In this document: positions 1-64,000 of the stretch, one piece after another
How positions within the stretch are numbered: position 1 is the stretch's first letter
How the letters are laid out: each line of letters opens with the position of its first letter
Assembly (NCBI RefSeq): GCF_900109545.1
Contig: NZ_FOAP01000004.1
Coordinates: forward strand, 248,001-312,000
Source: Stigmatella aurantiaca
GTDB taxonomy: Bacteria > Myxococcota > Myxococcia > Myxococcales > Myxococcaceae
Length of the DNA stretch: 64,000 nucleotides
Direction of reading: 5' to 3'
Made by a program: the position numbers and the translations under genes
The notes under the pieces: generated by a model
What the model was told of the DNA's origin: nothing
The model's database searches: none
The model's input: only the letters and a program-made list of their open reading frames with translations

Positions 1-693
1 GGAGCGGATGCGGCCCTGGGAGTCCTGGATGACCTGGTTCTCCTCCTCGCTCATGTCGCGGACGGAGACCTGGACGAGCGACTTCACGCCCGGGATGCGC
101 TTCACCACGTTGTACATGATGGAGGCGTGAGACCAGGTGAAGCCCTCGTAGGCGTTGCGCAGGTCCGCGTGCGCGTCGAGGTGGAGCACGCCCATGCCCG
201 GGTACTTCTCGGCGTGGGCCTGGATGATGCCGTAGGAGATGGAGTGGTCCCCGCCGACGGCCCCCACGCGCTTGCCCTGCTCGAGCCAGTGCTTCGTGGT
301 GCGGTAGACCGTGTCATTCATCTTCTCGCAGAGCTGATTGACGTCATCGGCGGCGGCCTGGAGCTCCGGCTGGGAGGGGTTCACGCCCCCGGCCTCGATG
401 ACCACCTGGGCGCGCGCCTTGGCGCGGGTGTTCCAGGCGCGCAGCTCCTCGGACTCGGGGAGCAGGGCGATGCCGCGCTCGTAGGGGCGGCCGGTCTCCA
501 CATCGAAGAGGTCCACCTGGCGGCTCGCCTGGAGCACGGCGGCGGGCCCTTCCGAGGTACCCCCGCCGTAGCTGGTGGTGGCCTCGAAGGGGACGGGGAC
601 GAGGACGACGTGGGCCTCCTCGGGAGCGTGGGGAAGACCGAAGATGCCGGAGTCAGCGCCGGCGGCGGCGCCGGGATCGAAGTGGGTAGCCAT
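1..693 (-). CDS. agmatinase-family ureohydrolase (3' part missing)
   Basis: This is the N-terminal 231 residues of an arginase/agmatinase-family enzyme, a binuclear Mn hydrolase of guanidino compounds. The frame is open from the ATG at 693 to the window edge, so the C-terminus is cut off by the window and not by mutation. Two metal-binding signatures are visible: GGDHS at about residues 144-148 and HLDAHADLR at about 167-175. The N-terminal part (AHVVLVPVPFEATTSYGGGT) is typical of the agmatinase branch. The exact substrate (agmatine, guanidinobutyrate, formiminoglutamate) cannot be told from this part. The neighbouring quinone oxidoreductase gene lies on the same strand about 40 bp upstream, so the two may be cotranscribed. 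Confidence 0.85.
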   Translation of the reverse strand, partial: MATHFDPGAAAGADSGIFGLPHAPEEAHVVLVPVPFEATTSYGGGTSEGPAAVLQASRQVDLFDVETGRPYERGIALLPESEELRAWNTRAKARAQVVIEAGGVNPSQPELQAAADDVNQLCEKMNDTVYRTTKHWLEQGKRVGAVGGDHSISYGIIQAHAEKYPGMGVLHLDAHADLRNAYEGFTWSHASIMYNVVKRIPGVKSLVQVSVRDMSEEENQVIQDSQGRIRS

Positions 694-734
694 GGCGCGG
701 CGCAGGATAAAGGCCTGGCCCTGCTTCGCAACTC

Positions 735-1724
735 TCACCCCCAGCGAAGGACGACCTTTCCGACCGTTTCATTGCCCGCCAGCCGCTGGAGCGCCTGCCG
801 GATGTCCTGGATGGGCACCACGGCGTCGATGACGGGCTTGAGCGCCCCGGAGCGGAACAGCGGCAGCAGGTGCCGCTCGGCGGCCTGGGCCACGGCGATC
901 TTCTCCTCCAGGGGGCGGCTGCGCAGCGTGGTGCCAGTCATCCGCAGGCGCTTGGAGAGGATGAGCCCGAGGTTCACCTGCGCCTGGTTGCCCGCCACGA
1001 GCCCCACGAGCATGGCCCGGCCCTGGAAGGCCAGCGCCTCCAGGGTCTCCGGGACGTAGTCGCCCCCGACGAGATCCAGCGCCAGGTCGGCCCCGGCGCC
1101 ACCGGTGGCCTCCCGGACGGCCTGGGCGAAGCGGGGCGGGGAGCCCGGGACGTGGACGGTGCGCTCCACGCCCCACTCCCGGGCACGCTCCAGCTTCAAG
1201 GCGTTGCGTCCCGTGCCCACCACGCGGGCCCCCATGGCCCGGCACAGCAGGGCGGCCGCGGACCCCACGCCGCTGGCCACGGCGTGGACAAGCACCGTCT
1301 CCCCGGGGCGCAGGCCTCCCTGGAGCACCAGGGCATCGAACGCCGTGAGGTAGACCTCGGGGAGGGCCGCCGCGTCCGTGAAGTCCAGGCCCTCGGGCAG
1401 GGGAATCGCCTCGCGCTCATGGACGGTGAGCTGCTCGGCCCAGGCCCCGCCCGCCACCAGCCCCATGACGCGGGCGCCCGGCTGGAAGCGGCGCACCCGG
1501 GAGCCCACGGCCACCACCTCACCGGCGTACTCGAGGCCGGGGATGTCCGGAGGAGCGCCCGGGGGCGGGGGGTAGTGACCCTTGAGCTGGAGCAGATCGG
1601 CCCGGTTGAGCGCGGTGGCGCGCACCTGGACGAGCAGCTCGGAGGGGCCGGGGGTGAGGTCCGGCCGCTCCTCGAAGGAGAGGACCTCGGGACCGCCTGC
1701 GCCGGTGGTTCGGAACACGTGCAT
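735..1724 (-). CDS. NAD(P)H-quinone oxidoreductase, zinc-independent MDR family
   Basis: This 329-residue protein belongs to the quinone oxidoreductase/PIG3 branch of the medium-chain dehydrogenase superfamily, which reduces quinones or enones with NADPH. It has the GroES-like N-terminal fold (AGGPEVLSFEERPDLTPGP, then NRADLLQLKGHYPPPPG) and a nucleotide-binding stretch with ASGVGSAAALLCRAMGARVV at about residues 150-170. The Cys/His pattern of the zinc alcohol dehydrogenases is absent. The frame is open upstream to 1796, but the ATG at 1724 is preferred because GAGG lies 8 bases before it and the family consensus starts there (MHVFRTTGAGGPEVL). The physiological substrate is unknown. Confidence 0.85.
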   Translation of the reverse strand: MHVFRTTGAGGPEVLSFEERPDLTPGPSELLVQVRATALNRADLLQLKGHYPPPPGAPPDIPGLEYAGEVVAVGSRVRRFQPGARVMGLVAGGAWAEQLTVHEREAIPLPEGLDFTDAAALPEVYLTAFDALVLQGGLRPGETVLVHAVASGVGSAAALLCRAMGARVVGTGRNALKLERAREWGVERTVHVPGSPPRFAQAVREATGGAGADLALDLVGGDYVPETLEALAFQGRAMLVGLVAGNQAQVNLGLILSKRLRMTGTTLRSRPLEEKIAVAQAAERHLLPLFRSGALKPVIDAVVPIQDIRQALQRLAGNETVGKVVLRWG

Positions 1725-1821
1725 GGGACACCTCGGCGAGAAGCCTGGTTGCTCTCCAGTGGGGGCAGCGAACTCCCTGGCCCAGGAGAGCCTCACGGCT
1801 TATGAAGCCTGGGAGTCCATC

Positions 1822-2025
1822 ATGTCGCGTCCTGCCTGCCCCATCTGCCAGAAGCCTTCCGCCCCCCGCGCGGAAAATCCCTCCTATCCGTTCTGCTCCC
1901 GACGGTGCCGGGCCGTGGACCTGGGCCGCTGGTTGGGCGAGGAGTACCGGGTCCCGGATCGCCAGGTGGACGAGCGCGAGGACGAGCTGCCGCCGGGCCA
2001 TCCCGAGCGGGGCGGCGACGCGTGA
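1822..2025 (+). CDS. yacG: YacG-type zinc protein, DNA gyrase inhibitor family
   Basis: This 67-residue protein carries the YacG zinc-binding pattern, CPICQKP near the start and FCSRRC about 18 residues later (C-x2-C...C-x3-C), followed by DLGRWLGEEYRVP. In E. coli YacG binds GyrB and inhibits gyrase. Length and motif spacing match the family. The acidic tail (DEREDELPPG) is less conserved. The ATG at 1822 places the first Cys pair at the usual position; a longer in-frame start exists upstream but would add unrelated sequence. Its stop overlaps the start of the downstream PHP-domain gene (GTGA), so the two are probably translationally coupled. Confidence 0.85.
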   Translation: MSRPACPICQKPSAPRAENPSYPFCSRRCRAVDLGRWLGEEYRVPDRQVDEREDELPPGHPERGGDA

Positions 2026-2753
2026 GCGGGTGGGTTGACCTGCACTGCCACCTGCTGCCGGGGGTGGACGACGGCGCGAAGACGCTGGAGGCCAGCCTGG
2101 AGATGGCCCGGGCGCTGGTGGACCTGGGGTTCTCCACCGTGGCGCCCAGCCCGCATGCCCGGCCCGAGTACGCCCCCCGGGACGTCGTCGAGACGCGCCT
2201 CGCGGAAGTGGGCGCGGCGCTGGAGCGCGAGGGCATCGCGCTGACGCTGGGCCGCAACGCGGAGAACGTGCTCGATGATGCCTTCCTGAAGGGGCTGGGA
2301 ACGCCCGAGGCCCGGATGCTGGGGGCGGGCCCCTACGTGCTGGTGGAGCTGCCCTACACGGCCCCGGTGCCGGCGCTGCTGGACATCCTGTTCCGCATCC
2401 GCCTCAAGGGGGTACGGCCCGTCATCGCCCACCCCGAGCGGTGCCAGGAGTTCGCGCGCAAGGGCCGCGCGGCCGAGGCCGTCCGGGCCGGGGCCCTGCT
2501 TCAGATGGATGTGGGGGCGCTCATGGGCCGCTACGGGGGGCCGGCGAAGAAGCAGGCCCGGGCCTTCCTGGACGAGGGGCTGTACACGCTCGCCGCGACG
2601 GACCTACATGCGCCCACGGGCGCCCGGGACTGGGTGGGGCGGGCGATGGCGGAGCTCCGGGGGCAGGTAGGAGAGCAGGCTTTCGTCCAGCTGTTTCGGG
2701 AGCATCCCCGGCGGCTGCTCCTGGGAGAGCCGCTGGAGTCCATGGAGGAGTGA
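2022..2753 (+). CDS. CpsB/YwqE-type PHP-domain tyrosine phosphatase
   Basis: This 243-residue PHP-fold metallophosphatase resembles CpsB/YwqE, which dephosphorylate BY-kinases that control exopolysaccharide export. The metal-ligand motifs are visible: DLHCHLLPGVDDG near residues 6-18, SPHARPEY near 46, NAENVL, AHPERC near 141, and ATDLHAP near 192. The GTG start overlaps the yacG stop. The 17-bp gap to the next membrane-protein gene suggests one transcription unit. The role in polysaccharide regulation is inferred from the family; no BY-kinase or capsule gene is in the window. Confidence 0.85.
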   Translation: MSGWVDLHCHLLPGVDDGAKTLEASLEMARALVDLGFSTVAPSPHARPEYAPRDVVETRLAEVGAALEREGIALTLGRNAENVLDDAFLKGLGTPEARMLGAGPYVLVELPYTAPVPALLDILFRIRLKGVRPVIAHPERCQEFARKGRAAEAVRAGALLQMDVGALMGRYGGPAKKQARAFLDEGLYTLAATDLHAPTGARDWVGRAMAELRGQVGEQAFVQLFREHPRRLLLGEPLESMEE

Positions 2754-2769
2754 CGGTATACCCGCCGCC

Positions 2770-3846
2770 GTGAAGCGTGCCGTCAAGCTCGTGGCCAGCG
2801 TGCTGGTCACCCTCCTGTTCTCGTGGTGGGCGTTCCGAAACACGGACTGGCGATCGCAGTGGGCCAGCCTCCGCTCGGCGAACTACCTCTATGTGCTGCC
2901 GTACTTCGGCATCCTGACCCTCATCCACGTCTTCCGGACGTTGCGGTGGGGGTGCCTGCTGTCGGGGATCGAGCGGGTGCCGTTCCGGCCGCTCAACCAG
3001 GCCTCGGGCATTGGCTTCATGATGCTGCTGGTGATGCCGTTCCGGCTGGGGGAGTTCGCCCGGCCGTACCTCATCGCCCAGCGCACCTCCATCCGCAGCA
3101 GCGCGGCGATGACCTCGGTGGTGCTCGAGCGCATCACCGACGGGCTCTTCGTGGCCACGCTCCTGCGCGTGCTGCTCTTCTTCATCCCCACGGAGACGCC
3201 GGAAGTCCGCTACGTGAAGCTGGGCTCCACGCTGATGTTCGCCGTGTTCGGCGGCGGGCTGGCGTTCCTGCTCTTCGCGCGCTGGCAGCATGACCGCGCG
3301 GTGCACCTGGTGCGCCTCACGGTGGGGCGGTTCGCCCCGGCGCTGGCGCACAAGATGGCGGACGTGGTGGATGGCTTCGTCGGGGCGATGCGCCAGCTGC
3401 CCGATGCGAAGCAGCTCACCTGCTTCTTCCTCTACACCTTCGCCTACTGGGGGCTGAACGGGGCGGGCATGGCGCTGTTGTCCCGGGCCTTCAGCTGCTC
3501 GGGCTCGGTGGACCCCTCGTGCCAGCCCATGACGCTGACGCTGTTCCAGGGCTACGTGGTGATGACGGTGCTGGTGGTGGGGCTGATGATTCCCGCGGCC
3601 CCGGGGATGATGGGGACGTTCCAGGCGGCGACGAAGGTGGGCATGAGCCTCTTCCTGCCGACCTCGGTGGTGAACTCCAGCGGCCTGGCGTACGCGAACG
3701 TGACGTGGCTGTGCCAGACGGTGCAACAGGTGGGCTTCGGCCTGCTGCTGCTGTCGCTGGGGCACCTGTCCTTCCGGGACATCGCCACGAAGATGGACAA
3801 GGACGAGGAGGGGGGCGAAGGCGAAGCCTCGGCCCCCACGGCCTGA
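2770..3846 (+). CDS. flippase-like / LPG-synthase-transmembrane family protein (UPF0104)
   Basis: This 358-residue polytopic inner-membrane protein belongs to the AglD/YbhN/UPF0104 family (transmembrane part of lysylphosphatidylglycerol synthase). The family pattern shows in the first helix with WWAFRNTDW, the RTLRWGCLL motif, the segment MPFRLGEFARPYLIAQR around residues 93-109 and VVLERITDGLF at about 118-128. About eight hydrophobic segments span the protein, and the C-terminal tail is charged (KMDKDEEGGEGE). It starts with GTG 16 bp after the PHP phosphatase. Such proteins are thought to move or modify lipid-linked substrates, but the substrate here is unknown. Confidence 0.8.
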   Translation: MKRAVKLVASVLVTLLFSWWAFRNTDWRSQWASLRSANYLYVLPYFGILTLIHVFRTLRWGCLLSGIERVPFRPLNQASGIGFMMLLVMPFRLGEFARPYLIAQRTSIRSSAAMTSVVLERITDGLFVATLLRVLLFFIPTETPEVRYVKLGSTLMFAVFGGGLAFLLFARWQHDRAVHLVRLTVGRFAPALAHKMADVVDGFVGAMRQLPDAKQLTCFFLYTFAYWGLNGAGMALLSRAFSCSGSVDPSCQPMTLTLFQGYVVMTVLVVGLMIPAAPGMMGTFQAATKVGMSLFLPTSVVNSSGLAYANVTWLCQTVQQVGFGLLLLSLGHLSFRDIATKMDKDEEGGEGEASAPTA

Positions 3847-3864
3847 GGCCGGAGGGGCGCTGGG

Positions 3865-4029
3865 TTACAGCTCCTCGTTGAGCCAGCGGATGATGGCGTC
3901 CTTGATGGTGGGAGGCCGTCCGGACAGAGGCCGGGCGTGAGGGCCGAGCAGGCCTTCCAGCTCCCGGGCGAGGGGCGTGGGGAGGACTTCGCGGGTGCGC
4001 GTGGCGGCGTGGGTGGAAGTGGCAGGCAT
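3865..4029 (-). CDS. small protein translationally coupled to a ribbon-helix-helix gene
   Basis: This 54-residue protein is encoded directly behind the ribbon-helix-helix gene. The upstream stop TAA and this ATG share one base (TAATG), a classic coupling arrangement. The sequence begins MPATSTHAATRTREVLPTPL and ends with a short helix-like segment, TIKDAIIRWLNEEL. No family is recognised. The coupling, the strong codon bias and the amphipathic end support a real gene. A partner role for the DNA-binding protein is possible but is only an inference from position. Confidence 0.6.
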   Translation of the reverse strand: MPATSTHAATRTREVLPTPLARELEGLLGPHARPLSGRPPTIKDAIIRWLNEEL

Positions 4030-4268
4030 TACGGCTGTCCTCCGCCCTTGCCGTACTTGGCGAGCAGATCCTCTACGGCCTCGCGGAGGTACTCGCTCTG
4101 GGCGATGCGGGTGCGCCGGGAGAGCTCGCGGAGCTTCTGCACCTGTTCTTCGGCGACGAGGACGTGGGTGGAGACGACCTCGATCTCTGGGACGGAGCGG
4201 ACTTCCCCCGCTTCGACCGGGGCCGAAGGGGTGTCGGAGCTCAGTGGGCTGACGTTGCCATCCTGCAT
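4029..4268 (-). CDS. ribbon-helix-helix domain protein
   Basis: This 79-residue protein has a ribbon-helix-helix/CopG-like core in its C-terminal half. A beta-strand-like segment THVLVAEEQVQKLRELSRRT is followed by IAQSEYLREAVEDLLAKYG, the usual helix-turn-helix continuation. The N-terminal 30 residues look disordered. A strong ribosome-binding site (AGGAGG) stands just before the ATG. Such proteins are small dimeric DNA binders, either repressors or antitoxins. The next gene is coupled by a one-base overlap and is probably expressed with it. Whether the pair is a toxin-antitoxin unit or an ordinary regulator cannot be decided from sequence. Confidence 0.75.
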   Translation of the reverse strand: MQDGNVSPLSSDTPSAPVEAGEVRSVPEIEVVSTHVLVAEEQVQKLRELSRRTRIAQSEYLREAVEDLLAKYGKGGGQP

Positions 4269-4346
4269 CAGGAACCTCCTGGCGAGCTGCTACAGGCCGC
4301 TACTGGCCTGTGGGCGGCAATTAGGAGGCCGGCCTGCCGTTCCGTC

Positions 4347-4366
4347 AAAAAAACGGCCCGGAGGGC
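4347..4366 (-). terminator. possible intrinsic terminator after the proline-rich gene
   Basis: On the minus strand, a few bases after the stop of the proline-rich gene, a GC hairpin (GCCC/GGGC with a 3-base loop) is followed by seven T residues. The stem is short but the T-run is clear. Confidence 0.5.
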
Positions 4367-4368
4367 GC

Positions 4369-4599
4369 TCAGGCGATGATGCCCGGCGAGCGGGGCGGCT
4401 GGCCCGGCGCGGGAGGATCCTCCACCTCGGGGACGGGCTTGCCGGGCTCGGGCGCCGGTGGGGGCGGGTCCTCTTTCGGAGGCGAGCGCGAGGGCGGATC
4501 CTTCTCTGGGGCAGGGCCGGGCGGAGGCTCACGCCGGGGCGTCTGAGGATCGGGCTCCTTGACGGGCGGTGTGGTCTGCGGCGGCAACTGCGTGGACAT
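4369..4599 (-). CDS. proline-rich small hypothetical protein
   Basis: This 76-residue protein is made almost entirely of Pro, Glu, Lys, Asp and Thr (for example TPPVKEPDPQTPRREPPPGP). It is predicted to be disordered and has no signal peptide. The ATG at 4599 has GGAGG 8 bases upstream, which favours it over an upstream in-frame codon at 4656. A short hairpin with a T-run follows the stop, which supports a real transcribed gene. No function is recognised. Confidence 0.5.
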   Translation of the reverse strand: MSTQLPPQTTPPVKEPDPQTPRREPPPGPAPEKDPPSRSPPKEDPPPPAPEPGKPVPEVEDPPAPGQPPRSPGIIA

Positions 4600-4661
4600 A
4601 CAGGCCCCTCCAGGGTGTCTCGGGGACAAGATGGGCACGGCGGGGGGAGGGGGCACCTGGG

Positions 4662-4702
4662 TAAAAAAAAGCCCCGTCCCCGGGAAATCCTGGGGACGGG
4701 GC
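4662..4702 (-). terminator. intrinsic terminator of the tRNA gene
   Basis: Four bases past the tRNA 3' end on the minus strand lies a perfect 11-bp GC hairpin (GCCCCGTCCCC / GGGGACGGGGC, positions 4671-4681 and 4692-4702, 10-base loop). It is followed directly by eight T residues. This is a textbook Rho-independent terminator. Confidence 0.9.
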
Positions 4703-4705
4703 CTG

Positions 4706-4779
4706 TGGCCAGGGTCGGACTTGAACCGACTACCTGCGGATTATGAGACCGCCGCTCTAACCAGGTGAGCTACCTGGCC
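4706..4779 (-). tRNA. tRNA-Met (anticodon CAT)
   Basis: The minus strand folds as a cloverleaf. The 7-bp acceptor stem is GGCCAGG/CCTGGCC, the D-arm is GCTC...GAGC, the anticodon loop is CTCATAA (anticodon CAT), and the T-arm is GTCGG TTCAAGT CCGAC. The base pair closing the anticodon loop is T-T. The discriminator is A and the CCA end is not encoded. CAT is read by elongator Met, by initiator Met, or by lysidine-modified Ile2. The paired acceptor end argues against an initiator. Elongator Met is most likely, but Ile2 is not excluded. A strong terminator follows. Confidence 0.9.
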
Positions 4780-4963
4780 ATGGGGTGTAACCTACTGCTT
4801 TTACTGCGGAACTTCCAGCGCTTCCTACCGCCCCGCCCGTCGTTGTGCAACAGGCATGGCCTCGGAAAGCACCTTTCTGGGGCGGCTCTATACCACATGG
4901 ATTTCCGGGGGCAACGAGAAGGATACGTGTGCCGAGCGGGGGCTCTATGAGCTGGAGAAGAAC

Positions 4964-6328
4964 ATGACGCTGCCCAGGGGCACGGTGGTGCTGCTGCTGG
5001 TGTTGCTGGGATCGGGCTGTGCGGCCTCGCGGGGAGTTCGCCTGGACACGGGCGAGGGGCGGCCTTTTGTCTACACGCCACGCACGAATGAGGAGCCGGT
5101 CAGGCGGAGCGCTGACGAGTTCCATGAGGCAGTCCAGAAACTGGCGCGCACTGCGCCCCTGTCAGGGAGACCCAGGGAAGCGGCGCTGCGGCTGTTCAAC
5201 TTGGGCCACCCCCGCGCCTTCGCTCCTGTGCGCGGGCGCCTGGGGCTGGTCTCGGTGGAGGATCCGCACCGGGGCCGTCTTCTTGTGCCCCAAGAGCAGG
5301 ACGCGGAACCGGAGCTGGCGAGCGCCTACGGACGCTGGTGTCAGCGCCAGAAAATGCCTCGAGACTGCCTGCATCTGCTGGAGGAAGGCGTCACGCTGGA
5401 CGAGGAGGGCAAGCGCACCCTGGCCTTTCGGCTGGCCCTGGACTCGGTCTGGGCCGAAACGGCCGAGGCCCTGGGAGAACTGACGGACAAGGAGGCGATG
5501 GTGACGATGCTCGCCACGACGGGAGCCGTCTACTTCGCCTTGTGGCTGGCACCCGACCCGGTGCTGTCGAAGGGCATCGCTGCGACGCTGACCGTGGCGC
5601 TGATTGGCTACCTGGGCTGGGACACAGTGTGGAGCTTGGTGAAGGGCTGGAGGGTGTTGGCAAGGGAGGTGGAGGCGGCAACCACCTTCGATGAGATACA
5701 GGACGCGGGAGAGAAGTACGGAAAGGTAATGGGAAGAAACGCCGCACGGGCGTTCGTCATGCTCGCGATGGCGGCCCTGGGAAGCACGGCGCAGACGCTG
5801 GCGACGAGGGTTCCCACGCTCCCCGGATCCGCGCAAGCCTCGCTGGTGGGGGTGGGGCAGGGGGGCTTCCGGCTGGCGGCGGCGGGCCAGGTCACCTCGG
5901 TGGCGGTGGCACCGGGAGGCGTTATCACCATTGCACTGAGTCCGGAGGCCGTCGCGGAGACGGCACGCGGCACGAGAGCCGTGGCGTCCGAACCGGTGGC
6001 GAGCGCTGCCCACGAACACCATATCGCCACGAATAAGTGGTGGGACTCCACCAGCAGCGGTGGCCCGTGGTCCCCCAGGTTCCAGAAGCTCTTCGACCGG
6101 GCCGGCATGTCACTCGATGACACGGCCAACAAGGTTCGAGTGCAGGGCCACAAAGGGCCTCACCCGCAGAAGTATCATGAACAGATCTACGAGCGGTTGG
6201 AGGATGCAATGGGAGGCTGCCGGAGCATTCAGCAATGCCGGGAGGCGCTCGTTGGAGAACTTGAGGCCCTGGCCCGGGAGATCACCCAACCGGGCTCCCG
6301 GCTCAATGCCCTGGTCACCCGGAACTGA
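4964..6328 (+). CDS. SitA-like lipoprotein polymorphic toxin with C-terminal AHH nuclease domain
   Basis: This 454-residue protein begins with a lipoprotein signal (hydrophobic stretch, lipobox LGSGC, Cys19), so it should be membrane-anchored. The ATG at 4964 is chosen because GGAG precedes it and it places the signal at the N-terminus. A central region (about 176-225) has two hydrophobic segments. The C-terminal ~110 residues carry AHEHHIATNK (His pair near 352-353) and GHKGPHPQKYHEQIYERL, which match AHH-type HNH/endonuclease-VII-fold toxins. In Myxococcus, SitA toxins are lipoproteins passed between kin cells by TraA/B outer-membrane exchange and neutralised by SitI. No SitB-like gene is seen upstream. 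The downstream gene begins about 20 bp later and fits an immunity protein. The nuclease role is inferred from motifs. Confidence 0.75.
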   Translation: MTLPRGTVVLLLVLLGSGCAASRGVRLDTGEGRPFVYTPRTNEEPVRRSADEFHEAVQKLARTAPLSGRPREAALRLFNLGHPRAFAPVRGRLGLVSVEDPHRGRLLVPQEQDAEPELASAYGRWCQRQKMPRDCLHLLEEGVTLDEEGKRTLAFRLALDSVWAETAEALGELTDKEAMVTMLATTGAVYFALWLAPDPVLSKGIAATLTVALIGYLGWDTVWSLVKGWRVLAREVEAATTFDEIQDAGEKYGKVMGRNAARAFVMLAMAALGSTAQTLATRVPTLPGSAQASLVGVGQGGFRLAAAGQVTSVAVAPGGVITIALSPEAVAETARGTRAVASEPVASAAHEHHIATNKWWDSTSSGGPWSPRFQKLFDRAGMSLDDTANKVRVQGHKGPHPQKYHEQIYERLEDAMGGCRSIQQCREALVGELEALAREITQPGSRLNALVTRN

Positions 6329-6349
6329 CGCACAGGAAGACTCTTGACG

Positions 6350-7594
6350 ATGCGATACTTCAAACTCTCCGATGACATGAGTCTCCAGGGGCGATGGCTG
6401 CTGGGAGACCCCACGGATTCGCAGGGCCAGGAGGTGGATGACCCATGGCAGTTCAAGGCTGGATGTCCCGTCGCGATTGAAGAGCGACTCAAGATCCCCA
6501 TCTACCATCCCGGGAGCCCTCTCGATTTCACGCTGACGGACGTTGGTGGCGCACCCGTCGTTCATAAGAGAATCGCGAGCATCTTCGCGGAGCTGGCGCC
6601 TGACAACGTGCAGGTCATCCCGGTCGATGTCGACGGGCTGCTTGAGCCGTACTGTATCCTCGTTGTTACTCGGCTCATCCGGTGCATCGACGACAACATC
6701 TCGGAGGAGGTGCGGTACTGGAAGCCGGAGGATGGGCGCCCGGAGAAGGTCGGGAAGTATCGCGCTGTCTACGGCATGCGAATCGACCCGGCAAAGGTGG
6801 GAGACGCCAAGGTATTCCGGACCTGGGGATGGACTGGGACAGTCATCGTGTCCGAGGACATCAAGGAGGCGCTGGAGCGAGCGGGAGTCACTGGGGCGAA
6901 GTTCGAGGAGGTCACCGGCCCGAGCGCCCTCAGTCCGGAGGAGCGTGAACACAACCGGAAGCTCCTGGCGCTTCGGGATGAGACGGACGCGGCCCGCGAA
7001 GCCTTCTGGCGCACCCTGGGGAGGTTGGACGAGGAAGCCATCATCCCCATCGTCGTCGGTGGTAACTGGCCCGCCCGGCGCCAGGTCTGGCGTGTCATCC
7101 ACCGCCCCGAGGGGCGGACTCTCCTGGTGACGGACGGGCTCTCGGACTTCTTCGTGGACCGCGCGGAGCCGTCCGTGGGCTTCGGCCTGGAGCTGGCCCT
7201 GGAGACGGACGAGCCGCTCCAGGACGCCGAGAAGAGCTGGCCCCTGCTGCTGCTGGAGCGGGTGGGGGACGAGGTGGCCGAGCACGAGCGGGTGCGCGAG
7301 AGGGTGAAGACGGGCTTGATGTCCATGGAGGTCTCCGGCAAGGGCATGCCCCAGTCGCTCGTCACCCAGGAGGGCAGGGTGGGCGTGCTGCTGGGCCAGG
7401 AGCCGAGCGCGCTCCCCCGGAGCTTCACCATGCCGCCCGGAGAGGTGCGGCTCGTCACCGTCCAGGCGCTGCTGCCGTCAGAGCTGGCCTACCTCTTGGA
7501 GCACGGCAAGAAGGGCCGGGACGAACTGCTCCGGTGCTTCGCCCAAAAGGGCCATGGGCACCTGTCCCGTGCCTGCCGAGACCCGGTGGTTTAG
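6350..7594 (+). CDS. two-domain immunity protein: Imm11 (DUF1629) plus SUFU-like domain
   Basis: This protein of about 414 residues lies directly downstream of the toxin gene. Residues 1-190 match the Imm11/DUF1629 pattern (YFKLSDDMSLQGRWLLGDP, then LDFTLTDVGGAPVVHKR and a conserved ELAPDNVQVIPV). Residues 210-400 resemble the suppressor-of-fused domain, with LLVTDGLSDFF and an acidic/aromatic segment through SWPLLLLERVGDEV. Both domain types are known immunity modules in polymorphic toxin systems; here one chain appears to carry both. A TTG six bases before the chosen ATG is closer to the AGGAAG site and is an equally possible start. The role as cognate immunity is inferred from position and families. 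Confidence 0.7.
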   Translation: MRYFKLSDDMSLQGRWLLGDPTDSQGQEVDDPWQFKAGCPVAIEERLKIPIYHPGSPLDFTLTDVGGAPVVHKRIASIFAELAPDNVQVIPVDVDGLLEPYCILVVTRLIRCIDDNISEEVRYWKPEDGRPEKVGKYRAVYGMRIDPAKVGDAKVFRTWGWTGTVIVSEDIKEALERAGVTGAKFEEVTGPSALSPEEREHNRKLLALRDETDAAREAFWRTLGRLDEEAIIPIVVGGNWPARRQVWRVIHRPEGRTLLVTDGLSDFFVDRAEPSVGFGLELALETDEPLQDAEKSWPLLLLERVGDEVAEHERVRERVKTGLMSMEVSGKGMPQSLVTQEGRVGVLLGQEPSALPRSFTMPPGEVRLVTVQALLPSELAYLLEHGKKGRDELLRCFAQKGHGHLSRACRDPVV

Positions 7595-7698
7595 TACCGA
7601 TCCGGGATGACCAGGTCATTTCCCGGGTCCATGCCCAGCGTGAAGCTGCTGGCGTTGGGCTGGTAGAGCCACTGGGTGGCATTGCCGCAGGCTGCCAC
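7591..7698 (-). pseudogene. probable 3' remnant of a lost gene
   Basis: On the minus strand, ending in TAA that overlaps the TAG of the immunity gene, a 35-codon stretch reads like the end of a secreted protein (ACGNATQWLYQPN, then SSFTLGMDPGNDLVIPDRY). Its composition and GC-rich third positions look protein-coding. The frame stays open only to 7785 and becomes low-complexity beyond 7700, with no good start. I read it as the C-terminal stump of a gene truncated when the toxin/immunity pair or the adjoining inverted repeats arrived. It may also be chance. Confidence 0.35.
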
Positions 7699-7699
7699 T

Positions 7700-7746
7700 C
7701 CCCACTGAGTGGGGACCGCCGCTCCCCACCGTCCGCGAACGCGGAC
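7700..7746. repeat. two adjacent short inverted repeats
   Basis: Two perfect palindromic hairpins lie side by side: CCCCACT-G-AGTGGGG (7700-7714) and GTCCGCG-AA-CGCGGAC (7731-7746). They separate the probable gene remnant from the leader of the next gene. Neither has a T-run, so they are not ordinary terminators. The rest of 7747-8043 holds no gene I can support, only an in-frame extension of the following ORF without a ribosome-binding site. Confidence 0.5.
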
Positions 7747-8043
7747 TGTCCCGGGTGAGTAGGGCGGACGCCCGCGCTTGTCCGTTCAAGGAGTTATCGC
7801 GCTGCTCCGCTGCTCCCACAGCCAGTGCCCCCCCGTAAACCTTGGGCATTCCAGCACTTTGTTCGCACCGTCCCGCCCCACGGACGGACCGTCCACGGCG
7901 CGGACGCTGCCGGGAGGCCTGCTCTGGCAAGTGCCTGTTTTCGCAAGCCTGCGGGCGTTGGCGCGCGGCGTGCTCAGGGCTGGCGCAACCGCGCACTCAA
8001 GCGGACGGGACGCATGGTGCGTTCCCAAAGGGGAGAACCTCTC

Positions 8044-8772
8044 ATGTTCAGTCTGTTGAAGTTCAAGGAAGCCACCAGCGCCATTTCGGAGAGCACGTCC
8101 GGCGCCCGGGCCATCCCGGAGGGCACCACGCTGGAGCAGCTGCGCGGGGAGCTGCTCGAGCTGATGGCTCAGGAGAACAGCAACCACCACCGCATGGGGC
8201 AGATCTACAACCACATCGTGGAGAAGCGGCTGGCGGAGAAGGCTGGCCACAAGGACGCCCGGGAGTACTTCAGCAAGCACCTGGCGGACCTGTCCCAGAC
8301 GTCGCTGACGCTGTACGGGGCGGTGGCGCGCACCTTCAGCGAGCGGGTGGCGCGGCGCTTCGGCGTCACGTGCCTGTACCTGCTGCTCAGCTACAAAGAG
8401 GCGGCGGACGTGGAGGTGAACCCTGAGGAGCCGGGTCCCACGCCCATCGAGGTGCCGGACGAGAATGCACAGGTGACCGTCCAGCCGTTCTCGGCCTGCA
8501 GCGTGGAGCAGATGCGCCGGGCGGTGCAGCGCAAGCGCCGGCCGGCCTCCAGCAAACCCCTGCCGCCGGAGAAGGTGGAGCTGGCCGAGCAGTACAGCGA
8601 GGCGGTGGCGCTGCGCTTCCCCAGTGGCAAGGGGGCGCTCGTCAAGGTGACGGTGCGCAACCAGAAGGGCAAGGCGGTGCTGGACTTCAAGGGGGTTCCC
8701 GTGGAGCAGGTGAGCTTGCTGGCCGAGGCGCTCACGGGCGAGCTGCCCCAGGTCAACGAAGGGCCGCAGTGA
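8044..8772 (+). CDS. hypothetical helical protein
   Basis: This 242-residue soluble protein is not assigned to a known family. The N-terminal half is rich in helix-forming residues (TLEQLRGELLELMAQENSNH, then HLADLSQTSLTLYGAVARTF). That pattern vaguely recalls helix-turn-helix adaptor proteins found beside plasmid and phage replication genes. The middle is acidic and Pro-rich (EVNPEEPGPTPIEVPDE). The last ~50 residues could form a small beta-rich fold (VKVTVRNQKGKAVLDFKG). The ATG at 8044 follows a GGGGAG ribosome-binding site; the frame is open 219 bases further upstream, but that part looks non-coding. Confidence 0.65.
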   Translation: MFSLLKFKEATSAISESTSGARAIPEGTTLEQLRGELLELMAQENSNHHRMGQIYNHIVEKRLAEKAGHKDAREYFSKHLADLSQTSLTLYGAVARTFSERVARRFGVTCLYLLLSYKEAADVEVNPEEPGPTPIEVPDENAQVTVQPFSACSVEQMRRAVQRKRRPASSKPLPPEKVELAEQYSEAVALRFPSGKGALVKVTVRNQKGKAVLDFKGVPVEQVSLLAEALTGELPQVNEGPQ

Positions 8773-8873
8773 GATGAGATCTCGATGATTCTTTAGAAAA
8801 TCCACATAAATATGTATTCTGAGTTTTGCTGGTTTAATAAGTTTTACTTCGCGTCTGCCTTCAGGAGCAAGAG

Positions 8874-10304
8874 ATGATGCATTTCAAGAGAGGTATTTCC
8901 CCCGCCGCGCTGACAGCCTTGGTGCTGCTGGCCATGGGGTTGTTCAGCGACTCAGCGTTCGCGCAGAGTTGGAGCCTGACCCCTGCGCAGCGGCAGGCGT
9001 ATCTCCAGTACTACGCGCCGATCATCCTCAAGCGCGGCAACGGCAACAACAACGAGCACGGGCGCGACTGGGTCACCAACTTCGACTTCGACCGCGACGG
9101 CAACTTCGCGAACAACCGTCAGAACTGGAAGATCCTCAACCAGTACATCGATGGGGCGCAGTATGGCACGGGCGCCTACAGCCATTGGCGCATCCGCCCG
9201 ACGCTCTACACCTCGCTCATCGAGTTCGTGGATGGCGGCGCCAAGTCGCTGGTGCTCATCTACCACGTGTACCACGCGCTGGATGAGAGCGGCATCCACG
9301 ACTGGGAGCGCATCGAGATGCTGGTCCGCAACGTGGGCGGCTCGCCCGGGAGTGGCGAATACGTGGATCACGTGACGATCACCCGGCACCACGAGCACAT
9401 CGTCCGCCGCTCCTACGACAGCAGCCTGAACTTCATGCAGACGGCGACGGGCAAGCACGTGCTCATCTGGCAGGCGGAGTGGTCCACCCGCACCCTGGCA
9501 ACGGACAAGCAGGAACTGCACTTCGTGACCAACCCCTACTCCTGGGTGGGGAGCCAGCACGTGTCCCCCACGGCGCGCGCGGAGGTGAACATCAACAACG
9601 AGGACAAGAAGAAGAACGTGCACTACGCCTTCGTGCCGGAGGGCTCTCCGGCCGCGGTGAGCGCCTGGAATGCCAGCCCGCTCAACTACTCGACGGCGCC
9701 CGGCCTGGTCAGCCGCTATGACAACGAGACGAATGCCCGCTGGGGCGCGGTTCCCCGTATCACCTACGAGCTGCAGGATCTCGCCGACATCCTGCCCACC
9801 CACTGGCAATACGGGGGCTACCAGACCCACTGGCTGGACACGAAGGGCATCGACATCCTGATGGAGAGCCCCATCATCAATGAGAGCGGGCAGGCCGAGG
9901 TCAGCGCCGGGATGCAGCGCTTCTTCACCCCGTCCAGGGACTCCTCGGAGTCGAGCCAGACCGACGGCCGCGAGGGCTATCTGGACAAGACCTGGTTCTA
10001 CGGCGTCCACTCCATCGAGCGCGACGCGGACCGGTCGGGCAGCAGCGCTGACTTCAAGACGCCGGCCTACCAGACCGGAGGGCTCGACTCCCGCGGCCGC
10101 ACCCGTGGCAGCGCCAGTGGCTACTTGAACTCGCACAATGCCTTCTGGTGGCAGCACGACTACTTCGTCCACACCGGCGACGTGAACGACAAGGACAGCG
10201 CCGAGACGGGGTTCTGGCTGCCCGGTGCCTGGTACCAGGCAGCGAACGGCGGATTCGACGGCCGCTGGGTGCAGCTCTTCGACGATCGCCCCTGGGCGCC
10301 GTAG
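8874..10304 (+). CDS. secreted protein of unknown function with HDWE motif
   Basis: This 476-residue protein has a clear Sec signal peptide with a predicted AFA|Q cleavage near residue 30. The mature part opens with YLQYYAPIILKRGNGNNNEH and contains DWVTNFDFDRDGNFANN, IYHVYHALDESGIHDWERIE and DHVTITRHHEHIVRR. It is rich in Trp, Tyr, His and Asp, as expected for an extracellular protein. The segment GIHDWERIE is faintly like the HDWE heart of NPP1-type necrosis proteins, and YAPIIL recalls Vps62-like proteins. Neither similarity is strong enough to assign a function. AGGAG precedes the ATG pair, and the 100-bp upstream gap is unusually AT-rich and probably holds the promoter. A hairpin repeat follows the stop. 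Confidence 0.75.
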   Translation: MMHFKRGISPAALTALVLLAMGLFSDSAFAQSWSLTPAQRQAYLQYYAPIILKRGNGNNNEHGRDWVTNFDFDRDGNFANNRQNWKILNQYIDGAQYGTGAYSHWRIRPTLYTSLIEFVDGGAKSLVLIYHVYHALDESGIHDWERIEMLVRNVGGSPGSGEYVDHVTITRHHEHIVRRSYDSSLNFMQTATGKHVLIWQAEWSTRTLATDKQELHFVTNPYSWVGSQHVSPTARAEVNINNEDKKKNVHYAFVPEGSPAAVSAWNASPLNYSTAPGLVSRYDNETNARWGAVPRITYELQDLADILPTHWQYGGYQTHWLDTKGIDILMESPIINESGQAEVSAGMQRFFTPSRDSSESSQTDGREGYLDKTWFYGVHSIERDADRSGSSADFKTPAYQTGGLDSRGRTRGSASGYLNSHNAFWWQHDYFVHTGDVNDKDSAETGFWLPGAWYQAANGGFDGRWVQLFDDRPWAP

Positions 10305-10317
10305 TCACCCCACGGGA

Positions 10318-10365
10318 GGGACGCGCCGGTGCCCCAAGGCAGCCCGGTGCGTCCCTTCCGGTGAA
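10318..10365 (+). repeat. 48-bp hairpin repeat, copy 1 (probable terminator)
   Basis: A 12-bp stem (GGGACGCGCCGG / CCGGTGCGTCCC with one G-T pair) with a 14-base loop begins 14 bp after the stop of the secreted-protein gene and is followed by TTCCGGTGAA. A second copy, 46 of 48 bases identical, lies at 21225-21272 after the chitinase gene. The position behind genes suggests a terminator. The near-identity over stem, loop and flank suggests a dispersed palindromic repeat. The remaining 10366-10591 holds no supported gene. Confidence 0.65.
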
Positions 10366-10591
10366 ACACGGGAAGAGAAGACAGAAATCACAGTAAGCCC
10401 GGAGATTCATGCGACTGTGAGCGTGGCTTGGTCCCTGTGCAGCCACTCAAGGCTCACCTGGGCGCCGCGCGGGGCCCTTCCACAGTGCTCCAGCTGACAT
10501 GCTATCTTGCAGCCGAAAAAAGAGGGCCTGGCTGGAAGCACCTCCGCTTCCCATGGTTGAGGCGACGCCCCGTCACACCACAGGTAAGAGC

Positions 10592-12589
10592 ATGTCCGAG
10601 CGCCTCATTGGCGGCAGATACGTCTTGGAGCGAAGGATTGCGGGCGGTGGCATGGGCGCCATCTGGCTGGCACTCGATTCCCAGCTCCAGCGTCACGTGG
10701 CGCTCAAGCTGCTCGCGGACCATCGGATCTCCTCGCCGGATGCGCGGCAGCGCTTCGCTCAGGAGGCCAAGGCGGTTGCCCGGCTTCACCATCCCCACGT
10801 GGTCCAGATCCACGACTACGGCGTCGATGGCGATGTGCCCTACATCGTCATGGAGCGCCTGGAAGGCGAGGATCTCGAAGCGCTCCTGGAGCGGCGACAG
10901 CGGCTCACGCCCGCCGCCGTCGTGCCCTTGCTCAATCAAGCGGCCCGGGCCCTGACCGCGGCCCATGGGGCCGGCGTCATTCACCGGGATCTCAAGCCGG
11001 CCAACCTCTTTCTGGCGCGCATTGATGGAGAAGAGGTGCTCAAGGTCCTCGACTTTGGACTGGCCCTCTTGGATGTCGATGCCGAGGCCCGGCTCCAGGC
11101 GAAGGAGCTGGCCGGTACCCCGCGCTACATGAGCCCGGAGCAGATGCGCGGCCAACCCGGCCTGGACCCTCGCACGGACCTCTGGTCGCTCGCGGTGGTG
11201 CTCTACCGGCTCCTCACCGGACAGTTTCCCTTCTCCGCGGACGCGCTCGAGGCGCTGCGCAGCGGGAGTGTCTCCCCAGCCGTCATCCCTCCCTCCAGCG
11301 TGGTGCCCAAGCTGGGCGTGGAGGTCGATGACTTTTTCGCGCGCGCGCTGGCCGCGGAGCCTTCCCTGCGCTTCGCATCCGTGCGCGACATGGCCGCCGC
11401 CTTCTCCGAACTGGTGCTGACAGGGCAGCCCGCTCAAGCCGCGAAGATCCTGGTCGTGGACGATGAGCCAGACATCGAGCTGGTGATGCGGATGCGCTTC
11501 CGCAAGCAGATCCAGGAGGGCGCTTACGAGTTCATCTTCGCCGCCAATGGGGAGGTGGCCCTGGAGATGTTGCGCCAGCATCCGGACACGGATGCCGTGC
11601 TCTCGGATCTCAACATGCCGAAGATGGACGGGCTCACGTTCTTGAGCCGCGTCGGCGAGGTGCACCCGCTCGTCAAGGTCGTCATCATTTCCGCCTACAG
11701 CGACATGAGCAACATCCGTACGGCGATGAACCGCGGCGCCTTTGACTTCCTGGTCAAGCCCATCAACTTCCAGGACTTGAAGGCCACGCTGGAGAAGACG
11801 CTCAAGCACGTGGCCGCGCTGCGGCGCATGCTGCGGTCCACCGAGGAGAACGATCTGCTGCGGATGTTCGTCCACGGCGGAATCGTGGATCGCGTCATCT
11901 CGGCGGTCCGCGTGCCCCAAGGGGGCGTGGGCGAGCGGGTGGAGGCCACGGTGGCCTTCATCGATCTGAAGGACTTCACACGGGTGATCCGGGAGGAGCA
12001 GCCGGAAGCGGCCCTCCGGAGGCTGAACTCCAACTTCGAAGTCATCGTGCCCGAGCTGACCTCCCGGGGCGGGTTGGTGGACAAGTTCGTGGGAGACGCG
12101 GTGATGGCCGTCTTCCGGGGGCAGGGGCATCTGGGCCGGGCACTGGATGCCTGCCTCTCGGTGCGGCAGCAGCTGCGTGCCCTGGCTTTTCGCAGCGGAG
12201 ATCAGTCTCCGTATGCGCACGGGGTCTGCATCGGCGTGGCGTCGGGGGATTTGCTCTCGGGCAGCATCGGTGCCAGGGCGCTGGGCCGGCTGGACTACAC
12301 GGTGCTGGGAGACGTGGTGAACACGGCCTCACGGCTCGCCAGCCTGGCGGAGCGGGATCAAATCCTCATCCGCGAGGAGCTCGGTGACCGGCTGTCCTCC
12401 AGCTTCGAGTGCGTGGCGGTGGGCACGCGCCAACTGCCCGGCGTGAGCGCCTCAGTCCTCATCTCCCAGGTGATCTGCCGCCGGGAGCGGGTGCTCACCG
12501 TCTCGGACGCCACGCCTTCGGTGGTTCCGGCTGCCCCCAGTGAGCAGCCCGTCATGGCGGCGAAGTCTTCGGCGGACCTGGTGGAGTAA
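10592..12589 (+). CDS. Ser/Thr protein kinase - receiver - class III nucleotide cyclase fusion
   Basis: This 665-residue signalling protein joins three output or input domains. Residues 1-280 are a Hanks-type kinase (glycine loop GGGMGAIW, ALKLL lysine, catalytic VIHRDLKPANLF, DFG in KVLDFGLALL, TPRYMSPEQM). Residues 288-410 are a response-regulator receiver (VVDDEPD, phospho-acceptor Asp in SDLNMPKMDGL, VKPINF). Residues 450-630 are a class III cyclase (VAFIDLKDFTRV, VDKFVGDAVMAVF, YTVLGDVVNTASRL). The metal-binding Asp residues and the Asn-x3-Arg pair are present, so the cyclase should be active. No membrane segment is seen. An upstream ATG at 10499 is in frame, but 10592 matches the kinase start. 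The next gene is another cyclase. Confidence 0.9.
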   Translation: MSERLIGGRYVLERRIAGGGMGAIWLALDSQLQRHVALKLLADHRISSPDARQRFAQEAKAVARLHHPHVVQIHDYGVDGDVPYIVMERLEGEDLEALLERRQRLTPAAVVPLLNQAARALTAAHGAGVIHRDLKPANLFLARIDGEEVLKVLDFGLALLDVDAEARLQAKELAGTPRYMSPEQMRGQPGLDPRTDLWSLAVVLYRLLTGQFPFSADALEALRSGSVSPAVIPPSSVVPKLGVEVDDFFARALAAEPSLRFASVRDMAAAFSELVLTGQPAQAAKILVVDDEPDIELVMRMRFRKQIQEGAYEFIFAANGEVALEMLRQHPDTDAVLSDLNMPKMDGLTFLSRVGEVHPLVKVVIISAYSDMSNIRTAMNRGAFDFLVKPINFQDLKATLEKTLKHVAALRRMLRSTEENDLLRMFVHGGIVDRVISAVRVPQGGVGERVEATVAFIDLKDFTRVIREEQPEAALRRLNSNFEVIVPELTSRGGLVDKFVGDAVMAVFRGQGHLGRALDACLSVRQQLRALAFRSGDQSPYAHGVCIGVASGDLLSGSIGARALGRLDYTVLGDVVNTASRLASLAERDQILIREELGDRLSSSFECVAVGTRQLPGVSASVLISQVICRRERVLTVSDATPSVVPAAPSEQPVMAAKSSADLVE

Positions 12590-12655
12590 TCCGCCGCGCC
12601 CCCTTTCCCAACCGCACCGCGCTTCTCACGTCATGCGGTGCGCTCTGGAGGACGC

Positions 12656-14245
12656 ATGTGGCTCATCCTGAATCCCGGCCTGCTCACGGAGCGGGTTCTT
12701 CCTCTGCCCGAGGGGCTGACCACCATCGGCCGGGCGGAGGAGAACAGCGTCTACGTCCCCAACGCCAGCTTGTCCCGCCGCCACGCCCAGCTTGAGCGTC
12801 AAGGCGAGCAGATCGTCCTCGTCGACCTCAAAAGCAAGAACGGGACGTTCGTCGATGAGGCCCGCGTGGAGCGCCAGGTGCTGCGCGCGGGGGCTGCCTT
12901 CCGCTGCGGGGAGGTGTCCTTCAAGCTCATGCGTCCGGCAAGTGAGCCGAAGCCCACCTACACCCAGGAGCTTCAGACCCGGTTCTCGCCTGGAGACATG
13001 GAAGAGCTGCTCCTGGGAACGCACACCCAGGGGAATTCCGTCCTGAAGCTGCGGCAGGCGCCGCCCAGTGACGGCCGCGCCGCCGAGAAGCTCCAGGTGC
13101 TGCTCAAGGTGAGCCAGCTGCTCTCCTCGCTCGGCCCCATCGATGAACTGCTGGAGCGCATCATCCAGCTCGTCTTTCGCATTCTCGAAGTGGACCGGGC
13201 GGCGATCTTCCTGGTGGATCCCTCCGACGGGACGCTCCGCCCACGGGTGGCCCGGCTCTCCTCGGGAGAGGTTCCCTCCGGCGACTTCTACAGCCATCAG
13301 ATCATCGAGTACGTGCGCACACGCAGCGTGGCGGCGCTGTTCGCCGATGCGCTGCAGGATCCCCGGCTCGAAGGGGCTTCCTCGGTGATGGTGCAGTCCA
13401 TCCACGCTTCCATGTGTGTCCCGCTCAAGCCTCACGACGAGGTGCTGGGTGTGCTGTACGTGGACAACCTCTCCCAGTCCAACCGCTTCACCGAGGAGGA
13501 CCTGGAGTTCCTCACCGCCTTCGCCAACCAGGCCGCCATCGCCCTGGAGAGCTCGATGCTCTCGCAGCGGTTGGCCGAGGAGGCCGTGCTCCGCAACACC
13601 TACCTGCGCTTCTTCCCGGCCACCGTCATCAAGAAGCTGCAGAGCACCCGGGGCGCTCCGCTGGAGCGGGTCGCGACGGAGGTGACCGTCCTCTTCTCGG
13701 ACATCAGCGGGTTCACCTCGCTGTCCTCCCGGCTGGACCCATTGCAGGTCATGGACCTGCTCAACGAGTACTTCCCCGTGATGGCGGAGATCGTCTTCCG
13801 TCACGAGGGCACGTTGGAGAAGTACATCGGGGATGCGCTGATGGCGATCTGGGGCGCGCCGTTCCCTCAGCCCGATGACGCGGACCGGGCGCTGCGCGCG
13901 GCCGTGGAGATGCAGCATGCGCTCGCCCGGCTGAACGCACGCTGGCGGACCGAGGGCAAGCCGGAGCTCCAGATTCACATCGGCCTCAACACCGGCCGTG
14001 TCGCCGCGGGCAACATCGGCTCCGAGCACTATCTGCAGTACGCCACCATCGGGGATGCCACCAACGTCGCCAGCCGCGTCTGCAGCGCCGCCTCCGATGG
14101 GGAGATCTGCATCGCCGAGGTGACTTTTCAGCGCTGCGAGGAGCGCTCCTGGCCTCTGGAGCGGTTGCCGCCGGTTCAGGTCAAGGGCAAGCAGGAGCCC
14201 TTGACGCTGTACCGGGTGGACTGGAGCGCGGCGCCTGCGCGGTGA
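12656..14245 (+). CDS. FHA-GAF-class III adenylate/guanylate cyclase
   Basis: This 529-residue soluble cyclase has an N-terminal FHA phosphothreonine-binding domain (TIGRAEENSVYVPNASLSRR, then KSKNGTFV), a GAF domain at about 150-310, and a class III catalytic domain at about 340-525. The catalytic signatures are VLFSDISGFTSL, EKYIGDALMAIWGAP and YATIGDATNVASRV, with both metal Asp residues and the Asn/Arg pair intact. The ATG at 12656 has GGAGG just upstream. Placement 66 bp behind the kinase-cyclase fusion suggests one operon. The FHA domain could dock a phosphorylated partner, possibly the upstream kinase; that link is an inference. Confidence 0.9.
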   Translation: MWLILNPGLLTERVLPLPEGLTTIGRAEENSVYVPNASLSRRHAQLERQGEQIVLVDLKSKNGTFVDEARVERQVLRAGAAFRCGEVSFKLMRPASEPKPTYTQELQTRFSPGDMEELLLGTHTQGNSVLKLRQAPPSDGRAAEKLQVLLKVSQLLSSLGPIDELLERIIQLVFRILEVDRAAIFLVDPSDGTLRPRVARLSSGEVPSGDFYSHQIIEYVRTRSVAALFADALQDPRLEGASSVMVQSIHASMCVPLKPHDEVLGVLYVDNLSQSNRFTEEDLEFLTAFANQAAIALESSMLSQRLAEEAVLRNTYLRFFPATVIKKLQSTRGAPLERVATEVTVLFSDISGFTSLSSRLDPLQVMDLLNEYFPVMAEIVFRHEGTLEKYIGDALMAIWGAPFPQPDDADRALRAAVEMQHALARLNARWRTEGKPELQIHIGLNTGRVAAGNIGSEHYLQYATIGDATNVASRVCSAASDGEICIAEVTFQRCEERSWPLERLPPVQVKGKQEPLTLYRVDWSAAPAR

Positions 14246-14254
14246 GCGCCCAGC

Positions 14255-14935
14255 TTACTCCGCCTCCTGGTTCAACCGCTCGGGCTTCACCAGGGTGATC
14301 TTCCCCCCTTCATAGGAGAGCAGCCCCTCGCGCACATAGAAGCGCAGCCACTTGTTCGTGCTCTCGCGGGTCAGGCCACACAGGTTGGCCAGCTCCGACT
14401 GCGTCAGCCGCTGGTTGATGACCACCCCGGCAGCGCCTGGCTTCCCTTGCTGCTGGGCCAGGTCCAGCAGCACCCGGACCAGCCGCGTCCGTGCGTCCAG
14501 GAAGGTCGCATCGTGAATGAGCTGCGTGACGCGCCGCACCATGCGCGTCAGGGCGGACAGGAACTTCATGGCCAGGTGCGGACGCTCCTCCAGGAAGTGG
14601 CGGAAGTCCTCCCGCTGGAGGACGAGCAGGTCGCTCTCCTCACGCGCGATGGCGTCCGTCGAGCGCGGCTCATCGTCCAGGAGCGCCAGCTCACCGAAGA
14701 AGTCTCCCCGGTCGAGCAGCGCCAGGATGGCCTCCTTGCCGTCATCCGAGCTGAGCCGGATGGCCACCTCGCCCTTGCGGACAATGTAGAGGGCCGTGCC
14801 CACGTCTCCCTGGTGGAAGACGATCTCGCCCTTGGCATAGCGCCGAGAGCGCAAGCGCGCGGACAACTGCTCCAGGTCATCCGGTTGAAGGTTCTCGAAG
14901 ATGGAAATCTGAGCCAGCAGCTGTGAGTACGACAT
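14255..14935 (-). CDS. Crp/Fnr-family transcriptional regulator
   Basis: This 226-residue regulator has an N-terminal cyclic-nucleotide-binding fold (RYAKGEIVFHQGDVGTALYI; phosphate-binding cassette GDFFGELALLDDEPRSTDAI) and a C-terminal winged helix (LTQSELANLCGLTRESTNKW). The Arg-Ser in the cassette matches cAMP binders. The Fnr iron-sulfur cysteines are absent. It is convergent with the FHA-GAF cyclase, 9 bp apart, so it is an obvious candidate reader of the cAMP made by the two neighbouring cyclases, although this is inferred from context. The 170 bp upstream (14936-15107) separate it from the antiporter operon on the same strand and probably hold its promoter. Confidence 0.9.
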   Translation of the reverse strand: MSYSQLLAQISIFENLQPDDLEQLSARLRSRRYAKGEIVFHQGDVGTALYIVRKGEVAIRLSSDDGKEAILALLDRGDFFGELALLDDEPRSTDAIAREESDLLVLQREDFRHFLEERPHLAMKFLSALTRMVRRVTQLIHDATFLDARTRLVRVLLDLAQQQGKPGAAGVVINQRLTQSELANLCGLTRESTNKWLRFYVREGLLSYEGGKITLVKPERLNQEAE

Positions 14936-15107
14936 GACTCCGCCTCCCGAAGACAGGCTTTAGCACGAGTCCGCACCCGATCCTCGCGGACGAATGTGGC
15001 AATGCAGAGAGGGTGAAGCAGGAGAGGCCCAAAGACTGTGTGCGAGTTCACGCTCCCCCTGTGGCCTTCCTCACAGCGCCCTCGGCCAGGGAGCTTTAGA
15101 GCCTGTC

Positions 15108-15443
15108 TCACTCGGCTGCCGGAATGTCCTCGCCACGCATGCGTCCCCGGAACACCGCGGCCCGCATCAGGAACACGGTGGTGACCGGCGCGGTGAGGGC
15201 AATGAACACCGCGATGAGCAGCGCATGAAGGTAGAACTGGCCGCGCTCGAAGGAGACCTGCACTGCCGTCGCGAGCGTGAAGCTCCAGGTTCCCAGCGTC
15301 GCTCCCAGGGTGGGCGCATGGACGCGCTGAAAGAAGCTCTTCAGGCGTAGCACCCCGAACGAGCCGATCAGTGCCGCCAGCGCGCCCACCACCACGAGCA
15401 CCGCGGTCAGCGCATCCACCCACGGAGGCGTCCACCCGTTCAT
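15108..15443 (-). CDS. mrpG: Na+/H+ antiporter subunit G (MrpG/MnhG)
   Basis: This 111-residue protein has three hydrophobic segments and the family pattern GALAALIGSFGVLRLKSFFQ followed by RVHAPTLGATLG. It is the last gene of the Mrp operon, and its ATG overlaps the stop of subunit F by 4 bp. Mrp antiporters exchange cytoplasmic Na+ or K+ for H+ and give salt and alkali tolerance. Confidence 0.92.
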   Translation of the reverse strand: MNGWTPPWVDALTAVLVVVGALAALIGSFGVLRLKSFFQRVHAPTLGATLGTWSFTLATAVQVSFERGQFYLHALLIAVFIALTAPVTTVFLMRAAVFRGRMRGEDIPAAE

Positions 15444-15718
15444 TCGATGATCTCTCCGCGCAAGAGGAACTTGGACATCGCCGTGGAGCCTACGAACCCG
15501 AACAGGGCAATCAAGAGCGCCGCTTCGAAGTAGGAGCTGCTGCGATAGATGAGTCCCAGCGCGAGGATGACCAGCATCACGTTCAGGTACAGGCAGTCGA
15601 ACGCCAACACGCGGTCCTCCGCTCTGGGTCCGAGGATCATCCGTGCCAGCGCCAGCATGATGCCCAGGGCAAGACAGCCCAGGGCGAATGCCAGTGCCCA
15701 GGAGAGCAGAGGGCTCAT
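15440..15718 (-). CDS. mrpF: Na+/H+ antiporter subunit F (MrpF/MnhF)
   Basis: This 92-residue protein has three transmembrane segments and the typical core ARMILGPRAEDRVLAFDCLY near residues 25-45. The ATG at 15718 overlaps the stop of subunit E by 4 bp and gives the normal family length; the longer open frame upstream is a shadow of subunit E. It is part of the membrane-embedded Mrp complex. Confidence 0.9.
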   Translation of the reverse strand: MSPLLSWALAFALGCLALGIMLALARMILGPRAEDRVLAFDCLYLNVMLVILALGLIYRSSSYFEAALLIALFGFVGSTAMSKFLLRGEIIE

Positions 15719-16203
15719 TCGAAGATCTCCTTGAGCGGGCGCTCGTAGCGCTGCTTGATGAAAGCCACCAGCTCCGCCTCGCTCTGGATGGCGAGCACGT
15801 GCAGCAGAAGGACGCGATTGTCCGCCGAGAGCTGCGCCCAGGCGGTGCCCGGCGTAAAGGTGACGATCACCGCCAGAACGGCCAGCCCGTTGGGATCCTT
15901 CAGCTCGAGCGGAACGAGAACGAAGCCGGAACGGATGCCGCGTGACTGCTGGGTGAGGATGGCCCATGCCACCTCGGCGTTCGACCGCAACATCTCGACG
16001 GCCACCCGGCAGAACAGGCGTGCCATCACCAGGGGCTTGCGCAACCGCACGGGCGCTGGCCTGAGCTGGACGGTCACCGCGGGCCAGAAAAGCGCCAGGA
16101 CAACGCCCAGCACCAGCGTCCCCGCGCTCACCGACTGCATGAGCAATATCCACAGCAGGAGCAGTGCCACCGAGAGCACGGGGGAGGGAATGAGCCGCCT
16201 CAT
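15715..16203 (-). CDS. mrpE: Na+/H+ antiporter subunit E (MrpE/MnhE)
   Basis: This 162-residue protein has two or three N-terminal hydrophobic segments and the conserved soluble part typical of subunit E (VIVTFTPGTAWAQLSADNRV, then LHVLAIQSEAELVAFIKQRY). It overlaps subunit D by 4 bp and subunit F by 4 bp, consistent with co-translation of a complex whose subunits are all required. Confidence 0.9.
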   Translation of the reverse strand: MRRLIPSPVLSVALLLLWILLMQSVSAGTLVLGVVLALFWPAVTVQLRPAPVRLRKPLVMARLFCRVAVEMLRSNAEVAWAILTQQSRGIRSGFVLVPLELKDPNGLAVLAVIVTFTPGTAWAQLSADNRVLLLHVLAIQSEAELVAFIKQRYERPLKEIFE

Positions 16204-17840
16204 GGCCCAGCCTCCCGCGCCGTGGGGGGCGGCCGCACCTCTGCACCGAGGACCGCATGGATGTACCCGCGGCGGTCATAGAGGGATCGCGCCGTTGCGT
16301 TCGCGAGCTCCAATGTGGGCCCCGCCGCCAGTGTCAGCACTCCGCACGCGGCGAGGAGCGCCACCAAGGGCAGCCCCTCCGGCGCCCGGACCCGGGGAGG
16401 CGCGCGCTCCATCTCCCACCAGAAGGTCCGGATGCCTGTGCGCGTGAGCGCGATGAGGGTGAGCAGGCCGCAGCCCAGCAGCACGCCGGTGAACAGCCAG
16501 GCCCGTTGGGAGACAGGCGTGCTCCCTCCGCCTGGCCCGAGCGCCGCCGACAACATGCCCAGCTTGCCAATAAACGTGGGCAGGGGCGGCAGGCCCGAGG
16601 TGAGCAGCGTGCACACCATGAAGGCGATGCCCATCAGCGCGGTGGAAGCGGGGAACGGCAGGGCGACGAGCGGCTCCCCTTCGTCATCGAGGTTGACCTC
16701 CTGGTCCTTGAGCGTCGCGCTCAAGAAGGGCGCCTCGTCCACCACGGTCGCCCCCGCGCGCCAACGCTCGACGAGGTCGATGAGCAGGAAGAACGCGCTG
16801 GAGGCCAGCGTGGAGCTCACCAGGTAGAACACCGCGGAGCCGAGGACGGCCTCCTCGCCCAGCCCCAGCGCGGCCAGCAGCGTCCCGGCGGAGACCATCA
16901 CCCCTCCCGCCGCCTGGACCGCGAGCCGCTGAGAAGCGAGCATCCCCAGGGCCGCGAGCACCGCGGAGACCACCCCGAACACGAGCAGGCCGTCCGCGCC
17001 GAACCCCGCCAGCGGCCCCCCGGCGAACATCAGCGTCCACAGCCGCATCAGCGCGTAGACGCCGACCTTCGTGAGCACCGCGAACATCGCCGCCACGGGC
17101 GGAGTCGCCGACGCATAGGCGGGGACGAGCCAGAAGTTGAGAGGCCAGGCCGCCGCCTTGGCCAGGAACGCCACCGCGAGGATGGCGGCTCCCGCGTCGA
17201 TGAGGTGGCGGTTGGCCACGTCCCCCTCGGACAGGCGCGCCGAGAGCTCCGCCATGTTGAGCGTCCCCGTGACGCCGTAGATCATCGACACGCCGATGAG
17301 GAAGAGCGACGAGGCGGCGAGGTTCACCGCCACGTAGTGCACGCCCGCGCGGACCCGCGGCTTTCCGGAGCCATGCAGCAACAAGCCGTACGAGGCGGCG
17401 AGCAGGATCTCGAAGAAGACGAAGAGGTTGAAGACGTCCGCCGTCAGGAACGCGCCCGACAGCCCCATGAGCTGGAGTTGAAAGAGCGGGTGGAAGTGAA
17501 CGCCCGCACGGTGCCAGCGCGCCGAGGCGAAGGAGAGCGCGCAGGTCCCCAGGGTCCAGGTCAGCACCAGCATTCCCGCCGAGAGCCGGTCCACCGCCAG
17601 GGTAATCCCGAACGGCGCGGGCCAGTTGCCGGGCAGGTAGGCGACGGCGCCGTGGGTGTCCACCCATGAGAAGAGCGCCACCGAGATGGCGAGCCCCAGC
17701 AGCGCGGAGCTCATCCCCAGCAGCAGCTTGGCGGGGCGCTTGCCTTCGCCCAGCAGGATCATCACCGCCGCGATCAGCATGGGCAGGAGGATGGGGGCCA
17801 CCATCAAGTGAGGCATCAGGGCCTGGATGAGCGTGCTCAT
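16200..17840 (-). CDS. mrpD: Na+/H+ antiporter subunit D (MrpD/MnhD)
   Basis: This 546-residue polytopic protein is related to NuoM/NuoN proton channels. The family core is clear (FFEILLAASYGLLLHGSGKP, then VHYVAVNLAASSLFLIGVSM, LAKAAAWPLNFWLVPAYASA). The glutamate of VFFEILLA and the lysines of LAKAAAWP and VLTKVGVYALMRL are the residues expected in the proton path. The length is somewhat above the usual ~500; a hydrophilic insert near residues 365-400 (VDEAPFLSATLKDQEVNLDD) explains most of it. It overlaps both neighbouring genes by 4 bp. Confidence 0.93.
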   Translation of the reverse strand: MSTLIQALMPHLMVAPILLPMLIAAVMILLGEGKRPAKLLLGMSSALLGLAISVALFSWVDTHGAVAYLPGNWPAPFGITLAVDRLSAGMLVLTWTLGTCALSFASARWHRAGVHFHPLFQLQLMGLSGAFLTADVFNLFVFFEILLAASYGLLLHGSGKPRVRAGVHYVAVNLAASSLFLIGVSMIYGVTGTLNMAELSARLSEGDVANRHLIDAGAAILAVAFLAKAAAWPLNFWLVPAYASATPPVAAMFAVLTKVGVYALMRLWTLMFAGGPLAGFGADGLLVFGVVSAVLAALGMLASQRLAVQAAGGVMVSAGTLLAALGLGEEAVLGSAVFYLVSSTLASSAFFLLIDLVERWRAGATVVDEAPFLSATLKDQEVNLDDEGEPLVALPFPASTALMGIAFMVCTLLTSGLPPLPTFIGKLGMLSAALGPGGGSTPVSQRAWLFTGVLLGCGLLTLIALTRTGIRTFWWEMERAPPRVRAPEGLPLVALLAACGVLTLAAGPTLELANATARSLYDRRGYIHAVLGAEVRPPPTAREAGP

Positions 17841-18175
17841 GGCTCAGTGCCGTCCACATGGTCGGTCCCGGTCATCCCGCGTGAGGCCAGGATGATGACC
17901 AGGAGGAGCGCCGTCATCGCGAAGCTGATGACGATGGCTGTCAGCACGAGTGCCTGCGGAACCGGATCCGTGTAGTGCGCGAGGTCCGGCGGGACGCCGT
18001 CCGCGAGGATGGGCTCCTTGTTGATGGCCAGTCCGCCGATGCTGAAGATGAAGAGGTTGACCGCATAGGAGAGGAGCGACAGGCCGACGACAAGCTGGAA
18101 CGTGCGGGGCCGCAGCAGGAGCCAGACGCCCGAGCCAGTCAGGATGCCGATAGCGATCGCAAGCACCACCTCCAT
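17837..18175 (-). CDS. mrpC: Na+/H+ antiporter subunit C (MrpC/MnhC, NuoK-like)
   Basis: This 112-residue protein has three transmembrane segments and is related to NuoK. Its pattern includes GVWLLLRPRTFQLVVGLSLL, YAVNLFIFSIG and DPVPQALVLTAIVISFAMTA, all typical of MnhC. Its start shares one base with the stop of the A/B subunit and its stop overlaps subunit D by 4 bp. Confidence 0.93.
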   Translation of the reverse strand: MEVVLAIAIGILTGSGVWLLLRPRTFQLVVGLSLLSYAVNLFIFSIGGLAINKEPILADGVPPDLAHYTDPVPQALVLTAIVISFAMTALLLVIILASRGMTGTDHVDGTEP

Positions 18176-21066
18176 CAGTCACCTCCCGAGGCCCGGGGCG
18201 CGCGGATCGACTGGTGCGCGAGCGCCACGAGGATGAGCAGCGTGGAGCCCAGCACCAGGCAGAACACGCCCAGGTCGAAGGGCGTCGCGCTTCCGATGTG
18301 GATTTCACCCAGCACTGGCACGCTCAGATGGAAGGTGTGCGAGGTGAGGAGCGGATACCCGGCCACGAACGCCCCTGCGGCGGTGCCGAGCACCAACAGG
18401 AGCCCGGTGCCGATCAGCGCGCGCGGTGCGAGGCGCAGCCGCTGCTCGACCCACTCCGTCCCGGAGATGAGGTACTGGAGCAGAAAGCCCACGGACATCA
18501 CCAGCCCCGCCACGAACCCGCCGCCCGGCGCGTTGTGCCCACGCAGGAAGAAGAATGCCGCCACGACTCCCGAGACGGGCAGGAGCAGGCGGACCAGCAC
18601 CGCGGGGACCATCAGGTAGCCCACCGCCGTGTCACGCGCCTGGCGCGGGTTCACCAGATCCGTCTGCAGGTCCATGGGCAGCACCTGCTGCTGTGGCGGC
18701 AGTTCCATCACCTCGGGCGCCGGCCGGAAGCGCCGCAGGAGCGCGTAGACCGTGAGCGCGACGAGCGCCAGCACCACGCCCTCGCCGAAAGTGTCGAACC
18801 CGCGGAAGTCCACCAGCATCACGTTCACCACGTTGCGCCCGCCTCCGCCGCTCAAGGAGTGCTCGAGGAAGAAGGAGGTGCGCTCGGGGAGCTCGCGCGT
18901 CATCACCGCATAGGCAAGGAGCGCCATCCCGCAGCCTGCGCTCACCGCGATGATGAAGTCGCGGGCCCGCCGGGCCTGGGCAATCCGCCGGGTGTGCGCG
19001 TCGTACACGCCGCGAGCGGGCTCCCGCGCCGGAAGCCACCTGAGGCCCAGCAGGATGAGCAGCGTCGTCACCACTTCGACGGTGAGCTGGGTGAGCGCCA
19101 GGTCCGGCGCGGAGAACCAGATGAACGTGATGCAGCACACCGCGCCCGCGGTCCCCGAGAGCATGAGAGCGGCGAGCCGGTGAAACTTCGCCTGCCAGGC
19201 GGCTCCCACCGCCGCGGTGCCTCCGGCCACCCATAGCGCGATGAACACCGGCGAGAGCGGCACCAGCGGACGATCTCCCGGGCCGATGCCGCCCCACAGC
19301 GCCACGAAGCCCACCAGCAGCGTGACCAGCACCATCGCCATCAGCTGCCGCTGGAGACCCGCGGTGAGCAGCCAGCGGCGGATCCACCGGCTCGCCGCGG
19401 TAAGCCACGCCAGCAGCGACGTGAAGAGCCTCCCGCCGTCGAGCCGCCCCATGAAGCCGTCTGCGAGTCCCTCCCGCCCCGCCTCCCGCCGCCGGACGGC
19501 CCGGTACAACACCGTGCCACCGCCGAGCGCCAGCATGCTCATGAGGAGCGGAGGCGTGAAGCCATGCCAGAGCTTGAGGCTGTAGGGCGGGATCTGCCCG
19601 CCCACGACCTGCCAGGCCGCGGCCTTGAGGATGGGCCCAATCGACATCGCAGGCACGATGCCCACCACCAGGCACAGGAGGACCAGCACCTCCACGGGAG
19701 CCCGCATCCAACTGGGCGGCTCCTCCGGCACACGCGGGGTGTTCAGCTCACTGGCGGGCCCGAAGAACACCCTCACCACGAACCGGAGCGAGTAGGCGAC
19801 GCTGCCCATGCCCGCCAGGGTCGCCACGATGGGCAGGCCCCACTGGACGGCGGGGATGGCGTCGATGAAGACCGTCTCGGCGAAGAACATTTCCTTCGAC
19901 AGGAAGCCATTGAGCAGCGGGACTCCCGCCATCGCCGCGGTGGCCACCAGCGCGAGCGTGCCGGTGATGGGCATCAGGCGGAAGAGCCCCGACAGCCGGC
20001 GGATGTCCCGCGTCCCCGTCTCATGATCGATGATTCCCACCGCCATGAACAGCGATGCCTTGAAGGCCGCATGGTTCATGATGTGAAACACCGCCGCGAC
20101 CGCCGCGAGCGGGCTGTTAAGCCCAAGCAGCAGCACCACCAGCCCGAGGTGCGAGATGGTGGAGTATGCGAGCAGCCCCTTCAGGTCGCGCTGGAACAGC
20201 GCCGCCCACGCGCCGAGCAGCAGCGTGACGAGCCCCGCGGAGCCGGTGAGCCAGAACCAGGTCTCCGTTCCCGACAGCGCCGGCCACAGCCGCGCCAGCA
20301 GGAACACGCCCAGCTTCACCATGGCCGCCGAGTGCAGGTACGCCGACACGGGCGTCGGGGCCGCCATCGCGTTCGGGAGCCAGAAGTGAAAGGGGAACTG
20401 GGCGCTCTTGGTGAACGCGCCGACGAGGATGAGGCAGAGCGCCACCGGGTAGAGCGGGTGGGCCTTGATGGCCTGCGCGCTTCCAAGGACGGCATCCAGC
20501 TCGTAGCTTCCTGCCACGTGGCCGAGCGTCAGCAGCCCCGCGAGGAGGCTCAGGCCGCCCATGCCGGTGACCGTCAGCGCCATCCGGGCCCCGCGCTGGG
20601 CGTCCTTCCGCTGGTTCCAGTAGCCAATGAGCAGGAACGAGAAGAGGGAGGTCAGCTCCCAGAAGAAGGCAAGCTGCAGCAGGTTCCCCGAGAGGATCAC
20701 TCCCAGCATTGCCCCCATGAATGCCAGGAGGAAGGCGAAGAACCTCGGTACTGGATCCGACGGCGAGAGGTAGTACCGCGCATACAGCATCACCAGCGCG
20801 CCGATGCCCAGGACGAGCACGCAGAATGTCCACGAGAAGCCGTCGAGCCGCAGCACGAGGTGGAGCCCGAGCGAGGGTACCCACGAGAAGCGCTCGACCC
20901 GCAGGCCTCCGTCCTGAACGCTCGGGAAGTGGAGCGCCACGCCCACGAGGCCCACCAGCGCGGTGAGGCCCGAAAGCGCCGCTGCGCGGTTCCGGGCACT
21001 CGTGGGCAGCAGTGCCGCGATGACACCGGAAACCCAGGGAATGAGCAGAAGGGCAAGAAGTGGCAT
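18175..21066 (-). CDS. mrpA: Na+/H+ antiporter subunit A fused to subunit B (MrpA-B)
   Basis: This 963-residue protein is the large NuoL-like subunit with the MrpB domain fused at the C-terminus, as in PhaAB-type antiporters. The NuoL-like part shows FFWELTSLFSFLLIGYWNQR, FTKSAQFPFHFWLPNAMAAP and the Lys/His-rich AYSTISHLGLVVLLLG. An MrpA-type C-terminal extension follows (APDLALTQLTVEVVTTLLIL). The last ~145 residues are MrpB-like (RGHNAPGGGFVAGLVMSVGF). No separate mrpB gene exists in the operon, which agrees with the fusion. The ATG at 21066 begins a normal first membrane segment; a GTG at 21126 is in frame but would add 20 basic residues. Confidence 0.93.
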   Translation of the reverse strand: MPLLALLLIPWVSGVIAALLPTSARNRAAALSGLTALVGLVGVALHFPSVQDGGLRVERFSWVPSLGLHLVLRLDGFSWTFCVLVLGIGALVMLYARYYLSPSDPVPRFFAFLLAFMGAMLGVILSGNLLQLAFFWELTSLFSFLLIGYWNQRKDAQRGARMALTVTGMGGLSLLAGLLTLGHVAGSYELDAVLGSAQAIKAHPLYPVALCLILVGAFTKSAQFPFHFWLPNAMAAPTPVSAYLHSAAMVKLGVFLLARLWPALSGTETWFWLTGSAGLVTLLLGAWAALFQRDLKGLLAYSTISHLGLVVLLLGLNSPLAAVAAVFHIMNHAAFKASLFMAVGIIDHETGTRDIRRLSGLFRLMPITGTLALVATAAMAGVPLLNGFLSKEMFFAETVFIDAIPAVQWGLPIVATLAGMGSVAYSLRFVVRVFFGPASELNTPRVPEEPPSWMRAPVEVLVLLCLVVGIVPAMSIGPILKAAAWQVVGGQIPPYSLKLWHGFTPPLLMSMLALGGGTVLYRAVRRREAGREGLADGFMGRLDGGRLFTSLLAWLTAASRWIRRWLLTAGLQRQLMAMVLVTLLVGFVALWGGIGPGDRPLVPLSPVFIALWVAGGTAAVGAAWQAKFHRLAALMLSGTAGAVCCITFIWFSAPDLALTQLTVEVVTTLLILLGLRWLPAREPARGVYDAHTRRIAQARRARDFIIAVSAGCGMALLAYAVMTRELPERTSFFLEHSLSGGGGRNVVNVMLVDFRGFDTFGEGVVLALVALTVYALLRRFRPAPEVMELPPQQQVLPMDLQTDLVNPRQARDTAVGYLMVPAVLVRLLLPVSGVVAAFFFLRGHNAPGGGFVAGLVMSVGFLLQYLISGTEWVEQRLRLAPRALIGTGLLLVLGTAAGAFVAGYPLLTSHTFHLSVPVLGEIHIGSATPFDLGVFCLVLGSTLLILVALAHQSIRAPRASGGD

Positions 21067-21224
21067 CAGGAGGGGTGAGCGGGGGCGGATTGCGGCTTTG
21101 CGCCAGAATCTTCGGTCCCGTTGCACCCCACAAGGGGAAGAAAGGCGGCAAGCCGTCTGGTGGTGGGTGCGATACAGATCCCCCTGGACGGCTCTCGCGT
21201 GTGAGATGCCTGTAAAACGAGAAA

Positions 21225-21272
21225 GGGACGCGCCGGTGCCCGAAGGCAGTCCGGTGCGTCCCTTCCGGTGAA
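21225..21272 (-). repeat. 48-bp hairpin repeat, copy 2 (probable chitinase terminator)
   Basis: This copy differs from 10318-10365 at two positions. On the minus strand it lies about 50 bp after the chitinase stop, and its stem (GGGACGCACCGG / CCGGCGCGTCCC) is followed by TTTCTCGTTTT, so here it fits an intrinsic terminator well. Confidence 0.7.
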
Positions 21273-21319
21273 GCAGGGGAGAGAGGGGCGGAGAGTCCGC
21301 CCCTCTTCCTCAGGTGGGT

Positions 21320-23329
<2,010 letters not shown>

Positions 23330-23782
23330 GTGGTGACACTCCTTTGGCGAAGCCAAGCGCCCACTTCGGGACTGCCATCTGCCGTGCGTCACGCGGCACG
23401 TAGCTGGTATTAGAGTGGACTGCTTCCTTGTACTGATAAGAATCGGGACTTCAATGAGAAAGTTGCGGACCCCGACACAAAAATTGGTGCCTCCCTGGAG
23501 GGCCTCCCAGGAAAGCACATGAAAATCAAAGACTTGAGCGGGAAGACCACTCAAATCCAGGGCTGCACCTTGTGGTCCTAAAATGGTGTTCTAGTGGTCA
23601 TATCCTGCCGCTGCGTGGGCCCCTTTTCGGCAAGGATGAAAGGTATTACTGGTTTTTTGTGGTACGGGCGGAATCATAAAAAAACGCCCTTCGGTGACGG
23701 GAAGGCAGCGCTATCCGGGGGTTGATGAATCACGGGGGCTCAGGTCATATCCGGAGGCCGGATTTTGACGGGATGGAGCCTG
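23330..23782. other. AT-rich divergent intergenic region
   Basis: This stretch separates the minus-strand chitinase from the plus-strand hydroxylase and is clearly less GC-rich than the genes around it. It probably carries both promoters, but I could not identify convincing -35/-10 pairs. Two short ORFs occur on the plus strand: 20 codons from 23519 with a good AGGAAAG site, and 29 codons from 23636 with no real ribosome-binding site. Neither is supported well enough to call a gene. Confidence 0.5.
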
Positions 23783-24511
23783 ATGAAAGACCCTCGAAGC
23801 GCGAGCCTCATGGCCATGAAGGACTGGGCCCACCGCAGTGGAATCAGTCCTTCTCAGCTCAGCCGGATCGAGGATGCGCTTACCGCCACGGAGGTGCAGG
23901 GCGCGCCCTACCAGAAGCCTGTCATTCTTTGCCGGGGGCTCGAGGCCAGGCCGTGGCATGACTCCAGCCAGTTCGGCTGGGTGCGCGGAATCGAGCAACG
24001 CTTCGCGGAGATCAAGGCCGAGCTGCTGAGCCAGTACGAGCGAATCGAGACCCACCCCGAGGCCAGCTCGCTCGCGCTCCGGGGCCAGTGGAACAGTTTC
24101 TACTTCTTCCACATGGGCCAGCGCTTCGACCAGAACCATGCCGCGTGCCCGGACACCGTCCGTGCGCTCTCGGAGGTGCCTGGGATCGAGACGGCGGGCA
24201 TGGCGTACTTCTCGGTGATGGCGCCGGGCACCCAGGTGAAGCCGCACTGTGGTTTCACCAATACCCGGATCCGGTGCCACCTGGGCCTGGTGGTGCCCCC
24301 GGACTGCGCGATGAGGGTCGGCGGCGAGACGCGGGGCTGGGAGGAGGGGAAGTGCTCGATCTTCGATGACTCGTTCGAGCACGAGGTTCGCAACGACTCG
24401 GACCGCTACCGGGCCGTGCTGCTCTTCGACACCTGGCATCCCGGTCTCAGTGAGATCGAACGCCAGGCGCTGACCTTCCTCATGTCCGCCTGGAGGGCTT
24501 TTCTCGCCTGA
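23783..24511 (+). CDS. aspartyl/asparaginyl beta-hydroxylase family oxygenase
   Basis: This 242-residue protein belongs to the Fe(II)/2-oxoglutarate Asp/Asn beta-hydroxylase family (PF05118). The iron ligands are visible: HCGFTNTRIRCHLGLVVPPD at about 154-173 and FDDSFEHEVRNDSDRYRAVL near 195-214, with the Arg expected to bind 2-oxoglutarate. The ATG at 23783 follows GGAG; an in-frame TTG at 23765 is an alternative. The gene sits at the outer edge of the lipopeptide locus, beside the racemase gene. Because adenylation domain 3 of the synthetase looks Asn-specific, this enzyme may make beta-hydroxy-Asn, free or carrier-bound. That assignment is inferred. Confidence 0.8.
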   Translation: MKDPRSASLMAMKDWAHRSGISPSQLSRIEDALTATEVQGAPYQKPVILCRGLEARPWHDSSQFGWVRGIEQRFAEIKAELLSQYERIETHPEASSLALRGQWNSFYFFHMGQRFDQNHAACPDTVRALSEVPGIETAGMAYFSVMAPGTQVKPHCGFTNTRIRCHLGLVVPPDCAMRVGGETRGWEEGKCSIFDDSFEHEVRNDSDRYRAVLLFDTWHPGLSEIERQALTFLMSAWRAFLA

Positions 24512-24527
24512 GCCACCGGCCGCCGCC

Positions 24528-25289
24528 TCAGCGGGAGATGAGCGTGGACATGCGGTTGGCCACCAGGAACAGGGGGTCGATGGACCGGAGCCGCTCTGGA
24601 GCCGGCTTCAGCTGCAAGTGCTTGGTGACGAGGTGAAACTCGGTGCAGCCGGCGATGAAGCCATTCACGCCGTAGCCCCCCTCGTGGACCAGCCGCGCGC
24701 ACAGCTCGGCCGCCTGGGCCACTTCGCCATGCTTCTTGAGCCGGTAGATGGCGCCGTGGAGCTCGTCCTGGTCCTTCTCGCTGGGCCAGACCAGGTAGGG
24801 CGCGGCCTGGCGCCAACGCTCACTGCGCTCGAAGATGCCCGCGTTGCGCGTGCCCCGGCTGGTGAGGAGCAGCCAGCGCTCCCCGGAGGCGATCACCTCG
24901 TCGAGCGCCAGATCCACCAGCGAGACGGTCAGGTCGCGCAGCGGCGCGGAGACCCGGTTGAGAAAGTGGTGCATGGTGATGCAGGCAATCACCACCCGGC
25001 GCGCACCGAGGTTCTGCATGCGGCGCAAGGAGAACTCGAGCCAGCGCGTGACCGGCTCTTCCTCCCCGCGGACGATCGCATCGGTGCGATCGGGCACGTT
25101 GGGATCCGACAGGAGCAAACAGGCGGGGGCCTCTTGCTCCACCTCGAACCGGTTCTCCTCGTAGAGCGTCTTCAGGAACTCGGCCGAGGCCAGAGGCCCC
25201 ATGCCTCCCACGATGCCAAGCAGGGCCTGGGGGGCAACGGGGGCATTCCATGAGTCCTTCAGGACGTGCTGTCCGCCGGCGTTGTCCAA
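24528..25289 (-). CDS. aspartate/glutamate racemase family protein
   Basis: This 253-residue enzyme belongs to the PLP-independent Asp/Glu racemase family. The N-terminal signature is LGIVGGMGPLASAEFLKTLY. The two catalytic cysteines are in RVVIACITMHH (about 101) and FIAGCTEFHLV (about 216). The first motif departs from the usual PCNTAH. The start is TTG at 25289 with a weak GAGAG upstream; no in-frame ATG precedes the first motif. The gene is convergent with the Asp/Asn hydroxylase and divergent from the glycosyltransferase. In this setting it could supply a D-amino acid to a synthetase that has no epimerisation domain. The true substrate is not shown by sequence. Confidence 0.8.
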   Translation of the reverse strand: MDNAGGQHVLKDSWNAPVAPQALLGIVGGMGPLASAEFLKTLYEENRFEVEQEAPACLLLSDPNVPDRTDAIVRGEEEPVTRWLEFSLRRMQNLGARRVVIACITMHHFLNRVSAPLRDLTVSLVDLALDEVIASGERWLLLTSRGTRNAGIFERSERWRQAAPYLVWPSEKDQDELHGAIYRLKKHGEVAQAAELCARLVHEGGYGVNGFIAGCTEFHLVTKHLQLKPAPERLRSIDPLFLVANRMSTLISR

Positions 25290-25439
25290 GGTGTCTCTCG
25301 GTGAGCGTGCGGCGTCCTGGTGTCACGCCAGTCAGTTTAAGCCAGTAAAACATGATTATCGTGCCAGGGTTGGACGACGAAAACAAGAGAATTTTACACT
25401 GCGTCTGGTCTGCGCTGCCTGACGCGCGCGTGGAGTCCC

Positions 25440-26732
25440 ATGGCCACCATCCTGATTGCCCCCTTGCCGGTCCCGAGTCATGTCAATTCGAGCTTGCGGA
25501 TCGCCCGGTCGCTTCAGAAGAGAGGCCACCGGGTGATCTATCTGGGCATTCCGGAGATCGAGGAGGAACTCCGCGCCGAGGGGTTCGAGTTCAGTGCTGT
25601 GTTCGGGGACATTTTTCCCAGGGGGAAGATCGCGGAGCTGCGCGTGACTTCGGCGAAGCTGCGGGGCTTGCGCCTGCTGTGGTTCCTGCGCGGTCAGATT
25701 CGTGAAATCAACAAGGTGTTCCGGCGGATGGTGGAGGGCGAGCTCGATGAGCACTTCGCGCGGTTGCGCCCCGCGTTGCTCATCTGTGACGAGAAACTCC
25801 GCCACCTCTCGGTGATTGCGCACGGGCTCGGCATTCCCGTCCTGCAGCTGAACGGGACCATTCCGCCGGAGCTGATTCCGGCGAAGCCGGGGACACCGCG
25901 CGGCCCCGGCCGGGGCGATGTCATCCCGGGCGAGAAACTCCTGATGGCCCTCGGGCTCGTGCCCCGGCTGAACCCCACCTTGGTGCAGCTGGCGCGCAAG
26001 CACGGCTATCCCCTCAAGACCACCCCCAGAGGGCAGCCCGTGCTGGATCGCTCCCTTTCGCCTGAGCTTCTCCTCTGTCCACGGGAGTTCGCCGAGGTCG
26101 GCGGCCAGAGCGCGCCGGGCGAGTACCTCTACCTCGAGCCGTGCATCGATCTGGAGCGCCGCGAGGCCGAGTTTCCCTGGGAGCGCCTGCGCGATGACCG
26201 CCTGCTGGTCCTCTTCGCGCTGGGAACGCTCGCGGACGGCTCGAAGCTCAACCGGAGGCTCCTCGAAGCCGGGTTCGCGGCGGCCGCCCAGCGCCCCGAG
26301 TGGCAGTTCGTCATCGCGGTGGGCAGCACGGGCGATCCGGCGGCATTCAAGGTGCCGCCCAACGTGATCGCCGTGAAGGTCGCCCCCCAGCTGGGCCTGC
26401 TCCGGAAGGCGGCCGTGATGGTGAACCATGCGGGGACGAACAGCGTGAAGGAGTGCATCTACTTCGGTGTGCCCATGGTCTCGATTCCGCTGCAGTTCGA
26501 TCAGCCTGATATCGGGCGGCTCGTCGAACACCACGGCGTGGGCCGCACCCTTCCTCCCCCGGAGGTCACCGCGGACCGGCTGATCGCCGCCCTCGAGGAG
26601 GTGGTCCGCAACCCCGCATACAAACGTGCATGCGAGGCGCTGCGGCTCCACTTTCTCCAGGCAGAGGCCTCGTGGGGGGCCGCTGGCCCCATCGAGGAGT
26701 TCCTCACGCGGCGCACGGCGGCCCCTCTCTAA
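25440..26732 (+). CDS. UGT/MGT-type glycosyltransferase (GT1)
   Basis: This 430-residue GT-B enzyme belongs to the macrolide/UDP-glucuronosyl transferase group. The N-terminal acceptor domain opens with LIAPLPVPSHVNSSLRIARS. The C-terminal donor domain holds the UGT signature (APQLGLLRKAAVMVNHAGTN near 317-336, then GVPMVSIPLQFDQ). GGAG precedes the ATG. Its TAA overlaps the stop codon of the second synthetase by two bases, tail to tail. It most likely adds one sugar to the peptide or lipid part of the cluster product. No dedicated sugar-biosynthesis genes are in the window, so a common sugar nucleotide is likely (inference). Confidence 0.88.
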   Translation: MATILIAPLPVPSHVNSSLRIARSLQKRGHRVIYLGIPEIEEELRAEGFEFSAVFGDIFPRGKIAELRVTSAKLRGLRLLWFLRGQIREINKVFRRMVEGELDEHFARLRPALLICDEKLRHLSVIAHGLGIPVLQLNGTIPPELIPAKPGTPRGPGRGDVIPGEKLLMALGLVPRLNPTLVQLARKHGYPLKTTPRGQPVLDRSLSPELLLCPREFAEVGGQSAPGEYLYLEPCIDLERREAEFPWERLRDDRLLVLFALGTLADGSKLNRRLLEAGFAAAAQRPEWQFVIAVGSTGDPAAFKVPPNVIAVKVAPQLGLLRKAAVMVNHAGTNSVKECIYFGVPMVSIPLQFDQPDIGRLVEHHGVGRTLPPPEVTADRLIAALEEVVRNPAYKRACEALRLHFLQAEASWGAAGPIEEFLTRRTAAPL

Positions 26733-29700
26733 CTGTCTGCGGCGCGCTTCAGGGGGCTTGGCCAGGCGGGAAGATCCGTCAGCCTCCGGTCCGGGGCGGC
26801 CACGATGAACTCGACCAGGGCCAGGAACTGCTCCCGCATGGCCGCGATGACCGTGGGCCCGAAGAGGCCGGTTTTGTATTCGAAGGTGCCGCTCAGCCCT
26901 TCAGGACCGGCGATGACGTTGAGCTTGAGATCCGTCAACGTCCGCCCGCGCTGGAGGGGGATGGGGCTCACCGACAGCCCGGGCACCAGGGGGTGTTCCT
27001 TGCCGTCGAGGTGGGTGAACGAGAAGCCGACCTGCCACAGGTGGGGCATCCGCTTCATCAAGTCGTCCTGGGGCAGCCCCTGGTGCTGGAATGCTTCGAG
27101 ATACGCCGTCCGGACCCGCCGGAGGACCTCACGGAAGTCCGGGTTGTCCGACAGGTCCGTCCGGACGACCAGGTAGCCCGCGAACATGCCCAGGAGCTTC
27201 TCGAACTCGGGACGCGGACGGTTGGCATGGGAGAAGCCGACCGTGATGTCCTCTTGTCCGGCATAGCGCGACAGGAGCAGCTGAAACGCGCCGAGCATCA
27301 GCACGAAGGGCGTCACGCCCTCCTTGCGGCAGAGGGTCTGGAGCTCCTGCGAGAGGCTGGGGGAGAACGCGAAGGGCTGAAGGCTGCTGGCGAGGCCCTC
27401 GTTCTCGTGGCGAGAGCGCTCGTAGGGCAGGGCAACCGGGGGGAGCGGTTCCGCGAGCTTCTGATCCCAGTACGCGCGCAGCTTCTCCAGGGCCTCTCCG
27501 CGCAGCCAGTCTTGCTCCCAGCGGGTGACGTCCCGGTATTGCAGGGCAGGCTCCGGGAGCCGGAGCGGTTGTCCCTCGTGCAGGGCGGCGTAGCCCGCCG
27601 CCAGCTCTCCCATGAAGAGGGAGGTGGAGACGTAGTCGGTGATCGCGTGGTGCTGGTTGAGGAGCAGCAGGTGCGCCTCGGAGCCGAGCCGGAACACGGT
27701 GGCCCGCAGCAGCGGCCCGCGTGCCAGGTTGAACGGGCGGTTCAGCTCCATGCCGATGCGGCGCATGGCCTCCGCCTCGCGCTCCTGCTCGGGCAACCCA
27801 CCGAGGTCGACCTGCTCCAGCCGGACGTCTCCCTGCGGGGCGATCCGTTGAACGGGAACACCCTCAACGGTGGGGAACGTCGTCCGGAGGATCTCGTGGC
27901 GCCGGACAAGCTCGCGGAGGCTCTCATCCAGGGCCGCCACGTCGAGCGGACCGTCCAGGCGGAACGCCGAGGGAGACGAGTGGGCGAGATCCTCGGGCCC
28001 GTGCTGGGCGGACGACCAGTACACCTGCTGGCGAACCGAGAGCGGCAGCACCTCGCAGGGGGGCGTGGGCGTGACGGGAGGAAGCTGCGGACCGGGCATG
28101 CCCCCGCTGGCCTCGATGCGCGCGGCGAGCGCCGCCACGGTGGGCTGCGCGAAGAAGTCGGTCAGGGACAGCTCGATGCCGAAGATGCCACTGACCCGCA
28201 CGGCCAGCTGCGAGGCCATGAGCGAGTGCCCGCCCAGCTCGAAGAAGTCGTCCTCGATTCCGGCGGGGCCGCATCCGAGGATGTCGGTCCACACGGAGGC
28301 GAGAATCTCCTCGAGCGGTGTGCGGGGGGCAATGCGCCCCCGGCCCTGCGTGATGAGGCTGGCCTCGGGATCAGGCAGTGCCTTGGTGTCCACCTTCCCG
28401 TGGGGCGTGAGCGGCATCGCGTCGAGGGGCACCCACACGGATGGCACCATGTAGTCGGCGAGCTTCGTCCGCGCGAACGCCCGGAACCCCTCGGCGGCGT
28501 CCGGGGTGCTCTCCAGGGGAACGAAGTAGGCCACGAGCCGCTTGCCACCGGAGGGATCAGGCCGCACGGTGACGGCCACCTCTTGCGCTTCGGGGTACTG
28601 CCCGAGCACCGCCTCGACTTCTCCCAGCTCGATGCGGAATCCACGGACCTTTACCTGGTGGTCGGCGCGTCCCAGGAACTCGAGCTCGCCGGAGCGCAGG
28701 TAGCGCACGAGGTCTCCCGTCCGGTACATCCGCCCACCGGGCTCGGGGGCGAAGGGGCAGGGGATGAACCGTTCGGCCGTGAGGTCTGGCCGGACGAGAT
28801 AGCCTCGCGCCAGCCCCACGCCGCCCACGAACAGCTCGCCGATGCATCCCACGGGCACGGGCTCGAGGTGGGCATCGAGGACATAGAGCTGCACGTTCGG
28901 GAGCGGACGGCCGATGCCAGGCCGCTCGATCGCCACGTCGAGACTGATGCTCGCGCAGACCGTCACCTCGGTGGGGCCATAGGCGTTGAGGAACTTCCGT
29001 CCAGGCTTCCACTGGGCGGCGATCTCGGGCGTGCACGCGTCTCCCGCGGAGATGACGACCTTCAGCCCTTCCAGCCCCTGGGGATCGAGCTGTGCCAGGA
29101 CAGGTGGCGTCAGCGTCACCGTGGTGATGGCTTCCCGGGTGAGCAGCCCCCGCAGTGGGGCGCCCGGCATCATCTCGTCACGCAGCGCCAGGTGCAGGCA
29201 CCCGCCGCCCAGCAGGGTGGCGAAGACCTCGGAGACCGAGGCGTCGAAGCCGAGCGCCGCCGCCTGGAGCACCCGGCTTCCAGGGCCCACCTCGAACGCG
29301 CTTACCTGGGCCAGTGCGGTGTTGCACAACCCCCGGTGGGCCAGCAGGGCTCCCTTGGGGTGACCCGTGGAGCCCGAGGTGAAGATGACGTAGGCGAGAT
29401 TTCCAGGCGTCACATCCACGGGGGGCGCGGTCTCGGGATGGCGGCAGATCTCCGCCCACTTGGTGTCCAGGCAGACCGGGAACTCCGACTGGATCGGAAG
29501 CTCGTCGAGGACGCGCTCCTGGGTCAGCAGCACGGAGACCGCCGATTCACCCAGCAGCAGGGAAATGCGCTCGGTGGGGTAGGCCGGATCCAGCGGGACG
29601 AAGGCGCCTCCTGCCTTCAGCACGCCGAGGAAGGCCACGGCCAGCTCGAGGGAGCGATCGAGGCAGACCCCCACGCGGCCCTCGGGTCCGACGCCGAGGG

Positions 29701-32700
29701 AGCGAAGGTAGTGCGCGAGCTGGTTGGCCCGGCGGTCGAGCTCCTCGTAGGTCCAGACCGTGCCCTGGAAGGCCACCGCTGGTGCCCCGGGCGTGCGGCG
29801 CACCTGCTCTTCGAACAGGTGGTGCGCGCAGCGGCCCTCGGGCAGCTCGGCGCGCGCCGCATTCCAGGCCACCAACTGCTGGTGGCGCTCCTCCCCGGAC
29901 AGGACGGGCAGGGCGGACAGCCGCAGGTCCGGCGTGGTGACCACCGCCTCCAGCAGCCGCTGGTAAGCCGCCGCCATCCGGACGATCGTCTCCGCGTCGA
30001 AGAGGTCCGTGCTGAACTCCCACAGCCCAATCAGGCTCCCCTCGTACTCCTCGAGGATGAGCGAGATGTCGTACTTGGACGTCGGGTTCTCGAACTCCAC
30101 GCCGCTCAGGGACAGGCCCGGCAGGTGCAGCTCCGGGGCCGGCATGTTCTGGAGCACCAGCTTGACCTGGAACAGCGGCGAGTGGCCGAGCCCACGCCCC
30201 GGGTTGAGTGCCCGGACGAGCTCCTCGAAGGGCAGGTCCTGATGGGCGTACGCCTCTAGCGAAGTCTCCCGGACACGCGCCAGGAGCGCCCGGAACGTGG
30301 GGTTCCCCTCGAGCCGTCCCCGGATGACAAGCTGGTTGACGAAGAAGCCGATGAGGCCCTCCAGCTCGGCGTGGTTGCGGCCCGCGACATCCGTTCCCAC
30401 GGGGATGTCGCTCTGCCCGGTGTAGCGCGCGAGCAGCGCCTGGAAGGCGGCCATGAGGGTCATGAAGAGCGTGGTCCCCTCCGTGCCGCTGAGGCCCTTC
30501 AAGGCCTGAACGAGGGGAGGGGGCAGGGCGGCCCGGTGGTGCGCGCCCCGCAGGCTCTGCGTCACGGGCCTTGGGCGATCCGTGGCCAGTGGCAAGACCG
30601 GTGGGGCCCCTTCGAGCTGCCGCCGCCAGTACGCGAGCTGCGCTTCGAGCACCTCGCCTTGCAGCCAGTTGCGCTGCCACGATGCGAAGTCCGCGTAGTG
30701 GAGGGAGGGCTCGGCGAGCGGCGAGGGCTTGCCCTCGATGAAGGATTCGTAGAGCGCCATCAGATCGCGGATGAGGATGCCGCGCGACCAGCCGTCCGAG
30801 ATGATGTGGTGCATGACGAGCACCAGGACGTGCTCGTCCGCGGACAGCCGGAACAGCGAGAGGAGCAGCAACGGGCCCCGTGCCAGGTCGAAAGACCCGC
30901 TCGCCTTCTTGATGATGAGTTCCACGACGATGCCGTGGCGCTGATCCTCGGGCGTCTCCGAGAGGTCGACGACCCCCAGGGGGACGGAGAGCGAGGGGAG
31001 GATGCGCTGCACCGGCTCATCGCCCTGCAGCTCGAAAGCCGTGCGCAAGCTCTCGTGGCGGCGGACGATCTCATCAATGCAGCGCTGGAGAACCTCGACG
31101 TCGAGCCTTCCCTGGAGCCGGATGGCTCCCGAGACGTTGTAGGCCGGGTTGCCTGGCCGCATCCGGTCCACGACCCAGAGCCGCTTCTGTGCGAAGGACA
31201 GGGCCAGATGCTTCGAGCGGGGGGCGGGCACCAGGGGCGGTGGGCCCCCTCCCTCCTGGTTGCTCCGGGAGATGGCCTCGATGCGCGCGGAGAGCGCCTC
31301 CACCGTGGGATGGGCGAACAGCTCGCGCAGGGGAAGGTTGACGCCCAGCGCCGCGCGCACGCGCGATACGGCCTGTGTGGCCAGCAGCGAGTGTCCGCCC
31401 AGGGCGAAGAAGCTGTCACGGATCCCGACGCGCTCGACCCCCAGGAGCTGCTTCCACAACCCGGCGAGGATCTCCTGGGTGGGGGTCCGGGGCATCAGCG
31501 CAGGGGATGCGCTGTCCGTGCCGCGCCGCTGTGCGGCCTCCGCTGCGGGCAGGAGTGCCGCGCGGTCGACTTTGCCATTCGGAGTGCGGGGCAGCACGTC
31601 GAGCGGCAGATAGGCCGAGGGAATCATCGGCTCGGGCAGGCGGGTGGCGAGGAAGGCGGTGAGCTCGGTATCGCTCGGAGCCGTGGCGCCGTTGGAGACG
31701 AAGCACGCGACGAGCCGCGAGCCTCCGTCCGCATCAGGAAGGGCGAGGACCGAGGCGGCGCGGATGCCGGGGTGACGCGTCAGGGTCGATTCGATCTCGC
31801 CCAGCTCCACCCGGTTGCCGCGCACCTTCACCTGGTCGTCACGCCGTCCCACGAATTCGAGCGTTCCGTCGGCGCGCCAGCGTCCGTAGTCGCCCGTGGC
31901 GTACAGGCGTGCTCCGGGCTGGGCCGCATCAGGGTGGGGCACGAAACGGTCGGCGGTGAGCTCCGGCCGGCCGGGATAGCCGTGGGTGACACCCTTCCCG
32001 CCGATGTGGATCTGCCCGACGATTCCGCGGGGGACGCGCTCACCTTGGCCATCGAGCAGGAGGACGTCCGCGTGATCGATGGGCCGTCCCGCGGGCACCA
32101 CGCCCGTGGCGTCCTGCGCGGACGCGATGTGGTACGTGCTCGTCAGCGTGCACTCGGTCGGGCCGTACTGATTGACGATCTGCACCCCGGACCCGAAGAC
32201 CTCGCGCGCCCGCTCGATGTCCGTGGCGAGGAGCCGCTCTCCACTGCAGAGGATCAACCGGACCGTGCCCAGGGCACGCGGCCGGGAACCCGCTGCGGCG
32301 ATCAGCAGCCGGAGCAGGCTGGGAACGACGCTGGGCAGCAAGGTCACGCGGTGGTGCTCGATGGCCGCGAGCAGTTCCTCGGGATCGCGTCCCCGGTCGC
32401 CATCGGCGAAGACCACCGGGGCCCCCAGCAACACGGGGAGCAGCATGTCGCGCAGCGAGGCATCGAACGAGGCCGAGGCAAGCTGCAGCGCGGTGTCCTG
32501 GGGGCCAATCTGGTACGTGCGCTCCAGGTACCCGGCGTAGTTCAGGATCCCCGCGTGATGGCCGATGATGCCCTTGGGCGCTCCGGTGGAGCCGGACGTG
32601 TAGACCAGGTGCGACACATCATCGCCCCGGAGGCCCGGCTCCAGGCCTGGCGCTCCGGCGGTGTCCACGAGGGACTCGATGAGCACGGGCTCGGTCCGCC

Positions 32701-35700
32701 ACGCCTCCGGGAGCTGTCCACACCGGGTCTGATCGGTGACGACGACGCGCGGCCGTGCATCGCTCAGCATGTAGGCCACGCGCTCGGGCGGATAGCCTGG
32801 GTCGAGCGGCACGTAAGTGCCGCCCGCTTCGAACACGCCCAACAGGGTGGAGAGGAGCTCGGGCGAGCGGGGAAGGAAGACGGCGACGGGTGTCCCTCGC
32901 TGGACTCCTCGCCGGACCAGTTCCTGCGCGAGGGTCCTGGCACGGGCGGCGAGGGCCTCGTAGCTCACCGTGTGCTCACCCATCACCGCGGCGCGGGCTG
33001 CCGGCGTGCGGCGAACCCACGAGCGGAAGCGCTCCAGGACGGACGCCGGAGACGCGGGGGGACGGACGCCCCGTTCCAGGTGCTTGAGCTCCTCCTGCTC
33101 GTCCAGGGAGATGAGCGGCGCGGCGCTGAGGCGCTGGCCCGGATTGGCGGCCGCGAACTCCAGGAGGGTTCGCAGGTGGCTGGCCATGCGCTGGATGGTG
33201 CGGGAGTCGAACAGCGCCGTCGCGTACCGCAGCACGCCCTCCAGACCGTTGGTGGTCTCGGTGAAGGACAGGCTGAGATCGAACTTGGCGGCCTCCTCCG
33301 CGGCGGGCAGGGGGCGCAGCTTGAGGCCACCGGGCAGGGACAGCTGGGGCACCGGCGCGTTCTGCAGGATGAGCAGCACCTGGAACAGCGGCGAGCGGCT
33401 GCGGTCCCGGGGAGGGGCGATTGCCTCCACCAGCCGGTCGAAGGGAATGTCCTGGTGGGCGTAGGCGCTCAGGGTGACTTCACGCACCCGCCCGAGCAGC
33501 TCGCGGAACGTGGGGTCCCCCGACAGGTGCGTCCGCAGGGCCAGGGTGTTGATGAAGAACCCGACGATGCCTTCCAGCTCGGAGCGGTTGCGGCCGGCGA
33601 TCGGTGTACCCACGACGACGTCGTCCTGCCCCGAGTAGCGGGCCAGGAGCGCCTGGAAGCCGGCCAGCAAGACCATGAAGAGCGTTGAGCCCTCTTGCAG
33701 GCCGAGCTTCTTGAGGGACTCGGTGAGCTCGCGAGGGAGGACCACGGGGCAGGTTGCCCCTTCGTAGGCGGGCACCGCGGGCCGGGGGCGATCCGTGGGC
33801 AGCTCCAGGGCGGGCGGGGCCCCCGCAAGCTGCGCACGCCAGTGGGCGAGTTCGGCTTCGAGCACCTCGCCCTGGAGGTGTTCCCGCTGCGAGCGGGCGA
33901 AGTCCGCGTACTGCAAGGGAAGCTCGGGCAACTGGGGTTGCTGCCCAGCGGTGAACGAGGCGTAGAGCGCGGCGAGTTCCCGGATGACGAGGCCCAGCGA
34001 CCAGGCGTCGAAGACGCTGTGGTGCACCGTGAGGGTGACGAGGTGCTCGCCTGCGCCCAGCTTCAGGAGCTTGGCGCGCAGGAGGGGGCCTTTCTCCAGC
34101 TCGAAGGGCCGGCGGCCCTCTTCCTCCGCGACGCGGCGGGCTTCGTCCGCGCGTGCCGCTTCGGGGACGCTGCGAAGGTCGATGATGGGCACTTCCAGGT
34201 CCAGCCGGGGGGCAATCACCTGAAAGACCTGGTCGCCGTCCTCGGCGAAGGTGGTCCTGAGGGACGCGTGGCGCGCCACCAGGGCCTCGATGCTCCTCAC
34301 CAGGGCGCCCACATCGAGGTCTCCCTCGCAATGCAGGGCCGTGTGGATGTTGTAGACCGCAGTGCCCGGCTCCAGGCGCTCCCAGAACCAGAGGCGCTGC
34401 TGGGCAAAGGACAGGGGCGCCCGGGACGGCGTGGTGCTGATGCTGGTGGGAGCGGTCTTCGGGAGCGCGCTGGGCGTGCTCCGGCTGCGGGCGATGGCCT
34501 CGGCGAGGCCCGAGACCGTCGGGGTCTCGAACAGCGCCCGGATCGGCAAGTCGGTCCGGTAGGTCTCACGCACGCGTGACAGGAGCTGCGTGCCCAGCAG
34601 CGAGTGCCCGCCGAGATCGAAGAAGCTGTCGTGGATTCCCACGGGCTCCACGCCCAGGAGCTCCTGCCACAGCGTCACCAGCTGCTGCTCCAGCTCGTTG
34701 CTGGGTGCCACGTAGGGGGTGGGAAGCTCGGGGCGGGCATGGGACGCCGCGGAGGCCTGTGCCTGAGGCGAGGCCGCCGGTTGAATCCAGGTGGCCAGAC
34801 GCGCGGCGAGATCTCCGGTCGAGAGCGCCCAGCGCGGGACATCGCTGGCCAGCACGCGCCGGAAGGCGGCAACGCCTTCGGCCATGGTGAGCGCCAGGAC
34901 GCCGCCGTGGGCTTCTTCCGCCTCGCTCCATCCGTCCCAGTTCACACTGAGCCAGGGCGTTTCCGAGTTCCGCCCCTGGCGGGCCGCGAAGGCATCCATG
35001 AACAGGTTGGCTGCCGCATAGGCCGCGAAGCCCACGCCTCCCAGCACCGCCGCCAGCGACGATTGCAGGAGCACGAAGTCCAGCGAACGGCCGCGCAGCA
35101 CGGCCTCCAGGGCCAGCACGCCGCGCACCTTGGCCGCGAACTGCTCCCCGTGCCGTGGATCGTTTGGCTCCAGCACTGGAACGTGGGCGCTCTCACCCAG
35201 GCTTCCCGCGGAATGAATCACCCCGTGGAGCGCGCCAAAGCGCTTCTCGGCGCCCGCGACCACGGCGGTCAGCTCCTCCAGGCGGGAGGCATCCGCGCGG
35301 GCCACCCAGACCTGGGCACCGCGCCGCTCGAACTCGAGAAGCCGGCGGATCCGCTGCGAGGTGCTGTCGCTCGTGTCATGCGCCGCCAGCCAGCGGTCCC
35401 ACTCTTCGCGGGCGGGGAACGGGGATCTGCCCACGAGCACCAGACGCGCCTGGAACGAGGTGGCGAGTTCCTCGGCCAGGGCAAGGCCGATGCGGCCGAG
35501 TCCGCCAGTGATGAGGTAGACGCCTTGCTCGCGCAACCGGCCTGTCTTGGGCTCCGGGGACCGGGCGCGCTCGTACGTCTCGGCCCAGCGCCGTCCACTC
35601 CGGTACGCGATGACCGGCTCGTCAGACTGGGCTTGGAGTTCCTCGGCGAGCTGCCGCGCGAGCCGCTCTCCACCGGCCTCGGCCGGAGAGACATCGATCG

Positions 35701-38700
35701 TGCGCACGCGCAGGGCGGGGGACAGCTCCTGCGGAAGGACCTTGCTGAGGCCCAGGAACAGGGCGTTCGCAGGGCACAGGGGCTCTTCTCCCGTGACGTC
35801 CTGAACGCCGCCGGTGATGACGGCAAGCTCGATGGATTCCTTGGCGCCCCGCGCGTTCAGCGCGTTGGCGAGGTGGAGCAGGCCGTGGAAGCCACGGACT
35901 GCCCGGTCCACGGCCTCGGCCTCATCCTTCGACGCCGTGGTGACACTCCCCAGATAGACGGCCTTCTGGGGAGCCCAGCCTTCCGCATCGAGTTCCGACA
36001 GCAACCGCGCATAGCCTTCGGGTTGGCCTTCGGCGACGGTGAATTGCCGGGGCCCCTGGCGCCCGTAGGCATCCCCGTGGCTGACCTTCACCACGTCGGC
36101 GCCGGTGGCCTCCAGGCGCTTGGCCAGGGCTGGGCCGAGCTGGCCGTCGAGGAGCACGAGCCACCGGGCGGTGGCCGCACCCGGAGCTGGGGGCACGGCG
36201 CGCTTCCAGCCGGGGACGTAGAACCAGTCCGCGAGCGAGCCCTGCTTGCGCGCGAGCCCCGAAGGGGCCGCCGTGCGTGCCAGGCTGGGGCCCGCCCCCG
36301 GACGGGGGTCGATCCAGTAGCGCTCGCGCTGAAAGGGATAGGTGGGCAGGGGAAGCCGGCGGCGGTGCCCGGCGGGATGCAGGCCGCTCAGCTCCAGCGG
36401 AGCCCCCGCGAGCCACAGATGGCCCACCGTCTCCAGGAAGCGTGCCCGGCCCGCCACCGATTCGCGGGGGTGGCGCAGGGAGGACAGGATCGTCCGGCGT
36501 CCCTGGGGCTGTGCGGTCTGCCGCACCAGTGCCCCGAGCGACGTGCCGGGGCCCACTTCCAGGAAGACATTCGCCTCGTCTTCGAGCAGCCGCTTCACGC
36601 CGTCGCTGAACCGCACGCACTGGCGCAGGTGCTCCACCCAGTAGCCGGGATCGGTGGCTTCCTTCTCGGAAATCCACTGGCCGGTCAGGTTCGACACGTA
36701 GGGCTTGCGCGGCCGCGACAGACGGATCCCGCGCACCTTCGTACTGAACGCGTCGAGGATGGGGTCCATCATCGCGGAGTGGAAGGCATGGGACGTGTGC
36801 AGCCGGCGGTACTCGGCCTTTCGCTGGGCGAGCACGGCTTCCAGGGCCTCCACCAGCTCCGTGGGGCCTGACGCCACACAGAGGGAGGGCCCGTTCACGG
36901 CGGCCAGGGACAGCGCGGGCCCCAGCAGGGGCCGGAGCTCGGCCTCCGGCAGCGCGACGGACACCATGGCCCCACTGGGGAGCGTCTGCATGAGCTGGCC
37001 GCGCGCTGCCACCAGCGAGAGCGCATCCTCAAGCGTCATCACCCCGGAGAGGCACGCGGCGACGTACTCGCCGACGCTGTGGCCGATCATCGCCTGGGGC
37101 GACACGCCCAGCGACATCCACAGCTTCGCCAGGGCGTAGCTGATGACGAAGAGGGCAGGCTGGGTCACCGAGGTCTGGACGAGGCGCGCCTCCGCCGCGG
37201 CCAGGTCCGCGTCCGCGGGCGGAAACAGCACCTCCTTCAGGTCGAAGCCCAGCGTGGGCCGGAGCCGGGTGCAGCAGTCGTCGACCTGTTTGCGGAAGGC
37301 CGGTTGCGACTCGTAGAGCTCCCGTCCCATGCCCACGTACTGCGCCCCCTGGCCGGGGAACAGGAAGACGACAGGGCGCGAGGTGGCCTCTTGCGTCGCG
37401 GACAGCAGGCGCTGGGGGCTCCGGGCCTCCAGGACCGCGCGCGCATCGTCCGCATCACGGCAGACGAGGACGCGGCGGTGCTCGAAGCGCTGGCGTCCCA
37501 CCTGAAGCGTGTGCGCCACCTGGCCCAGCTCGGCCGTGGGGTGCTCCTGGAGCCAGGCCTGGAGGTTCGCGGTGGCCGCCTCCAGCGCCGGAGCGCTGCG
37601 CGCCGAGAGGGTCAGCAATTGCCAGGGCCGGTGGTCCGGCTTCGTTTCCTCGCGGGGCGGTGCTTCCTCCAGCACGAGGTGTGCGTTGGTTCCACCGATG
37701 CCAAAGGAGCTCACGCCCGCCCGGCGCGGCATGCCGCCGGTCTCCCACGGGCGGAGGGTGTCATTGACGAAGAAGGGACCGCTGGTGAGGTCCAGCTTCG
37801 GGTTGGGCCGCTCGAAGTGAAGGGTCGGCGGGAGCTCGCGGTGCTGGAGGGCGAGGACGGTCTTGATGACCCCCGCGATACCCGCGGCGGCGTCGAGGTG
37901 GCCAATGTTGGTCTTCACAGAGCCGAGCGCGCAGCGCATGGCCGCGTTGCCCTTGTTCCGGGCACGGAAGGCCTTGGTGAGGGCCGTGACTTCGATCGGG
38001 TCCCCCAGGGGCGTGGCCGTCCCGTGCGCCTCCACGTACGTCACCGTCTCCGGTGGGACGTCCGCCATTCCGAGCGCTTCGGAGATGACCGCGGCTTGTC
38101 CTTCGACGCTTGGCGCGGTGTAGCCCAGGCGCGCCTCGCCGTCGTTGTTGACCGCCGAGCCCCGGATGACCGCCAGGATCGGATCCCCATCGGCGATGGC
38201 ATCGGCCAGGCGCTTGAGGACGACGACGCCCGCGCCTGAGCCCCGGACCATGCCGGCGGCTTGCGCATCGAACGTCCGGCAATGCCCGTCCGGCGAGAGG
38301 ACGCCACCTTCCTGGTAGGCGTAGCCGGTGCGCTGGGGCAGTGCGATCGATACACCGCCTGCCAGGGCGATGTCCGACTCGCCGGTCAGCAAGCTCTGAC
38401 ACGCCAGGTGGACGGCGACGAGCGAGGAGGAGCAGGCCGTCTGAACCGCGATGCTCGCCCCCCGCAGCGCCAGCTTGTGGGAGACGCGGGGCGGGAGGAA
38501 GTCCTTGTCGTTGCTGATGCCGACCTGGAACGTGCCCATGCCCTGAACGACGTCGGGACGCGACATCAGGTTGGCGTACAGGTACGACGAGGCGCCCGCC
38601 CCGGCGAAGAGCGAGATCAACCCGCGGTACGTCTTGGACACGTACCCCGCACGCTCGAGCGCCTCCCAGCAGCACTCCAGGAACACGCGGTGCTGGGGAT

Positions 38701-38978
38701 CGAGGATCTCCGTGTCGCGGGGGCTCAGGTCGAAGAAGCCGGCGTCAAAGCGCTCGACCTCATCGAGGACGAACCCCGAACGCACGTATCCCGGTTGGGA
38801 GATCCGCGAGGGATCGGCGCCATCGGCCAGCATCTCCGCGTCGGTGAACTCCGAGCGGGCCTCCACCCCCTGGCGCAGGTTGTCCCAGAAACGCTCCAGG
38901 GTGGCCGCCTGGGGGAACCGGCCGGCCATGGCGATGATGGCCACGCCCTCGGGGCGAGGCGTGGACTGCTCTTCCGTC

Positions 38979-38986
<8 letters not shown>
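26729..38986 (-). CDS. hybrid PKS-NRPS: KS-AT-KR-ACP-(C-A-PCP)x2-C
   Basis: This 4085-residue second synthetase of the cluster opens with a KS (Cys185 in TACSSS, EAHGTATPLGDP, KTNIGH). An AT follows (Ser637 in GHSVGEY, HAFH motif indicating malonyl-CoA), then a KR (TGGLGRIG near 1162, AAYAAAN near 1322) and an ACP (Ser ~1462). Next come C6 (~1515-1950, HHSVFDAW), A6 and PCP6 (Ser ~2532), then C7 (HHIISDG), A7 and PCP7 (Ser ~3587). The last domain is a condensation domain, C8 (~3640-4075, HHAITDY). There is no DH, ER or thioesterase. Hand-aligned codes give A6 DARPLSQLTK (no match known to me) and A7 DASTIAAVCK (Tyr-like). The start lies 8 bp inside the upstream synthetase gene with AGAGGA before it, so the two are coupled. 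Confidence 0.93.
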
Positions 38987-57053
<18,067 letters not shown>

Positions 57054-57109
57054 ATGGGCCAGTCTATTCAGTTTTGACAGCTTTAAGACAGTGGCAACCC
57101 CGGCGGTCA

Positions 57110-57128
57110 GCCCGCTGGGGGAGCGGGC
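57110..57128 (-). other. stem-loop between the acylase and synthetase genes
   Basis: A 7-bp perfect inverted repeat (GCCCGCT / AGCGGGC, 5-base loop) lies in the 150-bp gap upstream of the first synthetase, and flanking CGGCG/CGCCG may extend it. There is no T-run, so it could be an mRNA processing or attenuation element rather than a terminator. Confidence 0.4.
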
Positions 57129-57203
57129 CGCCGAGCGGGACCACAATGAAGCCGGGGCGCGGCTCGTGGCCGCGCGCCCACGCTTCGGGGATGCACGAAA
57201 ACG

Positions 57204-59732
57204 CTAGTCGGCCGAGAGGGAGATCTGCGTCAGGGCCGGATCGGAGAGGATGTCCTCCTCCGTGAAGCGGACCGCGCGCCACTGCTTGCGTGCGAAGAGC
57301 TCGGTCTGGTCACGGTAGTAGGGCGAAGCTGGATCCGAGGACTCGCCGTACGTCAGCACGGCCCGCGCATTCGGGCCCTGCCCGGTGAACTCCAGGGCCA
57401 TGATGAAGCTGGAGCCGTTGGCGACGATGTAACCCTCGGAGGTCAAACCTGTCCCGGGGACGAGCACTGGGCCCCGTGCCGGGGGCAGATCGATGGCCGT
57501 GGACTGCAGGGCGTCATAGGAGACGACGTTGGCCACGCCGTCCCGGTGCAAGCCCCCGTGCAGGCCAATGCGCTTGCCGCCGCGAGGGGAGAACTGCACG
57601 GTGGCCAGCGGGACGTCCAGGGCGATGTTCGCCCCCTGCAGCACGGTCACCGCCTGCGCGAGGTTGACCAGCGCCGGGTCCTCACCCGTGGCCGGAGCGG
57701 GCACCAGGGTGTTGGGCGTGGTGATGGGCGCGTCCGGGTTGAACCCCTGGAGGAAGAGCGAGCCCTTGTCGAAGAAGTGAGGCCCCGGGTAGACGGCGGT
57801 GAACTCACGCCAGAGCACCGCGCCGGTGCTGTCCGCGTCGAAGCGGCCGTTCCAGGTGCTGAGCGTCGCGCAGGCCTGGGTGAGGTTCACGGTCTTGCCG
57901 CCGTAGGTGGCCGAGGGCGTGCGCTGGCAGCGCTCCACCACTTGGGCGAGCAGCAGCTCCGAGGTGATGCTGCGGTTGCTGAGAATCGCGGCCTGGAGCT
58001 CGTCGAGCGTGAACTGACCGTCCGCGCCGGAGGCTCCCTCGGGGCTCAGCTCGGTGAGCATCTGCATGTTCATGCGCGTGCGGGGAGACGGGGGGCGGCC
58101 GGCGAAGCCATGCATCGGAGAGAGCTCCGGCAGGGGCGCCGCCGGATTGGTCAGCCAGTAGCTGTCGTTGGCGTTGAAGACGAAGTCCCGGCGCGCCAGC
58201 TTCGGCGCCTGGGAGAAGGGCACCAGCCCCGGGGTCCGGGCGCCGGGTGCCTCCACCCACGCGTTGGCGGAGGTGCTGCCATCCAGCAGCACGAGGCCGA
58301 GCGAGCGCAGCAGCTGGGTCGCCAGCGGGTCCACCCCCGAGGAGGCCTTGAGCCAGGACTGGATGGCCGCGTTGCTCAGGTTGGGGGCGGCCGCGCCATC
58401 CACGTACCAGGTGTTGCCGTCGCGATCCGCCACCAGCGTGTTGACCCAGGGAATGCCCTGGTGGGTGGCGAATGCCTCCTGGAACTCCCGCAGGTTCTGC
58501 GCCCGGTTCATCGCGTGGAACTGGGAGATCAGCTGCGTGTTGTTCAGGTTGGCATCGCAATAGGTGTACGCGAACTGGGGGCTCCAATCCGCGGCGCCCG
58601 GAATGACGATGATGGGCCCGAAGTGGCTGCTGTAGAGCGTGCGGCTCAGCGGGACGAGCGAGCCGTCCGGCTGGCGCACGGAGACGGTGTGCGTGCGCGC
58701 GGCCAGCGGCCACTCCTTGCCGTCATAGAGGTAGTGGGTGGGCTTGCCCGGCACGAGCTTGAGCCGGTAGAGCGTCATGCGCTGGCCCGCGGAGACCGTG
58801 TGCGTCCAGGCGACGTTGTCGTTGAAGCCGATGAGCACACCCGGCACACCCAGCAGGCCCACGCCATAGACATTCATCACCCCGGGGACGGTGAGATGGC
58901 TCTCCCAGAACCGCAGCTCGCCCTGCCATGGGAAGTGGGGGTTGGCCACGAGCATGCCCCGGCCTCCCTGCGAGCGCTCGGCGCCAATGGCCCACCCGTT
59001 GCTGCCGACGTCCCGCTCGCGCAGCGCCTGGAGGCGCTCCAGCGAGGGCGCATCGAAGGTCTCCTGGGGCCGCGCGGTGATGCCCGGGGGCGCCGGTGGC
59101 TGGGCGGCGGCGATGGCGGAGATGAACTGGTAGCTGCTCGTGAGCAGCCCCAGGCTGATGTGATACGCCATCAGGTCCACTTCATTGAGGGGCTTCACCC
59201 ACGCGGCGTTGGCGCACGCGGCGGGCAGGCCGCCAGGGCCGGTCTCTTCGAGGTAGCGGTTGTAGCCCGCGACGTACCCCTGGAGCATCGCCCGGATATC
59301 GGGCGTCAGTTGAGGGAGCGCCTGGCCCGCGCGTGTGTAGAGATCCAGGGCCACGTAGCCGAGATCGCTGGCCACGTGGGCATTGCCGGGGCCCGGGCCC
59401 AGGTAGCGCGCGCGTTCGCCGCGGACCTTGAGCACCTGATCCGCCAGCGAGCAGACATGGTCCTGGGCGAACGCATACCCCTGGCCATACGCCACGCTGC
59501 CCAGGTCCTTGCCCGTGATGTGGGGAATGCCGTGGCTGGTGCGCCGGATGGTGGCCTCGAAGCGAGGCCCCTGGGGCGGAAGCGGCGGCGGCGGCTCGGG
59601 GGTGTCCTCGCTGCAGGCCGTCACGGCGAGCAGCGCGAGCAGCGCGGCCACGTACCTCGGGGGCTTCCGGGTGCCTCGAGCCACAGGAGAAGAGAACAAG
59701 GAGGAGGAGCGGTGCAGGCGGGCAGGAAGCAT
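57204..59732 (-). CDS. penicillin-acylase-family lipoprotein (PvdQ/aculeacin-acylase-like)
   Basis: This 842-residue Ntn-hydrolase precursor has a hydrophobic signal ending in a lipobox (AVTAC), so it should be exported and lipid-anchored. After a Pro-rich spacer comes the alpha-chain region (TSHGIPHITGKDLGSVAYGQ, then GYAFAQDHVCSLADQVLKVR). The autocatalytic site DVGSNGWAIG makes Ser244 the N-terminal nucleophile of the beta chain. NPHFPW and LLGVPGVLIGFNDNVAWTHT are also typical. Relatives remove acyl chains from penicillin, acyl-homoserine lactones, aculeacin and, in PvdQ, from pyoverdine precursors. It lies between the CmlA-like hydroxylase (52 bp) and the FAAL-NRPS (150 bp) on the same strand. 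Cleavage of the lipopeptide product is an attractive inference. No ribosome-binding site is obvious at the only ATG. Confidence 0.88.
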   Translation of the reverse strand: MLPARLHRSSSLFSSPVARGTRKPPRYVAALLALLAVTACSEDTPEPPPPLPPQGPRFEATIRRTSHGIPHITGKDLGSVAYGQGYAFAQDHVCSLADQVLKVRGERARYLGPGPGNAHVASDLGYVALDLYTRAGQALPQLTPDIRAMLQGYVAGYNRYLEETGPGGLPAACANAAWVKPLNEVDLMAYHISLGLLTSSYQFISAIAAAQPPAPPGITARPQETFDAPSLERLQALRERDVGSNGWAIGAERSQGGRGMLVANPHFPWQGELRFWESHLTVPGVMNVYGVGLLGVPGVLIGFNDNVAWTHTVSAGQRMTLYRLKLVPGKPTHYLYDGKEWPLAARTHTVSVRQPDGSLVPLSRTLYSSHFGPIIVIPGAADWSPQFAYTYCDANLNNTQLISQFHAMNRAQNLREFQEAFATHQGIPWVNTLVADRDGNTWYVDGAAAPNLSNAAIQSWLKASSGVDPLATQLLRSLGLVLLDGSTSANAWVEAPGARTPGLVPFSQAPKLARRDFVFNANDSYWLTNPAAPLPELSPMHGFAGRPPSPRTRMNMQMLTELSPEGASGADGQFTLDELQAAILSNRSITSELLLAQVVERCQRTPSATYGGKTVNLTQACATLSTWNGRFDADSTGAVLWREFTAVYPGPHFFDKGSLFLQGFNPDAPITTPNTLVPAPATGEDPALVNLAQAVTVLQGANIALDVPLATVQFSPRGGKRIGLHGGLHRDGVANVVSYDALQSTAIDLPPARGPVLVPGTGLTSEGYIVANGSSFIMALEFTGQGPNARAVLTYGESSDPASPYYRDQTELFARKQWRAVRFTEEDILSDPALTQISLSAD

Positions 59733-59784
59733 AAGGGGCGGACGCTAGGAAAACAGTCTTGACGGGGTCAATGGGGGGCGGCTC

Positions 59785-61380
59785 TCAGCCCAGGAGGAAT
59801 TCGCCGCGGATGAAGGGCATCTCGGCCTGGATGCCGTGGGCCCGGCAGTGCTCCAGGAGCTTCCGGGCCTCGATGAGCTGGGGCGAGGTCTCCGTGTAGC
59901 CCATGGCCATGATGTGGCCCAGCCAGGGCTCCCGGCCCATGGCGTAGACATAGACCTGCTTGGGGTGGAGCTGGTTGACGATCTCGATGGCCCGCTGGGC
60001 GTTGGAGCCGTTGAGCCGCCGGGACTGGTCCGCCTTGCGGGGCAGGGGGGTGGTCAGCAGCGCCCCGTACATCCAGCTCATCGGCGCGCCTTCGCTCTCC
60101 ATGCCCAGGAACAGCACGTCGATGTCGCCCACCACGCGCTGAATGTGCTCGTACAGGCGCGGCTCGATGGCATTCGAGTCCGCCGCCATGAGCAGGGACT
60201 TGCCCTCGAGGTGGACCAGGTGGGCCGTCTTCGCGCGGATGTTCAGGTCGCCGTGCTCGCCGAGGAAGGGCAGGCCCGTGATGGAGCCGCCCGGGATGTC
60301 CAGGGTCTCGAACTCGTCGATCTCCACCACGTTCGGGAAGCCCGTGTGCTTCAGGAGCAGCTTGAGCGAGGGGTCCGCCAGCGCGCCGCTGTTGCTGCGC
60401 GGGACGACGATCGTGCCAATGCGCCGGCGCAGCGGCAGGAGCGTCTCCAGCATCAGGTGGTCGGCGTGGCCGTGGGTGATGAGCACGTAGTCGATCCGCT
60501 CGGGCAGATCCGCCTCGGTGAAGCGCGGTACGCCGGCGTTCGTGTCATGGCTGAGCACGGGATCCGTGAGGATGCTCACCTCGCGCGACTCCAGCAGGAC
60601 GCAGGCATGGCCGAAGTAGCGCATGCGCACCCCAGGGCCCTCGTGGCGGCGGCGGGGCTGGGGGGCCTCGGTGGTGAAGAAGGCCGCGAAGCGCTCGGCA
60701 TCCGCATTGCGAATACCCAGGGCCTCCATCACGGGCTCGATGGGCGCGGGCGTCTCGCGCATGGCGAAGAGGGTGTCCAGCGCCTCGTGGCGGAAGGGAA
60801 CGTGGACGTGGACCGTGCCCTCGTCGCTGTCCAGCCGGGGCGTGCTGTAGACGTAAGGGCGGGCATCTCCCTGGAGCAGCCGGAAGGCGAGACTCTGCGA
60901 AGACTCTCGGTAATGGGGGCTGCGGTACATCAGGGGCTCGATGAAGCGGACGGCGGGGCGGTGGTTCAAGTCGTACGTCAGCTCGACGTAGCCCCGGAGG
61001 ATGTCCGGCACTTGGGCGTACAGCCCCTCCAGGGACATGGCGGGGGGCGCCTTGGCGAGCAGCTTCTCCAGATCGGCGATGGCCCGCGCCAGTTGGATCG
61101 AGGGGGCCTGCTCCGTCTGGGTGCGCTCCAGAAGCGCCTTCACCTCCGCGGCGCGCTCCACCCCGTAGTTGAGGTACGGGCCTCCCCGCAGCGCGGGATC
61201 CTTCAGCGCGGAGACATGGAGCTCCGGCGACTGCACGAAGGACTGCATCAGCTTCAGGTGCAGGTGGGTGACGAAGAGGGGAGCCGTCGTGGGCGGGATG
61301 AGGTACCACCACGCGTACCACTGGTTGTAGAGCGGCTCGATGGCGACGTTGCGCTTCAGGTACCGGGCGGAAGAGGACAT
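59785..61380 (-). CDS. CmlA-type non-heme diiron beta-hydroxylase
   Basis: This 531-residue protein has the two-part build of CmlA, the diiron enzyme that beta-hydroxylates a carrier-bound aromatic amino acid in chloramphenicol synthesis. The all-helical N-terminal half includes EPLYNQWYAWWYLIPPTTAP and RGYVELTYDLNHRPAVRFIE. The C-terminal half is a metallo-beta-lactamase fold with the metal motif ITHGHADHLMLETLLPLRRR near residue 301, GLPFLGEHGDLN and AADSNAIEPRLYEHI. Length (CmlA is about 530) and motif order agree. A generic MBL annotation would miss the N-terminal domain. As the first gene of the cluster operon, it probably hydroxylates one of the residues on the synthetases; the aromatic sites are the best candidates (inference). 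Confidence 0.82.
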   Translation of the reverse strand: MSSSARYLKRNVAIEPLYNQWYAWWYLIPPTTAPLFVTHLHLKLMQSFVQSPELHVSALKDPALRGGPYLNYGVERAAEVKALLERTQTEQAPSIQLARAIADLEKLLAKAPPAMSLEGLYAQVPDILRGYVELTYDLNHRPAVRFIEPLMYRSPHYRESSQSLAFRLLQGDARPYVYSTPRLDSDEGTVHVHVPFRHEALDTLFAMRETPAPIEPVMEALGIRNADAERFAAFFTTEAPQPRRRHEGPGVRMRYFGHACVLLESREVSILTDPVLSHDTNAGVPRFTEADLPERIDYVLITHGHADHLMLETLLPLRRRIGTIVVPRSNSGALADPSLKLLLKHTGFPNVVEIDEFETLDIPGGSITGLPFLGEHGDLNIRAKTAHLVHLEGKSLLMAADSNAIEPRLYEHIQRVVGDIDVLFLGMESEGAPMSWMYGALLTTPLPRKADQSRRLNGSNAQRAIEIVNQLHPKQVYVYAMGREPWLGHIMAMGYTETSPQLIEARKLLEHCRAHGIQAEMPFIRGEFLLG

Positions 61381-61392
61381 GGCTGGAACAGG

Positions 61393-61427
61393 GCAGGTAG
61401 GTTGAAAGCGGGGCCTAGCCTACCTGC
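61393..61427. promoter_or_regulatory. 9-bp inverted repeat upstream of the cluster operon
   Basis: A perfect GCAGGTAGG ... CCTACCTGC repeat with a 17-base spacer lies in the 75-bp gap between the histidine-kinase stop and the CmlA-like gene start. There is no T-run. It could be an operator for a dimeric regulator of the biosynthetic operon, or a stem-loop in the transcript. Confidence 0.45.
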
Positions 61428-61455
61428 TTGCCGTGTCCATCAGCCATCCCGGCCG

Positions 61456-63036
61456 TCAGTGAATCCCTTCGGGGGGCGCCGGCGGCTCCTCGCCTGGGGG
61501 CCCTGGCTTCACTGGGAGGAGGATCCGGAAGGTGGTTCCCACCTCCAAGGTGCTGCTCACCGAGAGCTCTCCGCCCAGGCCGCGGATGATGTCATGGCTG
61601 ATGGAGAGCCCCAGGCCCGTGCCCTCGCCCACGGGCTTGGTCGTGAAGAAGGGCTCGAAGATGCGCTCCAGGTGCTCGGCGGCGATGCCGCAGCCATTGT
61701 CGTGCACTTCCACGAGCACCCGGCTGGGGCTGTGCATGCGGGTCACCAGGCGGATCTCTCCCCCGGTCTTGTTCAAGGCCTGGGCGGCGTTGATGAGCAG
61801 GTTGACGAACACCTGGGAGAGCTGCACCGAGTTGCCCTGCACGAGCGACAGCTCGCCATAGTCGCGCACCAGCCGGCCCTTGCTGCGCAGCCGGCTCCAG
61901 GCCAGGTGGACCGAGTTCTCCAGGACTTCGTTCAGGTCCACCGGCTGGGTGGTGATGGAGTCCCCGCGGGAGAGCGCCTTCAGGCTCTGGACGATGACGC
62001 GCATGCGCTCGGCCCCCTCGCGCGCGTCGGAGATGGCCTCCCGGAGCTCATCCATGTCGAGGGACGGCACCGCCACCCGGCGCAGCTCCGTGTCGATGAA
62101 GTTGAGGTTGCTGGAGACGAACGCCAGCGGGTTGTTGATTTCATGGGCCACCCCCGCGGCCAGCATGCCGATGGCGGCCATCCGCTCGTTGAGCCGCAGC
62201 CGCAGCTCGTTCTCTCGCAGCCGGGTGATGTCGCGCATCATGACGGCCATGCAGTTGCCCACCGCGTTCAGCTGCCTGCGGAACCAGCGGCGCCCCTGGG
62301 GCAGCACCTGCTCCACCTCCTCGTCGTGAGGCTTGCCGGTTCTCCACACCTCCTGGCACAGGTGGGGCGGCGCGATGAAGTTCGCCTGGGGAAACTCCGT
62401 GAACAGCCCCCCCTCGGCTTCCGTGGCCTGGCAGCCCAGCAGGGCTTCGCCGTGGGAGTTGAGGCGCAGCAGGCGCAAGCCGTCGGGGTCCTCCCGCAGA
62501 AGGAAGAACGCGTCGAAGCTGCTGTTGGACGTGGCGCGGAAGAGCGCCTCGCTCTGAAGCTGGACCGCCTCGCTGCGCCGGTGATCCGACAGGTCCCTCG
62601 ACATGCCGAACAGCCCCACCACCTGGCCGTCGGGGCGGCGAAGAAGCCCTTTGGTGGAGACCCACTCGCGCCGCACACCGCCCAGGAACTCGGTCATCTC
62701 CGCGTGGAGTGTGCGCCCGGCCAGCAGCGTCTGCCGGTCGAACTCCAGCGTGTTCTGCGCCTCCTCGGGCGTCATCAGCTCGCTGTCCTTGCGGCCGAGG
62801 ATCTCCGGGATGGACAGGCCCAGGTAGCGCGCCCCCGCGCTGTTGATGAAGGTGTAGCGGCCCTGGAGATCCTTCGTGTAGACCGCCTCGGGCAGCAGCT
62901 CCGCCACCGCCAGGAACAGCTCGCGGTAGGGCAGCTCGGCGTGGGTGGGATGCGCTCCACCCGCTGTGCCCTGCCGGTCAGGGGGCGGGGTCAGGATGGA
63001 CCCCTGGGTCACGGCAGTCACATTGTTATCACTCAT
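61456..63036 (-). CDS. PAS-domain sensor histidine kinase
   Basis: This soluble histidine kinase of about 526 residues has a PAS domain at ~45-155 (LPEAVYTKDLQGRYTFINSA), a second PAS-like region at ~170-280, HisKA with the phospho-acceptor His in GVAHEINNPLAFVSSNL (~296), and a HATPase domain (NLLINAAQAL, DNGCGI, FEPFFTTKP, GTGLGLSIS). No membrane segment or receiver domain is present and no response-regulator gene is adjacent. The frame is open to 63219; the ATG at 63036 is preferred because the extra N-terminal part is low in coding signal, although the ribosome-binding site there is poor. It lies on the same strand 75 bp before the biosynthetic operon, so it may influence it or merely border it. 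Confidence 0.85.
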   Translation of the reverse strand: MSDNNVTAVTQGSILTPPPDRQGTAGGAHPTHAELPYRELFLAVAELLPEAVYTKDLQGRYTFINSAGARYLGLSIPEILGRKDSELMTPEEAQNTLEFDRQTLLAGRTLHAEMTEFLGGVRREWVSTKGLLRRPDGQVVGLFGMSRDLSDHRRSEAVQLQSEALFRATSNSSFDAFFLLREDPDGLRLLRLNSHGEALLGCQATEAEGGLFTEFPQANFIAPPHLCQEVWRTGKPHDEEVEQVLPQGRRWFRRQLNAVGNCMAVMMRDITRLRENELRLRLNERMAAIGMLAAGVAHEINNPLAFVSSNLNFIDTELRRVAVPSLDMDELREAISDAREGAERMRVIVQSLKALSRGDSITTQPVDLNEVLENSVHLAWSRLRSKGRLVRDYGELSLVQGNSVQLSQVFVNLLINAAQALNKTGGEIRLVTRMHSPSRVLVEVHDNGCGIAAEHLERIFEPFFTTKPVGEGTGLGLSISHDIIRGLGGELSVSSTLEVGTTFRILLPVKPGPPGEEPPAPPEGIH

Positions 63037-63226
63037 GCAACAGCATGTATCCTCATCACGAGGAAACCGGCAGTTGGACCCGGGCGCAAGAACGGGCTTT
63101 CCGTCCACCAGCGCACCTTTTGAGCAGGGGAGAGTGTCAGCCCCTCTCAATTCAGCGGGATTCTTTGCTGGGTGCTCAACCGTGCGTCCAGGAAGAGGAA
63201 CGCCCGGGAGGAGGCTCACCCCGGCG

Positions 63227-63415
63227 TCAGGAAACGTGCGAGCCGGACGTGGGCAGCTCGGCGCCCTCGTAATAGATGCTGGCCGTCTCCTTGCCGTAGA
63301 CGACGAGAACCCGGTCGCTCTGGGTGAGGAGATCCGACGCCGTCTCGGTCACCTTCCGGGCCAGAGAGTCGAACTTCGCCGGACGCTTGGGGGTCCGGAC
63401 TGTCACGACGGGCAT
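63227..63415 (-). CDS. small hypothetical protein
   Basis: This 62-residue protein begins MPVVTVRTPKRPAKFDSLAR and continues KVTETASDLLTQSDRVLVVY, then ends GKETASIYYEGAELPTSG. It is basic at the N-terminus and then looks like a small alpha/beta unit. AGGA lies just before the ATG, and a plausible promoter stands about 80 bp upstream. The longer open frame to 63691 is non-coding in character. No family is recognised. Confidence 0.6.
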   Translation of the reverse strand: MPVVTVRTPKRPAKFDSLARKVTETASDLLTQSDRVLVVYGKETASIYYEGAELPTSGSHVS

Positions 63416-63491
63416 GGGGTTTCCTGCTCCTTGGGGTGCTTCCGTGTTCCGCTCCGCCTCGGATGCTACGGGTGAGGGCAGGGCAGGGGGC

Positions 63492-63521
63492 CAGCTATAG
63501 CCAACCCGATACTTCGTTGAC
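63492..63521 (-). promoter_or_regulatory. candidate housekeeping sigma-factor promoter
   Basis: On the minus strand TTGTCA (63516-63521) and TATAGC (63492-63497) are separated by 18 bases, close to the sigma-70-type consensus, about 77 bases upstream of the 62-residue gene. The surrounding 63416-63718 has no other gene that I can support and separates this gene from the divergent phosphatase. Confidence 0.4.
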
Positions 63522-63718
63522 AAGTACCGTCTGGAAACGGGCCGGGAGACAAGGCCCTGGAAAAGCCCCGTTTTACGCCGTGTCCGGGGTCTCCCCGGTT
63601 GCTCCCTCCCTGTCAGGAGCCCCGTTCCAGCACCCCACCTCATGGGGAACCTTGCCAGGTCTTTGGTGGGCTGCGTAACGTGCGCAGCCACCCCTCGGAG
63701 TTACGGGAGAGCGCCGCT

Positions 63719-64000
63719 TTGGCCCTGACCACAGAAGCATTCGGTATGACCGACGTCGGCCGGAAGCGCCAGCACAACGAAGATGCGATGTTGGTGGATC
63801 CGGCGCTCGGTCTGTACATCGTCGCCGACGGCATGGGCGGCCATGCCGCGGGCGAGGTCGCCAGTGCTCGCGCCACCGAGGCGGTGAAGCAGCACATCGC
63901 CGCCAACAAGCACCTGCTCAAGGATCTGGCCAGCAACCCCTCCCAGGACAGCCGCGCCGCGGCGGCGGCCCTGATGGAAGTGGCCATCCAGCGCGCGTGC
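63719..64000 (+). CDS. PP2C-family Ser/Thr protein phosphatase (5' part)
   Basis: This is the first 94 residues of a PP2C/Stp-type metal-dependent phosphatase that continues past the window end. The family signatures are [19 protein letters not shown] and [20 protein letters not shown], which hold the Asp and Gly residues of the metal site. The TTG at 63719 has GGGAG upstream and gives the usual short lead before the first strand ([13 protein letters not shown]); the in-frame ATG at 63746 is the alternative. Such enzymes reverse Ser/Thr kinase signalling, which is abundant in myxobacteria. Confidence 0.88.

Follow-up and report, generated by a model that had tools for sequence, protein, structure and literature searches.

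A predicted lipoprotein acylase adjoining a FAAL-started peptide synthetase in Stigmatella aurantiaca as a candidate deacylase of the cluster's own product

Introduction

Why would a gene cluster whose peptide synthetase starts by loading a fatty acid also encode an exported acylase? The question is raised by a stretch of 64,000 nucleotides from the Stigmatella aurantiaca contig NZ_FOAP01000004.1 (here called the window), in which an acylase gene lies between a CmlA-like gene (upstream) and the gene of a nonribosomal peptide synthetase started by a FAAL-ACP module (NRPS-A, downstream), all on the minus strand. The initial annotation had seen in this arrangement a lipopeptide operon whose acylase likely strips the N-acyl chain from the product, and had likened that step "precisely" to the action of PvdQ. 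In pyoverdine biosynthesis, acylated ferribactin loses its acyl group to PvdQ in the periplasm; the reason for adding the group in the first place is stated as open (PMC6206403). As a concept, the removal of a fatty acid from a peptide synthetase product is already known, from PvdQ, GdnD and Tem25, and it has been proposed for vioprolide and corramycin. New in the present case is a cluster-linked, PvdQ-like candidate deacylase of myxobacterial lineage that is predicted to be a lipoprotein and is paired with a FAAL start; the open-access literature gave no report of this cluster and no published product matching it.

Results

The acylase reading frame has a single ATG as its sole start, and the encoded protein matches the Pfam family PF01804 (Penicil_amidase) with E=4.5e-138 (462.7 bits vs a cut-off of 21.3), over residues 59-828 of the protein and positions 1-673 of the 675 in the profile. 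Read by eye, its N-terminus runs from a basic n-region through a hydrophobic core to the lipobox VTAC with Cys40, and a comparable N-terminal Cys motif was recognised, likewise by eye, in most of the Myxococcaceae acylase homologues. The enzyme is accordingly predicted to be a membrane-anchored lipoprotein. The motif DVG/SNGWAIG (the slash marks the cleavage point) aligns with Ser-beta1 of PvdQ and retains an intact G/SN, and the alignment shows all five of the positions that we take to be catalytic in PvdQ (Ser-beta1, His-beta23, Val-beta70, Asn-beta269 and Arg-beta297) to be kept. Self-cleavage at G243/S244 into an alpha and a beta chain would be expected from this motif. The description of a lipobox-bearing protein of the penicillin acylase family, as first put forward, is borne out by the profile match, the Cys40 lipobox and the Ser-beta1 alignment together. 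Val (as opposed to Phe) at beta70 was considered as a marker of NRPS-linked acylases and dropped, Val being common in unlinked acylases too.

An AlphaFold model of the mature acylase precursor, built on a 31-sequence alignment (pLDDT 92.5, pTM 0.91), matches the Ntn-hydrolase fold. PvdQ and MacQ were the best solved relatives in the sequence search. MacQ, an AHL and beta-lactam acylase of Acidovorax, represents the closest full-length solved structure (TM-score 0.84-0.85 against the uncleaved precursor, 32% identity), and the comparison with the PvdQ beta chain gave a TMt of 0.93. Structural alignment puts the identity to PvdQ at 34-35%, with beta-Trp162 of PvdQ replaced by Phe. Orthology to PvdQ was rejected on two grounds: the protein scores 598 bits against the PvdQ equivalog model NF051460, vs a cut-off of 950, and in the tree it falls into a Myxococcaceae clade, far away from PvdQ, which groups with Pseudomonas. 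Between the acylase and its orthologue in the genome G001, dN is 0.044 and dS is 0.156 (NG86), consistent with purifying selection.

The genes around the acylase (Table 1) bear out its position between a CmlA-like gene and a FAAL-NRPS, as initially annotated, by PF18456, the FAAL models and the minus strand throughout. The CmlA-like protein combines the CmlA N-terminal domain (PF18456) with a metallo-beta-lactamase-like domain (Lactamase_B_2), and its closest solved structures in a phmmer search are 8a90 (E=2.7e-132) and CmlA 4jo0 (E=9.9e-125). Whether the histidine kinase farther upstream is a member of the cluster is uncertain; between the kinase and CmlA-like genes, an inverted repeat GCAGGTAGG...CCTACCTGC was noted by eye (~61390-61440, minus strand). 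For NRPS-A, ATG 57053 is the likely start, the longest frame opening at TTG 57146. Its FAAL domain scores 345-438 bits against FAAL models (345-398 bits for FadD32, FadD21 and FadD28), all below the cut-offs set for full-length proteins, vs 168 bits against the best general acyl-CoA ligase model.

Table 1. Features of the acylase locus, in positions of the window.
Feature	Coordinates	Strand	Basis
PAS sensor histidine kinase, upstream of CmlA-like gene	61456..63219	-	profile search; 93% identical in G001
CmlA-like di-iron beta-hydroxylase	59785..61380	-	PF18456 E=2.3e-85; Lactamase_B_2
GTCAAGACTG element, 21 nt upstream of acylase start	59754..59763	-	GTCAARACTG exact match
PvdQ/MacQ-like Ntn-hydrolase acylase precursor, 842 aa	57204..59732	-	PF01804, solved relatives, AlphaFold, purifying selection
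Predicted type II (lipoprotein) signal peptide, lipobox VTA/C, Cys40	59613..59732	-	sequence and homologues
Ser244 codon: putative autocleavage point G243/S244, N-terminal nucleophile of beta chain	59001..59003	-	PvdQ beta1 alignment
GTCAAAACTG element, 15 nt upstream of likely NRPS-A start	57069..57078	-	GTCAARACTG exact match
NRPS-A: FAAL-ACP-C-A1-T-C-A2-T-C-A3-T-C-A4-T-C-A5-T	38979..57053	-	Pfam, NCBIfam FAAL families, motifs, A-domain residues
FAAL-ACP loading module, fatty acid onto N-terminus	54987..57053	-	FAAL models and carrier domain PF00550
NRPS/PKS-B: KS-AT-KR-T-C-A6-T-C-A7-T-C(terminal)	26729..38986	-	Pfam and motifs
MGT/UGT-type glycosyltransferase, convergent with NRPS-B	25440..26732	+	PF00201; TIGR01426 152 bits, below cut-off 260
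Asp/Glu-type amino acid racemase	24528..25289	-	PF01177 E=2.7e-19; TIGR00035 105.9 bits vs a cut-off of 93.1
Aspartyl/asparaginyl beta-hydroxylase family protein, PF05118	23765..24511	+	E=4.9e-50

The pocket residues of the seven A domains, read by hand, are DASTLAAVC, DAFWLGGTF, DLTKVGEVG and DFWNIGMVH for the first four, and DACTIAAIC, DARSLSQLT and DASTIAAVC for the last three. We take the first four codes to mean Tyr-like, Val, Asn and Thr, respectively, DACTIAAIC to be perhaps aromatic and DASTIAAVC to be Tyr-like, leaving DARSLSQLT without an assigned residue. The peptide is thus predicted to start as acyl-Tyr-Val-Asn-Thr, in which Val is possibly of D-configuration. Neither Pfam nor motif searches found a thioesterase in NRPS/PKS-B; a terminal C domain with the motif HHAITDY occupies the C-terminus instead (~26729-28200, minus strand) and is kept in the related genomes G059 and G060.

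The term operon in the initial annotation calls for one reservation. The gaps around the acylase gene (52 and about 150 bp) and a 10-bp element that recurs upstream of both the acylase and NRPS-A point to possibly separate promoters, which leaves a single operon unproven in the window. The pattern GTCAARACTG, picked after being seen, has only these two exact matches in the 64 kb (0.01 expected in shuffles) and is present at both corresponding places in G001, whereas with one mismatch allowed its count is at chance level; it is a possible sign of co-regulation of acylase and NRPS-A, to be used as a lead only. Promoter and terminator scans found nothing.

The pairing of the acylase with its synthetase is conserved. 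Five genomes carry the same acylase and FAAL-NRPS cluster, namely that of the window, G001, Myxococcus sp. AM401 (G059, also numbered G097), Corallococcus sp. AS-1-6 (G060, also G085) and G083, and in the latter four the acylase lies directly upstream of the orthologous FAAL-NRPS. Identity to the window proteins is 91% for the acylase, 97% for NRPS-A and 96% for NRPS-B in G001; 67% (acylase) and 76% (NRPS-B) in G059; 67% and 73%, respectively, in G060; and 65% for the acylase (tblastn) and 80% for the KS-AT in G083. A 60-protein phylogeny unites the five linked acylases in a single clade (SH-aLRT 100), whose sister group consists of unlinked acylases from Myxococcaceae. G059 and G060 each also carry an unlinked acylase paralogue distinct from the linked copy. 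CmlA had no match beside the cluster in these two genomes, their best copies (61-63%) being located on other contigs with no NRPS match within the stretch read, so the link of acylase to FAAL is tighter than that of CmlA. In G083 (L233-L234) the homologous cluster contains a pair of acylases from separate clades, which share 65% and 46% identity with the window acylase and have a glycosyltransferase between them.

Linkage of this kind bears on whether the enzyme could be a general-purpose acylase, used in AHL quorum quenching or in the hydrolysis of penicillins or foreign lipopeptides, that does no more than adjoin the cluster. The family does have such activities: PvdQ and MacQ hydrolyse AHLs, and related acylases also take penicillins (PMC8388760). 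Most other Myxococcaceae homologues show no NRPS within the flanks examined, and 13 of 83 further acylase-family loci match another cluster query protein, most of the others matching none, many with just 1.5-3 kb of flank; the acylase fold evidently has other jobs too. Yet the conserved position in five clusters, all within one clade, the repeated pairing of other acylase lineages with FAAL-NRPS genes (see below) and the finding of no other PF01804 gene in the Stigmatella genome (9.37 Mb, 99.99% complete) all argue against this, and we regard a general-purpose role as quite improbable. MacQ itself is a characterised quorum-quenching enzyme with no tie to a lipopeptide cluster in the literature read, in contrast to the cluster-linked acylase of the window. 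For AHL synthase, the Stigmatella genome gave no match, and neither did the control genomes, so this negative carries little weight.

Acylases of other lineages also occur next to FAAL synthetases. In G005, an acylase gene of another branch is followed after 4 bp by a different, unrelated FAAL-ACP-C synthetase. In G088 and G093 a third-clade acylase is embedded, on one strand, between the NRPS genes of a FAAL cluster (in the stretch used, the G093 acylase is interrupted by one stop); G073 and G084 each encode a relative at most about 8 kb away from a FAAL cluster and on the strand opposite to it. FAAL or NRPS genes adjoin related acylases in actinobacteria too (L050, L055, L057, L105). These genomes are rich in NRPS genes; a place directly before a same-strand FAAL-started synthetase is much rarer, which we offer as an observation on clustering, without a formal probability. 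Counting the window clade, the G005 operon and the G088/G093-type clusters, and bearing in mind that some clusters (G083) hold two acylases, temporary lipidation might be recurrent in the Myxococcaceae, FAAL synthetases tagging peptides that lipoprotein acylases, recruited at least three times, untag outside the cytoplasm; we put this generalization at slightly below even odds.

The FAAL start is not always paired with a linked acylase. On contig C33 of the Stigmatella genome (L170-L172), a second FAAL-NRPS/PKS cluster includes KS-AT, a glycosyltransferase and a CmlA paralogue and has no acylase. Its product could be one of several lipopeptides of the cell on which the window acylase acts in trans, much as GdnD, encoded far from its own cluster, takes many lipopeptides (PMC10587159). 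The conserved linkage makes the local product the first candidate substrate, and we consider the broader action decidedly unlikely. It would be compatible with, not exclusive of, a dedicated role in the acylase's own cluster.

Discussion

Based on the evidence collected here, the acylase is best understood as a dedicated deacylase that would remove the FAAL-loaded N-acyl starter from the peptide of its own cluster, a reading drawn from sequence to which we assign a probability of roughly 0.7. It is suggested by the conserved linkage, the clade structure, the single-copy status and the separate 4-bp coupled pair in G005, and it agrees with the catalytic set, the fold and the precedents of PvdQ, GdnD, vioprolide and corramycin. 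To proceed, the FAAL-ACP module would load a fatty acid on which the NRPS/PKS builds an N-acyl peptide; the acylated peptide would cross the inner membrane; and the lipid-anchored, self-cleaved acylase would hydrolyse the amide outside the cytoplasm, freeing the N-terminal residue, so that the final product would be non-acylated with a free N-terminus. Removal of the N-acyl chain by an exported enzyme, as initially annotated, is the reading best supported by this evidence; the accompanying notion of a prodrug or self-protection form represents one of two directions, the sequence favouring neither. Deacylation could activate the product, as in vioprolide, or detoxify it, as in glidonin.

There exist analogies to PvdQ, which shares with the window acylase the Ntn-hydrolase fold, the five catalytic positions, the G/S cleavage site and the envelope location (predicted here), and which likewise belongs with an NRPS that begins by loading a fatty acid on its first module. 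This precedent suggests maturation. The equivalence of the two was nonetheless worded too strongly at first, considering the failed equivalog cut-off, the predicted lipid anchor and a myxobacterial lineage far from PvdQ; in addition, the cluster genes examined included no recognisable dedicated exporter of the PvdE type. A second line of precedent, again suggesting maturation, is offered by vioprolide, of which a fatty-acid-linked precursor, described as inactive, is hydrolysed to the product, and by corramycin, for which the removal is proposed explicitly as a pre-drug step; the corramycin candidates ComB and ComC (a putative hydrolase and a flippase-like exporter) are not described as PvdQ-like acylases (PMC10099666). 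Both synthetases start with FAAL-ACP, as does NRPS-A, but continue as FAAL-ACP-C-HAD-T, whereas the second module in the window is C-A-T. Vioprolide and corramycin were rejected as the product on this difference and on the A-domain residues that read Tyr-Val-Asn-Thr.

The same reaction could serve the opposite purpose, with the acylated peptide active and self-toxic and the acylase acting as a resistance or clean-up enzyme in the producer's envelope. The precedent is GdnD, which has been shown to deacylate glidonins: the acylated forms inhibit the producer and the non-acylated ones do not, and the enzyme is read as one of detoxification (PMC10587159). The same source names Tem25, of telomycin biosynthesis, as a further enzyme with this role. 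Both are PvdQ-like acylases that strip the fatty acid from an NRPS lipopeptide, as proposed here; Tem25 is encoded inside the telomycin cluster, like the window acylase in its own, whereas GdnD lies ~1 Mb from the glidonin cluster, in which a Cs domain takes the starting place of the FAAL. A lipid-anchored envelope enzyme would fit a guard role, and the cluster glycosyltransferase is related to macrolide-inactivating and self-immunity enzymes, although it scores below the cut-offs of those models. Set against the inactive precursor of vioprolide, and with sequence unable to separate the two directions, detoxification appears to us an unlikely purpose, albeit one with a serious claim.

If the dedicated deacylase reading is true, the default prediction of a lipopeptide for this FAAL-started cluster is wrong, and the mature molecule, lacking the lipid, would be missed by genome mining that looks for lipopeptide masses. 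A lipoprotein acylase of PF01804 adjoining a FAAL-NRPS would then provide a sequence rule by which to search myxobacteria for such compounds, and the several natural acylase/FAAL pairs would lend themselves to asking why cells attach a fatty acid and then remove it.

Lastly, the far end of the cluster holds candidates for further tailoring. The glycosyltransferase, possibly involved in self-protection or in glycosylation of the product, is 74% identical in G059, 70% in G060 and 69% in G083, but the G001 cluster gave no match for it; other FAAL clusters (L170, G073, G084) are flanked by related glycosyltransferases as well. The racemase is conserved beside the cluster in G001, G059, G060 and G083. 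The PF05118 hydroxylase (71% identical in G001, 69% in both G060 and G083) may modify the peptide Asn or an acyl chain; its nearest NCBIfam models are those of the lipid acyl hydroxylases OlsC and LpxO, with scores well below the cut-offs. Antisense reading frames at 25356-26651 and 23711-24439 (minus strand) were rejected as cluster genes, the coding strand being the plus strand of the glycosyltransferase and the PF05118 hydroxylase. A GH18 chitinase-like protein with fibronectin III and CBM5/12 domains adjoins the cluster (21320-23554, minus strand). Elsewhere in the window, a protein with an AHH-family nuclease domain is followed by one that matches Imm11 and SUFU (4856-7594, plus strand), likely a toxin-immunity pair.
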